This document shows positions 1 to 64,000 of a DNA stretch of 64,000 nt, in pieces (positions within the stretch are counted from its first letter, which is position 1; each line of letters opens with the position of its first letter). The notes beneath the pieces were generated by a model. It searched no databases. It was not told the origin of the DNA and was given only the letters and a program-made list of their open reading frames with translations. This DNA comes from Flavobacterium sediminis (GTDB lineage: Bacteria > Bacteroidota > Bacteroidia > Flavobacteriales > Flavobacteriaceae). The DNA lies in NCBI RefSeq assembly GCF_003148385.1, contig NZ_CP029463.1:1860001-1924000 (forward strand), in the 5' to 3' direction. Both the position numbers and the translations under genes were made by a program.

Positions 1-498
1 ATCAAATTCGTTTTTATCTAATAACGTTTTTATTAAGTAGTAATTCTTTTCGTCGTTCTCCAGTTGAATAAAATCAGGGTAAAGTTCACGTACTCTCGTT
101 TTTAAGTCTCTGTAAAACGGAAACCGTTTAAGTCCGACCAGAAAGACGGACAGCTCGGTACATCGGGTTCGGTTAATATAAGCATTAACGGTTTCATTTC
201 CTCTTCGGAAGTCGTTCAGGAATTCCAATAGAAACTTGAACATTCTGCTGGCTGCTCCTGATGCCGGAACAAATTTTAGAATGCTTTTTTGATTTTTACT
301 GGTATCGAAAAGAGTACTGTACTTTTGTCGGTCTTCTTTGGAAAGAATCCAGATTCCGGATTCCGGTGTAGCAGGCTTAACCAGATTTATTTTAGAAATT
401 CCATAAATAAAATATTCTAATTGTTGGTTTATTTTTTCAATAGAGATGCCTTTTTGGTCAAGTAATTCTATATCTTTTGGGGTAAATAATTCTTCCAT
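1..498 (-). CDS. DUF4301 family protein, C-terminus outside the window
   Basis: I read this gene from an ATG at 498 running off the left edge, giving 166 residues without a stop. The N-terminus (MEELFTPKDIELLDQKGISI) and the block KFVPASGAASRMFK near residue 75 are typical of DUF4301 proteins, which are common in Bacteroidota and usually about 500 residues. Their function is not established; the GAASRM block resembles a phosphate-binding loop, but that is inference. The start overlaps the end of pnuC by 31 bases, so it is probably the last or a late gene of the PPTase-GGGPS-pnuC operon. Confidence 0.8.
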   Translation of the reverse strand, partial: MEELFTPKDIELLDQKGISIEKINQQLEYFIYGISKINLVKPATPESGIWILSKEDRQKYSTLFDTSKNQKSILKFVPASGAASRMFKFLLEFLNDFRRGNETVNAYINRTRCTELSVFLVGLKRFPFYRDLKTRVRELYPDFIQLENDEKNYYLIKTLLDKNEFD

Positions 499-1082
499 TC
501 TTTATATGCATAAATTGCTATAATCGTAAAAACCAGATATTGTATACTTGTTAGCGTGTATCCTTTGCAATAATACAATGGAACCGAAATAAAATCACCA
601 ATGATCCACAAGATCCAGTTTTCTACCTTGCGTTTTGCCATGAGCCACATTCCGACGAAAAAAAGACCGGTTGTGAATGTGTCAACATAAGCCGTCCAAT
701 TCGTAAATTTATTAAATAAATTGTAAATGACAATAACAAAAATACAGGTTAATAGAAATATAACGATAGATTTGTGAAAATCAGTGCGGTTCATTTGACT
801 AATAGGGTAGTCGTATTCTTTATCGTGTTTTTGAGTCCATAGAAACCAACCGTAGATGCTCATAGTGGAATAATAGAAGTTGATAAGCATGTCTCCGATC
901 AACCCCCATTGCCAGAGCAAGTAAACATATAGAACGGTACTGACCAGACCGGTGGGATAAACGCCTATATGATTTTTCTTGGCTAAAAAAACACTAAGTA
1001 AGCCAAAGAAGATAGCAATAACTTCTAAGATGATAGCCTCTGTAGAATAATAACGATAAGGTTCAAATAGTGTTTCAAACAT
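468..1082 (-). CDS. pnuC: PnuC-type nicotinamide riboside transporter
   Basis: This is a predicted inner-membrane vitamin transporter of about 204 residues with roughly seven hydrophobic segments. Family marks include the tryptophan-rich segment YGWFLW near residue 80, NWTAYVDT, and the C-terminal block WIIGDFISVPLYYCKG, which is typical of PnuC. The family carries nicotinamide riboside inward for NAD synthesis. I chose the ATG at 1082 rather than the longer open frame to 1190 because it overlaps the upstream GGGP synthase stop by only eight bases and gives the usual length. Related vitamin carriers (thiamine or riboflavin PnuT/PnuX) cannot be excluded without an alignment. Confidence 0.85.
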   Translation of the reverse strand: MFETLFEPYRYYSTEAIILEVIAIFFGLLSVFLAKKNHIGVYPTGLVSTVLYVYLLWQWGLIGDMLINFYYSTMSIYGWFLWTQKHDKEYDYPISQMNRTDFHKSIVIFLLTCIFVIVIYNLFNKFTNWTAYVDTFTTGLFFVGMWLMAKRKVENWILWIIGDFISVPLYYCKGYTLTSIQYLVFTIIAIYAYKEWKNYLPQKI

Positions 1083-1788
1083 CAAAAAAAGTATTATCAT
1101 TTTCAAAAGCGGTTCCGATAACGACCATGTCGGCTCCAGCGTTAAAAGCTTCTTCAATAGCATTTTTGGAACGAATGCCACCTCCCACAATTAACGGAAT
1201 ATTAAGGGCGTCTTTGACTCTTCGTATCATTTCTATAGGAACGGCGTGTTTGGCACCGCTTCCGGCTTCCAGATAGATTAGTTTTTTACCTAAATATTCT
1301 CCCGCTTTTGCAGTTTGGGAAACATACTCTATATTCTCTCTGCTTAGTGGTAGTGTTTGACTGACCCTTGCAACGGCAGTTTCTTTACCGCTTTCGATCA
1401 GTAAATAACCGGTTGGAATAACTTCCAATCGGGTTTGCTCTAAATAAGGAACAGATCTTACCTGATGTTCAATTAAATAATCGGGATTTCTTCCCGAAAG
1501 TAAACTTAAAAAGAGAATGCCGTCTGCTTGTGCTGAGATTTGCTGAAATCCGCCCGGAAACAGCAAAACGGGTAAATCACAATGTTTTTTTAATCCGCTG
1601 ATTAAATCGTCCAGATTTTGTCCGTCAAAAGTGCTGCCTCCCACAAGGATATGCGTTGCAGGCGATTTTTTTATTCGTGAAATCAGGTGAGGAACATGCT
1701 CTAAAGCAATTTTTTCAGGATCGATCAAAATGGCTAAAAGTTTCTTATTCTCTTCAGCAGATTGTATGATGTTTTGGTAAATACTCAT
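1075..1788 (-). CDS. Geranylgeranylglyceryl/heptaprenylglyceryl phosphate synthase
   Basis: This 237-residue TIM-barrel protein belongs to the GGGPS/PcrB family, which makes the ether bond between a polyprenyl diphosphate and sn-glycerol-1-phosphate. Visible marks are ILIDPEK near residue 20, the phosphate-binding GGST near 50, YLEAGSGA near 172 and VGGGIRS near 200. Archaea use this enzyme for membrane lipids. Bacteroidota carry group II members with measured activity, but the cellular role there is unclear. The gene sits three bases after the PPTase and overlaps pnuC by eight bases, so it is in the same operon. The length matches the family. Confidence 0.92.
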   Translation of the reverse strand: MSIYQNIIQSAEENKKLLAILIDPEKIALEHVPHLISRIKKSPATHILVGGSTFDGQNLDDLISGLKKHCDLPVLLFPGGFQQISAQADGILFLSLLSGRNPDYLIEHQVRSVPYLEQTRLEVIPTGYLLIESGKETAVARVSQTLPLSRENIEYVSQTAKAGEYLGKKLIYLEAGSGAKHAVPIEMIRRVKDALNIPLIVGGGIRSKNAIEEAFNAGADMVVIGTAFENDNTFFDV

Positions 1789-1791
1789 TAC

Positions 1792-2432
1792 TTATTTAGG
1801 TAAAGCGCATACAAAGATATAATCTTCTAACTGATAATATTGAATATCGAATTCTTCTTTTGTATTATTGAACCGAAGTTCTGCAGTACAGTTCGTTTCA
1901 GTAATGGAACAGAACGGGTTTTCAAAAATATGTTTGGGAAAACTAATTCCTTTCTCATTTTTAATCTTAAAAATAGACTCTTTTATTCCCAGATGATCGT
2001 TGCTTTACGGATTTTATCAGGTTCCGACAGATCTTTCAGATGGCTGATGTCCATAAAACGGGGCGCAATCTTTAAAATTTTAGGTTTTACAATTTCGATG
2101 TCTATTCCGATAGGTTTGCTTTTACTAATACAGATACTGGAGAAATCAAACGAATGAGAAATGGAAATATGAAGCTCTTCTTTTGTATTTTTCAAATGTG
2201 GTTTTCCGAATTCGTCGTAATACAGGTCAAAATCAGAATAACCGATGTGTTGCAACAACATTCTGACAGCTAAAAAACCTTTTTGATGGCTTTCAGATTT
2301 CATTTTTTCTAACCGGGCCAATGAGATGTCTTTCAATGTAACCTGTCTGAAAAGAACATTAAAATCTTCTGTTATTTCCCAAAAATAAGCAGTAGTGGTT
2401 TCGTTTATAACTATGGATTTGTAAAAGGACAT
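1792..2432 (-). CDS. 4'-phosphopantetheinyl transferase superfamily protein, frameshifted in this sequence
   Basis: The first 149 residues read in one frame and contain the Sfp/AcpT-type blocks HISISHSFDF (near residue 90) and IGIDIEIVKPKI (near 108). The frame then stops after TIIWE. Adding one G to the GGG run at 1988-1990 (minus strand) restores WGIKESIFKI, the expected conserved WxxKES block whose Glu binds metal, and the frame continues to a stop at 1792 (213 residues in total). The family moves phosphopantetheine from CoA onto carrier proteins. The break is more likely a base-calling deletion than a true pseudogene because the rest of the reading frame is intact and conserved. It is the first gene of its operon. 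Confidence 0.85.
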
Positions 2433-2519
2433 GTATTATTCTGTTGTTTTTCAAATGCTTAACTAGTTAAACATTTCGCAAAATAAGCTAATTAATTTAT
2501 GAAATAAAAAGGAAATGCT

Positions 2520-2527
2520 TAAATTTG
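2520..2527 (+). promoter_or_regulatory. Putative -7 element (TAAATTTG) of ahcY
   Basis: The octamer matches the Bacteroidota -7 consensus TAnnTTTG exactly and lies 33 bases before the ahcY start codon. No clear TTTG -33 box is visible at the usual distance, so this is a weak call. Confidence 0.4.
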
Positions 2528-2559
2528 CACTTTCTAATAAAAATAACAAATATACATAG

Positions 2560-3876
2560 ATGAGTACAAAAACCATCCCTTATGTTCCTTACAAAGTTAA
2601 AGATATTTCTTTAGCTGCTTGGGGAAGAAAAGAAATTGAGTTAGCAGAAGCTGAAATGCCAGGATTAATGGCTTTACGTGCAGAATATGGAGAAAGTCAG
2701 CCATTAAAAGGAGCTCGTATTGCCGGTTGTTTGCACATGACCATTCAAACGGCAGTATTAATTGAAACCTTAGTTGCTTTAGGTGCTGATGTAACCTGGA
2801 GTTCATGTAATATTTTTTCAACACAAGACCATGCTGCTGCTGCAATTGCTGCTGCCGGAATTCCGGTTTATGCCTGGAAAGGTATGAATGAAGAAGAATT
2901 TGACTGGTGTATTGAACAAACGTTATTCTTCGGTGAAGAAAGACAACCGTTAAACATGATCTTAGACGATGGTGGTGACTTGACCAATATGGTTTTTGAT
3001 AAATATCCTGAATTAATTAAAGGGATTAAAGGTTTATCAGAGGAAACTACAACGGGAGTTCACCGTTTGTATGAAAGAATGGAGAACGGAACATTACACA
3101 TTCCGGCGATCAACGTAAACGATTCCGTTACCAAATCTAAATTTGATAACAAATATGGATGTAGAGAATCTGCGGTTGATGCTATTCGTCGTGCGACCGA
3201 CGTTATGTTAGCAGGAAAAAGAGTAGTGGTTTGCGGATACGGTGATGTAGGAAAAGGTACTGCGGCTTCTTTCCGTGGAGCGGGTTCTATTGTGACGGTT
3301 ACTGAAATTGATCCGATTTGTGCATTACAAGCGGCAATGGACGGTTACGAAGTAAAACGTTTAGAAACAGTTGTAGGAAATGCAGATGTTGTTATTACAA
3401 CAACAGGGAATAAGGACATCGTAGTAGGTCGTCATTTCGAGGCAATGAAAGATAAAACCATCGTTTGTAATATAGGGCACTTTGATAATGAAATTGACAT
3501 GGCTTGGTTAAACAAAAATCATGGTTCAACTAAGAATGAAATTAAACCTCAAGTTGATAAATATACTATTAACGGGAAAGATATCATTATCTTGGCTGAA
3601 GGACGTCTGGTAAATCTAGGTTGTGCTACAGGTCACCCAAGTTTTGTAATGAGTAATTCGTTTACTAATCAGACTTTAGCTCAAATTGAGTTATGGACAA
3701 ACAGTGCCGCTTACGAAAACAAAGTATATATGTTGCCGAAGCATTTAGATGAAAAAGTAGCTAGACTACATTTAGAAAAAATTGGTGTAGAACTTGAAAC
3801 TTTATCTGAAGAACAAGCTAAATATATCGGAGTAACGGTTGAAGGACCATTCAAACCGGAATATTACAGATATTAA
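2560..3876 (+). CDS. ahcY: Adenosylhomocysteinase
   Basis: This cytosolic enzyme hydrolyses S-adenosylhomocysteine to adenosine and homocysteine and so clears the by-product of SAM-dependent methylation. At 438 residues it has the usual length. The NAD-binding loop [10 protein letters not shown] lies near residue 225, the substrate-binding stretch DDGGDLTN near 130, and the C-terminus ends in KPEYYRY, the conserved SAHH tail that contacts NAD. It is a single-gene unit with its own -7 box and a strong terminator. It is unrelated in position to the methyltransferase-rich operon 13 kb away, though that operon would depend on it for methyl turnover. Confidence 0.98.
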
Positions 3877-3906
3877 TAAGACTTCAGGAAAAAATTTTAG
3901 ATATCG

Positions 3907-3940
3907 AACCCCCTCACCAGAGTGAGGGGGTTTTCTTTTT
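3907..3940 (+). terminator. Rho-independent terminator after ahcY
   Basis: AACCCCCTCAC and GTGAGGGGGTT form an 11-bp perfect stem with a short loop, followed by a T-rich tract. It starts 30 bases after the ahcY stop. Confidence 0.93.
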
Positions 3941-4017
3941 ACAAATTGACAGCTTGTTTTTGAAACATTTAGCATGTTTTTTGGACTAATGAAGTATCAT
4001 CATCAAAAAACAAAATC

Positions 4018-5127
4018 ATGCTTAAAAAATTCTTTCTTCTTTGTTCGGGAGCGGACAAAGATATTATGGCCACTTGTAGTAATGGCGAACAAAATAAATT
4101 TGTTGGTATAGGTGCTACTGTTTTCTTTACAGCAGTTATGGCTTTTCTTTCGGCGAGTTATGCGCTTTATACTGTTTTTGATAATTATTATAGTGCTGTT
4201 GCCTTCGGATTGGTTTGGAGTTTGCTAATCTTTAATCTGGATCGGTTTATTGTGTCAACGCTTCGTAAGCGGAACCATTGGCAAAGTGAATTGTTGCAGG
4301 CAACACCACGATTGGTTTTGGCGATTATTATTGCTATTGTAATTTCAAAGCCATTGGAACTTAAAATTTTCGAAAAAGAGATCAATACGGTTTTAGTAAA
4401 AGAACAAAATCAGTTGGCTCTGCAAAATAAAGAGCAAGTCGCTTCTTATTTTCAAAAGGATTTAGTACAAAATCAGCAACAGATAGATAGTCTGAAGTCT
4501 GAGATTGGTAAAAAGGAAAAAGAGGTAAATGAGTTGTATTCGGTTTATATTACAGAAGCAGAGGGAACTTCCGGAACTAAAAAGATGGGTAAGGGTCTGG
4601 TCTATAAAGAAAAGCGCGAAAAACACGATAGAGCCTTGCAAGAGTTAGATACGCTAAAGAATCGCAATGCAATAAAAATTAAAGCGTTAGAGAGCCAGGT
4701 AGAAGAATTGAAAAAAAACCAAGAAGCAAAAATTAAATCGGTTCAACCGGTACTTAAAGAGTACAATGGGATCATGGCCAGAATAGATGCTTTAGGGGAA
4801 TTGTCTTTTTGGCCTTCGTTTTTTATTATGCTATTGTTTTTAGCGGTAGAAACAGCTCCGGTTCTGGTTAAAATGATGACAGCTAGAGGGGAATATGACT
4901 TTAAACTGGAAGATCAAGAGAATGCTGTGAAGCAAATTCTGGTACAATTTAAAGAGCAGCAGGAAGTTATTCAGCAAGTGGAAAATGAAATTCAGGATAA
5001 ATTGAAAAGTGAATTGGTCAATGATACTGATTTATATGATGAAAAGCGAAAACATTGGGTTGGTGTTTTAAAAGATCAAGCCAAAGCATATACTCAAAAA
5101 CAACAAAAAGTGATTAAGAATTTATAG
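4018..5127 (+). CDS. DUF4407 domain-containing membrane protein
   Basis: The protein has 369 residues. Two or three hydrophobic segments lie between about residues 30 and 125, followed by a long charged coiled coil (about 130-250, rich in Lys, Glu and Gln), one more membrane segment near 262-285, and a cytoplasmic helical tail. The block LIFNLDRFIV near residue 75 is the mark of DUF4407. The family has no proven role; the layout suggests a membrane-anchored scaffold or sensor. It lies just upstream of aat with a gap of 18 bases and may be co-transcribed with aat and the M23 lipoprotein. Confidence 0.85.
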   Translation: MLKKFFLLCSGADKDIMATCSNGEQNKFVGIGATVFFTAVMAFLSASYALYTVFDNYYSAVAFGLVWSLLIFNLDRFIVSTLRKRNHWQSELLQATPRLVLAIIIAIVISKPLELKIFEKEINTVLVKEQNQLALQNKEQVASYFQKDLVQNQQQIDSLKSEIGKKEKEVNELYSVYITEAEGTSGTKKMGKGLVYKEKREKHDRALQELDTLKNRNAIKIKALESQVEELKKNQEAKIKSVQPVLKEYNGIMARIDALGELSFWPSFFIMLLFLAVETAPVLVKMMTARGEYDFKLEDQENAVKQILVQFKEQQEVIQQVENEIQDKLKSELVNDTDLYDEKRKHWVGVLKDQAKAYTQKQQKVIKNL

Positions 5128-5145
5128 TTTTGCAAAAAAAGAGTT

Positions 5146-5781
5146 TTGTATTTCTTAACGTCAGCATTGTATTTTCCGCCGGTAGAAGAAGCGTCTATAG
5201 AAGGCATTGTGGCTATTGGTGGTGATTTATCTCCGGAGCGGCTTTTATTGGCTTATAAGAGCGGAATTTTTCCTTGGTTTGATGAAGACGAACCTATTTT
5301 GTGGTGGTCTCCTCCGGAACGTATGGTTTTGTTTTTTGAAGATCTTAAAATTTCCAAAAGTATGCGAAACGTGCTAAATCAAAATAAATTTAAAGTGACG
5401 TTCAATACGGCTTTTAGGGAAGTTATTACAAATTGTAAAAAGATAGTGCGTAAAGATCAGCCGGGAACTTGGATCACGGATGAGATGGTGGAAGCGTATT
5501 GTAAGCTTAATGAATTAGGTTTAGCAAAAAGTGTTGAGGTTTGGCAAGAAGGTGAGTTGGTCGGAGGTTTGTATGGTGTAGATTTAGGACATGTTTTTTG
5601 TGGTGAAAGTATGTTTTCAAAAGCATCTAATGCTAGCAAAGTGGCATTTATTCATTTGGCAAAGCAATTAGAACGTGCTAACTACAGAATTTTAGACTGC
5701 CAAGTATATAATGAACATTTAGCTTCTTTGGGTTGTGTAGAAATCGAGCGCGATGATTTTATGATGATATTGAAAAAATGA
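5146..5781 (+). CDS. aat: Leucyl/phenylalanyl-tRNA--protein transferase
   Basis: Aat attaches Leu or Phe from aminoacyl-tRNA to proteins with N-terminal Arg or Lys, which marks them for ClpS/ClpAP-type degradation. The 211-residue protein shows the family blocks YFPPV (near 8), AIGGDLSPERLLLAY (near 22), GIFPWF (near 39), WWSPPERMV (near 51) and GGLYGV...FCGESMFS (near 139-160). No ATG exists between the preceding stop and the conserved start region, so the TTG at 5146 is the start. The end overlaps the next gene by four bases (ATGA), showing coupling to the M23 lipoprotein. Confidence 0.95.
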   Translation: MYFLTSALYFPPVEEASIEGIVAIGGDLSPERLLLAYKSGIFPWFDEDEPILWWSPPERMVLFFEDLKISKSMRNVLNQNKFKVTFNTAFREVITNCKKIVRKDQPGTWITDEMVEAYCKLNELGLAKSVEVWQEGELVGGLYGVDLGHVFCGESMFSKASNASKVAFIHLAKQLERANYRILDCQVYNEHLASLGCVEIERDDFMMILKK

Positions 5782-6599
5782 AAATAGTTTGTCAAGTATC
5801 GGTATTTCTTTTGTTGACTCTTTTTTCTTGTAAGACTAAGAAAAGTGTTTTTGAGGTACAGAAAATTAATTCAAAAAAAAATTATTTTGTACAATCAAGA
5901 AAGAGTAGTGATTCTATTTTTTTGACCATTTACAATAAGGCTGAAACTCCTTTTTACCTTTATTCTAAAGACAAAATGATGGATTCCTTGTTAGTGAATA
6001 GGAATTCAAATGTTGTTAATGATAGAGATTCTCTAAAGTTAGAACTTAGTTTAATTGAATTTCGAGATATTTCCATTTCAACAATAAACGCCAAACAAAA
6101 ATTTGAAATAGAGCCTAAAATTAATTTGCCTTTTCCGAAAGGGAAAGAATACAGGGTTTTACAAGGATATAATGGTGACTTCAGTCATAATACATTAAAA
6201 AGTAAATATGCCTTAGATTTTGAAATGAATGTCGGAGATACTATTTGTGCTGTAGCAGAAGGAGTCGTGGTTGAAATGGTTGAAGGGTATCAATTTGGAG
6301 GCAAACAAGAAAAGTGGAAAGGGTTTGATAATTTTATTTGGATTTATCATCCTAAAATGAATTTAATATCTTCTTATGCTCATTTAAGAAAAGATGGAAG
6401 TTTAGTAAATATTGGAGAGAAAGTTTTGGCGAATCAACCTATAGCTATTTCCGGAAATACAGGTTTTTCGACCGAACCGCATTTGCATTTTCATATGTTA
6501 AAATTAAGCGAAAATTACAACTATGAATCTATTCGATATGATTTCGTTGAAGGATATGTAGGTGATGGAATTAAAAAAGGTGACTTGCTTAAAAAGTGA
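5778..6599 (+). CDS. M23 family metallopeptidase lipoprotein
   Basis: This 273-residue protein starts with a lipoprotein signal (hydrophobic stretch ending LLTLFSC, with Cys at residue 18) and has a C-terminal LytM/M23 zinc peptidase domain from about residue 125. Visible metal-site elements are the His in GDFSHN, Asp in ALDFE, and HLHFH near residue 235 (HxH). M23 enzymes cut peptide bridges in peptidoglycan, or serve as inactive activators of amidases. Here all the expected ligands seem present, so it may be active. It overlaps the end of aat by four bases. The middle region (residues 20-120) matches nothing I recognise. Confidence 0.85.
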   Translation: MKIVCQVSVFLLLTLFSCKTKKSVFEVQKINSKKNYFVQSRKSSDSIFLTIYNKAETPFYLYSKDKMMDSLLVNRNSNVVNDRDSLKLELSLIEFRDISISTINAKQKFEIEPKINLPFPKGKEYRVLQGYNGDFSHNTLKSKYALDFEMNVGDTICAVAEGVVVEMVEGYQFGGKQEKWKGFDNFIWIYHPKMNLISSYAHLRKDGSLVNIGEKVLANQPIAISGNTGFSTEPHLHFHMLKLSENYNYESIRYDFVEGYVGDGIKKGDLLKK

Positions 6600-6604
6600 T
6601 GATT

Positions 6605-7174
6605 TTAACTTCTCGTCCAGCAATCAGTAATATGATCGTTAACCATACCTGTGGCTTGCATGTGTGCATAAACTACTGTAGAGCCAACAAACTTGAATCC
6701 TCTTTTTTTAAGATCTTTACTTAATTTATCTGAAATTTCAGTTGTTGCCGGAACTTCAGACAAAGATTGCGGTTGATTATCAATAGGGTTGCCGTCAACA
6801 AAGCCCCATATGTATTTAGAAAAGCTTCCGAATTCTTCCTGGACTTTTATAAAAGCTTGTGCATTAGTTACAGCTGCTCTTATTTTCAGTTTATTGCGAA
6901 TGATTCCAGGGTTTTCACAGAGTGAAATTATTTTTTCTTCACTGAAATCGGCTACTTTTTGAACGTCAAAGGATTCAAAAGCTGTTCTGAAATTTTCTCT
7001 TTTAGCTAAAACGGTATACCAACTTAATCCGGCCTGAAAGGTTTCTAAAATCAGGAATTCAAAAATAGTAGGGTCATCGTAAACAGGTTTTCCCCATTCA
7101 TTGTCGTGGTAATTGCGGTATAAATCATCTTTTTCGCACCAAGCGCATCTGTTTTTTGAAGTCATTTTAGTCAT
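6605..7174 (-). CDS. tag: DNA-3-methyladenine glycosylase I
   Basis: Tag removes 3-methyladenine from alkylated DNA in base excision repair. The 189-residue protein has the N-terminal [19 protein letters not shown] block, where Cys and a C-terminal His pair bind the structural zinc. It also has the helix-hairpin-helix region [15 protein letters not shown] near residue 40 and the terminal [21 protein letters not shown]. The start at 7174 overlaps the VF530 gene stop by eight bases; an alternative ATG lies three codons later at 7165. The two genes are translationally coupled. Confidence 0.95.
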
Positions 7175-7388
7175 TAAGTTTAGGTAAGGTTCTAATGTAC
7201 AAATCTTCTACTTTTTTTCTGGCCCAATCCGTTTTTCTGAGAAATTTCAGACTTGAGTTTATTGACGGGTCTACATTGAAACAACGTATCTGAATCAACT
7301 CGCCTAAGGTGTCAAATCCATAAAAGCCGACCAAAGTTTCAAGAATGACTTTTAGCGTTTTTCCGTGAAGAGGATTGTTTTCTTGCAT
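7167..7388 (-). CDS. VF530 family protein (DUF2132), DNA-binding-like
   Basis: The 73-residue product begins [12 protein letters not shown] and contains the DUF2132 blocks [14 protein letters not shown] and [17 protein letters not shown]. Structures of this family (VF530 from Aliivibrio fischeri) suggested a DNA-binding fold, but its function is not known. I use the ATG at 7388 because the longer open frame to 7415 would run into the terminator hairpin after tsf. It is coupled to tag. Confidence 0.85.
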
Positions 7389-7404
7389 AGTGTAAAAATA
7401 ATAA

Positions 7405-7437
7405 AAAAACCTCAATCAAATTTTGATTGAGGTTTTT
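7405..7437 (-). terminator. Rho-independent terminator after tsf, probably bidirectional
   Basis: AAAAACCTCAATCAAA and its exact complement, separated by one base, form a 16-bp stem bounded by A and T tracts. It closes the rplM-rpsI-rpsB-tsf transcript and separates it from the VF530-tag pair. Confidence 0.9.
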
Positions 7438-7462
7438 CATTTCTATCTTGTATCAAGATTTA

Positions 7463-8287
7463 TTATCCTAAAGCAACTCTTCTGAAACCTGTAACAGTTA
7501 AACCACCGTCAACAGTTTTTACGTAAGCAGCAACACTCATAGAACCATCTTTAATGTAATCTTGGTTAACTAAAGTGTTGTCTTTGAAGAAACGGTTTAA
7601 TTTCCCTTTAGCAATGTTGTCTAACATAGCTTCCGGTTTACCTTCTGCACGTAATTGATCTTTAGCGATCTCAATTTCTTTAGCAATTGTATCTGCATCA
7701 ACACCTTCTTCGTTTAACGCGATAGGGTTCATAGCAGCAGCTTGCATAGCAACGTTTCTTGCAGCTTCTTCAGCTCCTTCAACATTTGCTGATAAAGCAA
7801 CTAAAGTAGCGATTTTGTTTCCTGCGTGGATGTAAGAACCTATGAAAGCTCCTTCTAATTTCTCGAAAGAACCGATTTCGATTTTCTCACCGATAACACC
7901 GGTTTGCTCAATTAATTTTTCAGCTACAGTAATACCACCGAAATCAGAAGCTAATAATTCTTCTTTAGTAGCATAATTTAAAGCCTGAGTAGCTAAATCA
8001 GTAGCTAATTTTACGAAACCTTCATTTTTACCTACGAAGTCAGTTTCACAGTTTAATGTAATTACAACACCAGCTGTTTTATCTGCATTTACAACAGCGA
8101 TAGCAGCACCTTCAGTAGACTCTCTGTCAGAACGGTTAGCAGCAACTTTTTGACCTTTTTTTCTAAGGATTTCAATTGCTTTATCAAAATCACCTTCTGC
8201 TTCTACTAAAGCTTTTTTACAATCCATCATACCGGCACCGGTAGTCTGTCTCAATTTATTTACGTCTGCAGCAGTAATATTTGCCAT
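7463..8287 (-). CDS. tsf: Elongation factor Ts
   Basis: EF-Ts exchanges GDP for GTP on EF-Tu. The 274-residue protein has the N-terminal UBA-like block LRQTTGAGMMDCKKAL, the core TDFVGKNEGFV near residue 84 that contacts EF-Tu, and the C-terminal FRRVALG seen in flavobacterial EF-Ts. It follows rpsB at 132 bases, the usual rpsB-tsf order. That gap holds a large inverted repeat. The length matches the flavobacterial form. Confidence 0.98.
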   Translation of the reverse strand: MANITAADVNKLRQTTGAGMMDCKKALVEAEGDFDKAIEILRKKGQKVAANRSDRESTEGAAIAVVNADKTAGVVITLNCETDFVGKNEGFVKLATDLATQALNYATKEELLASDFGGITVAEKLIEQTGVIGEKIEIGSFEKLEGAFIGSYIHAGNKIATLVALSANVEGAEEAARNVAMQAAAMNPIALNEEGVDADTIAKEIEIAKDQLRAEGKPEAMLDNIAKGKLNRFFKDNTLVNQDYIKDGSMSVAAYVKTVDGGLTVTGFRRVALG

Positions 8288-8313
8288 AACTTGTTTTTGT
8301 TTTTAAATGTAAA

Positions 8314-8408
8314 AATTCCAAAACTCAAAAACCAAATTCCAATTTTAAATTATTATCAACTTTATGTTTCAAATAAGCTTTTCGGAATTTGGGATTTGTT
8401 TTGGAATT
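8314..8408. repeat. Large imperfect inverted repeat between rpsB and tsf
   Basis: Two nested arm pairs are exactly complementary: AATTCCAAAAC (8314-8324) with GTTTTGGAATT (8398-8408), and CCAAATTCC (8332-8340) with GGAATTTGG (8384-8392). The repeated unit AATTCCAAA is characteristic of dispersed intergenic repeats in flavobacteria, so this may be a MITE or REP-like element. In the transcript it would form a long hairpin that could change tsf expression relative to rpsB. Confidence 0.7.
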
Positions 8409-8419
8409 ATTATGAATAA

Positions 8420-9175
8420 TTATTCTTTGTTTGTTGTAGCTTCTTGTTTTGTATCAGCTTCTTTTGTTGCCTCTTCTTTTTCAGCTTTTCTGTCAGCTAA
8501 ACCTTCGACGATAGCACCTGAAACTAATGAAAGAATTTTATCAATTGATTTAGAAGCGTCATCATTTGCAGGGATTACGAAATCGATCGGACGAGGATCA
8601 GAGTTAGTATCCACCATTGCAAAAACTGGAATGTTTAATTTTAATGCTTCTTTTACTGCGATATGTTCTGCTTTCACATCAACTACAAATAGAGCCGCAG
8701 GTAATCTAGTCATGTCTGAAATAGAACCTAAGTTTTTCTCTAATTTTGCACGTAAACGGTCAACTTGTAAACGCTCTTTTTTAGAAAGGGTGTTAAATGT
8801 TCCGTCTTTCTTCATTCTGTCAATCGAAGCCATTTTCTTAACGGCTTTACGAATCGTAACGAAGTTTGTTAACATACCACCTGGCCATCTTTCTGTGATG
8901 TATGGCATGTTACATGCACCTGCTTTTTCAGCAACGATGTCTTTTGCTTGTTTTTTGGTAGCAACGAAAAGTACTTTTCTACCTGAAGCAGCGATTTTTT
9001 TCAAAGCTTCATTAGCTTCTTCAATTTTAGCTGCAGTTTTGTATAAGTTAATGATATGGATGCCATTGCGCTCCATATAGATGTAAGGAGCCATGTTAGG
9101 ATCCCATTTGCGAGTCATGTGTCCAAAGTGAACACCAGCTTCTAATAACTCTTTAACGTCTATTTTGTTTGCCAT
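8420..9175 (-). CDS. rpsB: 30S ribosomal protein S2
   Basis: This 251-residue protein carries the S2 marks LLEAGVHFGHMTRKWDPNM at the start, ERWPGGMLTNF near 93, and PVFAMVDTNSDP near 190. The tail from about residue 225 is a low-complexity Lys/Glu/Ala/Thr extension. S2 is assembled late onto the small subunit with S1. The gene follows rpsI after a 147-base spacer that has a foldable structure, and precedes tsf. Confidence 0.98.
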   Translation of the reverse strand: MANKIDVKELLEAGVHFGHMTRKWDPNMAPYIYMERNGIHIINLYKTAAKIEEANEALKKIAASGRKVLFVATKKQAKDIVAEKAGACNMPYITERWPGGMLTNFVTIRKAVKKMASIDRMKKDGTFNTLSKKERLQVDRLRAKLEKNLGSISDMTRLPAALFVVDVKAEHIAVKEALKLNIPVFAMVDTNSDPRPIDFVIPANDDASKSIDKILSLVSGAIVEGLADRKAEKEEATKEADTKQEATTNKE

Positions 9176-9201
9176 TTTTGTAATAGTTTACGTTCCGTTG
9201 A

Positions 9202-9250
9202 TTAGCAATGGACAAGTAGCGAATATCGGTCTTATCCATTTAGATGCTAA
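9202..9250 (-). promoter_or_regulatory. Putative structured leader of rpsB-tsf
   Basis: Read on the minus strand, TTAGCA pairs exactly with TGCTAA (outer stem) and GGATAAG pairs with CTTGTCC (inner stem). The inner stem needs a G-U pair that is allowed only in the minus-strand RNA. Upstream in the same spacer is a second small hairpin (TTCC/GGAA around TTTTGAAAAG). S2 is known to control its own mRNA through the leader in other bacteria, so an autoregulatory site is plausible here. The function is inferred. Confidence 0.45.
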
Positions 9251-9322
9251 ACTAATTCCCTTTTGAAAAGGAATAACGGCAACTGTGTTTTTAATTTCAA
9301 TAATAAATGAACAAGAAATTGA

Positions 9323-9709
9323 TTAACGTTTAGAGAATTGGAATCTCTTACGTGCTTTTTTCTGACCAAATTTCTTACGTTCAACCATACGAGGATCTCT
9401 TGTTAATAATCCTTCTGGTTTTAAAATAGCTCTGTTTTCAGCTTCTACTTCACACATTGCTCTGGCAATAGCCATACGTACAGCTTCTGCCTGACCAGTT
9501 GTTCCACCACCATAAACATTTATTTTAACGTCAAAGTTTCCTGCATTCTCAGTCATAGCTAAAGGTTGCATTACTTTGTACTGTAATGTTGGTGTAGGGA
9601 AGTAGTTAGCGAATTCTCTTTTGTTTACTGTGATGTTACCAGTACCTTCAGTAACATAAACACGAGCAACAGCGGTTTTTCTTCTACCGATTTTGTGAAT
9701 AACTCCCAT
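9323..9709 (-). CDS. rpsI: 30S ribosomal protein S9
   Basis: This 128-residue protein begins [19 protein letters not shown] and ends [12 protein letters not shown], the S9 C-terminal tail that reaches the P-site tRNA. The block [19 protein letters not shown] near residue 67 is diagnostic. It overlaps rplM by one base (TAATG arrangement), the near-universal L13-S9 pair. Confidence 0.99.
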
Positions 9710-10164
9710 TACTTAAGATCGTTTAAGTTTACAGTTTTAGGTTGTTGAGCTTCATGTTTGTGCTCAGAACCTACATATACATTTAAATTACGGAATAACT
9801 GTGCCCCTAATTTGTTTTTAGGTAGCATTCCTTTTACAGCTTTTTCTACTAATACAGCAGGGTTTTTAGCCTGTTGTTCTCTAGCAGTTAAAGTTCTTTG
9901 ACCACCCGGGTAACCTGTATGACGCATGTAAATTTTGTCAGTCAGTTTGTTACCGGTAAGGTTGATTTTTTCTGCGTTGATAACGATAACATTATCTCCA
10001 CAGTCAACGTGCGGCGTATAACTTGGTTTGTATTTACCTCTTAATAGCATAGCTACTTTTGAAGCAAAACGACCTAAGTTATGACCTTCAGCGTCTACAA
10101 CAATCCACTGCTTGTCTGCAGTAGCTTTGTTAGCTGATACTGTCTTGTAGCTTAATGTGTTCAC
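9709..10164 (-). CDS. rplM: 50S ribosomal protein L13
   Basis: This 151-residue protein has the L13 marks [16 protein letters not shown] near residue 21, [13 protein letters not shown] near 41, [12 protein letters not shown] near 57, and [12 protein letters not shown] near 110. It is an early-assembling 23S rRNA binder. It is first in the rplM-rpsI-rpsB-tsf unit and has a good promoter upstream. Confidence 0.99.
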
Positions 10165-10209
10165 AATAATTAATTTTAATTAAACATTCCATTCCCAATT
10201 AAGGGAGTG

Positions 10210-10240
10210 CAAAAGTACAATTATTTAATATAAAAGCAAA
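10210..10240 (-). promoter_or_regulatory. Promoter of rplM (TTTG, 19 bases, TACTTTTG)
   Basis: On the minus strand TTTG (10240-10237) is followed 19 bases later by TACTTTTG (10217-10210). This exactly matches the Bacteroidota -33/-7 consensus and has the same spacing as the tRNA-Gln promoter in this window. The predicted start gives a leader of about 40 bases before rplM. Confidence 0.8.
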
Positions 10241-10370
10241 TAGTATTTTGATTTTTATTCTATTAGCAGTAAAAGAGTTGCTTTTTAAGGTAATTTACGT
10301 CTTGTCAATATTTTATATTATTATTGAGAAATATATAAATTTTATTAATTTTACTTTCTAATTTGACAAT

Positions 10371-11393
10371 ATGAAACCAAAAGCCACTTTAAAACAAATA
10401 GCAAAAGAATTAGGGGTGTCTGTTTCAACTGTTTCTAAAGCTTTAAACGATAGTCCGGAAATTAGTGAAGCAACAAAAGAAAAGATAAAGGAGTATGCTG
10501 CTTTTAAGAATTATAAGCCGAATAGTATTGCTAAGAATTTAAAAAATCAGCGAACGAATACTTTAGGGGTTATTTTGCCGAATATCTTAAATCCGTTCTT
10601 TGCTAAAGTTTTTTCGGGTATCGAGAAAAAGGCAATTGAGCTTGGTTATAATGTGATTACAGGGATTTCGAATGAATCTTGTCAAAAGGAAAAACAGGTG
10701 ATCGAAATGCTGAACAACGGTACGATTGATGGCTTCATACTTTCGGTTGCCGAAGAGACGCAGGCATTAAAAGATTATGACCATCTAAATAATGTGATCA
10801 AATGGGGAACGCCTATTGTAATGTTTGACCGTGTTGTGGATGAAGTGGTTTGTGATAAAGTTGTTGTGGATGATTTTGATTCGGCTTTTGATGCAGCACA
10901 ACATTTGATTAAAACCGGATGTAAAAAAATTGCAGTAATAACCACAATATCTAATTTAAGTGTCGGGCAACTTCGTCTGGATGGTTTTCAAAAAGCAATG
11001 GTTGAGGCTCAGATGGAAGACCAAATGGTGGTATTGTCGGAAAGTGATATTGATACGTTTAACGAGAAGCTTAAAGAATTAATAGATGCAAAGACCATAG
11101 ACGGGATTTTTGCTTTAGACGAACATGCTGCTACTATGGCAATGAAGTTGGCCATAAAAGCGGGTTATAAAATTCCGGAAGAATTATCTATAATAGGCTT
11201 TGCCGATGGTGTTTGGTCAAAGAGATTGACGCCGAGTATGTCTACTGTGAGTCAGCATGCACCTGAAATAGGTGAGAAAACGGCAGAATTGTTAATAGAA
11301 CGTATTAATAACGATGACGAATATTACCGATACAATACGTATACGATTAAAACGGAATTAAGGCAACGGGAATCGACCCGTAAATTAGGATAA
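10371..11393 (+). CDS. LacI family transcriptional regulator
   Basis: The 340-residue protein has an N-terminal LacI helix-turn-helix (TLKQIAKELGVSVSTVSKAL, residues 5-24), the hinge KNYKPNSIAKNL, and a periplasmic-binding-type sensor domain from about residue 62 (TLGVILPNI). The C-terminal block ELSIIGFADG near 268 fits the family. It is divergent from rplM and ends by overlapping the convergent PnuC-like gene by nine bases. No sugar gene is adjacent, so its target and effector cannot be read from context. Confidence 0.93.
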   Translation: MKPKATLKQIAKELGVSVSTVSKALNDSPEISEATKEKIKEYAAFKNYKPNSIAKNLKNQRTNTLGVILPNILNPFFAKVFSGIEKKAIELGYNVITGISNESCQKEKQVIEMLNNGTIDGFILSVAEETQALKDYDHLNNVIKWGTPIVMFDRVVDEVVCDKVVVDDFDSAFDAAQHLIKTGCKKIAVITTISNLSVGQLRLDGFQKAMVEAQMEDQMVVLSESDIDTFNEKLKELIDAKTIDGIFALDEHAATMAMKLAIKAGYKIPEELSIIGFADGVWSKRLTPSMSTVSQHAPEIGEKTAELLIERINNDDEYYRYNTYTIKTELRQRESTRKLG

Positions 11394-12131
11394 TTCACGG
11401 TCTTGTCTTTTTCGGTCATCTCGCCAGGTAATGTACCCCAGAGTGGCGTTGAACAGATAGAATACGTATTTAGTGGTGTTGGCAATATTAAGTAACATTA
11501 AGTTTTGTACAATTTTAAACAGATTGTATACTTGCCAGGTAACCCAATTGTCCGGATACATTCTTCCTAAATTAAATGTACCGCCAAAACTGATTCCTGC
11601 GGGAATAGTAATGGCAAAAAAGAGTTGCCAGTTAATTGAACCTTCAGATAAATAATAGAAGGCAATGAAATTAAGGACGAACGAAAGCGTTAACCCTAAA
11701 GCCATATTTCGAAAGAAAATCAGATCAATATGATTTAAAAACCTTTTCTTTTTCCAGATCCTGAAAGCAATATAATTTCCGATGAAAGATACCGGATAGG
11801 TTAAAATGGCTCCGACATTCCCTAATAAAAAGTCAATAGTTCCGCTTAGAACAGTATTACAGGTGCCTATCAGGTTACCGAAATTATTCTTTTTAGTGAC
11901 TAAACGGGTCGCCATCATGGAAAAACAAGTATTTAAAATAGAGAAATAGCCTAAGTAAAAAACGTATGTTTTTCCTTTGAAATGAAAATTGTAAACGGTT
12001 TTGTAATATTCCAGATAGACAGATACAGACACAACAATAGCGACTCCTATAATGTCTAGGTATTGACTGTTAGTAATTCTTTTAACTAAGGTTAAAAGGG
12101 GAGAATTGGCTATTGCAGTGTCGTTTTGCAT
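11385..12131 (-). CDS. PnuC-like membrane transporter
   Basis: This 248-residue protein has about seven membrane segments. The blocks GTCNTVLSGTIDFLLGNVGA near residue 86, NWVTWQVYN near 196 and NIANTTKYVFYLFNATLG near 217 resemble the PnuC vitamin transporter family, which carries nicotinamide riboside or another vitamin. It is clearly different from the other PnuC at the start of the window and closer in style to Gram-positive members. It is last in the sdpR operon, overlapping the serine hydrolase stop by one base. The substrate is not determined. Confidence 0.65.
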   Translation of the reverse strand: MQNDTAIANSPLLTLVKRITNSQYLDIIGVAIVVSVSVYLEYYKTVYNFHFKGKTYVFYLGYFSILNTCFSMMATRLVTKKNNFGNLIGTCNTVLSGTIDFLLGNVGAILTYPVSFIGNYIAFRIWKKKRFLNHIDLIFFRNMALGLTLSFVLNFIAFYYLSEGSINWQLFFAITIPAGISFGGTFNLGRMYPDNWVTWQVYNLFKIVQNLMLLNIANTTKYVFYLFNATLGYITWRDDRKRQDRELS

Positions 12132-13434
12132 TATTCTTTACTGAAATTGAATTTCATTCCTCCTTGTTTTAAAATTAAGGAATTATCGCCAAAGTCTATT
12201 TCGATTCCGGCTGCTGCAAATATAAATGTTTTTTCGTCTCGGAGCGTTAGCGGAAAGGCTGATTGTCCGGTTGCCTGGGCCATTAATTCCTCATTTTTTT
12301 CGAAAACAGTTAATTTTAAAGGGATTTCGTTTGAGCTATAAGTGCCGGAATATTTTGCAATTAATTCAGGATTGATTTTTTCGAAACTTGGGAAAGGGAA
12401 AGGGAGCTTGTAATAGATGCTTAGAATGCCGATCATCATATCATTCAGACTATAATTGCTTCCGTTTGATATTAGTGAAACAGAGAGTTTCTCATTAGGA
12501 TTATATCCCATAGTAGCGTTAAAATTCTCTATTCTTCCGTTATGCCCGAAAAATTTTCTGTCACCGAAAGGAAATTGATAGAGTGCCATGCCATAACCGT
12601 CTTTCATCTCAGTCATTTCCTCTATGGATTTAGGTTTTAGTAGTTTGCCTTCAAAAAGAGCATTTAAAAAGCGGGTCAGGTCGGCAGGGTTTGAAATAAT
12701 TCCACCGGAAGAGAAGGCAACGTCGTTGTTCCATTCGGGTATAGTTTCCATTCGCCGTCATAAGAATAAGAATAGCTTTCTTTGTTCCTGGTATCCGTTG
12801 TATCAGGTTTGTAGTAGGTGCTTTTTAAGTCTGCTTTTTTAACGATTCGTTCTTCCAGATTTTCCGCAAATGATTTTTTAGTGATCTTTTCAATAATTCC
12901 ACCTAACAGAAAGTAGTTTGAGTTGCTGTATTCGAATTGGCTCCCCGGATTAAAACGCGAATCGTATTTTGCAATCTTTTGATAAATAGCCTCTTTAAGA
13001 TTCAATGTTTTCAATTCTTTTGATGTTATACTGTCGTGGTTAACAAAGTCCGGTATTCCGGTTCTTTGGTATAATAGGTCGGCAACGGAAATGCTGTCGG
13101 CTTTCTTAACTTTCGGAAAGAATTTGGTGAGTTTACTTTCTAAACGTAATTTTTTCTCTTCGATTAATTGCATGATCATTACAGCAGTAAAGGTCTTACT
13201 GATAGATCCGATTTTATAGGTAGTTAATCGATCTGCTGTAATTTTATTTTCAACATCGGAGAATCCGTAAGCTTTGCTGAAAACAACATTTTCACCTTCT
13301 CGGATGCAAAGACTGCCCATAAATTTGTTGTTTTCATATAGATAAGTAAGGTACTGATCCATTTTTTCAAAACGATCTTGACCGGATACTATTATTGAAA
13401 AGCTTAATGCAATTAGAAAAATCAGTTTTTTCAT
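12131..13434 (-). CDS. Serine hydrolase of the class C beta-lactamase/DD-peptidase fold, frameshifted in this sequence
   Basis: The N-terminal part has a signal peptide (residues 1-18) and the catalytic SxxK motif SISKTF near residue 77. It also has YSNSNY near 168, which supplies the Tyr-x-Asn element. The frame breaks near 12745-12747 after DGEWK. Adding one A to the AAA run (minus strand) joins it to TIPEWNNDVAFSSGGIISNP and gives 434 residues. Around residue 285 HNGRIENF supplies the expected HxG motif. Such exported enzymes hydrolyse peptides, esters or beta-lactams, so the substrate is uncertain. It lies 12 bases after the alpha/beta hydrolase. Confidence 0.85.
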
Positions 13435-13446
13435 TTTTTCGGAAAT

Positions 13447-14400
13447 TTAAAAGTTAAAGATAAAACTTTTTATGCTGTTTACCATCTCTTCCGCAACAGG
13501 CAAATCTGGATTGTTATAACCTTCCATGTTACTGATTCCGTTTACTTCGACTATTTTGAAGACGTGATTCATATTTTCAATTAATATTAGCCGAGCTTCC
13601 GGTGAAGCAGCCGCCAGTTTTTTAGCATCTTCAGTAGAGACCTGTATATCTTTTGTTCCTTGAACAATCAGGATGGGAATATTTAGTTTTTTTATTTCGG
13701 TTTGCGGGTCATATTTGAACCAGGATATCAGGTAAGGTTGAACGCTTGGTCTAAATAAAGAGTTAAGCATGGGTACTACATCTTTGACTTGTTTCCTGCT
13801 TTTTAAGCTGTCGATTATCGGGGTAGTCATGTCTTTAATATACTGGGGTTGAAGAGCCAATTGTTTTTTTAATATTTTATCGGCGGCATCACCTGCCCCG
13901 GCAACGGAAATATACAGATCGGCACTTTTAGCAGCGATCATTCCGATAAGAGAACCTTCACTGTGTCCGATAACAATGACTTTGGAAAATCGGTTGTCTT
14001 TTTTTAGCAATGCGATCCAGTCAGCAGCATCTTGTATGTAGTCTTCAAAGTTAAGTGTAGTCTCGTTTTGTACTATCGAGGAACTTTCGCCGATACCTCT
14101 TTTATCATAACGAACAGAGGCAATTCCGCTTTTTGCTAATTCATGAGCCAGAAATTTCAATGAATTATTCTGCATCATCGAATTGTTTCCGTTCCGGTCT
14201 GTTGGTCCTGAACCTGCTATAATCAGAGCCACAGGCATTTGTTTGGGGTTTACAGGCATACACAATGTACCGGATAAATCACCTGTTTCGGTTTGCAAAG
14301 TAATGCCGTTCTCGATAAGTGCTGGTTTTGTACTATTCTGTGCTTTTGAAATAGAAGTATATAAGAAAAGGATACTAAATAGGATTATACTTTTTTTCAT
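13447..14400 (-). CDS. Secreted alpha/beta hydrolase
   Basis: The 317-residue protein has an N-terminal signal peptide (about 20 residues) and an alpha/beta hydrolase fold. The block IAGSGPTDRNGN near residue 62 supplies the oxyanion loop, GHSEGS near 146 is the nucleophile elbow, and the conserved His is in ENMNHVFK near 276. It resembles the family related to prolyl oligopeptidases and acyl-peptide or ester hydrolases. It overlaps sdpI by four bases (ATGA), so it is translated in the same operon. Confidence 0.88.
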   Translation of the reverse strand: MKKSIILFSILFLYTSISKAQNSTKPALIENGITLQTETGDLSGTLCMPVNPKQMPVALIIAGSGPTDRNGNNSMMQNNSLKFLAHELAKSGIASVRYDKRGIGESSSIVQNETTLNFEDYIQDAADWIALLKKDNRFSKVIVIGHSEGSLIGMIAAKSADLYISVAGAGDAADKILKKQLALQPQYIKDMTTPIIDSLKSRKQVKDVVPMLNSLFRPSVQPYLISWFKYDPQTEIKKLNIPILIVQGTKDIQVSTEDAKKLAAASPEARLILIENMNHVFKIVEVNGISNMEGYNNPDLPVAEEMVNSIKSFIFNF

Positions 14401-15053
14401 TTGGTTTCAGAGGATTTAATTTTTTTAAAAGTTAAATAGGAATATACTATTGGAATGACAGAAATGATGATAGTAATTCCCATCATAACGTAGAATGCAT
14501 ATTTTGAATTGAGAACCAAGCACAACAAGAAGATCAATAAGCCGCCGGCAAACCATAATTTACCGCCTAACAAATGTGTTTTTTTCCAGACTTCCTCATT
14601 TTCTAAAGTCCAAGGGGTACGAATACCAATGAAATAATTAGGTTTAATGGTTTTGAAATAGTTGCCAAGTACAGCCAGAAGTAAACCGATCACAGCAAAA
14701 ATGAATGTAGGTTTAGAATGACTGTTTTGTTGGACACTATAAATAACAAAAACCGAGATAGCCGACATAAATAAGGATATTACAAACCGGAGTTGGTTCA
14801 GTTTATTTCCCATTTTGTTTAGTTTTCCTTTCGGATCAATTTTCGGTAGAATAAGAAAAATAAAATAGGCGATACCGGATAATAGAAATATGGGAACTAA
14901 TAATTCTTTTTTGTCTCCCCGACGATCAATTTCACCGGCTGCATTCCAATGCAGAGGAACGGTTTCCGGAAGTTGATTCCATACGTATGCCAAATAGACA
15001 AAAGGGATTAATGCGATAATTATAAAAGGAAGTTCTTTTCTTAAAGTAGCCAT
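14397..15053 (-). CDS. SdpI family membrane protein (DUF1648 plus SdpI)
   Basis: This is a membrane protein of about 218 residues with six hydrophobic segments. The DUF1648 part has LPETVPLHWNAAGEIDR near residue 28. The SdpI part has GNYFKTIKPNYFIGIRTPWT near 137 and VWKKTHLLGGKLWF near 160. In Bacillus subtilis SdpI gives immunity to the SdpC toxin and signals to SdpR. I use the ATG at 15053 because the longer frame would run into the regulator gene. No sdpC toxin gene is nearby, so a role in sensing envelope stress is inferred. Confidence 0.9.
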   Translation of the reverse strand: MATLRKELPFIIIALIPFVYLAYVWNQLPETVPLHWNAAGEIDRRGDKKELLVPIFLLSGIAYFIFLILPKIDPKGKLNKMGNKLNQLRFVISLFMSAISVFVIYSVQQNSHSKPTFIFAVIGLLLAVLGNYFKTIKPNYFIGIRTPWTLENEEVWKKTHLLGGKLWFAGGLLIFLLCLVLNSKYAFYVMMGITIIISVIPIVYSYLTFKKIKSSETK

Positions 15054-15058
15054 GATAG

Positions 15059-15313
15059 TTATTGTTTTAAGGTTAGTAACCATTTTAAGATGTCGTCTAC
15101 AATAGTTGTATTAAGTGAGTATATGATGAATTGTCCTTGCTTTTCACTGGTAACCAGATCGGCTTGTTTGAGCAAATCCAAATGATGGGAAATACTCGGT
15201 TTGGAAATATTAAAATGCTCCGCAATTTCACCGGCTGTTCTGTCTTTTTCACGAAGCAATTCTAAAATTTCTCGTCGGGTTTCATCGTTTAGAGCTTTAA
15301 AAATTGTGTTCAC
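15059..15313 (-). CDS. ArsR/SdpR family transcriptional regulator
   Basis: The 84-residue winged-helix protein reads TIFKALNDETRREILELL, then TAGEIAEHFNISKPSISHHL (helix-turn-helix, residues 26-45), with a wing near residue 60. There are no Cys metal ligands, as expected for SdpR rather than a metal-sensing ArsR. GTG at 15313 is the start that fits the family; the open frame further upstream would cover the operator palindrome. It heads the operon with sdpI, two hydrolases and a PnuC-like permease. Confidence 0.9.
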   Translation of the reverse strand: MNTIFKALNDETRREILELLREKDRTAGEIAEHFNISKPSISHHLDLLKQADLVTSEKQGQFIIYSLNTTIVDDILKWLLTLKQ

Positions 15314-15322
15314 GATATTTAT

Positions 15323-15346
15323 ATATTTAGACAAATATCTAAATAT
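15323..15346. promoter_or_regulatory. Palindromic operator upstream of the SdpR-type gene
   Basis: ATATTTAG and CTAAATAT form perfect 8-base arms with an 8-base spacer, ending ten bases upstream of the GTG start. ArsR/SdpR proteins bind such AT-rich palindromes at their own promoters, so autorepression is likely. Binding is inferred. Confidence 0.65.
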
Positions 15347-15515
15347 TATTTTTAAATAACCTCTTTTTTTATCAGAAATTATTATTTTCTTTATACTGAT
15401 AATTACATTTCGAAATAATTTCACTAATTAATGAAGGTTAAAATTTTAAATAAAATTCTTAAACAGATTGTTTATTTTGCAAAATAATAGGATGTATAAC
15501 AATAGCTTTGTTTGA

Positions 15516-15662
15516 GGTTGTTTACAGACTATATATCCTGATAAAGCATTTCTTAATTTTTCTGTTTCGGGTACAGGCATTAAACAAAACAAGTCTTTTT
15601 TAAAAGATAAATTAAAACAATATCATCCTGATACAGTTATTTATCAAGTTATTATTGTTTAG
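15516..15662 (+). pseudogene. Possible gene fragment resembling an SGNH/GDSL-type protein
   Basis: In the 313-base gap between the SdpR gene and the methyltransferase gene, one plus-strand frame of 48 codons encodes IYPDKAFLNFSVSGTGI followed by KDKLKQYHPDTVIYQVI. It is directly preceded by a stop and has no start codon. The pattern resembles the block around Gly-Val-Ser-Gly and the following helix-strand of SGNH hydrolases, so it may be the remnant of a lost gene. The rest of the gap shows nothing I can identify. Confidence 0.35.
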
Positions 15663-15738
15663 ATAATATTAGGTTTGATAGTACTATTTACCGAGAGTTC
15701 GGTGTCTCCTTTTGTTTATACTTTGTTTTAAACAATTA

Positions 15739-16407
15739 CTAGTTCATTTTTGTGATTTTATAGATAAAATTATTTTCAAAACTGTTTTTAATTTTAGAAG
15801 CTTCTTGGGTTTTTAAATTGTTTTTTTGGGCTATTGATACTATTTTTTCTATTTCGCAGTCTTGTGAAAGGATCATATAAAAATTGTCAAATTCAATTTC
15901 AGTAAGTTGAGAGAATAATTTTTCGAAATACTCAAAATGTTCTCCGCAAAACCAGGCTTTTTCTTTGACGTTTTTTGCTTTTTTAGGATAATATGGCGGA
16001 TTCACAATGATAAAATCGAATTTGGTTTTGTCAATTTCATCGAATAAATCAGAATAAACGGTTCTGACCTTAAGGTTATTTCTTATAGCACTTTCTTCTA
16101 AATAATTCAGAGCAATCTTGTTAACATCACTTGCTGTTACAATAGCCCCTTTTTGCGATGCCAATAGAGAAATAATTCCGCTACCACAGCCTAATTCTAA
16201 GAAAGTTTTGTTGTTTAGTTCGAGGTCTTTAATGAAATCTAAAAGTATTTTTGTACTGAATGTTAAATGAGGAGGAAATACATCGGGATGCACTTGTACA
16301 CAGACAGATTCATAACAATACTTTCTGGGTTTTGAGTAATACAGTTTCAGTCCGGATTTCAGAAACGGGTGAGTGCATTTTTTTATGAAGTTTCTAATGT
16401 TTTTCAT
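15739..16407 (-). CDS. SAM-dependent methyltransferase with NPPYY motif
   Basis: The 222-residue class I methyltransferase has the SAM-binding FLELGCGSGIISLLA near residue 65 and the catalytic motif IVNPPYYPK near 132. The NPPY motif points to methylation of a planar nitrogen (Gln, adenine or guanine), as in HemK or RsmC-like enzymes. Its place as the last gene, six bases after a radical SAM gene, suggests a role in the operon's pathway. The substrate is unknown. Confidence 0.82.
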   Translation of the reverse strand: MKNIRNFIKKCTHPFLKSGLKLYYSKPRKYCYESVCVQVHPDVFPPHLTFSTKILLDFIKDLELNNKTFLELGCGSGIISLLASQKGAIVTASDVNKIALNYLEESAIRNNLKVRTVYSDLFDEIDKTKFDFIIVNPPYYPKKAKNVKEKAWFCGEHFEYFEKLFSQLTEIEFDNFYMILSQDCEIEKIVSIAQKNNLKTQEASKIKNSFENNFIYKITKMN

Positions 16408-16413
16408 GTTGTA

Positions 16414-17937
16414 TTATTCAGAATAAAAACCTTCAATTTCAGGTTGGCGGTATTTCCAGATCTTATGCATTAATTTTATTTCATAAGGATAGTTATAAAT
16501 ACCGGTTTTATACCGGATACTTGACGGAAGTTGTAACAGTCTTTTTTTCCAGCCTTTTATTCTGAAATCAGAAGCAGTAGGGTAATAGCCGTTTAAGACC
16601 GTTTCAAAGTTTTTAATGGTGTCAATCATATAAGGTTTTAACCAAGGAGTAAGCGGATTTTTTCGCAAGTCGAAATTTTCCCAGCTTGGTGAAATCCAAT
16701 CTTCTAATGTAGATGGAAAAGAAAAACCGGCATCGATAATTTGTTGGTATAATTCAGAGCCTTCAGTAGGAACCGGACTATATAAGTAAATAATGATTTC
16801 TGCTTTAGGATTGATCTCTTTGATCTCTTTGATGAAATTGATGTCCCATAAAATTTGGTCATAAACTTCTTTTTCAGTTACAGCCGGTAGCCCTAAAACA
16901 AAGGATAATTCAGGAATAATATCCGCATTTTTCATTCTGAGAACAAAATCCTTAATCATTTGTCCGGTTTGTGTACCGCCTTTGTTCATTTGTTTTAGGA
17001 TCTTATCATTTCCGGTTTCTGCTCCGAGAAAGATCATCCTACATCCTGCTTTTCGCATGAACTTCAGCTCATCGTCTGAATACATGTTAAGCGTATCTAT
17101 CCTGCCTTCTCCCCAGTAGTTTATGTTGTCATTCTTAATTAACTCTGAAAATTCCAACACTCTTTTTTTTGAGGTAAAGAAATTGTTATCATGGAACTCA
17201 ACGGCATCGATCTGGTATTTTTCTTTAAAGTATTTTATGTCTTCATATATACGGGCGGCTGACATTCCTTTCCAGCGGGCGTTGTATATAGGGACAACAG
17301 CACAAAAGGAACAACTGAACGGACATCCCATACTGGAATGATAAGACAGGGTTTTACTTCCCATGAAGGTCTTAGCCAGGTAATTTTTAACCGGATAAAA
17401 GGTGTTGAGGTATTCGTAGGGAAATTTAGGCAGACTATCCTGATCTAACAATGCTTCAGTTGCTGTTTTTATGATTTCGCCGTTATTGTTTTTAAAGATC
17501 AGGTTTTTGATATGAATAGTATCTTCCTTTCGGTTCGATTCTAAAGTATTGATGAGTTCCGGAAATGTTTGATCTCCCGGTCCATTTACGATATAATCTA
17601 CATAACCGGATTCTAAAGATACTTTGTACTGGTTTGAGGCAAAATACCCTCCCCAGATAGTGATGATGTCAGGAAATAATGTTTTGATTTTTTTAGTAAA
17701 AGGAATGGCTTCTAGCAGTTGAGGTCCGGGCATTACTGTTGAACCGAAGTATTTGAATTCTCCGGTCTTTAAATAATTCGCTATAGTTTGCCATGGATCT
17801 TGTTCTAAATTCCCATCAATAAAAACATAATCGTATTTTCCATGAACAGAGGCTCCTACCTGCAAAATGGAATTAGGGATCCGGTGTTTGCTGTTAGCGC
17901 TCTTCGGGTTAAATATGATGATCTTATGATTAGTCAT
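16414..17937 (-). CDS. Radical SAM protein with N-terminal cobalamin-binding-like domain (copy 1)
   Basis: This 507-residue protein has an N-terminal Rossmann-like domain of the B12-binding type (residues 1-150) and a radical SAM barrel with CPFSCSFC near residue 205 (CxxxCxxC cluster). GAETGND near 302 follows the family pattern. I see no DxHxxG cobalamin motif, so true B12 binding is uncertain. Family members do methyl transfers, ring closures and similar difficult C-H chemistry. It lies 52 bases after the arylsulfotransferase-like gene. It is the most diverged of the three radical SAM copies. Confidence 0.85.
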   Translation of the reverse strand: MTNHKIIIFNPKSANSKHRIPNSILQVGASVHGKYDYVFIDGNLEQDPWQTIANYLKTGEFKYFGSTVMPGPQLLEAIPFTKKIKTLFPDIITIWGGYFASNQYKVSLESGYVDYIVNGPGDQTFPELINTLESNRKEDTIHIKNLIFKNNNGEIIKTATEALLDQDSLPKFPYEYLNTFYPVKNYLAKTFMGSKTLSYHSSMGCPFSCSFCAVVPIYNARWKGMSAARIYEDIKYFKEKYQIDAVEFHDNNFFTSKKRVLEFSELIKNDNINYWGEGRIDTLNMYSDDELKFMRKAGCRMIFLGAETGNDKILKQMNKGGTQTGQMIKDFVLRMKNADIIPELSFVLGLPAVTEKEVYDQILWDINFIKEIKEINPKAEIIIYLYSPVPTEGSELYQQIIDAGFSFPSTLEDWISPSWENFDLRKNPLTPWLKPYMIDTIKNFETVLNGYYPTASDFRIKGWKKRLLQLPSSIRYKTGIYNYPYEIKLMHKIWKYRQPEIEGFYSE

Positions 17938-17989
17938 TTTTTACAAATATATTTCCGTGTAATTCTTTCTTGGATAAATTAGATTTTTT

Positions 17990-19468
17990 TTAATTGCTGC
18001 TCTGAACATTCTGATCGGAATTAAAAGTCAAATTATATTTTAAAGCTCTGTAAGAATAAGTAAAACTATCCGGATAGTTTGTAAAACTAATATCCAAAAC
18101 AATAGTACCATTAGGATCTACCTCTGTAATATCTGATTTATTAGCATTACTTTGTGACGTTATATTTCCACCCCAACCAATACAGTAATTTCCGTTGCTT
18201 AATTTTTGAACAGAGCCCATAATATCAGAATAGCGACCGAGTTCCGTATACTCATATACAAGATTTGCAGTTAGATTCGTTTCATTCAGCTCAAATTCAG
18301 CAATTCTGCTTTGTTGCGGGTTCTTTGTCACTCCATTGTCAAATAATAACAAATTACCATTATTCAGGATGTTGGCATGATGTTGATGTGAAATAATAGT
18401 ATTTCCGGTTAGATTGAAATCATCATTGTTTCCTCCCAATCGCCACATTATTTCTCCTGTAGTTCTGTTGATCTTATAAACTTGGTTTGTGTGTCGTGCA
18501 GAGACAATAAAATTCTCATCGTTTGGGTCAATTGCTATAGAATTAAAATGAAAGTAGTCTACCTTTTCAGCTGTAGCATATTGAGTATAGTATAAGGGAT
18601 CGGTAGCGCTTAGAAGTTCAGGATGTTCAGCCGTATCCCATTCAAAAATTACCTGATTGTTCAGGACTTCCTGAAAGACAAATTCAACAAGTTTAACAGC
18701 ATTACTACCGCCGTATGCAGTCATGTCTACATTTTCTCGTATGTATTGACCCGGAACAATATAGTGGTCATCATCAATATAGATGAAATCGTGGTTTTCA
18801 ATACTATAATCGTAGGCGTTATCGGGAGGTAAAAAGTCAATTTGTTTAATGACTTCAAAATTTTCATCCATTACAATGGTCTTTTTAGTGTCATTAATAG
18901 TATAAGTGAATCTTTTACCCTGAACAGTTTCGAAGAATTTAAAATTGATAGCACCGGTATAAGCTAATTTTTTATAATAAACAGGGAAACCGTTATTGTC
19001 TAAGATAGCAATATAGGTAAAATCATCTGCAGCAGATGGCGAAAGTTTGTAAAGGTTTATGAATAGGTAGCCGTCAGAAGGATTGTTTTTAGCTATTAAA
19101 TTAATGCCTGGCATATCTTCGGGTAAATAATGTATTGTATACGTTTTTGCTGTAGGGGACTCCATTTGAATGACAATATCTTCACCCGGAGTTAGCTTAA
19201 TTGGGGTTGTTTTGCCTGTAACTTTTTCATTATTTATGAATATTTTTTTGAAAGGATTGAAATCGTTTAATGTAACTTCTATTTCATTTAATGTATTAAG
19301 TGACGTAATGTAATAATCGAATATTTCAGGATTAAATTCCGGATATAACTCTCCTGTTGAGACCTGAATTAAAGGGAGATCGCCTGTTGTTGACTCATCG
19401 TCTTTAGTACAGGAAAAAAAAGTGAAACAAATGAGCGCAAGGACAATTATAATATTATGGTTTTTCAT
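17990..19468 (-). CDS. Arylsulfotransferase-like (ASST) lipoprotein
   Basis: The ATG at 19468 gives 492 residues with a lipoprotein signal (FTFFSC, Cys near residue 20). An N-terminal beta-sandwich of the cadherin-like type (STGELYPEFNPEIFDYYIT, residues 37-55) is followed by a beta-propeller from about 140. The ASST family marks are HDFIYIDDDHYIV, MWRLGGNNDDF and ISHQHHANIL near residue 365; in true ASST enzymes a propeller His carries the sulfate. It would sit outside the inner membrane. It overlaps the preceding methyltransferase by 14 bases, so it belongs to the operon and may modify the exported product. Confidence 0.78.
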   Translation of the reverse strand: MKNHNIIIVLALICFTFFSCTKDDESTTGDLPLIQVSTGELYPEFNPEIFDYYITSLNTLNEIEVTLNDFNPFKKIFINNEKVTGKTTPIKLTPGEDIVIQMESPTAKTYTIHYLPEDMPGINLIAKNNPSDGYLFINLYKLSPSAADDFTYIAILDNNGFPVYYKKLAYTGAINFKFFETVQGKRFTYTINDTKKTIVMDENFEVIKQIDFLPPDNAYDYSIENHDFIYIDDDHYIVPGQYIRENVDMTAYGGSNAVKLVEFVFQEVLNNQVIFEWDTAEHPELLSATDPLYYTQYATAEKVDYFHFNSIAIDPNDENFIVSARHTNQVYKINRTTGEIMWRLGGNNDDFNLTGNTIISHQHHANILNNGNLLLFDNGVTKNPQQSRIAEFELNETNLTANLVYEYTELGRYSDIMGSVQKLSNGNYCIGWGGNITSQSNANKSDITEVDPNGTIVLDISFTNYPDSFTYSYRALKYNLTFNSDQNVQSSN

Positions 19469-20264
19469 ACGTGAGGGAATTTTTTTCACAAGTGATAATA
19501 TACGATTCTAATATTCCTTTTTCGATTTTTACTTTTCGGTTGACTATTTTAAAATACAGATATAAAGATAGTTCTTTGGGATTAAAAAGAGTACGATACT
19601 TCATTTTATCAGAATAGTGTAAACTTTTAAGTTCAAAATCATTAATCACAAATTTATATTTTGTTTTTTCAAGATCATGGATTTCTTCAATATGTTTTAT
19701 CTTAAATCCGTGATTAATAAGTGTCGTTTCCCAGCTTGTTAAGCTTGCCGATTCGTCTGCCTGAATGATATTAAAATAAGATAAAGAAATAGTATTTATT
19801 TTCTGCCTTGTATCTGAAGAAGTTGACGGACACCAAATGGTTTCATTAAAAATAAAAAGCCCTTTGTCTTTTAATACTCTGAAAGCTTCTGTAACGATCT
19901 GTTTGTATTGTTCAGGGCTTTGTATAGCCAATACAGATTCACAAATGACAATGTCGAAAAAGTTATCTTGATAAGGGAAACTATTTTTGGTGTGATGCTT
20001 AAAATTGCAATTGAACAGGTTTAATTTCTTTTTCCTTTTATTACAAAAATGAATCATTTCTAGCATATTGTCTATCCCTTCATAATAAATAAAAGGATTA
20101 TTTGACAAAATGGCTGCTGTATGTCCTGTACCACAACCGATCTCTAATATAGTCTTAGCTTCGGAGGTATGCGGAATTTTTTTTAGGAGCAGATGAGTTC
20201 CTAATCGACCTTGTGGATGTTGGTTGATTCTTCCGGTTCTCGCTATATATTTTAAATAGTTCAT
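19455..20264 (-). CDS. Class I SAM-dependent methyltransferase
   Basis: The 269-residue protein has the SAM-binding loop ILEIGCGTGHTAAIL near residue 40 and FDIVICESVLAIQ near 102, followed by FRVLKDKGLFIFNE. This is the methyltransferase type 11/UbiE-like pattern, usually acting on small molecules or lipids. The N-terminus (YIARTGRINQHPQGRLGT) recalls enzymes that act on lipid or quinone-like substrates. It overlaps the downstream lipoprotein gene and is 45 bases after the flippase. Its substrate is not known. Confidence 0.85.
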   Translation of the reverse strand: MNYLKYIARTGRINQHPQGRLGTHLLLKKIPHTSEAKTILEIGCGTGHTAAILSNNPFIYYEGIDNMLEMIHFCNKRKKKLNLFNCNFKHHTKNSFPYQDNFFDIVICESVLAIQSPEQYKQIVTEAFRVLKDKGLFIFNETIWCPSTSSDTRQKINTISLSYFNIIQADESASLTSWETTLINHGFKIKHIEEIHDLEKTKYKFVINDFELKSLHYSDKMKYRTLFNPKELSLYLYFKIVNRKVKIEKGILESYIITCEKNSLTYEKP

Positions 20265-20309
20265 ATATCACATGTTTGACTCTTGTTCTCTGCTTTGTAT
20301 TCAGGGTCT

Positions 20310-21458
20310 TTATGATTGAGATATTGAGTTTTCAAGTTTCTTGATGAGGATTAAGAACAACCATTGTGATACACATACACTGATGAAAATTCCTTCTAAA
20401 CCTATTCTTTTTAATAAAATCAGACCGAGAGCGCAATTTAAGATCGCAATAAGGAGGTTAGAATATACTATTTTTTTTTCCAGTTTTTCTTTATACAAGT
20501 TTAGAATAGGAATAACATAAAAAAATACAGGAAGACTGGACAAAAAACATAAGAGATAGATATGCCATTCAAAACCTAGTTTAATATAGTGCTCTAATAA
20601 TAGCCAGATAGACAACGAACCCAAAATACTTATAGGGATCGCTATTTTTTTAAATAGTATTTTTAGTTTAGAGATCACTTTTGTGTTTGACCTGTAAAAG
20701 GATTTGTTTATCGGAGCTGTTATAAAAACAGAAAGGGCTTGTAACATTAAAAAGGCAGTAGTAATGGTTTGATATGAAGAGATTATTTCATTTGGCAGAA
20801 AAACAGTTACCAGATACAGATCTATTTTAGAACTAATCATTCCGCTCAATCCCAAAATAAAAAACGGAAAGCTGAGAATAAGCTCATTTAAAGCGATCTT
20901 TAATCTGAAAGGTTTATTCCGAAGGTTAAACAGAAAAGATATCAGAATAAGTTTGAGGATTATACTTAGAGCATAAAATTCTAAAACACTGGCGAGATCA
21001 AATATGGAAAGCTTGTATAATGCTCCGTAGAAAAAACTAAACCCAATGATTTCAACAACTAATTGTGGACCGAACTTTTGCTGATAGATTACTAAACTTT
21101 CAAAGGAATTATAAGCATAACTGATAAGGATAATGAAAATCGATAACAATGCAATTTTAGACGGGAAAAAAGCAAATAAAACAAAGGAAGGAAGGATCAG
21201 TAGCCCTCTGCTGAAGAGATTCATATAAAAATTAGAATAGATCTCCGAAGGATTTTGACTGTATTTCCGGATCAGATAATCTTTATTTCCCCAGTTAGCA
21301 ACAAAAGTAAAAAAAGAGATCCAGACAATGGTGCTTACATATTCTCCCCAATCGTTCTTTCCGAAATGTTTAATCCCGGAAAGGATGATAATAAAATTTA
21401 AGAGAGGAACGGTAATTCCTCGAATGATATTAATGCCTATTTTTAAAAACCTATTCAT
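20310..21458 (-). CDS. Polysaccharide/lipid flippase of the Wzx-MATE type
   Basis: The 382-residue protein consists almost entirely of hydrophobic segments (about ten to twelve). The block WGEYVSTIVWISFFTFVANWG near residue 37 is typical of oligosaccharide flippases, and the overall length is slightly short for Wzx. Its role would be to turn a lipid-linked intermediate to the outer side of the inner membrane. It overlaps the glycosyltransferase stop by eight bases. It is the operon's only recognised exporter. Confidence 0.8.
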   Translation of the reverse strand: MNRFLKIGINIIRGITVPLLNFIIILSGIKHFGKNDWGEYVSTIVWISFFTFVANWGNKDYLIRKYSQNPSEIYSNFYMNLFSRGLLILPSFVLFAFFPSKIALLSIFIILISYAYNSFESLVIYQQKFGPQLVVEIIGFSFFYGALYKLSIFDLASVLEFYALSIILKLILISFLFNLRNKPFRLKIALNELILSFPFFILGLSGMISSKIDLYLVTVFLPNEIISSYQTITTAFLMLQALSVFITAPINKSFYRSNTKVISKLKILFKKIAIPISILGSLSIWLLLEHYIKLGFEWHIYLLCFLSSLPVFFYVIPILNLYKEKLEKKIVYSNLLIAILNCALGLILLKRIGLEGIFISVCVSQWLFLILIKKLENSISQS

Positions 21459-22496
21459 GATACAATGTAAGATAAGCTTTTAATGTAAAGTCAGTATCAT
21501 ATAATAAAACTCTTTTTCTTTCCGGATTTTCATTACTAAGCAAGTTCAAACAATTTGCAACGAATGATTCTTCAGAATTACACACTTTCCATTCCGGCAG
21601 TTTCTGCGAAACGCCGACATCGAAAGAGACAATTCGCATTCCTGAATAAAGGGCTTCCGAAAAAACATAACCGAATGATTCGTATTTACTGGTATGGAGC
21701 AATATTTTTGACATACTCATTTTTTGTAAAACATTGTCTCTGGATAGTTCTCCCGTCAAAGTTATGTGTTCATTCAGATTGTGACTTTTTATCAGAGATC
21801 TGATTTTTGAAGATTCATTTCCACTTCCTATAATTTCCACGTTTAAATCGGGTCTTTTTTCAACGACCTTTTTAATAACATCAATAAAAAAAGGATAATT
21901 TTTGATGCTGTTTAGAGAACCGACACCTAAAATATCAATTTTAGCATCTTTGATTTTCGGAAAAGAGTCCGTATCAATGCCCAGGGTATGATCTCCGATT
22001 TTAAACCGTAATTTTTATATAATTCGGATTGATGATGCTTAGAAAGAGTGACTACTTTTGAGTGTTTTTCATGGATGAATTTGGCATAACTGTTTTTAAA
22101 AACATCTTGTCCCATTGCTGTAACAATGTGTGAAATATTTTTTTGGCGGGCAAAAAGTTGACCTATTAAGGAACATTCTCCGATCCAGAAGCTATGGATT
22201 ACAGTAAACGGGGTCTCTAAATGGATTTTTTGAAGCAACTTATAGGATGTATACCAAGTTGCTATTTTTCTTGATTTTTTATTACATCCGTTCAACGGAA
22301 TGACATCAATCCCGTTCCAATTGTATTTTTTGTTTGTAAAAGGATATTGGAATGGTATTAGAGTCAATTTGGCTTGAGGTAAAGCCTTTCGCAAAGCCAT
22401 TAAATAGACCTGTAATGAAGGGATTGTTACAGAGTCATTTTCAGAAACCGCAAATCCGGGAGTTAAAAAAACGATATGAGATATGGAGCTATTCAA
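21451..22496 (-). CDS. Glycosyltransferase family 4, frameshifted in this sequence
   Basis: The N-terminal half (MNSSISHIVFLTPGF; HSFWIGECSLIGQ near residue 95) is followed by a break after SEIIPWA. One more G in the GGG run at 21980-21982 gives IIPWGIDTDSF, the normal GT4 linker. The C-terminal half then reads ILGVGSLNSIKNYPFFIDV and VEIIGSGNES, with HTSKYESFGYVFSEAL near residue 265, the donor-binding ESFG motif. The restored protein has 348 residues. The start is TTG at 22496, eight bases inside the preceding gene. It transfers a sugar from a nucleotide donor. Confidence 0.85.
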
Positions 22497-23921
22497 TAGG
22501 ACTAATTATTTTGTACAGTTTCCATCCTTCCGGCAATTCCTCTAAAACTTGTAAACGATAGTTGTTAGATATAAAATTCCAGTTTTTCATAGGGTTTTTA
22601 CCTTCCCATTGCCGTGAAAACTTTTGCGAATTAAATAAAAGTAAAGAATTTTCATGTACTGTGACGTATTCCTGTTGCCACAAATTTTGATATTCAAAAT
22701 GTAACCCTCTGCCTTGCAGCGCAACATCCATGTCAAAAGAGTATAAAACAGCATTTTGATAAGGTATCAGTTCTTGAGCTATTTCTTTTTCCAAATGATT
22801 CCTTTCTTGAGTCGGTTTTAACGCTAGATAGCAAAGGAACAATTGAAGAACAAAAGTTGCTATGCCCGTTGCAATATAAATCTTTAAGGATAAAAACGTA
22901 GCTGCTAACAGTTGAAAGCCAGGATAAAGAATTATAAGGAGCAAGGGGAAAGATACTATTAAAAAGCGACTGTTTTGAAAGGGGATGCCCGATAAAAAAA
23001 AGCTATAAGCTAAGAAGGAGAGAGTCAATAAAATAACGGCTCGTTTTTTCAGAAAGTTTTTAAAAAGAAACGGAAAGAATAAAATACCTGAAAATAAATA
23101 GCGAGGATGGAACAAGGACGAGAACGCATATATAATGTTGGGTAAAAAATTATAGTTTGTTCCGTCCGGAGTGGTAAACGATCTTTTATAAAAGTTTTGT
23201 ACAGACCAACTTTTCAGCCAGTTGTGCTGTAGAAACTCCGTTGTATTTTCATACCGGATGAGATAATGAGGCAATAGGAGTATTGCGCCAGTCAAAATGA
23301 AAAAAGGTAAATGTTTGAAGTGCTCCTTTCTCGATATATAAATGTACAAAATATATAAGCTGAGCGGTAGTAAAACGACAAATGTTGCATAACGCGTCAT
23401 GATGGCACTTAATCCGAAAATAACTACCAGATATAAGCTTTTAAGGGATGAGGTTTTAAGGTAGAAAAAACCGTTATAAAAACACAATACTACGAAAGCT
23501 GTTGACAGCATGTCAGACATTACGGAGAGACTCAGCCGAAGCATATAAGGAGATAACCCAGAAAGAGCATACAAAAGATCCGGGCATTTTGGTTTTGCGG
23601 ATAAATGAGTTTTATAATTTTAAAGCTATATAATATAACGATTAAATAAGAGATAAAACTAACCATTTGTAAAGCTATTGCCGGTTTTAGTACAAAAGAA
23701 AGAACGGCTCCTGCTATAGGATAGTAGAGAGGCCAAAAATAATCGCCGGGAAAAGTACCGGTTCTGAAATACAGGTTCAGAGCTTTAGTATATCGTAAAT
23801 ACTCATAACTGTCTTGTCCATACAGCCCGTCAAAATCAAGAAAAAAGCGAAAAACAACCCATACAATGGCTAATATAACCAAAAAGAGCGATGTGTTTTT
23901 TATGTTTTTTAATAGAAGCAT
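22489..23921 (-). CDS. GT39/ArnT-like membrane glycosyltransferase, frameshifted in this sequence
   Basis: This is a GT-C fold protein of about 477 residues with many membrane segments. The first loop has GLYGQDSYEYLRYTKA near residue 32, where the Asp/Glu pair fits the catalytic site of polyprenyl-phosphate sugar transferases. The frame is lost at the run 23582-23584. One more C (minus strand) gives NAPDLLYALSGLSPYMLRLS and continues to a stop at 22489. Such enzymes use a lipid-phosphate sugar donor on the outer face of the inner membrane. It begins three bases after the radical SAM gene. Confidence 0.78.
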
Positions 23922-23924
23922 AGA

Positions 23925-25297
23925 CTATTTCGTATACCGTTTTAACAAGGCAGTTATTGCAATAGATTTTATCTTAAATTTATAGGCTTTCCATCTGGAA
24001 TGAGATAGGTTTCTGAAATACTCTACTTCATTAACCACTTTTCGTACGGCATAATCATAAAATTTTCTCGGATATCTACGTTCAAAATCAATATCCCGGT
24101 CGGTTGAAGTTTCCCAGTCCGGCTGATGTGTTATTTTGTTCTTAATTTCATAATACAAACCGGTTCCTTTTATGGGGTAGGCTATGGTAATAGTATAGTG
24201 AGTAGGGTTGGCTTCTTTCAAATAAGTAATGGTTTCTTTGATATCGGCTATGGTTTCTCCGGGATAACCGAGCATAATAAAAGTTCCGGTTTCAATACCG
24301 ATCCGGTTTGTTTTTTGAATCATCTCTTTTACAGTTTGTACGTCAACTCGTCTGTCCATAGCATCTATAATAGCTTGGGAACCGCTTTCAGCACCGATCC
24401 ATATCCGGTAACATCCGGACTCTTTAAGCAGTTGCAGAATATCATCATTCAATCGTTCTGCCCGGGTAATACACTCAAAAGGAATGTGAATATTTTCTTT
24501 TAGTATTTCAGAATGGAACTCCTTGAGCCATTTATGACTTACCGTAAAAACATCGTCAACAAACCACAACATGTCTGGGTTATAAGTAGCCTTTAACTCT
24601 TTTATTTCTTCAATAACTAAACGAACAGGGCGTCTTCTGTAGCTTTGTCCGTAAACGGCGGTACTACACCATTTACAAGTATAAGGACAGCCCCTTTGAG
24701 TAGAAATGGTCATAGAACTTTTACCATGGTTGTTCTTCCATGTTTCCAGATATCGGTTGATATTGATAGCGGCTCTGTTGGGCAGCGGAAGTATAGCCAG
24801 ATCTTTTAATTTTGTTCTGGGTTAGTTTGAATGACCTTGCCGTTTTCCTGAAAAGCAATACCATCCAGATTGTGATAATCTTTGCCGTTAAGTAGTGCAC
24901 AACAAAGTTCATAAGTGGTTTCTTCACCTTCACCGATGACTAAAAAGTCAGCACCTGCTTTCAGATAATTAGTAACATTATAAGTAACATCAGGTCCGCC
25001 TAAAATAATTTTCGGAGTCCCGTATGCTTTGGAACGAAGAATCCGGATCAACCGTATGACATTTATTTTTGTCATAAGATTAGTGTAAATGCAAACGATT
25101 TCCGGTTGTTTCTCTTTTAGATAGGTCAGTTGTTCTTTCTGTGTGGAAAAAGTGCTGTCAAATACCTCATGTTTAATGTTTTTGCTAAGTAAATAACCGG
25201 ACACATACAAAAGCCCGAGCGGAGGGTAAGGTTTCATGATCTTTTGCTCCTTAGGGTCTTCAGATAAATAATATGCATGTGTCAGAACAAGGCTCAT
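23925..25297 (-). CDS. Radical SAM protein with N-terminal cobalamin-binding-like domain (copy 2), frameshifted in this sequence
   Basis: An N-terminal domain with PYPPLGLLYVSGYLL near residue 24 and LVIGEGEETTYEL near 118 is followed by a break at the AAAA run 24810-24813. One more A gives PEQKLKDLAILPLPNRA and leads to the radical SAM cluster in RGCPYTCKWC near residue 202. The restored length is 457 residues. FVDDVF and WIGAESGSQ follow the same order as in copy 3, so the two look like a gene duplication. No DxHxxG motif is seen. The start overlaps the methyltransferase gene by four bases. Confidence 0.84.
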
Positions 25298-26067
25298 TTC
25301 TTTTCTAATACGATTAAATAATGATCGGAATATTTAGCTAAAAAAGACAGGTTCTTAAAAAGGCTATCCAATCGGGTCAATACTTTAAAAAAAAGCTTTT
25401 TGTTTTTAAAAAAGGGCTCCAGATAGGACGGAGGTATAAAAAAACCAATGGGTTTAACTTCAATGGTGTTGAACTTATCTTTGGATAAATTTACAATTTC
25501 TTTCGGGTTATAATAGTACGTGATGACCTTTTCTTCACCGAGTGTGGCAACAGCAGCCGTTTTTCTTCTGGAAATTTTTGAAAATTGCCCTTTCAGTAAA
25601 AAATATAGTTTTTCCCATAAGGTTCCTTCGGGCATAAGAGTAAGGATTAATTTTCCATTGGCAGACAGAACCGTATCAGTTGTTTTCAGAAAACGATCCA
25701 TTTCGTCCGGAGACAAACAGTTCAGTCCGCCGAAATTAGAAAAAACCAGATCGAAATCTTTAGCATTAAAGTGATTTGAGACAGCTCTGATATCCGCTTG
25801 TATGAATGACAGACTGGGATGGGATCCTTTTTCTTTTGCAACTTCGATCATCTTTTCCGAAATGTCCGTTGCACAAACGGTATGGTGTTGTCGGGCAAGC
25901 CAGATCGCATCTTCTCCTGTGCCGCAATTTATTTCAAGAATGGTCAAAGGATTTGTGAGATGTTTTTGAAGATGATGATATACCATAGCTCTTTGTGCTT
26001 TACCAATTGAAGTATAGGTAAAGTGAGAGTCATAATGTATGGCTTCAACATCGAAACTAGCTTTCAT
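25294..26067 (-). CDS. Class I SAM-dependent methyltransferase
   Basis: The 257-residue protein has the SAM motif ILEINCGTGEDAIWLA near residue 44, in which the usual first Gly is Asn, then ATDISEKMIEVA and FDLVFSNFGGLNCL near 112. It ends in a basic, hydrophobic segment that could contact a membrane. The pattern suits methylation of a small molecule or lipid. It sits between two radical SAM genes and overlaps both (by 11 and 4 bases), so the three are probably produced together. Confidence 0.85.
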   Translation of the reverse strand: MKASFDVEAIHYDSHFTYTSIGKAQRAMVYHHLQKHLTNPLTILEINCGTGEDAIWLARQHHTVCATDISEKMIEVAKEKGSHPSLSFIQADIRAVSNHFNAKDFDLVFSNFGGLNCLSPDEMDRFLKTTDTVLSANGKLILTLMPEGTLWEKLYFLLKGQFSKISRRKTAAVATLGEEKVITYYYNPKEIVNLSKDKFNTIEVKPIGFFIPPSYLEPFFKNKKLFFKVLTRLDSLFKNLSFLAKYSDHYLIVLEKK

Positions 26068-27517
26068 TTTTTAATTGATTTAGCCTTATTTTATCTATAA
26101 AAGAGCTCGGAATATAATACAGTAACTTAGCTATTGTCTTTATTTTTTGAACATCTGAAAGCTGAGGTTTTTTCAGAATCCCTTTTAGTGCGTTTAATCC
26201 TTGCGTTTTTCGGAACTCTTTGTGAACAAAGCGCTGCAGTTTTCTGTAATATTCTGTGTTGTAACTTCCTTTGAACATGATATCAAAATCATCCGAATCA
26301 GTCCAGTTTGCCTTGATTTTAAGGTCTTCTTTAACTTTGTCGTAGAACGGAGTTCCCGGCAACGGATAAGATACAGAAATCCCGATGTTATCCGGCTGTA
26401 GTTCTTTAACCATTGCTATGGTTTTTTGAATGTCATTCTGATCCTCGCCTGGATAGCCGAATTGTAGAAAAAAAGCAACTCTCACATTTTTTTGTTGCAA
26501 CAAACGGGTGGTTGTGTAGATCTGCTCAACTGTAGTGCCTTTGTCCATAGCATCCAGTATCTTTTGGGAAGCACTTTCGGCTCCTATCCATACCTCTTCT
26601 AAGCCCGATTCGGCTAAGCAGTCAATGGCATCTTCTTTTAAAAGCAGATCAACGCGGCTTTGAATATAATAGGAAATACGGAGCTTGTTTTTTTTGAGAA
26701 GGGTATTGAAATCCTGAACCCAATTAGGCTTTAGTCCGAAAATATCATCACACATCCAGTACCGACTTACATTGAATTGCTTCCGTAAATATTTTATTTC
26801 GTTAACGATATATTCGGGAGAATGTGCGTTGTAGCGATTGCCATAGATTGGTTTTGCACACCAGTTGCATTTATACGGACATCCGCGGGTGGTGGCAATG
26901 TTCAGTGTAAATTCCTGACGACTTTGTTTCCAGATTTTTCGATATTCATCCATGTTTACCAGATCCCATGCGGGCAAAGGGAGTTCGTCTAAATTCTGAA
27001 GGACAGCTCTGGATTTGTTTTTTTGAATTTCACTATCCTTTTTGAAAACAATTCCGTCAATTTTATTTAAAGAGGTGTTATTTTCTAAGGCATTGATAAG
27101 TTCCAGTAAGGTTATTTCGCCTTCACCCTGAATAACAAAATCAGCTCCTACATTGAGGTATTTTTCATAATGGTCAGTGGCATCCGAACTGTTAACAATG
27201 ACAATACAGTTGTTTTGTTTACCCATTCCGATCATCTCAAAACAAGCTTCCCTCATATTGGTCAAACACATTTTGGTCAGGTAGTTGAAGCCGTCGTCAT
27301 AGATCACTAAGTATTTCGGCTTTTTTTCCTGCAGAACAGGGATTATCGTTTCGGGACTGTCTAAAAGATTGGTGTCAAACAGTTCTGTTGAAAAACTATT
27401 TTTACGCAGTAAAGCAGCAGCATATAGTGTTCCTAATGGAGGAAAAGGGGTCTTGTTCTTCCATTGTTTCGGATCTAACCGATAGTAATAAGAATGCGAA
27501 AATAAGATATCAAGCAT
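26057..27517 (-). CDS. Radical SAM protein with N-terminal cobalamin-binding-like domain (copy 3)
   Basis: This 486-residue protein has an N-terminal Rossmann-like domain (PFPPLGTLYAAALL near residue 24; FVIQGEGEITLLEL near 128) and a radical SAM domain with RGCPYKCNWC near 212. WIGAESASQKILDAMDKG near 317 and FLQFGYPGE near 355 fit the BchE/HpnJ-like group. It shares its unusual N-terminus (SHSYYY...DP) with copy 2. The expected cobalamin DxHxxG motif is not visible. It is the second gene of the operon and overlaps the nucleotidyltransferase gene by eight bases. Confidence 0.87.
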   Translation of the reverse strand: MLDILFSHSYYYRLDPKQWKNKTPFPPLGTLYAAALLRKNSFSTELFDTNLLDSPETIIPVLQEKKPKYLVIYDDGFNYLTKMCLTNMREACFEMIGMGKQNNCIVIVNSSDATDHYEKYLNVGADFVIQGEGEITLLELINALENNTSLNKIDGIVFKKDSEIQKNKSRAVLQNLDELPLPAWDLVNMDEYRKIWKQSRQEFTLNIATTRGCPYKCNWCAKPIYGNRYNAHSPEYIVNEIKYLRKQFNVSRYWMCDDIFGLKPNWVQDFNTLLKKNKLRISYYIQSRVDLLLKEDAIDCLAESGLEEVWIGAESASQKILDAMDKGTTVEQIYTTTRLLQQKNVRVAFFLQFGYPGEDQNDIQKTIAMVKELQPDNIGISVSYPLPGTPFYDKVKEDLKIKANWTDSDDFDIMFKGSYNTEYYRKLQRFVHKEFRKTQGLNALKGILKKPQLSDVQKIKTIAKLLYYIPSSFIDKIRLNQLKNES

Positions 27518-28415
27518 GTTCTTCCGGTAATTCTATTTGATATTTTTCTCGGATCTCGTCGTATTTTTTATTTAAAGCATCAATAACCTTTTTTTGAAAA
27601 TTTGAAGGGTGATGTTTCGAAACATTTTGGGAAGATTTAAAAGCAATAGCAAAATCTTCACTGCTCATTTTTTCTTTGTATTTGATCTTCCAGACAGCAA
27701 ATGTTATACTGAAGCAAACACGTTCAATAAATTCTCCTATGGAATTGTTGAATAATGCTTCATAGTATTGCAACAGCAGTTTTTTAGGAATGTTTTCTAA
27801 TTCACTCCAATTACAATCTTTGTTCGGTAAAAAGTGTTTATACCAGTTGTTAGCCTTAAAAAAATGTTCAAAAACAGATCCGTGTAGCGGAATCAGCGTT
27901 GCTATTTCAGTAGCAGTAAACCTGTTTTTTTCTATGATTTCCAAATTGTCAGAAGTAATAAAGTAATTCATACAGAAATACTTCCTGGAATTGAACAGAA
28001 ATATTTTTTTAAAAAGGATCAAAGCCATTCTGCACGACCACAAACGACCGGGTTTTGTAATGATAAAAAAATCAACATCACTGTGCTTGTCGAAATAGCC
28101 TTTAGATAGCGAGCCTGAAATTGCTATTCCGTCGATAAAAGGGAAAAACGTATAGGCAAAGCGGGCTCTTTTTTTAGCTTTTATCATTGCTTTTTGCGCA
28201 TTTTTATATCCTGTTTCCCGTTTAGTAATATATTCTTCGTTTAGATGCGGGTGGTAATAAGCGGCTGTTTTTTCAATGATGTTTTTTGAAAGTGCAAGCG
28301 CTATTTCTTCCTCAAAATCTTTTTGGGTAGTATGAGATGAATAATGAAGTATTTCCTCTTTTTTTAACGGGTGGTTAAATAAAGAGAAATACAGTAAGGG
28401 TTGTAAGATTTTCAA
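27510..28415 (-). CDS. Nucleotidyltransferase domain protein
   Basis: The 301-residue protein has an N-terminal helical part beginning ILQPLLYFSLFNHPLKKEEI, typical of this group, and the nucleotidyltransferase motif GSLSKGYFDKHSDVDFFI near residues 100-117, with the metal-binding Asp pair. The family transfers a nucleotide to a small molecule, an RNA or a protein. The TTG at 28415 is the start: a stop lies two codons upstream, and no ATG precedes the conserved region. It is the first gene of the eleven-gene operon. It could activate a substrate or serve as a regulator. Confidence 0.8.
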   Translation of the reverse strand: MKILQPLLYFSLFNHPLKKEEILHYSSHTTQKDFEEEIALALSKNIIEKTAAYYHPHLNEEYITKRETGYKNAQKAMIKAKKRARFAYTFFPFIDGIAISGSLSKGYFDKHSDVDFFIITKPGRLWSCRMALILFKKIFLFNSRKYFCMNYFITSDNLEIIEKNRFTATEIATLIPLHGSVFEHFFKANNWYKHFLPNKDCNWSELENIPKKLLLQYYEALFNNSIGEFIERVCFSITFAVWKIKYKEKMSSEDFAIAFKSSQNVSKHHPSNFQKKVIDALNKKYDEIREKYQIELPEEHA

Positions 28416-28537
28416 AATTTAGCGTGCAATTTTTTTCAAATTTAAAAAATCTTATTAGAAATTTATATAAAAAGATAAAAACTAAAAGCTGATTTTAGGA
28501 GTTTCTTTTTAGGTATAAAATGAGTGTATTATGTTTT

Positions 28538-28614
28538 TTTGTCATTTCGAACAGAGTGAGAAATCAAATTGTCTAAATAACTCTATAAGATTTCTCCTGT
28601 GTCGAAATGACAAA
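28538..28614. repeat. Palindromic element with TTTGTCATTTCGA arms
   Basis: TTTGTCATTTCGA (28538-28550) and its exact complement TCGAAATGACAAA (28602-28614) bound a 77-base element. The inner parts GAGAAATC and GATTTCTC also pair. Elements with this arm sequence are scattered in intergenic regions of many Bacteroidota genomes. It lies in the 218-base gap between polA and the nucleotidyltransferase gene. It may act as a hairpin at the 3' end of the polA transcript. It resembles a REP or MITE-type repeat and carries no coding sequence. Confidence 0.8.
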
Positions 28615-28633
28615 TTAAAACTGTAAACTAAAA

Positions 28634-31476
28634 TTAATGTGCTTCTAACCAGTTTTGTCCGATTCCCATATCAACTACTAAAGGAACGGCTAGCTGGAAA
28701 GCATTTTCCATCTCGCTTTTGATCAGAGGTTTTATTTTTTCTAATTCCGAGTTGTGTACATCAAACACCAATTCATCATGAACCTGTAACAACATTTTCG
28801 ATTTCCAGTTTTCTGCTCTCAATCGTTTGTGAATGTTAATCATGGCAATTTTGATAATATCGGCAGCACTTCCCTGAATAGGGCATTAACGGCATTTCGT
28901 TCGGCAGCACCGCGTACTACAGCATTGGCTGAGTTAATGTCTTTCAGATAGCGTCTTCTTCCTGAAATCGTTTCCACATAACCATGTTGGCGTGCAAATT
29001 CAATTTGTTCCTGAATATATGCTTTTAATCTTGGATAAGTTTTGTAATACGCATCGATCAAAGCAGCACTTTCACTTCGGGTCAGATTAGTCTGGTTACT
29101 CAATCCGAAAGCGGAAACACCGTAAATGATTCCGAAATTTACCGTTTTGGCATTGCTACGTTGCTCTTTGGTCACTTCTTCAAGAGGAACATTAAAAACT
29201 TTTGCGGCCGTACTTTTGTGAATGTCTTCATGGTTCTGAAAGGCTTTGATCATGTTTTCTTCACCGGATAAAGCAGCGATAATACGCAATTCGATTTGTG
29301 AGTAGTCGGCATCTACTAAGGTATAGTTTTCATCGCGGGCAATAAATGCTTTACGAATTTGCCGACCTCTTTCCGTACGGATCGGAATATTCTGTAAATT
29401 CGGGTTGTTGGAACTCAAACGTCCTGTGGCAGCAACCGTTTGCATATAATCGGTATGAATGCGCTGCGTTTTCGCATCAACCTGTTCAGGTAAGGCATCC
29501 ACATACGTGCTTTTTAGTTTGACCAATTGACGCCATTCTAAAATATTGCGTACAATTTCATGATCTTTGGCTAAGTAGCTCAAAACTTCTTCACCCGTAG
29601 CATATTGTCCCGTTTTTGTTTTCTTAGGTTTCGGACCTCCGATTTTCAATTTGTCGAACAGGATGTCACCTAATTGTTTTGGCGAAGCCAGATTGAAACT
29701 TTCACCGGCTTCTTCGTATATTTTTTGTTCAAATGCGGCAATCTCTTTTTCCATATCTGTAGAAATGGCTTTTAAGAAATCAACATCTAAACGGATACCC
29801 TCCCGTTCCATATCAGCCAGAACCTGAACCAACGGGATTTCGATTTCGTCAAATAGTTTTTTGGTTCCTACTTTCTCTAAAATAGGTTGAAAGTGCTGTT
29901 TTAACTGGTAAGTAACATCAGCATCCTCTACAGCATATTCTTTTGCAGCTTCTACTTCGACCTGACGCATGGAAAGCTGGTTTTTCCCTTTTTTACCGAT
30001 CAAGGCTTCTATAGGTTTAGGAGCGTATTTTAAATAAGTTTCACTCAACACATCCATATTATGACGCATATCCGGATTGATCAGATAATGGGCGATCATA
30101 GTATCAAAGAACGGTCCTTTAATTTCAATACCATAGTTGGCTAAAATTTTCAGGTCATACTTCATGTTCTGTCCGATCTTTTCGATATTCTCATTAGAAA
30201 AGAAAGGAATAAATTTTTCAGCTAAAATTTTTGCTTCTTCTTGATTTTCCGGGAACGGGATATAAAAGCCTTTTCCTTTTTCCCATGAAAAGGCAATTCC
30301 GACTAATTCGGCATTGAGTGCATCAATTCCTGTAGTTTCTGTATCAAAGCAAACAGAGGTTTGTTTTTCTAGATTTTGTAAAAATAATTTTAGCCCTAAA
30401 TCACCTTGAACAATCTGGTAAAAATGTTCAGTTGATTCTAAAGTAGCATAAAATGAATTAGAAGCGGTATCTTCTTCGTGTTCGCTGAATCCGAAAAGAT
30501 CCATCTGGTTTTCGGTTGTTTTCTTCTGTGGTGCTTTTTTTGCAGAGCCATCCCCGTTTCTATTGCTTTCAATTTCGTCGTATTCTTTTCCGGAACCGAA
30601 TAATTTATCGAATTGGGCTTTCATTTGACGGAATTCCAGTTCCTGAAAGATAGCGTCTGTTTTTTCCACATCCGGTTTTGATAGTTCAAAATCATCCTCA
30701 TCAAATTCAACCGGACAGTCGAGTAATATGGTCGCTAATTTTTTAGATAGGATTCCTTTTTCTTTGTTGGCTTCTATGTTTTCTTTCATTTTACCTTTTA
30801 GCTCGTGAGTGTTCTCTAAAAGAGTTTCTATAGAGCCATATTGAGCCAGGAATTTTTTCGCTGTTTTTTCGCCTACACCCGGTAATCCCGGAATGTTGTC
30901 GATAGCATCGCCCATCATGGCTAAAAAGTCAATGACTTGTAACGGATTGTCAATTTCAAATTTTTGTTTTACTTCATCAACTCCCCAAATTTCAATTCCG
31001 TTACCCATTCGGGCAGGGCGGTACATAAATATATTTTCGGATACCAGTTGGGCAAAATCTTTATCCGGAGTGACCATGAAAACTTTAAATCCTTCTTTTT
31101 CGGCTTGTTTGGATAAAGTTCCTATCAGATCATCAGCTTCATAGCCTGCTTTTTCAATAATGGGAATTTGCATGGCTTTCAACAATTCCTGAATGTAGGG
31201 AACAGCAATTTTAATAGCTTCCGGTGTTTCATCCCGGTTCGCTTTATAGTCTTCAAACATTTCCAAACGATAAGTGCTTCCTCCTTTGTCAAATGCAACA
31301 GCTAAATGATCCGGTTTTTCGCGTCGTATGACATCCATTAAAGAATTCATGAATCCCATGATAGCAGAAGTATCCATTCCCTTTGAGTTGATTCTGGGGT
31401 TTTTGATAAATGCGTAATAACCTCTGAAAATTAAAGCGTAGGCATCAAGTAGAAATAATCGTTTTTGTGTTGACAT
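28634..31476 (-). CDS. polA: DNA polymerase I, frameshifted in this sequence
   Basis: PolA fills gaps in repair and removes Okazaki primers. The 5' nuclease domain covers residues 1-290, with MGDAIDNIPGLPGVGEKTA near 187. The 3'-5' exonuclease starts near 375 with DTETTG, so proofreading looks active. The polymerase has DADYSQIELR near 720 and VHDE near 902. The frame is lost at the CCC run 28881-28883 (minus strand). One more C gives NAPIQGSAADIIKIA, the exact family motif, and a 947-residue protein. A real truncation here would remove the catalytic VHDE, so a sequencing deletion is far more likely. Confidence 0.97.
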
Positions 31477-31626
31477 ATAGATTCATTTTATGATCACGAA
31501 GATAAGAAAATTTAATTTTTTACCTGAACAGATATTCATAAACTCAAAACAGGGTTTTATACCTTAAAAAGACAGGTTTATGACATTTTATATCAGGCAC
31601 TGAGAGATATGATTTAGGTTTGTACT

Positions 31627-31716
31627 ATGGAGAAACAAGAAACTTTTTATAATCTACTCTTTGTCCTTTCAATTTGTATGTTGATTTTGAATGTGATAGT
31701 ATTGTTTTTAGTGTAG
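31627..31716 (+). CDS. Possible 29-residue single-span membrane peptide
   Basis: In the 322-base gap between polA and the metallophosphoesterase, an ATG opens a 29-codon frame whose product starts MEKQETFYN and continues as one hydrophobic helix to LFLV. Small one-span peptides of this form are common and rarely annotated. No promoter or conservation can be judged here, so this remains tentative. The rest of the gap shows no clear feature. Confidence 0.3.
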   Translation: MEKQETFYNLLFVLSICMLILNVIVLFLV

Positions 31717-31798
31717 GAAATTGTTAGAAACAAGTTAAACTTTACTGAGAATCAATTTTCTAGGCGAAGAATTCTTTACTTTGCATAAAATGTGATTT

Positions 31799-33031
31799 AT
31801 GTACCGTGTTATTATACCTATACTTCTTTTTCTTTTTGTAGAAATATATTCTTTTCAGGCAGTTAAGACAATTGCAAGATCAAAATGGATACTTGCGGCT
31901 TATTTAGTTGTTTCTGTTTCATTTTTACTGTATTTGATATATTACTTTTTAAGTCATGATAGAGGGCAGGGACAAGATCGTGTTTTTCAATGGACCATGG
32001 GATTCTTCCTTCTTATGTATCTTCCTAAGATCATATTGACTGTAGTCTTACTTTTTGAAGATATCTTCAGGTTGGGACAAGGTGTAATCACTCATTTTGT
32101 GCAAAGCAATTCCGGGGAAAGTTTTTTGCCGGGAAGAAGAAAGTTTGTCAGTCAGGTTGCATTAGGGTTGGCCGCCATACCTTTTACCTCTCTTCTGTAT
32201 GGTATGACTAAAGGGAAATATAATTTCAAGGTGATGAAGCAAACCTTGTTTTTTCCTGATTTACCGGACGATTTTGACGGTACGACCATTACACATATTT
32301 CCGATATTCATAGCGGAAGTTTTGACGATGCCGAGAAAATACAATATGCAATTGACCTGATAAATGAACAGCAATCAGATCTGGTACTTTTTACAGGAGA
32401 TATTGTAAATACTCATGCCAAAGAAATGTTGCCCTGGATTGATATTTTTAAGAAGATCCATAATCCGGTTTTGGGTAAATATTCAGTGTTAGGGAATCAC
32501 GATTACGGTGAATATTATCAATGGAATTCCCAAGGAGCGAAAGATCAAAATTTTCAGGCAATAAAAGAGTTGCACAAAAAGATTGATTTTAAGCTGTTGC
32601 TGAACGAAAATGTAGCCATTAAGAGAGGTGCTGGTGAGATCAAATTAGTAGGTGTTGAAAATTGGGGGATGCATTTTAAAAAGGCCGGTGACTTAGCCAA
32701 GGCTTCAGAGGGGATACAACAGAAAGATTTTAAGATATTAATGAGTCACGATCCGAGCCACTGGGAGCATGAAGTGAAAACGCATTCGAACAATTATCAT
32801 TTAACGCTTTCGGGACATACACACGGTTTTCAGTTCGGGATCGAAATTCCCGGATGGATCAAATGGAGTCCTGTACAATACATGTACAAACAATGGGCGG
32901 GATTGTATGAGAATGCGGGACGATATGTGTATGTAAACAGAGGCTTTGGCTTCCATGCTTACCCCGGAAGAGTAGGTATTATGCCAGAAATAACAGTTAT
33001 TGAACTAAAAAAAGGAGAAAATGTAGCATAA
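31799..33031 (+). CDS. Membrane-anchored metallophosphoesterase
   Basis: The 410-residue protein has four predicted membrane segments in residues 1-135 and a calcineurin-like phosphoesterase domain from about 160. Its metal-binding motifs are in order: ISDIHSG (166), FTGDIV (200), GNHDYG (233), SHDPSHW (317) and SGHTHG (337). Proteins of this design (YkuE-like) are thought to hydrolyse phosphoesters in lipids or nucleotides at the membrane. The thioredoxin-like gene follows 73 bases later. The natural substrate is not known. Confidence 0.88.
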   Translation: MYRVIIPILLFLFVEIYSFQAVKTIARSKWILAAYLVVSVSFLLYLIYYFLSHDRGQGQDRVFQWTMGFFLLMYLPKIILTVVLLFEDIFRLGQGVITHFVQSNSGESFLPGRRKFVSQVALGLAAIPFTSLLYGMTKGKYNFKVMKQTLFFPDLPDDFDGTTITHISDIHSGSFDDAEKIQYAIDLINEQQSDLVLFTGDIVNTHAKEMLPWIDIFKKIHNPVLGKYSVLGNHDYGEYYQWNSQGAKDQNFQAIKELHKKIDFKLLLNENVAIKRGAGEIKLVGVENWGMHFKKAGDLAKASEGIQQKDFKILMSHDPSHWEHEVKTHSNNYHLTLSGHTHGFQFGIEIPGWIKWSPVQYMYKQWAGLYENAGRYVYVNRGFGFHAYPGRVGIMPEITVIELKKGENVA

Positions 33032-33104
33032 TTCAGTAAAAATGTTACATTTGTATATTGTTTTCTGAGGAAAATGTATTTTTTGATAGTATAAAATCAA
33101 TTTT

Positions 33105-33401
33105 ATGTCAAAATTCGGAGAGTTAATTGATGCTAAAGTTCCTGTATTAATCGATTTTTTTACAGAGTGGAACGAGCCGTCTGTTGCGATGAATGAAGTG
33201 ATTCGTGACGTTGCTGCGGCGTTAGGAGATAAGGCAAGGGTTATTAAGATTGATGTGGAAAAAAATAGAGAATTAGCAGACGCTCTTAGAGTTAAAGGAT
33301 TACCAACTTTAATGATTTACAAAGCAGGTCAAATGGTATGGAGACAAAGCGGAGAATTAGACGCTAATACATTGATCACTTTGGTACAGGAGCAAGCTTA
33401 A
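33105..33401 (+). CDS. Thioredoxin-like protein lacking the catalytic cysteines
   Basis: This 98-residue protein has a thioredoxin fold: VLIDFFTEWNEPS near residue 14, VIKIDVEKNRELADALRVKGLPTLMIYKAG (cis-Pro in LPT) near 45-75, then WRQSGELD. The position of the CxxC redox centre is occupied by WNEPS and the protein has no Cys at all, so it cannot do disulfide exchange. It may be a chaperone-like or scaffold member. Its stop overlaps the convergent deacetylase stop by four bases. Confidence 0.85.
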   Translation: MSKFGELIDAKVPVLIDFFTEWNEPSVAMNEVIRDVAAALGDKARVIKIDVEKNRELADALRVKGLPTLMIYKAGQMVWRQSGELDANTLITLVQEQA

Positions 33402-34029
33402 TAATTCAGTTTTCCAAATTCAACTCCCTGTTTTTTTAATTCTTGTATCACTTTAGGAAGGACTAATTGTAAATTAGGCCATGCTTTTATACTGTCGTGA
33501 AATACGATAATGCTTCCGTTTTGTGTATTTTTGACTACATTTTGAAAGCATTCTTCAGGAGTGGTATTCACATCAAAATCATACGAGATAATGTCCCACA
33601 TTACAATTGTATATCCGCTTCTACGGATGATTTTGGCTTGGGAAGGTTTAATTTTTCCGTAAGGAGGTCGGAAAAGCTTTGTGGGATTTCCATATTCTTC
33701 AATGATCTTATTACATTCTTCAAAGTTACGGACATAGTTCTGAGTCGGGTTTTTCCATCCGTTTAAATGATTATACGTGTGATTTCCTATGGAATGCCCT
33801 TTAGCGATTACTTTTTGAAAAATTTCTGGGTGTTTTCTGATATTGTCCCGATACAAAAAAAAGTTGCTTTAATATTTTCTTTTTCTAATAGATCTAAAAC
33901 CCATTCCGTGATGTCGGGAATCGGACCATCATCAAAAGTAAGATATACTTTTTTGGGCGAATCTGGCACTGTCCAAATGTACTTCGGAAATAAGGATTTA
34001 ACTATAGGATGTGTTTTTACCCAATTCAT
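33398..34029 (-). CDS. Polysaccharide deacetylase (NodB-type), frameshifted in this sequence
   Basis: The family removes N- or O-acetyl groups from chitin-like, peptidoglycan or surface glycans. TFDDGP near residue 34 (catalytic base and metal Asp), HSIGNHTYNH near 80 (metal His pair), and FRPPYG near 123 are all intact. The frame breaks at the GGG run 33847-33849 (minus strand). One more G gives FFCIGDNIRKHPEIF and a 210-residue protein. I start at the ATG at 34029, because the earlier ATG at 34068 would place the upstream gene's terminator inside the coding region. No clear signal peptide is present, but the N-terminus is hydrophobic. Confidence 0.88.
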
Positions 34030-34035
34030 AATTTC

Positions 34036-34064
34036 AAAAAAGCCACGAATAAAAACTTCGTGGC
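34036..34064 (-). terminator. Rho-independent terminator after the DUF2723 gene
   Basis: On the minus strand GCCACGAA and TTCGTGGC form an 8-bp stem with a 7-base loop followed by six T. It closes the DUF2723 transcript and ends a few bases before the deacetylase ATG. Confidence 0.85.
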
Positions 34065-34081
34065 TCATTTAATTTATTTTT

Positions 34082-37000
34082 TTATTCCATTTCTCTTCTG
34101 AATTCGGGGAAGAGTTTGTTGAAATTGTTGAATTTTACTTTTTCCTGATTATAGAAATCTTCATCGTGAGCGTCTTTCATATATTCTAATAGGCTTCTGT
34201 AGCGCTCTATGCTACCTACAATGTCGTATCGATTATCATAACGTCCATTAGATGACATGCTATTGAAAAACGTTAATTCGTCCTGATATTTTTGAATAAG
34301 CTCAGTCAGTAGTTTTCTGGCTTTGTCTTTTTTGCCGATCTCATAATACCCCTGAACAAACGGTTCAACTATGGTGTAGTATTCAAAATATTTAACAGGC
34401 ATTTTTTCCATAGCCAGATCAATAACCTTTTCAGCTTTGTCGTTTTTACCTTCAATGATCAGGGCTTCCATTAATCGGGCTAAATTTGTTCTGTATGTAA
34501 TGCCGTTTCTGCGAGTCTCCGGGTCGTGATAGATTTCAGGACTACCACTATTCCCCAGTACCAGTTGGTTACAATGTTGTACATTTTGTCCGTATCGATC
34601 AATCCCATTTCCATAGGGTTTGGTTTGCCTTTTTGAGGCGTTCTCACCGGAACTAATTTGAAGCACAAACCATCCAGTTCTAAGTAATCCTTCATCCATA
34701 GATAATCATCTTCACCAAAACTTCCTCCGGTAAAATAGATAGGTCTTTTCCAGTTGTTTTGGTTGATAATGTCAAGCATCATCAAACGATTTTTGTATAA
34801 GGCATCTTTTTTGATCTGGAAATGCATAACCGGAACTATGGAGTCATATAGCTTAGGAGAGACAACTTTGTTTGCAATAATGTTTTCTTTGTCAATCGGG
34901 ATGAAAACCTTATCCGTAGGATAATAGTTGATCCATTGTCCACTTCTCAATTGTACTTTAGCGCGCTCATCATCTAAAGATAAGAACTTGATAAAATCGT
35001 CAAGAGAGATAGAGTCTTTAGTGCGTTCAATTAAGAAACTATAATCCCGATTACTACCCCTATACTGTTCCCTGGTAAATGAAATAGGAACAGGATCTGA
35101 ATTGTAAGCTTTGCGCTTCATTTGGTCAATATACCAGTCAGTCATGAATAAGCTTGTATTGACGATTCTTATGTCTGTTCTGTAACCTTCAATTTCCTGA
35201 GCATACCATAACGGGAAAGTGTCGTTATCTCCGATAGTAAAGAGAATAGCATCTTTGTCACAAGAATCTAAATAAGCCTTAGCCATTGCAATAGCAGTAT
35301 AGCGGTTACTTCTGTCGTGGTCGTCCCAATTCTCTTTGGCCATTAAAAACGGCGAAGTAAGGAAACAAACGGCTAATACAATCGGTACGGTAATCTTAGG
35401 TTGTAGTGTTTTTTTAATACCGTCATAAAGAGCATAAACACCAAAGCCCATCCACATTGCAAATACATAGAATGAACCTACCAATGCATAATCACGTTCT
35501 CTCGGTTCAAAAGGTCTTTCGTTTAGATATATTTTTAAAGCCAGTCCGGTAAATAGGAATAAAGCTAAAAGAACATAGAAACTTTTAAGGTCTTTTTTAG
35601 CATGAAAAATCATTCCGATTAAGGCTAAAATGAAAGGTAAAAAGAAATAAGTATTTCTTCCTTTGTTGTTCAGCATGTCAGGAGTCAGGTTTTCTTGATT
35701 TCCTAAGCGCAACTCATCTAAGAAAGTGATACCACTGATCCAGTTACCGTCAAATGTGTCTCCTTTCCATTGATTGTCACTTTGACGACCTACAAAATTC
35801 CACATCAGGTAACGCCAATACATATATCCGAATTGAAACTGGAACATGAATTTCATGTTGCTTAAAAAGCTAGGTTTTTCAACAATTAGGTATTCACCAT
35901 AACCTTTTAAGAACTTATCATACTCGTCCAGATCAAATTTACCTTGATTAAAACCGCTTCTGAACTCGGCAACGACTTCAACTAATTCATGCTCGTCAGC
36001 ATATTCAGGTTTGATTCTAAAATCTAAAGGTTCGGTGAACATCATGTAATTTACATTGTGTTCGCTACTCCACATTCTCGGTAAGAAGGCTTTGTGATTG
36101 TTGTCGGTATTTTGAACGGAATTTTTGTAATTGTTAGTAATGATATACGTTCCGGTTTTGTAATCTCTTTCGTAGTTAGGTTTACCGTCAAGGTAAGGTT
36201 GTTCCTCGTCTAGTCCTGAATAAGTGTCTGAAAACTGAGGACCGTAAAATAATTTTTGTTCTCCGTATTGTTCTCTGTTGTAATAAGCTAAAACCTCTGC
36301 CGCATCTGAAGGTTTATTCTCGTTGATCGGAGGGTTTGCATTTGCGCGGATTGGCAACATCATCCAGGTTGAAAAACCAATCAAGATGAACAGGGTACAT
36401 AACAAGATGGTATTGTATAAAACATATCCTTTTTTTCGGGTATAGTTAAGCCCGAAATAAAAGAGCGCTACAATCATTAAGAAGGCAAAAATAGTTCCTG
36501 AATTAAAAGGTAGTCCTAAACTATTTACCATAAAAATTTCGGTTTTTCCGAAGAAAGCTAATGTATAAGGTAAAAGTAGTTTGAAAATAAAGAGTAAAAT
36601 AGCTACAATAGCTATATTGGCTATAATAAAGCTTTTTACGGTAACGTTTTTATATTTTTTAAAGAAATATAAGAAGCCTATAGAAGGCAGTGTTAATAAA
36701 GCCATAAAGTGTACTCCGAATGAAAGACCTATAATCAAGGAGATCAATAAAAGCCAGCGATTTCCTCTTGGGGTATCGATTTCTTGTTCCCAACGCAAGC
36801 CTAACCAAAACAGGATTGCGATCAGAAAGGAAGCCATGGCGTAAACTTCGGCTTCAACAGCGTTGAACCAAAAGCTGTCAGAAAATGTATAGGCTAGCGA
36901 AGCGATAAATGCTCCCCCTAAAATTGTAATATAGCTAGAGTTACTCGCATCTTCAGGAATAAATAATCTTTTCATTAAAAGGGTTAGGGACCAGAACATG

Positions 37001-37281
37001 AATAAGATTGTAAAGGCACTTGAAAACACAGACATCATGTTGACCATTAAAGCTACTTGTGATGCGCTGGTGGCAAACATGGCAAAAAAAGCACCGAGCA
37101 TTTGAAATAAGGGAGCTCCGGGAGGATGTCCAATTTCTAATTTTGCTGAAGTTGTGATGTATTCGCCACAATCCCAAAAACTCATGGAAGGTTCAACAGT
37201 TAAAGAGTAAGTGGTTAATGCAACGGCAAAAGTAATCCATCCTAAGACGGTATTCCATTTCTTGAAATTGAATGAACTCAT
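34082..37281 (-). CDS. DUF2723 membrane protein (GT-C fold O-glycosyltransferase type), frameshifted in this sequence
   Basis: The restored protein has 1066 residues with about ten membrane segments in the first 700 and a soluble helical C-terminus. The first loop has FWDCGEYITTSAKLEIGHPPGAP near residue 35, the DUF2723 mark and probable Asp/Glu catalytic site of this GT-C glycosyltransferase family. IGDNDTFPLWYAQE lies near 690. The frame breaks at the GGGG run 34553-34556 (minus strand). One more G gives NWYWGNSGSPEIYHDPETRR. The family is linked to the protein O-glycosylation found in Bacteroidota, but the role here is inferred. It is a single-gene unit with its own terminator. Confidence 0.88.
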
Positions 37282-37385
37282 AGAGATTGTTTTAACTTTA
37301 AATAGCTTGTAAACTTCTACAAAGAAACTATTTTTTTGTTTAAGGAAAAGCCAAAAAATAATTTTTAATATTTTTTTTAGAAAAA

Positions 37386-37416
37386 TTTGCAGAATAAAAA
37401 ATATGTATTACATTTG
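37386..37416 (+). promoter_or_regulatory. Promoter of tRNA-Gln (TTTG, 19 bases, TACATTTG)
   Basis: TTTG at 37386-37389 and TACATTTG at 37409-37416 match the -33/-7 consensus at a 19-base distance, like the rplM promoter. The predicted start is about 25 bases before the tRNA. Confidence 0.85.
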
Positions 37417-37446
37417 CACTCGCAATCGAAAAGGTTGTCAGGGTAT

Positions 37447-37517
37447 TGGCCCATGGTGTAATGGTAACACTCCGGTTTTTGGTACCGTCATTCAAGGTTC
37501 GAGTCCTTGTGGGCCAA
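37447..37517 (+). tRNA. tRNA-Gln (anticodon TTG)
   Basis: The cloverleaf folds with acceptor stem TGGCCCA/TGGGCCA, D-stem GTG/CAC, a TTTTGGT anticodon loop with TTG, and T-stem CAAGG/CCTTG with loop TTCGAGT. The outermost pair of the anticodon stem is a C-T mismatch. The 3' CCA is not encoded (A, then CAA follows), so it must be added by the CCA enzyme. It is the only RNA gene I find. Confidence 0.95.
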
Positions 37518-37519
37518 CA

Positions 37520-37549
37520 AAAAAACTCCGCTTTTAAGCGGAGTTTTTT
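37520..37549 (+). terminator. Bidirectional terminator between tRNA-Gln and the Usp gene
   Basis: AACTCCGCTT and AAGCGGAGTT form a strong stem flanked by A-rich and T-rich tracts, three bases after the tRNA. It suits termination of both the tRNA and the convergent Usp transcript. Confidence 0.9.
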
Positions 37550-37569
37550 ATTTTTAATAATTTCAGAAC

Positions 37570-38394
37570 TTAAATTTTAAATGTAACTACAGGTCTTTTA
37601 GCATGATTAACAAGGTCTTCGCTGATACTGCCGTTAAAGAAATGGGAAATTCCTTTTCTGCCGTGAGTACTCATTCCTATTAAATCGGCATTTACTTCTT
37701 TGGCGAAGTGTAATATTCCTTTCTCTACATTGATATCATTGTAGATGTGGGTAGAGAATTTATGGATTTTGAAATTGCTTGCAAATTCATCCATAATTTT
37801 TTGAGCAACACGAGTAGATTTAAAATTGTTAGGAGTGTTGATGGTTACCAAATGAAGGTGAGCATTAAATTCATTAGCAAAATCAACTACTTTTTCAAAA
37901 GGTTTTTTGATTTCGTCTGAAAAATCTGAAGCGAAAACAAAATGATCAACATTGAAGTTGTCATCTTCTTTTTTGATGATCAGAACAGGGATCTCAGAAT
38001 TACGAACTACTTTTTCAGAGTTTGATCCGATAAACATTTCCTGGAATCCGCTTGCTCCGTGGGATCCCATTACAATCAGGTCAACCTTGTGTTCTTCTGC
38101 GTTTCTGATGATACCGCTGAAAGCCATTTCAAACTGAATTATCTTTGTGACTTTTAGGTCATTAAGGTAAGGCGCGCTCATTAAAGTGTCTAATTTGGCA
38201 ATGGCAGCATTTTTAAACAACATTAGTTCCGGCATCTCGTGTGCGGTAGAAATAGCGTCGTTTCCGGATGTCGGAAGCTCAAGCATGTGGATTAGGAAAA
38301 TTTCTCCATCGTTTTTTTGAGCAATTTGGGCAGCAACTTTTAACGCATATTCGGCATGTTGAGAAAAATCTGTGGGTACTAAAATTCGTTTCAT
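37570..38394 (-). CDS. Tandem universal stress protein (UspA domains)
   Basis: The 274-residue protein holds two Usp domains. The first (1-147) begins MKRILVPTDFS and has the nucleotide-binding motif GSHGASGFQEMFIGSNSEKV near 110. The second (152-274) has FASDFSDE at its start and STHGRKGISHFFNGSISEDL near residue 240. Both carry the GxxG-x9-G(S) pattern of ATP-binding Usp proteins. These proteins help cells under starvation or stress. It is a single gene. Confidence 0.95.
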   Translation of the reverse strand: MKRILVPTDFSQHAEYALKVAAQIAQKNDGEIFLIHMLELPTSGNDAISTAHEMPELMLFKNAAIAKLDTLMSAPYLNDLKVTKIIQFEMAFSGIIRNAEEHKVDLIVMGSHGASGFQEMFIGSNSEKVVRNSEIPVLIIKKEDDNFNVDHFVFASDFSDEIKKPFEKVVDFANEFNAHLHLVTINTPNNFKSTRVAQKIMDEFASNFKIHKFSTHIYNDINVEKGILHFAKEVNADLIGMSTHGRKGISHFFNGSISEDLVNHAKRPVVTFKI

Positions 38395-38493
38395 AAAGTT
38401 TGTTTTTTAAAAGGTTGGATGTAAAGATTTACATAATAAAGTTAGTAAATATGCATCAAAACTACAATTTTTTTTTAATTAAAAAAATATGCG

Positions 38494-38501
38494 TATATTT
38501 G
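38494..38501 (+). promoter_or_regulatory. Putative -7 element (TATATTTG) of rimP-nusA-infB
   Basis: The octamer matches TAnnTTTG. It would place the transcript start near 38508, so the hairpin at 38532 is in the leader. No clear -33 box is seen in the T-rich stretch upstream. Confidence 0.5.
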
Positions 38502-38531
38502 CTGCAAATTATTTATTACTAGTTAAATAAT

Positions 38532-38556
38532 GAGGCACGCACAGCGTGCCTCTTTT
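38532..38556 (+). promoter_or_regulatory. Terminator-like hairpin in the rimP leader
   Basis: GAGGCACGC and GCGTGCCTC form a 9-bp GC-rich perfect stem with loop ACA, followed by four T, ending 12 bases before the rimP ATG. It lies downstream of the predicted -7 box, so it should be transcribed. It could be an attenuator or an RNA-protein site for the nusA operon, or instead a readthrough terminator for upstream transcripts. The role is inferred. Confidence 0.6.
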
Positions 38557-38564
38557 CATAAAAT

Positions 38565-39031
38565 ATGAGTTTTAAAGATAAGGTTCAGCATTTGTTAAAT
38601 TCAGCGTTGGAAGAACGTGAGGATTTGTTTCTTATTGACTTGAAAATTAGCGAAGGAAATAAAATAAATGTTGTGATAGATGGAGATAATGGTGTAAATT
38701 TGCAGGACTGCATTGATGTGAGTAGAGCTATAGAGCACAATCTTGATCGAGAAGAAGAAGATTTTTCACTTGAAGTCGCTTCTGCCGGAGCTGCTAGTCC
38801 GTTGCGATTAGTGCGACAGTTTAAAAAGAACATCGGAAGAAAGCTTAAAGTTAAAAAGAATTCGGGGGAGAAATAGAAGCAGAAATAACTGCTGCTGATG
38901 AAGAGGGTATTACTTTGGAATGGAAAGCCAGAGAGCCTAAAAAAATAGGTAAAGGAAAAGAAACGGTGGCGAAAAAAGAAGTGTTGCCGTATGCTGAAAT
39001 TAAAGAAGCAACAGTTATAATATCATTTTAA
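38565..39031 (+). CDS. rimP: Ribosome maturation factor RimP, frameshifted in this sequence
   Basis: RimP helps 30S subunit assembly. The first 104 residues have the family blocks [22 protein letters not shown] near residue 42 and [12 protein letters not shown] near 71. The GGGGG run at 38864-38868 then lacks one G. With it the frame continues [20 protein letters not shown] and ends at 39031 after 155 residues, the normal length. The gene begins the rimP-nusA-infB operon. It starts 12 bases after a hairpin. Confidence 0.93.
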
Positions 39032-39048
39032 AAAACAAATAAGTTGAC

Positions 39049-40287
39049 ATGGAGAATATTGCGTTAATCGATTCGTTTTCAGAGTTCAAAGATAATAAGC
39101 TTATCGATAGAGTTACCTTGATGGCGATCTTGGAAGATGTATTTCGCAATGCGTTAAAGAAGAAATACGGTTCTGATGATAATTTTGATATTATTATAAA
39201 TCCGGATAAGGGAGATATGGAAATCTGGAGAAACAGAACGGTTGTGGAAGATGGAGAGGTTGAGGATCCGAATTCTGAGATATCACTTTCTGAAGCTCGT
39301 AAAATAGAGCCGGATTTTGAAGTCGGAGAAGAGGTGTCGGAAGAAGTGAAGTTGATTGATCTGGGAAGAAGAGCTATTTTGGCTTTGCGTCAAAATCTTA
39401 TTTCTAAGATACATGAACACGATAATACAAATCTTTACAAACAGTTTAAAGATCTTATAGGTGATATTTACACAGCAGAAGTGCACCATGTTCGTCCTAA
39501 AATGATAGTTTTGATGGATGATGAAGGAAATGAGATCGTATTGCCTAAAGATAAACAAATTCCAAATGATTATTTCAAAAAAGGAGATAATGTAAGAGGA
39601 ATTATTGAGTCTGTAGAATTAAAAGGAAATAAACCGCAGATTGTGATGTCAAGAACATCTCCGGATTTCTTAGAGAAGCTTTTTGAGCAAGAAATTCCAG
39701 AGGTATTTGATGGTTTGATTAATGTTAAGAAAGTGGTTAGAATTCCTGGTGAAAAAGCAAAAGTAGCTGTGGATTCTTATGACGACAGAATTGATCCTGT
39801 TGGCGCATGTGTGGGAATGAAAGGTTCTCGTATCCATGGTATCGTTCGTGAATTAGGAAATGAGAATATTGATGTGATCAATTATACTACAAATCCGCAG
39901 TTGTATATTACCAGAGCATTGAGCCCGGCTAGAGTTTCATCGGTTAAGATTGATGAACAAACCAAAAAAGCAGAAGTTTTCTTGAAAATCGACGAGGTAT
40001 CAAAAGCTATCGGTAAAGGAGGACACAATATTCGTTTAGCAAGTATGTTGACGGGTTATGATATTGATGTTATTCGTGAAGGTGTTGAAGAAGTGGATGA
40101 TGTAGAATTGAGAGAGTTTTCAGATGAAATCGAGAACTGGGTAATCGAAGAGTTTGAAAAAATCGGATTAGATACGGCTAGAAGCGTGTTAGGACAAGAT
40201 GTGGAAGATCTGATAAGAAGAACAGATTTAGAGGAAGAAACTATTTTAGATGTGTTTAGAATTCTAAAAGAAGAATTGGAAGACTAA
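39049..40287 (+). CDS. nusA: Transcription termination/antitermination protein NusA
   Basis: NusA binds RNA polymerase and nascent RNA to control pausing and termination. The 412-residue protein has the N-terminal polymerase-binding domain (1-125), an S1 domain (about 130-205), and two KH domains with VGACVGMKGSRIHGIVRELGNE near 256 and KAIGKGGHNIRLAS near 320. It lacks the acidic repeats of the E. coli protein, normal for this phylum. It lies 17 bases after rimP. Confidence 0.98.
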   Translation: MENIALIDSFSEFKDNKLIDRVTLMAILEDVFRNALKKKYGSDDNFDIIINPDKGDMEIWRNRTVVEDGEVEDPNSEISLSEARKIEPDFEVGEEVSEEVKLIDLGRRAILALRQNLISKIHEHDNTNLYKQFKDLIGDIYTAEVHHVRPKMIVLMDDEGNEIVLPKDKQIPNDYFKKGDNVRGIIESVELKGNKPQIVMSRTSPDFLEKLFEQEIPEVFDGLINVKKVVRIPGEKAKVAVDSYDDRIDPVGACVGMKGSRIHGIVRELGNENIDVINYTTNPQLYITRALSPARVSSVKIDEQTKKAEVFLKIDEVSKAIGKGGHNIRLASMLTGYDIDVIREGVEEVDDVELREFSDEIENWVIEEFEKIGLDTARSVLGQDVEDLIRRTDLEEETILDVFRILKEELED

Positions 40288-40347
40288 CTCGACATAATTG
40301 CTAAACACACAACACAAACTGAATTTTAGAAAAATTAAAAACATTAT

Positions 40348-43161
40348 ATGTCTGATAAAAGAGTTATAAGAATCAACAAAGTTTTAAGGGAACTAAATAT
40401 TTCTCTTGATAGAGCTGTGGACTTTTTAAAAGAAGAAGGGCATGATATTGAATCGAGTCCTAATGCCAAGATCTCTCAAGAGGAGTATGATGTCTTATGT
40501 CGACAGTTTTCTGCTGATAAGGGCAAAAAAGAGGCTTCGATTGAAGTGAGTGAAGAAAAGAAGAAAGAGAAAGAAGCTTTAAAGCGAGAGTTGGAAAGAG
40601 AATTAGAACTGAAACGTCAGCAGGAAGAGAAGTTGAGGAAGGAGCAGGAAATTATAAAAGCAAAAGTTGTTGTAACTGCGCCTAAGGCAGTAGGAAAGAT
40701 CGATTTGAATCCGCCTAAGCAGGAAGAGAAAGTTGAAGCTGTTGAGCAAAACATATCAGAAGAGGTAAAATCTCCGGAACCTGAAGAAACTAAGAAAAGT
40801 GTTGAAGAAGTAACTCCACCTGTTGAATCAGCTCCAAAGGCTGAACCTGTTCAAAAACAGGAAGAAAAGAAAGTAGAAGAGAAAAAAGCAGAGGGGTTAA
40901 TCATAGAAGATGAAAAGATACAGACGCAATACAAAAAACTTTCCGGAGCAACGTTTACAGGGCAGAAAATAGATTTGTCTCAGTTTGAAAAACCTAAAAA
41001 GAAGAAAGAAGATAAAAAAGACTTCAAAAAAGGAAATCATAACGGAAACAATCAAGGGAACAATAACGGAAATAATCAGGGACAGAATAACAATAATAAC
41101 GCAAATAAAAAAGAAGGCGAAAATAAAAATAAACGCAAGCGTATTGTTAAACCGGTTCAAGGTGGAAACGGGCAAAACCAACAAGGAGGAAAGAAAGATT
41201 TCGGAAGAGATCGTTTCAACAAAGGTAAAAAACCGGTAATCCAAAAAGTTGAGCCTACTGAGGAAGAAGTTAAAAACCAGATTAAAGAAACTCTTGAAAG
41301 ACTTCAAGGGAAAGGAAATAAATCTAAAGCTGCTAAGTACCGTAAAGATAAACGTGAAACTCACCGTCAGCGTTTAGATGAAGAAATGCAACAACAAGAT
41401 TTAGAAAGTAAAATCTTGAAAGTAACAGAATTCGTTACGGTAGGTGAAATTGCCACAATGATGGATGTGCCGATTACAAAAGTTATCGGAACTTGTATGT
41501 CATTGGGAATCATGGTTACCATGAATCAGCGTTTAGATGCCGAGACATTGTCAATCGTGGCAGATGAATTCGGTTATCAGGTTGAGTTTATTACGACAGA
41601 TATTGAAGAAGCGATCGAAGAGATTGAAGATACACCGGAAGAATTGGAAGAACGTGCACCGATTGTTACTGTAATGGGACACGTTGACCACGGTAAAACG
41701 TCATTTCTGGATTATGTTCGTAAGACCAATGTTATTGCCGGTGAGTCAGGAGGTATTACGCAGCATATCGGGGCTTATTCCGTAAAATTAGAAGAAGGAC
41801 AAAGAATTACGTTTTTAGATACACCGGGTCACGAAGCCTTTACGGCTATGCGTGCTCGTGGTGCTCAGGTAACGGATATTGCAATTATTGTGATTGCAGC
41901 GGACGACGACATCATGCCACAAACAAAAGAGGCGATTAGTCATGCTCAGGCAGCGGGAGTGCCAATGGTTTTTGCGATCAATAAAGTAGATAAACCAACG
42001 GCTAATCCGGATAAGATCAAAGAGAAGTTAGCAGCTATGAACTTGTTAGTTGAAGAGTGGGGTGGTAAATACCAATCTCAGGATATTTCTGCTAAAACAG
42101 GATTAGGGGTTAAGGAACTTTTGGAAAAAGTGTTGTTAGAAGCAGAGATCCTAGAATTAAAAGCGAATCCGAACAGGTTAGCGCAGGGAACAGTTGTTGA
42201 GGCACAGTTAGATAAAGGTAGAGGGTATGTGACAACTATTTTAGTTCAAAACGGAACTCTTAAAATCGGTGATTATGTTTTAGCGGGTAAACATCACGGT
42301 AAGATCCGGGCGATGTTTGATGAACGCGGACATAATGTAAAAGAAGCCGGTCCGTCAACACCTGTATCTGTTTTAGGGTTAGACGGTGCGCCGACAGCGG
42401 GTGATAAATTTAATGTTTACGAAGACGAAAGAGAGGCAAAACAAATTGCAGCAAAACGTACTCAATTATTACGTGAGCAATCTGTTCGTACACAAAAACA
42501 TATTACTTTGGCAGAAATCGGACGTCGTATAGCTTTAGGACAATTTAAAGAGTTAAATATTATCTTGAAAGGGGATGTGGATGGTTCTGTAGAAGCACTT
42601 TCGGATTCATTCTCAAAATTATCGACTGAAGAAATCCAAATCAATATTATTCATAAAGGAGTAGGAGCTATTACAGAATCAGACGTTTTGTTGGCTTCAG
42701 CTTCAGATGCGATCATTATAGGTTTCAATGTTCGTCCTCAGGGAAGTGCGAAAGCCTTAGCTGAAAAAGAAGAAATTGACATCCGTAATTATTCTATTAT
42801 TTATGATGCAATAGACGATGTGAAGGATGCTATGGAAGGAATGTTGTCGCCGGAATTAAAAGAAGAAGTTACCGGTACTGCAGAAGTTCGTGAGTTGTTC
42901 AAGATTTCTAAAGTGGGAACTGTTGCCGGATGTATGATTACTGACGGTAAAGTCTTCAGAAATTCTAAGATTCGTTTGATCAGAGAAGGAGTGGTTATCT
43001 ATACCGGTGAATTAGCTGCGTTAAAACGATTTAAAGATGATGTTAAAGAAGTGTCAAAAGGATATGATTGTGGTATACAGATAAAGAATTACAACGATCT
43101 GAAAGAGTATGATACTATCGAAGCTTTCCAGGAAGTTGAAGTGAAGAAAAAATTAAAATAA
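40348..43161 (+). CDS. infB: Translation initiation factor IF-2
   Basis: IF-2 delivers initiator tRNA to the ribosome using GTP. The 937-residue protein has a short IF2-N domain (1-55), a long Lys/Glu/Pro-rich and Asn/Gly-rich linker (about 65-330), and the GTPase domain with GHVDHGKTS near residue 444, DTPGHE near 491 and NKVD near 545. Domains II, III and C2 follow. The linker has tandem [15 protein letters not shown] sequence. It is the last gene of the rimP operon and is followed by a terminator. Confidence 0.98.
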
Positions 43162-43177
43162 GAACAGAGATTTTATA

Positions 43178-43212
43178 TAAAAAAGCCCGGACATTTGGTT
43201 CGGGCTTTTTTT
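43178..43212 (+). terminator. Terminator after infB, also facing the SPOR gene
   Basis: AAAAAGCCCG and CGGGCTTTTT form the stem around GAC-ATTTG-GTT, which also pairs (with one G-U). It is bounded by A and T tracts and can serve both convergent genes. Confidence 0.9.
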
Positions 43213-43235
43213 ATATTTTGAAGGGAGCGATTTGT

Positions 43236-43625
43236 TTATTTTCCTGGTTTAATAAGTAAAGCGGTCGGATATTTTTTCTTGATTTCGATTAAAGCTTTTT
43301 CAGCATGTAAGCGGGATTTGTAATTTCCGACATAGACTTTATAGGTCGGATTGGTATATATAATTGTGCCTTCTATACCGCTAAAATCTCTTTTAAATGT
43401 GGCTAATTGATTTTTAGCATCCGAGCTGTTTCCGTAGAAAATTTGTATCTTATAGCTGTTGTTTATTGATAAGTTTGCATTGATTTTTGCTTTTTCTTCT
43501 AATAATTCTGAAAATTTCTCATCTTGGCTTAGTGTGGTTTTTCCGCTTTGCGCATGTATACCAATTGAGAAGAAAGAGGTTATAAAAACAATTTTTGTTA
43601 ATCTTTTGAAAGCTAAATTTCTCAT
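43236..43625 (-). CDS. SPOR domain-containing protein
   Basis: This 129-residue protein has an N-terminal signal peptide (cleavage near HAQSG, residue 26) and a C-terminal SPOR-like domain from about 58, with YKIQIFYGNSSDAKNQL and TYKVYVGNYKSRLHAEKAL. SPOR domains bind denuded peptidoglycan at division sites. It is convergent with infB and divergent from the act operon. No enzyme domain is present, so a structural or targeting role is inferred. Confidence 0.9.
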   Translation of the reverse strand: MRNLAFKRLTKIVFITSFFSIGIHAQSGKTTLSQDEKFSELLEEKAKINANLSINNSYKIQIFYGNSSDAKNQLATFKRDFSGIEGTIIYTNPTYKVYVGNYKSRLHAEKALIEIKKKYPTALLIKPGK

Positions 43626-43750
43626 TTTGAATAGTTATTTAAAACAAAAATACAATTAATCTTATTATACCGCGACACAAAGGTTATTTAGAATAGATAT
43701 AAATTATCTTTTAAGATAAAATTAAGGTTTTTATAATAGTTCGAATGTCG

Positions 43751-43758
43751 TATTTTTG
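43751..43758 (+). promoter_or_regulatory. Putative -7 element (TATTTTTG) of the act-cox operon
   Basis: The octamer matches TAnnTTTG, and would give a leader of about 80 bases before actA. No clear -33 box is visible. Confidence 0.4.
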
Positions 43759-43844
43759 TCGGAGTTTAAAATAAAGTGTGGTGGCGGAGACTAGTTTTAT
43801 AGTGCTAAAACCATACCAAAAATGACACGATAATCATAATAAAT

Positions 43845-45146
43845 ATGAAAAAGGTGGGTAACCATAAATCATTTTCAAAGATTTTCTTCAGTTTAGCGCT
43901 AACGCTATCTTTTTCTTTATCTGTATTTTCTCAAGATGCTGCTCCGGAAGCCGCTGCAGGCGCAGGTGATCCGGCAAAAGGTAAAGAGTTGTTTAATGCC
44001 AATTGTGCTGCTTGTCATAAATTAGACAAAAAAGCAACAGGACCTGCTTTAAGGGGGGTTGCTGATAAGTATGACAAAGAGTGGATCTATAAGTGGGTTC
44101 GCAATAGTGCAGAGTTGATTAAAGCAGGGGATGCTCAAGCGGTAAAAGTTTTTGAAGAAAACGGGAAAATCCCGATGACGGCTTTTCCTCAATTGTCAAA
44201 TCAGGATATTGACAATATTTTAGCGTATACGTCTGAGCCAGCAGCGCAGCCTAAAGAGGTGGCGAATGTTCCTGGTACCGATGGTCAAACTCAGGATGCT
44301 TCAGGTATTTCAAATGAAGTGATTTTGGGTGCTTTGACATTGGTGTTGGCAATGCTTGTTGTAATGTTGTTGTTGGTTAACAATGTTTTAAGAAGAATTG
44401 CTAAGGCTAACGGAATCGAAGTTGGTACTTCGGAAAAATCATTACCGTTGTGGAAAGCATTTGCTAAAAATCAATTTTTAGTATTGTGTTCTGCAATTGT
44501 GTTCTTGTTAGTTGCTGCTTATTTTGTTTACGGCTATTTGATGCAGGTAGGTGTGGATCAGGGTTATGCTCCGGTTCAGCCAATACATTATTCGCATAAA
44601 ATTCATGCCGGAGATAATGCTATTGATTGTAAATACTGTCACTCGTCTGCCAGAGTGAGTAAAACTTCAGGTATTCCTTCGTTGAATGTGTGTATGAACT
44701 GTCATAAAAACATTAGTGAAGTTGCTGAGTCGACTGCTACAGAGGAGCATTCTAAGGCGTTTTATGATGAGCAGATCCAAAAATTATATGCTGCTGTTGG
44801 TTGGGATCCGGCTAAGCAAGCGTATACAGGAAAAACGCAACCGGTTAAATGGGTAAGAATTCACAACCTTCCGGATTTTGTATACTTTAATCACTCTCAG
44901 CACGTAACGGTTGCAGGGGTTGAGTGTCAGAAATGTCACGGTCCTGTTGAAACGTATGAGGTTATGGAGCAATTTGCGCCATTGACTATGGGTTGGTGTG
45001 TGAACTGTCATAGAGAGACTAATGTGAAAGTTGAAGATAATGAATACTACAAAAAGATTCATGAAGAGCTTTCTAAAAAGTATGGTGTTGACAAGTTAAC
45101 AGCTGCTCAAATGGGAGGATTAGAATGTGGTAAATGCCACTATTAA
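43845..45146 (+). CDS. actA: Alternative complex III multiheme cytochrome c subunit (ActA), with N-terminal monoheme domain
   Basis: ACIII oxidises menaquinol and reduces cytochrome c or the oxidase. The 433-residue protein has a signal peptide (1-29), a monoheme cytochrome domain with CAACH near 51, a membrane segment near 160-180, another near 203-227, and a multiheme domain with CKYCH, CMNCH, CQKCH, CVNCH and CGKCH. This totals six CxxCH sites: five in the ActA core and one in the fused cytochrome domain. It is first in the act-cox operon, 35 bases before actB. Confidence 0.93.
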   Translation: MKKVGNHKSFSKIFFSLALTLSFSLSVFSQDAAPEAAAGAGDPAKGKELFNANCAACHKLDKKATGPALRGVADKYDKEWIYKWVRNSAELIKAGDAQAVKVFEENGKIPMTAFPQLSNQDIDNILAYTSEPAAQPKEVANVPGTDGQTQDASGISNEVILGALTLVLAMLVVMLLLVNNVLRRIAKANGIEVGTSEKSLPLWKAFAKNQFLVLCSAIVFLLVAAYFVYGYLMQVGVDQGYAPVQPIHYSHKIHAGDNAIDCKYCHSSARVSKTSGIPSLNVCMNCHKNISEVAESTATEEHSKAFYDEQIQKLYAAVGWDPAKQAYTGKTQPVKWVRIHNLPDFVYFNHSQHVTVAGVECQKCHGPVETYEVMEQFAPLTMGWCVNCHRETNVKVEDNEYYKKIHEELSKKYGVDKLTAAQMGGLECGKCHY

Positions 45147-45181
45147 TAAATTAATTTAAGAAGCTAATATCAATATATAAT

Positions 45182-48100
45182 ATGGCATCAAACAAAAAAT
45201 ACTGGAAAAGTGTTGAGGAGCTAAATGAAAATAGTTCTATTGTTGAGACGCTAAGAAACAATGAGTTTGTTGAACAAATTCCTGTAGATGAATTTTTGGG
45301 GAACAAAGAGAATTTATCAACAGCGGGGACAACTCGTCGTGACTTTTTGAAATACGTAGGTTTTAGTACAGCTGCTGCTTCTTTGGCTGCTTGTGAAGGA
45401 CCTGTAGTAAAATCGATTCCTTATGTAGTGCAACCTGAAGAAATTATTCCCGGAGTAGCAGATTATTATGCTACAACTGTTGCAGACGGATTTGATTTTG
45501 CAAACATTTTGATCAAAACACGAGAAGGCCGTCCGATCAAAGTTGAAAACAATAAATTAAAAGGAGCTGTTTCTGGGGCAAATGCCAGAGTTCATGCTTC
45601 GGTTTTGTCTCTATATGACAGTTTGCGTTTAAAACAACCTAAGATTGCGGGTAAAGATGCAACTTGGGCTGAAGTAACTGCGAAAATTAAATCGAGTTTA
45701 GATGAGGCTAATGAAAAAGGCGGAAATGTAGTAGTGTTAACTTCAACTTCTGCTAGTCCTTCAACGGATGCTTTATTAGCTGAATTAAAAGCTAAATATC
45801 CGACCGTAAAACAAGTGGTTTATGATGCTGTTTCTGAATCAAATGCTTTAGATGCTTTTGAAACGGTTTATGGTGTTAGAGGTTTTGCTGGTTATGACTT
45901 TTCTAAAGCAGATGTTATTGTTTCTGTTGGTGCTGATTTCTTAGGAGATTGGCAAGGTGGTGGATACGATGCCGGTTATGCTATGGGGAGAGTTCCTAAA
46001 AACGGAAAAATGTCTAAGCATATCCAGATGGAGGCTAATATGTCTTTGGCTGGCGCAAATGCTGATAAACGTATACCTTTAACAGTTGCTCAGCAAAAAC
46101 AAGCATTAGTAGACTTGTATAGTGCTGTTGTAGGCGGGGCTGCTTCCGGATTGAAAAATGCTGAAGTAACTAAAGCTGCTCAACAATTAAAAGCGGCAGG
46201 TTCTAAAGGTGTTGTGGTAACCGGGTTAGATGACTTGGATGCTCAGTTATTGGTATTAGCGATTAATGCTGCTATCAGTTCTGAGGCCTTTAATCCTAGT
46301 GTAACTAAGTTAACAAGAAAAGGTAATGTTAAAGAAGTTGCTCAATTAGTAGCAGATATGAAATCAGGTGCTGTTCATACTTTAATTATGAATGGAGTTA
46401 ATCCTGTTTATACTTTAGCAAATGCAAAAGACTTTACTGAAGGTCTTAAAAAAGTGAAATTATCAGTAGCTTTTTCTTTGAAAGAAGATGAAACGGCTAC
46501 TTTAACTACAATAGCTGCTGCTGCTCCGCATTATTTAGAATCTTGGGGAGATGTGTCTATAGAAAGAGGACACTATAGTATTATGCAGCCGACTATTCGT
46601 CCATTATTTGATACAAAACAATTCCAAGAAGTTTTATTAAGCTTGTTAGGTAATAGTACGGCTTATTATGATTATTTGAAAGGTTTCGCAGCTGCTCAAT
46701 TAGGTGGTAAGTCTTGGAATCAGGTAGTTCATGATGGTTTTGCTCAAACTGAAGTTGCTCCTTTAGAAGCTGCTTCTTTTGATGCTTTGGCTTCGGCTTC
46801 TAAGTTAGCTGCTGCAAAAGTTTCAGGTATGGAGTTAGTATTGTATACTAAGACGGGAATGGGTGACGGACAACAGGCTAATAATCCTTGGTTACAAGAG
46901 TTTCCTGATCCGATTACAAGAGTTTCTTGGGATAACTATGTTACTGTTTCGAAAAAAGATGCTGAAAAGCTAGGTTTTGAAAACTGGAATGTAGCTAACG
47001 GAGGTTTAAACGGTAGTTATGCGACTTTAAAAGTGGGTAATGCTACTTTAACTAAAGTTCCTGTAGTTATTCAACCAGGTCAGGCTGTTGGAACTGTAGG
47101 TTTGGCTTTCGGTTACGGTAAAACCGCTGCTTTAAAAGAAGAAATGCAGGTAGGTGTTAATGCTTACGCTCTTTATAATAATTTTAATACTGTTCAAAAT
47201 GTTACTGTAACAAAAGATGAAGGTGAGCATGAATTTGCTTGTGTTCAGTTACACAAAACATTAATGGGTAGAGGAGATATCATTAAAGAAACTACTTTAG
47301 AGGTATTCAATACTAAAGATACAGAAGTTTGGAATCCTATTCCATTAGTATCTTTAGATCACAAAGAAACGCCTTCTACGGAAGTGGATCTTTGGGAATC
47401 TTTTGACAGAAGTGTAGCGCATCACTTTAATTTATCAATTGACTTAAACGCTTGTACGGGTTGTGGTGCCTGTGTAATTGCTTGTCATGCTGAAAATAAC
47501 GTTCCTGTAGTAGGTAAGTCTGAAGTAAGAAGAAGTCGTGATATGCACTGGTTGCGTATTGATAGATACTATTCTTCTCAGGATACATTTGAAGGAGATG
47601 TTGAGTTGAAAGAAGAAACGTCAGGAATGATGAATTCAATTGAAACTTTCAGAGGTATGGAAGATCCGGCTGAGAATCCTCAAGTGGCTTTCCAACCGGT
47701 AATGTGTCAGCATTGTAACCATGCACCTTGTGAAACAGTTTGTCCTGTTGCAGCAACGTCTCATGGTAGAGAAGGTCAAAACCACATGGCTTATAACCGT
47801 TGTGTAGGTACTCGTTACTGTGCAAACAACTGTCCGTATAAAGTACGTCGTTTCAACTGGTTCTTGTATAACAAGAATAGTGAATTCGATTATCATATGA
47901 ACGATGACTTAGGTCGTATGGTATTGAATCCTGATGTTAACGTGCGTTCTCGTGGGGTGATGGAAAAATGTTCTATGTGTATCCAAATGACACAAGCTTC
48001 TAAATTAAAAGCAAAACGTGAAGGAAGACCGGTAAAAGACGAAGAATTCCAAACGGCTTGTTCTGCAGCTTGTTCTAGTGGTGCAATGGTATTTGGTGAT

Positions 48101-48223
48101 GTGAATGATAAAGAAAGTAAAGTGGCTAAATTAGCTGAAGATGCAAGAATGTATCACTTACTGGAACATGTCGGAACTAAACCGAATGTATTCTATCACG
48201 TTAAAGTTAGAAACGAAAAATAA
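45182..48223 (+). CDS. actB: Alternative complex III iron-sulfur protein (ActB)
   Basis: The 1013-residue protein has a Tat-type motif TTRRDFLKYVG near residue 50, followed by a lipobox-like LAAC near 69. A molybdopterin-like domain follows (about 80-720). A ferredoxin-like C-terminus has CTGCGACVIAC near 759, CQHCNHAPCETVCP near 840, YCANNCP near 879 and CSMC near 924, enough Cys for four clusters. In ACIII the Mo cofactor site is known to be empty. It would pass electrons from quinol to ActA. Confidence 0.95.
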   Translation: MASNKKYWKSVEELNENSSIVETLRNNEFVEQIPVDEFLGNKENLSTAGTTRRDFLKYVGFSTAAASLAACEGPVVKSIPYVVQPEEIIPGVADYYATTVADGFDFANILIKTREGRPIKVENNKLKGAVSGANARVHASVLSLYDSLRLKQPKIAGKDATWAEVTAKIKSSLDEANEKGGNVVVLTSTSASPSTDALLAELKAKYPTVKQVVYDAVSESNALDAFETVYGVRGFAGYDFSKADVIVSVGADFLGDWQGGGYDAGYAMGRVPKNGKMSKHIQMEANMSLAGANADKRIPLTVAQQKQALVDLYSAVVGGAASGLKNAEVTKAAQQLKAAGSKGVVVTGLDDLDAQLLVLAINAAISSEAFNPSVTKLTRKGNVKEVAQLVADMKSGAVHTLIMNGVNPVYTLANAKDFTEGLKKVKLSVAFSLKEDETATLTTIAAAAPHYLESWGDVSIERGHYSIMQPTIRPLFDTKQFQEVLLSLLGNSTAYYDYLKGFAAAQLGGKSWNQVVHDGFAQTEVAPLEAASFDALASASKLAAAKVSGMELVLYTKTGMGDGQQANNPWLQEFPDPITRVSWDNYVTVSKKDAEKLGFENWNVANGGLNGSYATLKVGNATLTKVPVVIQPGQAVGTVGLAFGYGKTAALKEEMQVGVNAYALYNNFNTVQNVTVTKDEGEHEFACVQLHKTLMGRGDIIKETTLEVFNTKDTEVWNPIPLVSLDHKETPSTEVDLWESFDRSVAHHFNLSIDLNACTGCGACVIACHAENNVPVVGKSEVRRSRDMHWLRIDRYYSSQDTFEGDVELKEETSGMMNSIETFRGMEDPAENPQVAFQPVMCQHCNHAPCETVCPVAATSHGREGQNHMAYNRCVGTRYCANNCPYKVRRFNWFLYNKNSEFDYHMNDDLGRMVLNPDVNVRSRGVMEKCSMCIQMTQASKLKAKREGRPVKDEEFQTACSAACSSGAMVFGDVNDKESKVAKLAEDARMYHLLEHVGTKPNVFYHVKVRNEK

Positions 48224-48255
48224 AATATTAATTAACAGAAACAATATAAAGGATT

Positions 48256-49665
48256 ATGTCGTCTCATTACGAAGCACCCATTAGAAAACCTTTAGTGGTA
48301 GGAAACAAATCTTATCACGATGTTACGGTAGATGTTGCAAAACCGGTAGAAGGTCGTGCAAATAAGCAATGGTGGATTGTATTCTCGATAGCATTTGCTG
48401 CTTTCTTATACGGTTTAGGCTGTATGATTTATACAGTATCTACTGGTATTGGTACTTGGGGTTTAAATAAAACAATTGGCTGGGCCTGGGATATCACTAA
48501 CTTCGTTTGGTGGGTAGGTATTGGTCACGCCGGAACACTTATCTCTGCTGTATTATTATTATTCCGTCAAAAATGGAGAATGGCTATTAACCGTTCTGCA
48601 GAAGCAATGACGATTTTCTCGGTAATGCAGGCAGGTTTATTCCCGATCATTCACATGGGGCGTCCATGGTTAGGATATTGGGTGTTACCTATTCCGAATC
48701 AATTCGGTTCTTTATGGGTGAATTTTAACTCTCCGTTATTGTGGGACGTATTTGCAATCTCAACGTATTTATCGGTATCATTAGTTTTCTGGTGGACTGG
48801 TTTATTACCTGACTTTGCTATGCTTCGCGATAGAGCGGTTACTCCTTTTACAAAAAGAGTTTATTCTACATTATCATTCGGTTGGAGTGGTAGAGCAAAA
48901 GACTGGCAACGTTTTGAAGAGGTTTCTCTTGTGTTAGCCGGTTTAGCAACGCCTCTTGTACTTTCAGTACACACGATCGTATCATTTGACTTCGCAACAT
49001 CGGTTATTCCGGGATGGCATACTACAATCTTGCCGCCTTACTTCGTTGCAGGGGCTATTTTCTCAGGATTTGCCATGGTACAGACCTTGTTAATCATCAT
49101 GAGAAAAGTATCACAACTTGAAGATTATATTACCTTACAACACATTGAATTGATGAATCTTATTATTATGATTACAGGTTCAATCGTAGGTACAGCTTAT
49201 ATTACTGAGTTATTCATTGCTTGGTATTCAGGAGTTGAGTATGAACAATATGCGTTTTTAAACAGAGCAACAGGACCTTACTGGTGGGCATACTTATGTA
49301 TGATGAGCTTTAATGTTGTTTCGCCTCAGGTAATGTGGTTTAAAAAGATCAGAACAAGCATTGCAGCTTCATTTGTTATATCGATCATTGTAAATATCGG
49401 TATGTGGTTTGAGCGTTTTGTAATCATTGTTTCGTCATTACATAGAGATTATTTACCTTCTTCATGGACAATGTTCCAACCAACTTTTGTGGATGCAGGT
49501 ATTTATATAGGAACTATTGGATTCTTCTTTGTATTGTTTTTATTGTACTCAAGAAGTTTCCCTGTAATTGCACAGGCTGAAGTTAAGACTATTTTGAAGT
49601 CTTCAGGTGATAATTACAAAAGAGAGAGAGAATTAAACGATCACAATCATTCTGATAATCATTAA
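48256..49665 (+). CDS. actC: Alternative complex III quinol-binding membrane subunit (ActC, NrfD family)
   Basis: The 469-residue NrfD-family protein has about ten membrane segments. Marks are FVWWVGIGHAGTLISAVLLL near residue 91, where His and neighbouring residues are in the quinol site, and PIIHMGRPW near 133. The gene starts 32 bases after actB and the C-terminus is Asn/His-rich. In the complex it carries the quinol site and the proposed proton path. Confidence 0.95.
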   Translation: MSSHYEAPIRKPLVVGNKSYHDVTVDVAKPVEGRANKQWWIVFSIAFAAFLYGLGCMIYTVSTGIGTWGLNKTIGWAWDITNFVWWVGIGHAGTLISAVLLLFRQKWRMAINRSAEAMTIFSVMQAGLFPIIHMGRPWLGYWVLPIPNQFGSLWVNFNSPLLWDVFAISTYLSVSLVFWWTGLLPDFAMLRDRAVTPFTKRVYSTLSFGWSGRAKDWQRFEEVSLVLAGLATPLVLSVHTIVSFDFATSVIPGWHTTILPPYFVAGAIFSGFAMVQTLLIIMRKVSQLEDYITLQHIELMNLIIMITGSIVGTAYITELFIAWYSGVEYEQYAFLNRATGPYWWAYLCMMSFNVVSPQVMWFKKIRTSIAASFVISIIVNIGMWFERFVIIVSSLHRDYLPSSWTMFQPTFVDAGIYIGTIGFFFVLFLLYSRSFPVIAQAEVKTILKSSGDNYKRERELNDHNHSDNH

Positions 49666-49669
49666 TATC

Positions 49670-50194
49670 ATGAGTAATAAAGTTATACACGCTATATATA
49701 ATGATGATGATGTGTTAATGGATGCTGTTAAACAAACAAGAGCAGCTCATCATCATATTGAAGAGGTTTATACACCTTTTCCGGTTCACGGTTTAGATAA
49801 AGCTATGGGCTTAGCGCCAACAAGAATTGCAATTGCTTCGTTCATTTATGGTTTAATAGGATTGTCTTTTGCAGCTACATTGATGAATTATATAATGATC
49901 GTTGATTGGCCTCAGGATATTGGTGGTAAACCAAGTTTTAGTTTTATTGATAACATGCCGGCATTCGTGCCTATTATGTTTGAGTTGACTGTTTTCTTTG
50001 CAGCTCACTTAATGGTAATTACATTCTACATGAGAAGTAAATTATGGCCATTTAAAAAAGCTGAAAACCCGGATGTAAGAACTACTGATGATCATTTCTT
50101 AATGGAAGTTGGTGTTCATGGTGATGAAGAAGAATTAGTTTCTTTCTTTAAGTCTACAGGAGCAGTTGAAGTAAAAGTAATTGAAAAGCATTAA
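49670..50194 (+). CDS. actD: Alternative complex III subunit ActD (DUF3341)
   Basis: The 174-residue protein has two membrane segments (about 55-80 and 100-123) and the DUF3341 block YTPFPVHGLDKAMGLAPTRI near residue 35. It is an accessory subunit of ACIII with no cofactor motif. The gene starts four bases after the actC stop. Confidence 0.93.
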   Translation: MSNKVIHAIYNDDDVLMDAVKQTRAAHHHIEEVYTPFPVHGLDKAMGLAPTRIAIASFIYGLIGLSFAATLMNYIMIVDWPQDIGGKPSFSFIDNMPAFVPIMFELTVFFAAHLMVITFYMRSKLWPFKKAENPDVRTTDDHFLMEVGVHGDEEELVSFFKSTGAVEVKVIEKH

Positions 50195-50199
50195 CAAGT

Positions 50200-50745
50200 A
50201 TGAAAAGCTTATATAAAATTGTAGCTGTAGTTGGTCTATCAATTGTTGCAACTTCTTGTTTCAACAAGAACAAGCCTAACTATCAATTTTTCCCGAACAT
50301 GTATGAAGCGGTTCCTTACGAGACCTATTCAGAACATGAAGTTTTTAAAGGAGGTAAAGAAGGTCTGTTGCCGGTAGAAGGAACTATCAAGAGGGGTTTT
50401 GTACCTTATGAAATTCCGAATACTCCGGAAGGATACACTTTGGCAAAGGAAACTTTGAAATCCCCATTAGATTCTTTAGCGTTAGATACTGAAAAAGGTA
50501 AGGCGTTATTTAATATCTATTGTGCTATTTGCCACGGCGAAAAAGGCGATGGTAAAGGAACTTTAGTGAAAAGAGAAAAATTCTTAGGGGTACCTAACTA
50601 TAAAGATAGAGAAATTACAGAAGGTAGTATTTATCACGTAATAACTTATGGATTAAATGCCATGGGATCTCATGCTAATCAATTGTCTCAAGAAGAAAGA
50701 TGGCAAGTAGCAGATTACGTTTTAAAACTAAAATCAGAATTATAA
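50200..50745 (+). CDS. actE: Alternative complex III cytochrome c lipoprotein (ActE)
   Basis: The 181-residue protein has a lipobox (VATSC, Cys near residue 20), a family block FFPNMYEAVPYE near 30, and one heme-binding site CAICHG near 109, with a Met ligand expected in GLNAMGSH near 153. It is a monoheme cytochrome c anchored outside the membrane. It starts five bases after actD. Confidence 0.94.
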   Translation: MKSLYKIVAVVGLSIVATSCFNKNKPNYQFFPNMYEAVPYETYSEHEVFKGGKEGLLPVEGTIKRGFVPYEIPNTPEGYTLAKETLKSPLDSLALDTEKGKALFNIYCAICHGEKGDGKGTLVKREKFLGVPNYKDREITEGSIYHVITYGLNAMGSHANQLSQEERWQVADYVLKLKSEL

Positions 50746-50773
50746 TTGTAAAACACTTTTGAAAATAATTGAT

Positions 50774-52087
50774 ATGTACACGTTTTCAAGTAAATTAAAA
50801 ACTTTTTCTTTGATTTTGATGGTGATTGGAGCTATCGGGATTGGAGTAGGTTTTTGGAGTGCACCAAAAACTGTAGAAGAAGTTGAAACGATCTTATTAG
50901 AAGAAAGCCATGGTCATCATGATCAAGTAGCTTCTCACGATGCGCATGCAGCACATGACGCACACGCTGATGCTGCTCATCAGGAACATGTGAACCATGT
51001 TTTCCACCAATTGCAAAACAAACCTTGGGCTGCTTTTTATGTAGCTTGTATTTTCTTTATGTTGCTGAGTGTTGGTGTTCTGGCTTTTTATGCAATTCAA
51101 CAAGTAGCATTAGCAGGGTGGTCTCCGATACTTTTCAGAGTTATGGAAGGTATTACGGCTTATTTATTACCCGGTTCAGTAATCTTCTTGTTGGTTTTGG
51201 TTCTTTCAGGAGTACACATGAACCACTTGTTTACATGGATGGATCCTGAAGTAGTTGCTAATGACCATTTAATCCAAGGGAAATCAGGTTACTTGAATGT
51301 TGCATTTTTCTTAATCAGAGCCGTATTATTTTTAGGTGTTTGGAATTTATATAGATTCTTTTCAAGAAAGAACTCTATTGCACAAGATAATGCAGATGGT
51401 GTGACTTTTTATAAAAAGAATTTTAAAATGGCCGCATCATTCTTAGTGTTCTTCATCGTTTCTGAGTCATTAATGTCTTGGGATTGGATTATGTCACTAG
51501 ATCCGCATTGGTATAGTACTTTATTTGCTTGGTATGTTTTTGCTAGCTTCTTTGTTAGTGGTATCACAGCTATAGCAATGGTTACTATTTATTTAAAATC
51601 TAAAGGCTATTTAGAGCAAGTGAATACCAGTCATATCCATGATTTAGCTAAATTCATGTTTGGTATCAGTATTTTCTGGACTTACCTATGGTTCTCTCAG
51701 TTTATGTTGATTTGGTATTCAGATATTCCGGAAGAGGTTACTTATTTCGTAACCAGAATCGAACATTACAAATTACCGTTCTTCGGTATGTTAGTAATGA
51801 ACTTTGTCTTCCCGTTATTGATCCTTGTTAATACAGACTTTAAACGTTTGTCTTGGATTGTAGTTATGGCAGGTATTGTAATTTTAGCAGGTCACTACGT
51901 TGATTTTTATAACATGGTGATGCCGGCTACAGTTGGTGACCAATGGTTCATCGGATTACCTGAAATTAGTGCTATCTTATTTTTCTTAGGATTGTTTATT
52001 TTTGTAGTGTTCACTGCATTGACAAAAGCACCTTTAGTAGCAAAAGGAAATCCGTTAATGGAAGAAAGCAAACATTTTCATTATTAA
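50774..52087 (+). CDS. actF: Alternative complex III membrane subunit ActF
   Basis: This is a second NrfD-like membrane protein of 437 residues with about ten membrane segments. Its N-terminus has a short loop of His and Asp (HGHHDQVASHDAHAAHDAH) near residue 45. The start is the ATG at 50774; the in-frame TTG 15 bases earlier is less likely. It is the second quinol oxidoreductase-like subunit of ACIII, without a recognised cofactor. Confidence 0.93.
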   Translation: MYTFSSKLKTFSLILMVIGAIGIGVGFWSAPKTVEEVETILLEESHGHHDQVASHDAHAAHDAHADAAHQEHVNHVFHQLQNKPWAAFYVACIFFMLLSVGVLAFYAIQQVALAGWSPILFRVMEGITAYLLPGSVIFLLVLVLSGVHMNHLFTWMDPEVVANDHLIQGKSGYLNVAFFLIRAVLFLGVWNLYRFFSRKNSIAQDNADGVTFYKKNFKMAASFLVFFIVSESLMSWDWIMSLDPHWYSTLFAWYVFASFFVSGITAIAMVTIYLKSKGYLEQVNTSHIHDLAKFMFGISIFWTYLWFSQFMLIWYSDIPEEVTYFVTRIEHYKLPFFGMLVMNFVFPLLILVNTDFKRLSWIVVMAGIVILAGHYVDFYNMVMPATVGDQWFIGLPEISAILFFLGLFIFVVFTALTKAPLVAKGNPLMEESKHFHY

Positions 52088-52106
52088 TATTTAAAGAAAT
52101 AAACAA

Positions 52107-53255
52107 ATGACAGGTTTATTGGTATTTATTATTTTAGTTTTAGTCGGAGTTGCCATTTGGCAGTTAACTAAAATATTTGATTTAACTCAAGTTGGCACAG
52201 CTAGTACAGAAGTTGCTGATGATAGAGATAATAGTGTTAACGGATATTTAATGTTTGCATTCGTTGGGTTTATATATATATTTACTATATACTCAATTTA
52301 TGCTTGGGGACATCTGGTTTTAGGTACACCGGCTTCAGAACATGGCCCTGATTATGATAACTTAATGGCTATTTCATTGGTTATTATATTTATTGTACAA
52401 ACAATTACACAGTTCTTGTTGCATTATTTTGCTTTTAAATATAGAGGAAAACAAGGTCAGAAAGCTTTATATTTTGCTGATAATAGTAAATTAGAAGCAG
52501 TTTGGACAATTATTCCCGTAATTACTTTGGCAGGTTTGATCTTATACGGATTGTATACTTGGAATAACATTATGTTCTATGATAATGAAGAGGATGTAAT
52601 GTATGTAGAAGTATATGCTAAACAATTCGGATGGGAAGTTAGATATTCCGGTACTGATAATACTTTAGGTAAAGCGAATGTTCGTTTTATTGAAGGTATC
52701 AATACTTTGGGAGTTGATTTGGCTGATCCTGCTGCACAAGACGATAAAGTAACAAACGAATTACACTTACCAAAAGGTAAAAAAGTAGTTTTTAAGTTCC
52801 GTTCACAAGATGTTCTTCACTCGGCTTATATGCCTCACTTTAGAGCTCAAATGAACTGTGTTCCGGGTATGATTACACAATTTACGTATGTTCCTACTGT
52901 AACAACAGCAGATATGCGTGAAGATGATAATATAAAAGAAAACGTAGCTAGAATTAATGAAATTAGAGCTAAAAAGAGTAAAGAACTTGAAGCAAAAGGA
53001 GAATCTGCTTTAGAGCCTTATACATTTGATTATTTATTACTGTGTAATAAGATTTGTGGGGCTTCTCACTACAATATGCAAATGAAGATTGTAGTTGAAA
53101 CTCCGGAAGAATTCAAAGCTTGGTTAGCAGAAAAGCCTACATTGGCTTCACAATGGAAAGAGGCTAATGCTCCTGCTGAAACGGCTCCTGTAGTTCCGGA
53201 AGTTATGGAAACAGTAGTGGATACAACTAAAGTTTTAGCTCAAAATTTAAATTAA
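52107..53255 (+). CDS. coxB: Cytochrome c oxidase subunit II
   Basis: The 382-residue subunit has three membrane segments near residues 1-20, 45-70 and 90-112, and a cupredoxin domain. The CuA site is complete: the first His in QDVLHSAYMPHF near 232 and the pair of Cys, His and Met in CNKICGASHYNMQM near 310. CuA means it accepts electrons from a cytochrome c or the ACIII hemes rather than quinol. The last 30 residues are an Ala/Pro/Val-rich tail. It begins 19 bases after actF. Confidence 0.96.
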   Translation: MTGLLVFIILVLVGVAIWQLTKIFDLTQVGTASTEVADDRDNSVNGYLMFAFVGFIYIFTIYSIYAWGHLVLGTPASEHGPDYDNLMAISLVIIFIVQTITQFLLHYFAFKYRGKQGQKALYFADNSKLEAVWTIIPVITLAGLILYGLYTWNNIMFYDNEEDVMYVEVYAKQFGWEVRYSGTDNTLGKANVRFIEGINTLGVDLADPAAQDDKVTNELHLPKGKKVVFKFRSQDVLHSAYMPHFRAQMNCVPGMITQFTYVPTVTTADMREDDNIKENVARINEIRAKKSKELEAKGESALEPYTFDYLLLCNKICGASHYNMQMKIVVETPEEFKAWLAEKPTLASQWKEANAPAETAPVVPEVMETVVDTTKVLAQNLN

Positions 53256-53283
53256 TTAGATCAATAATATAGAATTATAGATT

Positions 53284-55053
53284 ATGTCAGCACTAGAACA
53301 CGGTCATCACAAACAAACGTTCATAACAAAATATATTTTTAGTTATGATCACAAGATGATTGCTAAGCAATATTTGATTACTGGTTTGGTAATGGGTATC
53401 GTAGGTATCTTATTATCGATTTTATTCCGTTTGCAGATTGCTTGGCCTGAAGAATCATTTGGAATATTTAAAGTTTTATTAGGTGAAAAATTTGCTCCTG
53501 ACGGAGTAATGCGTCAAGATATTTACTTAGCATTGGTAACAATACACGGTACCATTATGGTATTCTTCGTGTTAACTGCCGGATTAAGTGGTACGTTCAG
53601 TAACTTGTTAATTCCATTGCAGATCGGTGCAAGAGATATGGCTTCCGGTTTTATGAATATGCTTTCATACTGGTTGTTCTTCCTTTCTTGTGTTATCATG
53701 TTGAGTTCACTATTCATTGAGTCAGGTCCTGCTTCAGCAGGTTGGACAATTTATCCGCCGTTGAGTGCATTACCGCAAGCAATTCCGGGTTCAGGTCTTG
53801 GTATGACGCTTTGGTTGGTAGCTATGGCAATTTTCATTGCATCTTCTTTAATGGGATCATTGAATTATATTGTTACAGTAATTAATTTGAGAACTGAAGG
53901 TATGTCAATGACAAGATTACCATTGACAGTTTGGACTTTGTTCGTAACAGCGATCATCGGTGTTGTTTCATTCCCGGTATTGTTCTCTGCTGCTCTTTTG
54001 TTGATCTTTGACAGAAGCTTCGGTACATCATTCTATTTATCAGACATCTTTATTTCAGGTGAAGTACTACACTACCAAGGAGGTTCTCCAGTATTGTTCG
54101 AACACTTATTCTGGTTCTTAGGTCACCCTGAAGTATATATTGTATTATTGCCGGCTTTAGGTATTACCTCAGAAATTATTGCAACAAACTCAAGAAAGCC
54201 TATCTTTGGTTACCGAGCAATGATTGCTTCTGTTTTAGCAATCGCTTTCTTGTCAACTATCGTTTGGGGTCACCACATGTTCGTGTCAGGTATGAATCCT
54301 TTCTTAGGATCTGTGTTTACTTTCACAACGTTATTGATCGCAATTCCTTCAGCAGTAAAAGCATTTAATTATATCACTACCTTATGGAAAGGTAACTTAC
54401 AGTTAAATCCTGCTATGTTGTTCTCTATCGGATTGGTTTCAACATTTATTACAGGTGGTTTAACAGGTATTATTTTAGGAGATAGTACATTAGATATTAA
54501 TGTTCACGATACATATTTCGTTGTAGCTCACTTCCACTTAGTAATGGGTATCTCTGCACTTTACGGTTTCTTTGCCGGAGTGTATCACTGGTTCCCTAAG
54601 ATGTTCGGGCGTATGATGAATAAAAATTTAGGTTATGTTCATTTTTGGGTAACTGCAGTTTGTGCTTACGGAGTATTCTTCCCGATGCACTTCTTAGGAA
54701 TGGCTGGTTTACCACGTCGTTACTATACAAATTCAGCTTTCCCTTTATTTGATGAATTAGCTGACGTTAATGTATTGATTACTGTATTTGCAATTGTAGG
54801 TTCGATCTTCCAAATCGTTTTCTTCTGGAATTTCTTCTACAGCATGTTCTACGGTAAAAAAGCAACAGAAAATCCTTGGAAAGCTAACACCTTAGAATGG
54901 ACTACTCCGGTAGAGCACATTCACGGAAACTGGCCGGGAGAATTACCGGTAGTTCACCGTTGGGCTTATGATTATAGTAAACCAGGGCATGAGGATGATT
55001 TTGTACCGCAAAATGTTCCTATGAAAGAAGGAGAAGAAGAATTACATCACTAA
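53284..55053 (+). CDS. coxA: Cytochrome c oxidase subunit I
   Basis: The 589-residue catalytic subunit has about twelve membrane segments. VTIHGTIMVFF near residue 85 holds the heme a ligand His. LFWFLGHPEVYIVLLP near 280 has the cross-linked His-Tyr pair, VWGHHMFVSG near 329 the CuB His pair, and HDTYFVVAHFHLVMG near 415 the heme ligands. It reduces oxygen to water and pumps protons. No subunit III gene follows in this operon. The operon ends with a strong hairpin. Confidence 0.98.
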   Translation: MSALEHGHHKQTFITKYIFSYDHKMIAKQYLITGLVMGIVGILLSILFRLQIAWPEESFGIFKVLLGEKFAPDGVMRQDIYLALVTIHGTIMVFFVLTAGLSGTFSNLLIPLQIGARDMASGFMNMLSYWLFFLSCVIMLSSLFIESGPASAGWTIYPPLSALPQAIPGSGLGMTLWLVAMAIFIASSLMGSLNYIVTVINLRTEGMSMTRLPLTVWTLFVTAIIGVVSFPVLFSAALLLIFDRSFGTSFYLSDIFISGEVLHYQGGSPVLFEHLFWFLGHPEVYIVLLPALGITSEIIATNSRKPIFGYRAMIASVLAIAFLSTIVWGHHMFVSGMNPFLGSVFTFTTLLIAIPSAVKAFNYITTLWKGNLQLNPAMLFSIGLVSTFITGGLTGIILGDSTLDINVHDTYFVVAHFHLVMGISALYGFFAGVYHWFPKMFGRMMNKNLGYVHFWVTAVCAYGVFFPMHFLGMAGLPRRYYTNSAFPLFDELADVNVLITVFAIVGSIFQIVFFWNFFYSMFYGKKATENPWKANTLEWTTPVEHIHGNWPGELPVVHRWAYDYSKPGHEDDFVPQNVPMKEGEEELHH

Positions 55054-55074
55054 ATTCATATAGCGTTAATAAAG

Positions 55075-55104
55075 AAAACCTTTCCGATTGGAAAGGTTTT
55101 TTGT
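55075..55104 (+). terminator. Terminator after coxA
   Basis: AAAACCTTTCC and GGAAAGGTTTT form an 11-bp perfect stem with loop GATT and a T tract. It ends the act-cox operon. Confidence 0.93.
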
Positions 55105-55130
55105 TTTATCTTTGCTGATATTTGATGATT

Positions 55131-56153
55131 ATGAACGAAAATTTGGATCCGAATAAAGAACGTTTTACGCCTCAGGAAATAGATATAGAAAGAGCTTTAC
55201 GGCCACTTTCTTTTGATGATTTTGCCGGGCAGGATCAGGTTTTGGAAAACTTGAAGGTCTTTGTTCAGGCTGCCAATCTGAGAGATGATGCTCTGGATCA
55301 TACATTGTTTCATGGACCACCGGGTTTGGGGAAAACAACATTGGCTAACATCTTGGCAAATGAACTAGGAGTAGGAATTAAGATTACTTCAGGTCCGGTT
55401 TTAGATAAGCCAGGAGATTTGGCCGGATTGTTGACTAATTTGGAGGAACGGGATATTCTGTTTATCGATGAGATCCATCGTTTAAGTCCGGTTGTGGAGG
55501 AATACCTTTACTCTGCTATGGAGGATTATAAAATTGATATAATGATAGAAACAGGGCCTAATGCACGTACGGTTCAGATCAATTTAAATCCTTTTACTCT
55601 GGTTGGAGCTACAACGCGTTCTGGATTGTTGACTGCACCGATGAGAGCTCGTTTCGGGATTCAAAGTCGTTTACAATATTATAATACTGAATTACTGACA
55701 ACAATTGTGCAACGTAGTGCCTCTATTTTGAAAATGCCTATATCAATGGAAGCAGCAATCGAAATCGCAGGAAGAAGTCGGGGGACGCCTCGTATTGCTA
55801 ATGCTTTATTGAGAAGAGTTCGCGATTTTGCACAAATAAAAGGGAATGGAAAAATAGACATTGAGATCGCTAAATTTGCTTTGAGAGCTCTAAATGTTGA
55901 TGCACACGGATTGGATGAAATGGATAATAAGATATTGACAACCGTTATAGATAAATTCAAAGGAGGTCCTGTCGGCTTAACAACTTTGGCTACAGCAGTT
56001 TCAGAAAGCGGTGAAACGATTGAAGAAGTATATGAGCCGTTTCTGATTCAAGAAGGGTTTATTATCAGAACTCCTAGAGGTCGAGAAGTCACAGAGAAAG
56101 CTTACAAGCATTTAGGAAGGATAAAAGGGTTTAATCAAGGAGAATTGTTTTAA
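55131..56153 (+). CDS. ruvB: Holliday junction branch migration helicase RuvB
   Basis: RuvB is the ATPase motor that moves Holliday junctions with RuvA. The 340-residue protein has the Walker A block [13 protein letters not shown] near residue 60, Walker [11 protein letters not shown] near 108, and sensor and arginine-finger regions [19 protein letters not shown] near 157. The ATG at 55131 (MNENLDPN) fits the family. Two codons earlier lies another ATG. The next gene begins one base after the stop. Confidence 0.98.
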
Positions 56154-56154
56154 A

Positions 56155-57081
56155 TTGATTAACAACAAAGAAAAATATTCACAATTAATCAAAGCCGAAT
56201 CGAAAAGACTCGGCTTTTTGTCTTGTGGTATAGCTAAAGCAGATTTTTTGGAAGAGGAAGCGCCCCGATTAGAAAAATGGCTGAAAGAACAACGAAACGG
56301 AGAGATGGGCTACATGGAGAATCATTTTGATAAACGTTTAGACCCGCGTTTATTAGTTGAAGGTTCAAAAAGCGTCATTTCATTAGTATTGAATTATTAT
56401 CCGGAAGAAAAACAACGTAACGACTCCTATAAAATCTCCAAATATGCTTACGGAGAAGATTATCACTTTGTTATAAAAGACAAATTAAGACAATTGTTAG
56501 ATTTTGTCCAATCTGAGGTCGGAGAGGTCAATGGGCGTTATTTTGTGGATTCAGCACCGGTTTTAGATAAAGCTTGGGCGGCTAAGGCAGGCTTAGGTTG
56601 GATTGGAAAGAATGCTAATCTTATAACAAAAGGGATTGGCTCTTTTTATTTTGTTGCTGAACTGATTATTGATCTGGAATTGGACTATGATTCACCTACA
56701 ACTGATCATTGCGGAACTTGTACGGCGTGTATTGACGCTTGCCCTACTGAAGCGATTATAGCACCCTATGTAGTTGACGGAAGTAAGTGTATCTCTTATT
56801 TTACCATTGAATTAAAAGGAGCACTGCCGGAAGATGTTAAAGGAACATTTGACGATTGGTTCTTCGGTTGTGACACCTGTCAGGATGTTTGCCCTTGGAA
56901 TCGATTCGCAAAGCCACACAATGAGACTGCCTTTGAGCCTAATTTTAACTTGTTACATTTTACAAAGAATGATTGGGAAAACCTATCGAAAGAAGCATTC
57001 AATCAAATATTTAAAAACTCAGCAGTTAAGAGAACAAAATTTGAGGGTTTTAAAAGAAATGTTGATTTTTTAAAAGGTTAA
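56155..57081 (+). CDS. queG: Epoxyqueuosine reductase
   Basis: QueG does the last step of queuosine synthesis in tRNA, with cobalamin and two [4Fe-4S] clusters. The 308-residue protein has the Cys blocks [12 protein letters not shown] near residue 187 and [11 protein letters not shown] near 238, and [21 protein letters not shown] sequence near 141 (here [17 protein letters not shown]). The start is TTG at 56155, one base after the ruvB stop; no ATG fits. It is translationally linked to ruvB. Confidence 0.96.
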
Positions 57082-58103
57082 GAATTATTTGTAGACTCTC
57101 TTTCTATGATACTTGTTTCAAGTGAAATAGTCCTTGGAGCAAATGGAATTCCATTTTTTTTATGAGTCATTTCTTCAAATAATAGTTTGAAAGATTGAAC
57201 ACCCATTTCATAACTAGGTTGGTCTACGGTACTCAATTTTGGAGTAATAACTTGAGACATAAACCAATTGCTGAACCCTATTATTTTAACTTGTTGAGGG
57301 ACTTTAATTTCAATTTCATTAAAACAAGCCAAAACTCCGACAGCTACTAAATCGGTAATTACAAATATGCCGTCAATATCTTTGTGTTGCTCTATAATTT
57401 CTTTAGCAAAAGTTTTACCTTCTTCAAATGTTACGTTTTCACAAGTGTAAACTAATTTTGGGTCAAATGGGATGTTGTTTTTTTCTAATGCCATTTTATA
57501 ACCTAAAAAACGATCTATGGCATTTTGTGGATTTATTGGACCACGAATATGGGCTATTTTTTTACACCCTTTTATGATTAAATGTTCTACAGCTTCAAAA
57601 GCTGCTTTCTTATCATCGATAATTACTTTGGAACAATTGACAAGCTTTGAGATTTTATCAAATAAGACTAATGGAATTCCTCTCGAAATAATTTCTTTAA
57701 TATGATTGTCAAAATTGGATTGATTAGAAAGAGACATAATTATTCCATCAACTCTTTTATTAAGTAATAATTCTACTTGCTTTTTTTCTAACTCCAAAGA
57801 TTCGTTTGATTGAAGTGTAATGACTAAATAGCCATTTTTTTCTGCTTCATCAATAATGCCATTAATAACATTAGAAAAAAAATGATGAACTACCTCAGGA
57901 ATTATTAATCCAATAGTTTTAGATTCTTTTGTTCTTAAATTCACGGCAAAACTATTTGGAGTATAATTAAGTTCCTTCGCAAGATCCAAAACTGCCTTTT
58001 GGGTTTTTTTACTTACATCAGGATAATTTTTTAAGGCTTTAGAAACAGTGGTAATTGAGATTCCTAAAATTTCTGCTATTCTTTTTAGTGTTATATTATT
58101 CAT
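57078..58103 (-). CDS. LacI family transcriptional regulator of the sugar locus
   Basis: The 341-residue protein has the LacI helix-turn-helix [20 protein letters not shown] at residues 4-23, the hinge [18 protein letters not shown] near 46-63, and a sensor domain with TIGLIIPEV near 66 and [10 protein letters not shown] near 269. It is divergent from the TonB-dependent receptor, with a perfect operator between them, so it probably represses the sugar locus and itself. Its end overlaps the convergent queG by four bases. Confidence 0.95.
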
Positions 58104-58135
58104 TATACAAATATGATAAAAAAGGGAAAATAAAA

Positions 58136-58153
58136 ATCGAAAACGTTTTCGAT
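58136..58153. promoter_or_regulatory. LacI-type operator, perfect 18-bp palindrome
   Basis: ATCGAAAACGTTTTCGAT is its own complement, with the central CG typical of LacI/CcpA-type sites. It lies 33 bases before the regulator gene and 77 bases before the receptor gene, placing it in the shared divergent promoter region. Binding by the adjacent regulator is inferred. Confidence 0.85.
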
Positions 58154-58229
58154 AATTTAAATATAAAAAAAATAATAATTTCGAAATAATTAAATCAAAA
58201 AAATCAATTAACTTAAATAATTTTACATC

Positions 58230-60857
58230 ATGAAAGTGATTTTTAGCTTAAAAAAAATTTTCTATTTCATTTTATTTTTTTCAATGAGTTTCTCATTTGC
58301 TCAAAATGGGAAGTTATCAGGAAATGTTAAAGATGATTTTGGGAATCCACTATTTGGAGTTAATCTAACCATTGAGAACACGTCTAAAGGTGCTTCAACA
58401 GATTTTGAGGGTAATTATGTAATTAATGATGTGCCATCTGGGAATGCTGTTGTTGTTGCAAGATATCTTGGGTTTAAAATGATAAAGAAAGAAGTTCTTA
58501 TTGAAGGAGAAACGACTTTAGATTTTGTTTTACAAGAAGATGCAACTGAATTACAAGATATTGTTGTTACGGGAGTTGTAAATAAAGCAACAAAATTAAA
58601 ATCTAGTGTTTCTATTACATCGGTTAATATTGAGCAAGTAGAACAGACCGCCCCTAGATCTACAGCAGAAATTTTTAGAACCATTCCAGGTATTCGTTCA
58701 GAGTCTTCTGGTGGTGAAGGAAATTCGAATATTTCTGTTAGAGGGGTGCCAATTTCTTCTGGAGGTTCAAAATATTTGCAAATACAAGAAGATGGGTTAC
58801 CAGTGCTTTTATATGGTGATATGTCCTTTGCAACAGCAGATATTTTTACGAGATTTGATAGAAATATAGCAAAAATTGAAGCTATTAGAGGTGGTTCAGC
58901 ATCTACTTTATCGTCTAATTCGCCTGGTGGAATTATTAATTTTATTAGTAAAACTGGTAGGACAGAAGGAGGTAGTTTAGCAACAACTTTTGGCGTAGAT
59001 TATAATTCTTTTAGAACAGATTTAGAATATGGTACTAAAATCGGGGAAGGATTATACTTTCATGTCGGTGGATTTTATAGGTTAGGAGAAGGAGTGAGAA
59101 GTCCAGGATTTATAGCAAATAATGGTGGTCAAGTTAAGTTTAATATAACCAAAGAATTTGAAAAAGGATCTATTACAATTTATACTAAATTTTTAAACGA
59201 TAGGGCTGCAGCTTATATGCCAATGCCAATACAAGTAACTGGAACAAACTCAGATCCTAATTGGGGAAGTGTTAGTGGTTATGATGCTACTTCTGGAACG
59301 CAACAGTCAATTTATTTAAATCATAATGTAGGTCTAGGTCCAGATGGACAATTAAATAGAACTGCAGTAAGTGATGGAATGCATCCTGTTTCAAAATCTA
59401 TAGGAGCCAATTTGGATTTCAATTTAGGAGAAGGTTGGAAAGTGAATAATAACGGTCGATTTTCGGCTAATAGCGGACAGTTTATAGCTCCTTTTCCAGC
59501 ACAAGTAGCAACTGCTGCTGAGATTGCAGATTCGTTTGGAGTGGGTTCAACCTTGACTTATGCTAATGATGGTTCTCTTTTTAATACTGCTAATGGATTA
59601 GTTTCAAGAATCCATATGTTTGATGCTAAATTAAATAATTTAAATAACTTTATGAATGATTTGAGAGTGTCAAAACAATTTAATGAAATTGGTTTAGGAA
59701 TAACTGCAGGTTATTTTAAATCGATTCAAAATGTATCAATCTCTTGGTTGTGGAACTCTTATCTTCAAGAAGTGTCTGATAATAATCCTCGTTTAATTAA
59801 TGTTACTGATGCGGGAGGGAATTTATTATCAGAAAACGGATTATATGCTTATGGGACACCATTTTGGGGTAATTTAGCTAGAAATTATGATACACAATAC
59901 AATGTTTCTGCTCCTTATTTGAACGTAGCTTTAGACATAAATGATGATTTAATTGTAGAAGGTGGAATTCGTTATGATAAAGGTAGAGTTAATGGTTCAT
60001 TTGCTGGAGGAACTAGTACGACTTATGATATCAATAATGACGGATCTATTTCAGTCCCTGAACAAAATGTATTTGCAATTGATAATGCTAATACAACGGC
60101 TGTAGATTATGAGTACAGTTATGTGTCCTATACTTTCGGAGCTAATTATTTGTTAAATGAACAATCATCTGTTTTTGCAAGATATAGTAAAGGAGCTTCT
60201 GCTAAAGCAGATAGGATTTTGTTTTCAGGTTTAAATTATTTAGATGGTGATAAAATTAATGCAAGAGATTTTTTAGCCCAATTAGAGATTGGTTATAAAA
60301 GAAAATTCACAAATGGTTATGTATTTGTAACAGCTTTCCAATCGACAACAAATGAAGAAGGAGGCTTTGAAGCAACATCAAATAGAATTATTGAGAATGA
60401 TTACAAATCATTAGGTTTAGAATTAGAATCTTCTTATAATGTAACTGAAGATTTAAATCTTAGAGGTGCTTTTACTTATACAAAAGCAGAAATTACTTCT
60501 GGACCAAACGATGGTAATGAAGCTAGAAGACAACCAAAATTAATGTATAATTTTATTCCGACATATAGTTTTTCAAAGAAGAAGAATACATTTGGATTAA
60601 GCTTTATAGGACAATCTAAAGCATTCGCGCAAGACACTAATGAGTTAGTAATGAATGGTTTTGTCATTGTGAATGGCTTTTTAGAATTTACTTTAGTAAA
60701 AGATTTAGCATTAAATATTGCAGGGAATAATTTATTTGATACACTGGCAATTACTGAAGCAGAAGAAGGAAGTATAACAGATAATACAACAAATATTGTA
60801 AGGGCTAGACCTTTACCTGGTAGATCATTATCAATGGCTTTGTCATATAGATTTTAA
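58230..60857 (+). CDS. TonB-dependent receptor with carboxypeptidase-D-like N-terminal domain
   Basis: The 875-residue outer-membrane protein has a signal peptide (1-25), a CarboxypepD_reg-like domain (28-112, GNVKDDFGNPLFGVNLTI), a plug domain (about 125-245, with SNISVRGVPI and GSASTLSSNSPGGIINFI), and a beta-barrel ending in ALSYRF, the expected aromatic end. It imports a substrate with TonB energy. Its position with sugar genes suggests an oligosaccharide such as sucrose. No SusD-like lipoprotein gene follows, so this is not a classic SusCD pair. It is followed by a hairpin. Confidence 0.93.
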   Translation: MKVIFSLKKIFYFILFFSMSFSFAQNGKLSGNVKDDFGNPLFGVNLTIENTSKGASTDFEGNYVINDVPSGNAVVVARYLGFKMIKKEVLIEGETTLDFVLQEDATELQDIVVTGVVNKATKLKSSVSITSVNIEQVEQTAPRSTAEIFRTIPGIRSESSGGEGNSNISVRGVPISSGGSKYLQIQEDGLPVLLYGDMSFATADIFTRFDRNIAKIEAIRGGSASTLSSNSPGGIINFISKTGRTEGGSLATTFGVDYNSFRTDLEYGTKIGEGLYFHVGGFYRLGEGVRSPGFIANNGGQVKFNITKEFEKGSITIYTKFLNDRAAAYMPMPIQVTGTNSDPNWGSVSGYDATSGTQQSIYLNHNVGLGPDGQLNRTAVSDGMHPVSKSIGANLDFNLGEGWKVNNNGRFSANSGQFIAPFPAQVATAAEIADSFGVGSTLTYANDGSLFNTANGLVSRIHMFDAKLNNLNNFMNDLRVSKQFNEIGLGITAGYFKSIQNVSISWLWNSYLQEVSDNNPRLINVTDAGGNLLSENGLYAYGTPFWGNLARNYDTQYNVSAPYLNVALDINDDLIVEGGIRYDKGRVNGSFAGGTSTTYDINNDGSISVPEQNVFAIDNANTTAVDYEYSYVSYTFGANYLLNEQSSVFARYSKGASAKADRILFSGLNYLDGDKINARDFLAQLEIGYKRKFTNGYVFVTAFQSTTNEEGGFEATSNRIIENDYKSLGLELESSYNVTEDLNLRGAFTYTKAEITSGPNDGNEARRQPKLMYNFIPTYSFSKKKNTFGLSFIGQSKAFAQDTNELVMNGFVIVNGFLEFTLVKDLALNIAGNNLFDTLAITEAEEGSITDNTTNIVRARPLPGRSLSMALSYRF

Positions 60858-60882
60858 ATTTTTAGTTAGATTTTTATTAGAT

Positions 60883-60930
60883 AAATCCCTATACCTAAAA
60901 GTATACGAATTTTAGGTATGGGATTTGTTT
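60883..60930 (+). terminator. Terminator or processing hairpin after the receptor gene
   Basis: AAATCCC and GGGATTT, plus ATACCTAAAA and TTTTAGGTAT, form a 17-bp stem with one bulged T and a 9-base loop, followed by a T-rich tract. It lies between the receptor and the MFS gene and could lower downstream transcription. Confidence 0.8.
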
Positions 60931-60978
60931 TAATAACTTGAGTTAAAACGGAATAGCAAACTTTACATATTACGAATA

Positions 60979-62286
60979 ATGATAAAAAAAGTAAAACTGA
61001 GTTTTTGGCAAATCCTAAACATGAATGTTGGTTTTTTTGGAATTCAGTATAGTTTTGGTTTGCAACAAAGTGCCGTAAATCCTATCTATGATTTTTTAGG
61101 AGCAACTCCAGATGAAATTCCGTTATTAAATCTTGCTGGTCCAGTGACAGGATTATTGGTTCAACCTATAATTGGAGCATTAAGCGATAAGACTTGGCAT
61201 CCAAAATGGGGACGTAGGAAGCCTTATTTCTTAATTGGTGCGTTGTTGTGTAGTTTAAGTTTAATAATGTTTCCTTTTAGTAGTTCTTTATGGATGGCAG
61301 CTGGTTTACTTTGGATTTTAGATGCAGGGAATAATATGGCAATGGAACCTTATCGTGCTTTTGTAGCGGATAAATTAATTCCAGAACAACAGCCTCTTGG
61401 ATTTCAAATGCAAAGTTTTTTTACAGGTTTTGGTCAAACGTTGGCTAATTTATCACTATTTATTTTTCCTTTAATCATTGTAGGGAAAACAGGTTCTTTG
61501 CCTACATGGGTTTATGCCTCTTTTTTCTTAGGTGCAGCTTGTTCAATAGGCTCTATTTGGTGGAGTATGAAAACAACTTCTGAAATACAACCTACGGAAG
61601 AAGAATTAGCGTTGATAAAAAGTAAAAAAAATGGCCTTTTTGAACCGTTAATTGAAATCTTTTCAGCCATTGGAGCTATGCCAAAAGTAATGTGGCAACT
61701 GGCTTTAGTTTATTTGTTTCAGTGGTATGCTTTATTTTGTTATTGGCAAAATTCCTCAAAAAGTATAGCGCTTTCGGTTTGGAATGCAACTCCTAAGTCT
61801 GATCCTGAAGCTTATGAAAAGGCGGTAAGTTGGACAGGTCTAGTTAATGGTTGGTATAATGTAGTTACATTTTTAATTGCATTTGTTTTAGTTGGTTTTG
61901 CAAAAAAATATGGAGCAAAATGGGTGCATGTTTTTTGTTTGTTATTAGCAGCTATAGGGTTTCTTATTTTTCCTCATATAGAAAATAAAAACTTCTTATT
62001 TTTCGCGATAACAGGTTTTGGAATTGGGTGGGCGAGTATGATGGGAATACCATATTTAATGGTGGTTTCTGATATTCCTAAAGAACGTTATGGAGTTTAC
62101 ATGGGAATTATTAATATGATGATTGTAATACCAATGATTGTCCAAAACCTTTCATTTGGTTATATATTAAGAACTTTTTTAAATAACGATCCAAGAAATG
62201 CAATAACATTTGCAGGGGTTTTATTAGCACTAGCTTCAATTTGTACTATGTTAATTAAGAATAAAAAAGAAATTAAGAAAGCATAA
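60979..62286 (+). CDS. Sugar permease of the MFS, SLC45/GPH-like group
   Basis: The 435-residue protein has about twelve membrane segments. The loop GALSDKTWHPKWGRRKPYFLIG near residues 65-85 matches the MFS loop 2-3 motif of sucrose and maltose carriers (SLC45, plant SUT-like). LDAGNNMAMEPYRAFVADKL near 115 is also typical. It would carry the sugar from periplasm to cytoplasm, with protons. Its place between the outer membrane receptor and the hydrolase supports this. Sucrose is favoured by the PfkB kinase gene, but maltose or others remain possible. Confidence 0.85.
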   Translation: MIKKVKLSFWQILNMNVGFFGIQYSFGLQQSAVNPIYDFLGATPDEIPLLNLAGPVTGLLVQPIIGALSDKTWHPKWGRRKPYFLIGALLCSLSLIMFPFSSSLWMAAGLLWILDAGNNMAMEPYRAFVADKLIPEQQPLGFQMQSFFTGFGQTLANLSLFIFPLIIVGKTGSLPTWVYASFFLGAACSIGSIWWSMKTTSEIQPTEEELALIKSKKNGLFEPLIEIFSAIGAMPKVMWQLALVYLFQWYALFCYWQNSSKSIALSVWNATPKSDPEAYEKAVSWTGLVNGWYNVVTFLIAFVLVGFAKKYGAKWVHVFCLLLAAIGFLIFPHIENKNFLFFAITGFGIGWASMMGIPYLMVVSDIPKERYGVYMGIINMMIVIPMIVQNLSFGYILRTFLNNDPRNAITFAGVLLALASICTMLIKNKKEIKKA

Positions 62287-62292
62287 ATAGTC

Positions 62293-63467
62293 ATGGAAAC
62301 TATATACTATGATAAAGCAATAGAATTATTGCATAAAGTGTCAACACCAAATGGGTTTTTAGCAAGTGCAGAAAACACTTCTAATTATCAAAGAGTCTGG
62401 GCTCGCGATGGTGTAATTTGTGGATTAGCTGCTTTAGCTTCAGGTGACGAAAAATTAATTAAAACATTTAAAAACACACTTGAAACATTAGCTAAATACC
62501 AACATGAATTAGGAACAATCCCATCTAATGTGTTAATAGGTGTCGATAAAGTAGATGTGAGTTATGGTGGATTGGCCGGTAGAGTAGATGCAGTAACTTG
62601 GTTTATTATTGGTGTTTGTCAATATGCTTTTCATACAAAAGATGATTCCTTTATTTGGAAACATGAGAATGAAATAGAAAAAGCATTACGATTATTAGAA
62701 GCTTGGGAGTTTAATAATAGACACCTAATATATGTTCCGTTATCTGGTAATTGGGCAGATGAATATATAACTGATGGTTACGTTTTATACGATCAATTAC
62801 TTCGTATTTGGGCTTTAAAATGTTATAACTATTTTAAAAAAAGCAAAACTATTTCTGTTAAAATTGAAAAAATTGAAAAGCAAATTGAAATTAATTTCTT
62901 ACCTAATTCTGAAGGGCAAAAAATTCATGAAAGAGCTTATTACGAAATGGATTTCCAAGATTATTTGCCCTGTTCTTTCTCTCCATCAGGATATAAAAAT
63001 CAGTTTGATGCTTTTGCAAATTCATTAGCTTTATTGTTAAATATCGGAACGAAAAAAACTCAAAATAAAATCGTTAATCATTCATATGATTTAGCATTAA
63101 GTACAAAGTTAGGATTGCTTCCAGCTTTTTGGCCCCAATTTTTGAAAATGATGAACATTGGAACTTACTAAAAGATAATTGTAAATATGAGTTTAGAAAT
63201 TATCCTTATGAATTTCATAATGGAGGAAGTTGGCCAATGGTGAATGGTTTCTTTGGTTTAGCATTACTTTTTAAATCAGAACAAACAAAAGCAAAAGCTA
63301 TTTTAGATAGAATAAATGAAGCGAATTCATTAAATGATTTTTCTTTTTTTGAAAATTTTAATTCAAATACTTCAATGCCAAACGGAGTATCTTTCTGCGC
63401 ATGGAGTGCAGCAGCAGCAATCTTACTGCAACAATCTTTATGTACTAATTTTAAAATCTTACTGTAA
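62293..63467 (+). CDS. (alpha/alpha)6-barrel glycoside hydrolase, sucrose/alpha-glucoside type, frameshifted in this sequence
   Basis: The protein has YQRVWARDGVICGLAAL near residue 35, GTIPSNVL near 75, GGLAGRVDAVTWFIIG near 93 and LSGNWADEY near 151, the pattern shared by GH100-type neutral invertases and amylo-1,6-glucosidase-like enzymes. The Asp in GRVDAVTW and Glu in NWADEY are candidate catalytic residues. The frame breaks at the CCCC run 63133-63136. One more C gives FWPPIFENDEHWNLL and a 391-residue enzyme. No signal peptide is seen, so it acts in the cytoplasm on imported sugar. It is six bases after the permease gene. Confidence 0.8.
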
Positions 63468-63468
63468 A

Positions 63469-64000
63469 TTGAAAACAATAGATATAATATGTATAGGTGA
63501 AGTTTTAATTGATTTGATTGGTCATCAGATGAATACCTCAATAAATAGAACTAAAGATTATCATCGGTTTTTAGGGGGGTCTCCTACTAATGTAGCGGTT
63601 AATGCATCAAAAATAGGTTTAAAACCTTTACTTGTGGCTTCTTGTGGACAAGATGGTTTTGGGGATTATATTATTAGAAAACTGAAATCAAACTCTATTG
63701 ATATGTCTAGTATTAAAAAAGTAAATACGGAACCAACGTCGGTGATTTTTGTTTCAAAATCGACAGATACACCAGATTTTATTCCTTATAGACAAGCAGA
63801 TTGTAATATAACAATCGAGCAATTAACAGATGATAGTATTGAAAAAGCAAAAGTTTTTCACACCACCTGTTTCGCATTGAGCAAGAATCCTGCAAGAGAA
63901 ACTATTTTAAATAGGGCTAAGAAGGCAAAAGAATTGGGAGTTCAATTAAGTATAGATATTAATTTTTCAGAAAGAATTTGGCCGGATAGAGAAGAAGCTA
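63469..64000 (+). CDS. PfkB family carbohydrate kinase, probable fructokinase, C-terminus outside the window
   Basis: The frame opens with TTG at 63469, one base after the hydrolase stop, and runs off the right edge (177 residues seen). The N-terminus ICIGEVLIDLIG and the substrate motif GGSPTNVAVNASKIG near residue 39 are PfkB/ribokinase marks. SIDINFSERIWPDREEA near the edge fits fructokinases. Together with the hydrolase and the permease, fructokinase is the natural last step of sucrose use. The ATP-binding C-terminus is not visible. Confidence 0.85.
   Translation, partial: MKTIDIICIGEVLIDLIGHQMNTSINRTKDYHRFLGGSPTNVAVNASKIGLKPLLVASCGQDGFGDYIIRKLKSNSIDMSSIKKVNTEPTSVIFVSKSTDTPDFIPYRQADCNITIEQLTDDSIEKAKVFHTTCFALSKNPARETILNRAKKAKELGVQLSIDINFSERIWPDREEA

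Follow-up and report, generated by a model that had tools for sequence, protein, structure and literature searches.

What does a run of eleven minus-strand genes, three for radical SAM proteins and three for methyltransferases, produce, and do all of these genes belong together? The run occupies positions 15739-28415 of the window, the whole 64,000-nucleotide stretch of Flavobacterium sediminis DNA that was analysed, and lies next to polA and an ArsR gene.

Gene packing and frame breaks

Adjacent genes in the run overlap or lie at most 52 bases apart, as calculated from the coordinates of the open reading frames (ORFs) in the window. The nucleotidyltransferase gene (NTase) overlaps the first radical SAM gene (rSAM1) by 8 bases, rSAM1 overlaps the methyltransferase gene MT1 by 11, and MT1 overlaps rSAM2 by 4. 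A gap of 3 bases separates rSAM2 from GT39, which overlaps GT4 by 8 bases, and GT4 overlaps the putative flippase gene by another 8. MT2 follows after 45 bases, and its overlap with the gene for an arylsulfate-sulfotransferase-like lipoprotein (ASST) is 35 bases for the longest ORF, or 14 if the second Met is the ASST start; gaps of 52 bases (ASST to rSAM3) and 6 bases (rSAM3 to MT3) complete the run. These coordinates bear out the gene order, strand, positions and tight packing given in a sequence-only reading of this DNA, and Pfam agrees with its three radical SAM proteins, three methyltransferases, GT4, ASST-like protein and nucleotidyltransferase (NTP_transf_2). The same reading called the run an operon, which the packing favours, and it is because the genes are so tightly packed that we suggest one; scans for promoter-like motifs (63 found versus 52.3 in shuffled sequences, standard deviation 7.3) and terminator-like motifs (11 versus 8.5, standard deviation 3.2) gave counts near chance. 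A TTTG-TAnnTTTG motif showed no enrichment (6 observed, 5.99 expected), and Rfam at its gathering threshold matched tRNA only.

Although the order of the eleven genes stands, three of them lack an intact ORF in the window, a point on which the sequence-only reading was silent. Each is split over two frames: rSAM2 (23925..25297) into 24806-25297 and 23925-24821, GT39 (22489..23924) into 23532-23924 and 22489-23619, and GT4 (21451..22505) into 21927-22505 and 21451-22014. Such breaks could mean that this copy of the cluster is decaying and non-functional. However, the frame of polA (28840..31476, minus strand; a neighbour in 41 of 80 loci), presumably needed by the cell, is likewise broken near its C-terminus, and all four breaks correspond to a one-base gap against an intact relative, in an alignment with 38 gaps whose length is not divisible by three, of which many lie close together where the match is poor. 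The remaining eight cluster genes are open, with 62-95% identity to those of F. haoranii, the nearest named relative. Because F. haoranii carries the genes whole and in identical order, with rSAM2, GT39 and GT4 unbroken, and because the adjoining polA is broken too, assembly error is the likeliest cause, and we consider decay improbable.

Conserved core, second module and variable middle

Among 80 named loci, which were selected by rSAM1, NTase is present in 79, MT1 in 78 and rSAM2 in 72, and the order NTase-rSAM1-MT1-rSAM2 is kept with median spacings of -8, -8 and -4 bases. The first gene of this conserved core, NTase (27510..28415), encodes a nucleotidyltransferase of the Pol-beta type, with a PF01909 match above the cut-off (23.4 bits; cut-off 21), a GS motif and D-x-D carboxylates. 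G101, D113 and D115 are found in all 47 aligned members, and S102 in 33 (Ala in 13, Gly in 1). A relationship to MNT antitoxins was set aside, the likeness reaching an E value of 0.093 only. rSAM1 (26057..27517) is a B12-binding-like radical SAM protein (PF04055, 68.3 bits) that scores 30.4 bits against the B12-binding model PF02310, just below the cut-off of 32.1; MT1 (25294..26067) is a SAM-dependent methyltransferase (Methyltransf_25, 67.6 bits). rSAM2, a predicted B12-binding radical SAM protein that is intact in relatives (457 amino acids in locus L044), is the only one to exceed the PF02310 cut-off, with its N-terminal piece (44.8 bits), and the rSAM2 proteins of relatives are the sister group of rSAM1. 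The second conserved module pairs rSAM3 (16414..17937; PF04055, 59.5 bits; PF02310, 31.1 bits, again just below the cut-off), also B12-binding-like, with the small-domain methyltransferase MT3 (15739..16407; MTS, 63 bits). Counting copies within our length and score limits, CxxxCxxC occurs in 80 of 80 rSAM1, 68 of 68 rSAM2 and 15 of 15 rSAM3 proteins.

The distribution of these genes is nested. In 395 Bacteroidota genomes NTase was found in 29, rSAM1 in 27 and rSAM3 in 17; all 17 genomes with rSAM3 are among the 27 with rSAM1, and all of those are among the 29 with NTase. The nesting rules out a chance neighbourhood, and the co-occurrence that had been proposed as a check holds for the core genes. 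In 26 of 27 genomes the starts of NTase and rSAM1 are no more than 6 kb apart, and in 16 of 17 those of rSAM1 and rSAM3 are no more than 18 kb apart, the sole exception to both counts being one assembly (G381) in which the genes are spread on two contigs. Locus counts are not independent, because related species share ancestry. Presence across the genus is patchy (39 of 299 genomes). Spread on plasmids was considered and rejected: rSAM1 matches occur in 22 plasmid records, none above 28.3% identity.

Taking all eleven genes as one unit, as the sequence-only reading did, fails on the accessory genes. MT2 (19455..20264; Methyltransf_31, 66.3 bits) has a counterpart in two of the 80 loci and ASST (17990..19489; PF05935, 99.2 bits) in three, F. 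haoranii being included in both. The eleven genes are instead a fixed core, an rSAM3-MT3 module and a variable middle, in which glycosyltransferases, translocators and tailoring genes differ between species. ASST is the only PF05935 match in the genome, and its H314, N316, R332 and H370 align with H356, N358, R374 and H436 of E. coli AssT, which we take to be the catalytic residues; by domain and aligned residues it is a predicted arylsulfate sulfotransferase.

In the variable middle, GT4 is well matched (Glycos_transf_1, 59.2 bits), whereas the earlier assignment of its neighbour to GT39, a family of GT-C membrane glycosyltransferases, is weak: the C-terminal piece scores 17.1 bits against PMT_2 (cut-off 26.1), the N-terminal piece has no Pfam match, and an intact relative matched a single NCBIfam model, at 22.7 bits versus 150. 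The multi-pass membrane protein at 20310..21458, previously called a flippase outright, did not live up to that name. Flippase families in Pfam (Polysacc_synt, MurJ) match 0 of 20 family members, one of which has an unrelated DUF match; the best hit of the family profile among solved structures (E 0.31) was to viral structural proteins and was taken as chance; and hhalign gave a very weak 2.9% probability against a Polysacc_synt-like relative. Its ten hydrophobic segments (a simple hydropathy count) and its replacement by a PglK-like ABC transporter elsewhere suggest a putative flippase. Among 68 loci, the flippase-like gene occurs in 25, the PglK-like transporter in 23 and both in none; similarly, GT39 is found in 22, GT87 in 23 and both in none. 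A glycosyltransferase without a recognised translocator is present in 15 of the 68, a translocator alone in one and neither in one, counts of absence that are limited by loci extending only about 10 kb downstream. An ABC-type match alone is weak evidence, since translocator-like matches also lie upstream in 12 of 63 loci. At one locus (L060) a DPM-synthase-like GT2 gene adjoins GT87.

Comparison with known systems

No named pathway that we tested fits the cluster. Conserved synteny with a known cluster, which would have spoken against the sequence-only reading, did not appear among the few known loci compared. NCBIfam relatives of rSAM1 and rSAM2 (the latter scored with the intact L035 copy) include BchE, HpnJ, HpnR and the ladderane family, and HpnJ is the second or third relative of all three radical SAM proteins. 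For rSAM1, rSAM2 and rSAM3, respectively, the HpnJ model gives 134.7, 148 and 104.1 bits versus a cut-off of 577.6, and the ladderane model (TIGR04072) gives 113.8, 125.5 and 49.5 bits versus 360. Among PDB structures, the aminoglycoside enzyme AprD4 is the best match both for rSAM2 (L044 copy) and for rSAM3.

To our knowledge, the hopanoid cyclitol pathway, which leads to bacteriohopanetetrol cyclitol ether, has no counterpart of the NTase and paired methyltransferases of the cluster. The available part of one source describes HpnI, HpnK and HpnJ, a glycosyltransferase, a deacetylase and a radical SAM enzyme, as acting successively on a lipid-linked sugar (PMC12583986). The cluster resembles this system in that HpnJ is among the nearest relatives and a polysaccharide deacetylase occurs in 12 of 80 related loci. 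However, the HpnJ scores are far too low, and SQHop_cyclase_C (PF13243) has no match in the genome, which argues against a hopanoid product.

In Fom1/Fom3 and PhpK pathways, a nucleotidyl tag is added before B12 radical SAM methylation. The nucleotidyltransferase fold there presumably differs from that of the cluster NTase, and the PhpK-type P-methyltransferase model scores 137.5, 155.3 and 89.4 bits versus 600. A search for PEP mutase (PF13714) gave two matches, one over the cut-off, and decides nothing on a phosphonate because the model also matches in E. coli. On plasmid pDMC1 of Solidesulfovibrio magneticus, a relative of rSAM1 sits beside GT2, GDP-fucose synthase and aminotransferase genes in a polysaccharide-type locus. 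Unlike the cluster, that locus carries sugar-nucleotide genes; its radical SAM protein is 23.7% identical, and its annotated nucleotidyltransferase is dissimilar to NTase (E 9.2).

We consider it very unlikely that the cluster represents a variant of the general O-glycosylation locus of Bacteroidota (LFG). As laid out in the available part of a review (PMC12871550), that locus starts with metG and wzx, ends with two conserved glycosyltransferases and holds a flippase and species-specific glycosyltransferases between these ends, and its O-glycans are commonly methylated. A putative flippase and variable glycosyltransferases between conserved genes are likewise seen here. However, neither the metG-wzx start nor the two conserved end glycosyltransferases occur in the cluster and its neighbours, which are polA and the ArsR gene; it is NTase and radical SAM genes that are conserved, presence is patchy, and the word "radical" is absent from that review (PMC12871550).

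Nature of the product

The cluster is probably an accessory surface-glycan (lipid-linked saccharide) locus around a conserved enzyme core that builds or remodels an unusual, shared unit. That it is a sugar locus is fairly well supported; the chemistry is proposed. A lipid-linked glycan, one of the products suggested earlier, or a surface glycan is the likeliest product: in loci with both flanks, glycosyltransferase-like genes lie downstream of the core in 61 of 63 and upstream in none, and in some distant families the core has Wzz, Wzy_C/O-antigen-ligase or GT9 genes close by. The other suggestion, a polyketide- or terpenoid-like molecule, has no matching Pfam family in the cluster and was dropped. 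Against the surface-glycan reading, Pfam finds neither a priming phosphoglycosyl transferase nor a sugar-nucleotide gene among the eleven genes, so that the route is less complete than it had looked (the PF02397 and PF00953 matches of the genome fall outside the window), the putative flippase lacks a family match, and 15 of 68 loci have a glycosyltransferase but lack a recognised translocator. Also against it, in two loci (L165 and L172, in genomes G197 and G363) NTase and rSAM1 have almost no recognised glycan genes around them, as judged against our own reference set. Several neighbours tested there and elsewhere (Tex, MazG, AhpC-TSA, an amidohydrolase and a metallophosphatase) are unrelated to glycans.

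From the observed gene families (weakly assigned for the flippase and GT39), order, co-occurrence, nesting and replacement patterns, we infer a scheme with its lipid carrier, order of steps, topology and every reaction. NTase would nucleotidylate a small substrate, on which rSAM1 and its sister rSAM2 would perform one or two radical steps, perhaps C-methylation or a change of ring or carbon skeleton like that made by HpnJ on lipid-linked glucosamine. MT1 might methylate the substrate to give the shared unit, to which species-specific GT4 and GT2 enzymes would attach sugars on a lipid carrier. The flippase-like protein or PglK-like transporter could then carry the product across the inner membrane; GT-C enzymes (GT39 or GT87) might extend it outside and, in this species, the ASST lipoprotein may add sulfate. 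rSAM3-MT3 could carry out a second modification, present in some lineages and missing from others. More tentatively, this may be a Bacteroidota pathway so far undescribed, in which a small substrate is tagged by a Pol-beta-type NTase and has its carbon skeleton rebuilt by two B12 radical SAM enzymes that are sisters, before glycosyltransferases particular to each lineage convert it into surface glycoconjugates of a new class, such as ones with a C-methylated or carbocyclic glycan core. NTase and rSAM1, with rSAM3 nested inside, form a compact set with which the role of B12-type radical enzymes in assembling glycans can be tested. A rebuilt sugar or anchor, if that is what the core makes, would be a building block of a new type on the surfaces of environmental Bacteroidota, and the exchangeable middle genes would then yield a natural series of derivatives.

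The core might instead make a special lipid anchor rather than a sugar, with an acyl chain or a polyprenoid as the substrate of rSAM1 and rSAM2, as is thought for ladderane, HpnR and tetraether enzymes, and with the variable genes glycosylating and exporting the lipid. A core that stays constant while sugar genes vary is expected of a common anchor, and the BchE, HpnJ, HpnR and ladderane relatives and the missing phosphoglycosyl transferase point the same way. We nevertheless regard an anchor as unlikely, given scores far under all equivalog cut-offs, the AprD4 matches, a genome without SQHop_cyclase_C and a cluster in which Pfam matches no acyl carrier, ketosynthase or prenyltransferase. Still more doubtful is a small, glycosylated natural product that is secreted and not a structural surface glycan. 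The patchy presence and the many tailoring genes would suit such a product, but no regulator gene is among the Pfam matches inside the window cluster, and the PglK-like transporters, Wzz/Wzy_C genes and GT-C enzymes indicate lipid-linked glycans.

The gene cluster and its conserved core

Positions 15739-28415 of the minus strand are filled by eleven genes that overlap or are separated by short gaps, as the sequence-only reading had described. Most of the identities it gave them are supported by Pfam: the nucleotidyltransferase (NTase) matches NTP_transf_2, three methyltransferases (MT1 to MT3) are recognised, the GT4 and ASST proteins match Glycos_transf_1 and ASST, and rSAM1, rSAM2 and rSAM3 all carry a Radical_SAM domain. 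A B12-binding domain scores above the cut-off in rSAM2 and just below it in rSAM1 and rSAM3. However, the PMT_2 match of GT39 is weak, and the membrane protein termed a flippase has no Pfam family match. The F. sediminis genome is a single contig of 3,441,304 bases.

We compared 80 named loci, which are the best 80 of at least 556 confirmed rSAM1 relatives. The NTase family is present in 79 (the remaining locus, L065, starts inside rSAM1), MT1 in 78, rSAM2 in 72, and the neighbouring gene polA in 41. Median spacings are -8 bases for NTase-rSAM1, -8 for rSAM1-MT1 and -4 for MT1-rSAM2, and spacing is within 60 bases either way in 72 of 79, 68 of 78 and 65 of 72 loci, respectively. The claim that all eleven genes form one unit does not hold: an MT2-like gene occurs in 2 of the 80 loci, and rSAM3 and ASST occur in 27 and 3 of the 68 loci that extend 11.4 kb or more from the start of rSAM1. 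ASST immediately precedes rSAM3 in L044 (F. haoranii), L047 and L048, as it does in the window. The middle of the locus is variable, and can encode GT2, GT4, GT39, GT87, EpsG-like (below cut-off), polysaccharide deacetylase and GNAT proteins, as well as an FkbM methyltransferase, an SGNH hydrolase, a SPASM radical SAM protein, an NKWYS protein and an ABC transporter; among NCBIfam models, the transporter scores highest against PglK (247.5 bits, short of the cut-off of 1000).

A family of 374 amino acids (for example, L051:15121-16242) recurs in 30 of the 80 loci, had no Pfam match in the one member scanned, and precedes a GT2-GT87 pair in loci such as L051 and L060. Locus L053, titled Bifidobacterium breve (MAG contig CALPIE020000027.1), has a Flavobacterium-type cluster adjoining polA, and is probably a mislabelled bin.

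Distribution and phylogeny

Co-occurrence of the core genes, which the sequence-only reading had named as a test, is borne out in a draw of 395 Bacteroidota genomes. At thresholds of our choosing, the NTase is found in 29 genomes (E ≤ 1e-10), rSAM1 in 27 (E ≤ 1e-60) and rSAM3 in 17 (E ≤ 1e-80), of which G130, G136, G195 and G329 match by construction because they and the window contributed to the rSAM3 profile. Nesting is complete: all 17 rSAM3 genomes (13 genera) are among the 27 with rSAM1 (21 genera), all 27 are among the 29 with NTase, and no rSAM3 was detected outside NTase genomes at the same threshold. Chance probabilities are 3e-23 and 9e-40 if genomes are independent, and are a guide only, since the genomes are related. 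The two genomes with NTase and no rSAM1 have weak NTase matches (G116, 5.3e-16; G219, 2.1e-13). In 26 of 27 genomes, no more than 6 kb separates the starts of NTase and rSAM1, and in 16 of 17 no more than 18 kb separates those of rSAM1 and rSAM3; the exception to both is G381, where the genes lie on two contigs. Within the genus Flavobacterium, 39 of 299 genomes contain the NTase, which is therefore accessory.

A tree of 78 sampled radical SAM proteins recovers each of rSAM1, rSAM2, rSAM3 and rSAM4 as a single group and places rSAM2 as the sister of rSAM1 (100/99); very long outgroup branches make deeper joins unsafe. MT1 matches in distant families are mostly 26-33% identical, and may therefore not represent the same gene.

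A possible surface-glycan product

Among 63 loci with both flanks, glycosyltransferase-like genes occur downstream in 61 and upstream in none, and translocator-like matches downstream in 44, with upstream matches in 12, although the reference proteins were drawn from the downstream side, which favours such an excess. Flippase-like genes (25 of 68 loci) and PglK-like ABC transporters (23) never occur together, nor do GT39 (22) and GT87 (23), with chances of 1e-6 and 1e-5 if loci are independent. A GT2 adjoining GT87 is similar to dolichol-phosphate mannose synthase (E 6.9e-10), which usually makes the donor that GT-C enzymes use. Pfam matches among 19 proteins of distant loci include Wzy_C (2), Wzz (1), GT9 (3), GT4 (1) and sulfotransferase (1); the others match Tex, MazG, AhpC-TSA (2), amidohydrolase (2), metallophosphatase or DUF748, or have no match. 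In 15 of 68 loci, a glycosyltransferase is present with no recognised translocator. The glycan product proposed from sequence is favoured by the downstream genes, but two observations count against it: around the NTase-rSAM1 pair of L165 and L172 scarcely any glycan gene is recognised, and the cluster contains no priming enzyme, PF02397 and PF00953 enzymes being encoded elsewhere in the genome. We found no published account of such a radical SAM/glycan locus, a weak negative given that most subscription journals lie outside the coverage. A TMEM260-like (PF11028) gene of a protein O-mannosyltransferase family lies near the cluster (34480-37281).

The nearest NCBIfam models for rSAM1, rSAM2 (L035 copy) and rSAM3 are BchE, PhpK and HpnJ, all far below equivalog cut-offs. 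The best solved relative of rSAM1 is 9ccb, a radical SAM protein listed under no functional name, and that of both rSAM2 (L044 copy) and rSAM3 is AprD4. The majority of B12 radical SAM enzymes are presumed to be methylases, whereas a few catalyse ring formation or ring rearrangement (PMC13142503); HpnI and HpnK make lipid-linked glucosamine, on which HpnJ acts last (PMC12583986). Based on these relatives and published accounts, we propose that the NTase might tag a sugar or anchor common to these loci, which rSAM1, rSAM2 and MT1 would remodel, although the actual chemistry may differ widely from this.

The ASST lipoprotein retains four residues aligned with H356, N358, R374 and H436, the catalytic residues of AssT, and is the sole PF05935 protein in the genome, which makes a sulfate step plausible in F. 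sediminis.

Frame breaks and comparison with F. haoranii

In the window, rSAM2, GT39 and GT4 each occupy two frames, and polA (28840-31476, minus strand) is frame-broken near its C-terminus. The nearest named locus, L044, has the corresponding eleven genes in the same order (MT3 is truncated by the locus end), and both the genes split in the window and polA (946 amino acids) are whole. Each of the four breaks corresponds to a one-base gap in the alignment with L044; this alignment has 38 gaps in total whose length is not a multiple of three. A living cell would be unlikely to carry a disrupted polA, and we therefore take the four breaks to be probable assembly errors.

The polA break suggests base-level assembly errors in the F. 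sediminis genome. A PF00144 serine hydrolase gene (12131-13434) also lies in two overlapping frames, its pieces having been searched singly. Around 24100-27100, rSAM2, MT1 and part of rSAM1 are only 70-81% identical to L044 DNA, compared with 83-97% in other 500-base blocks and 96-97% in those of ASST, a pattern that looks like recombination in mosaic blocks. Elsewhere in the window, AT skew is strong at 40001-42000 (0.27), compared with -0.16 to 0.08 in other 2-kb blocks.
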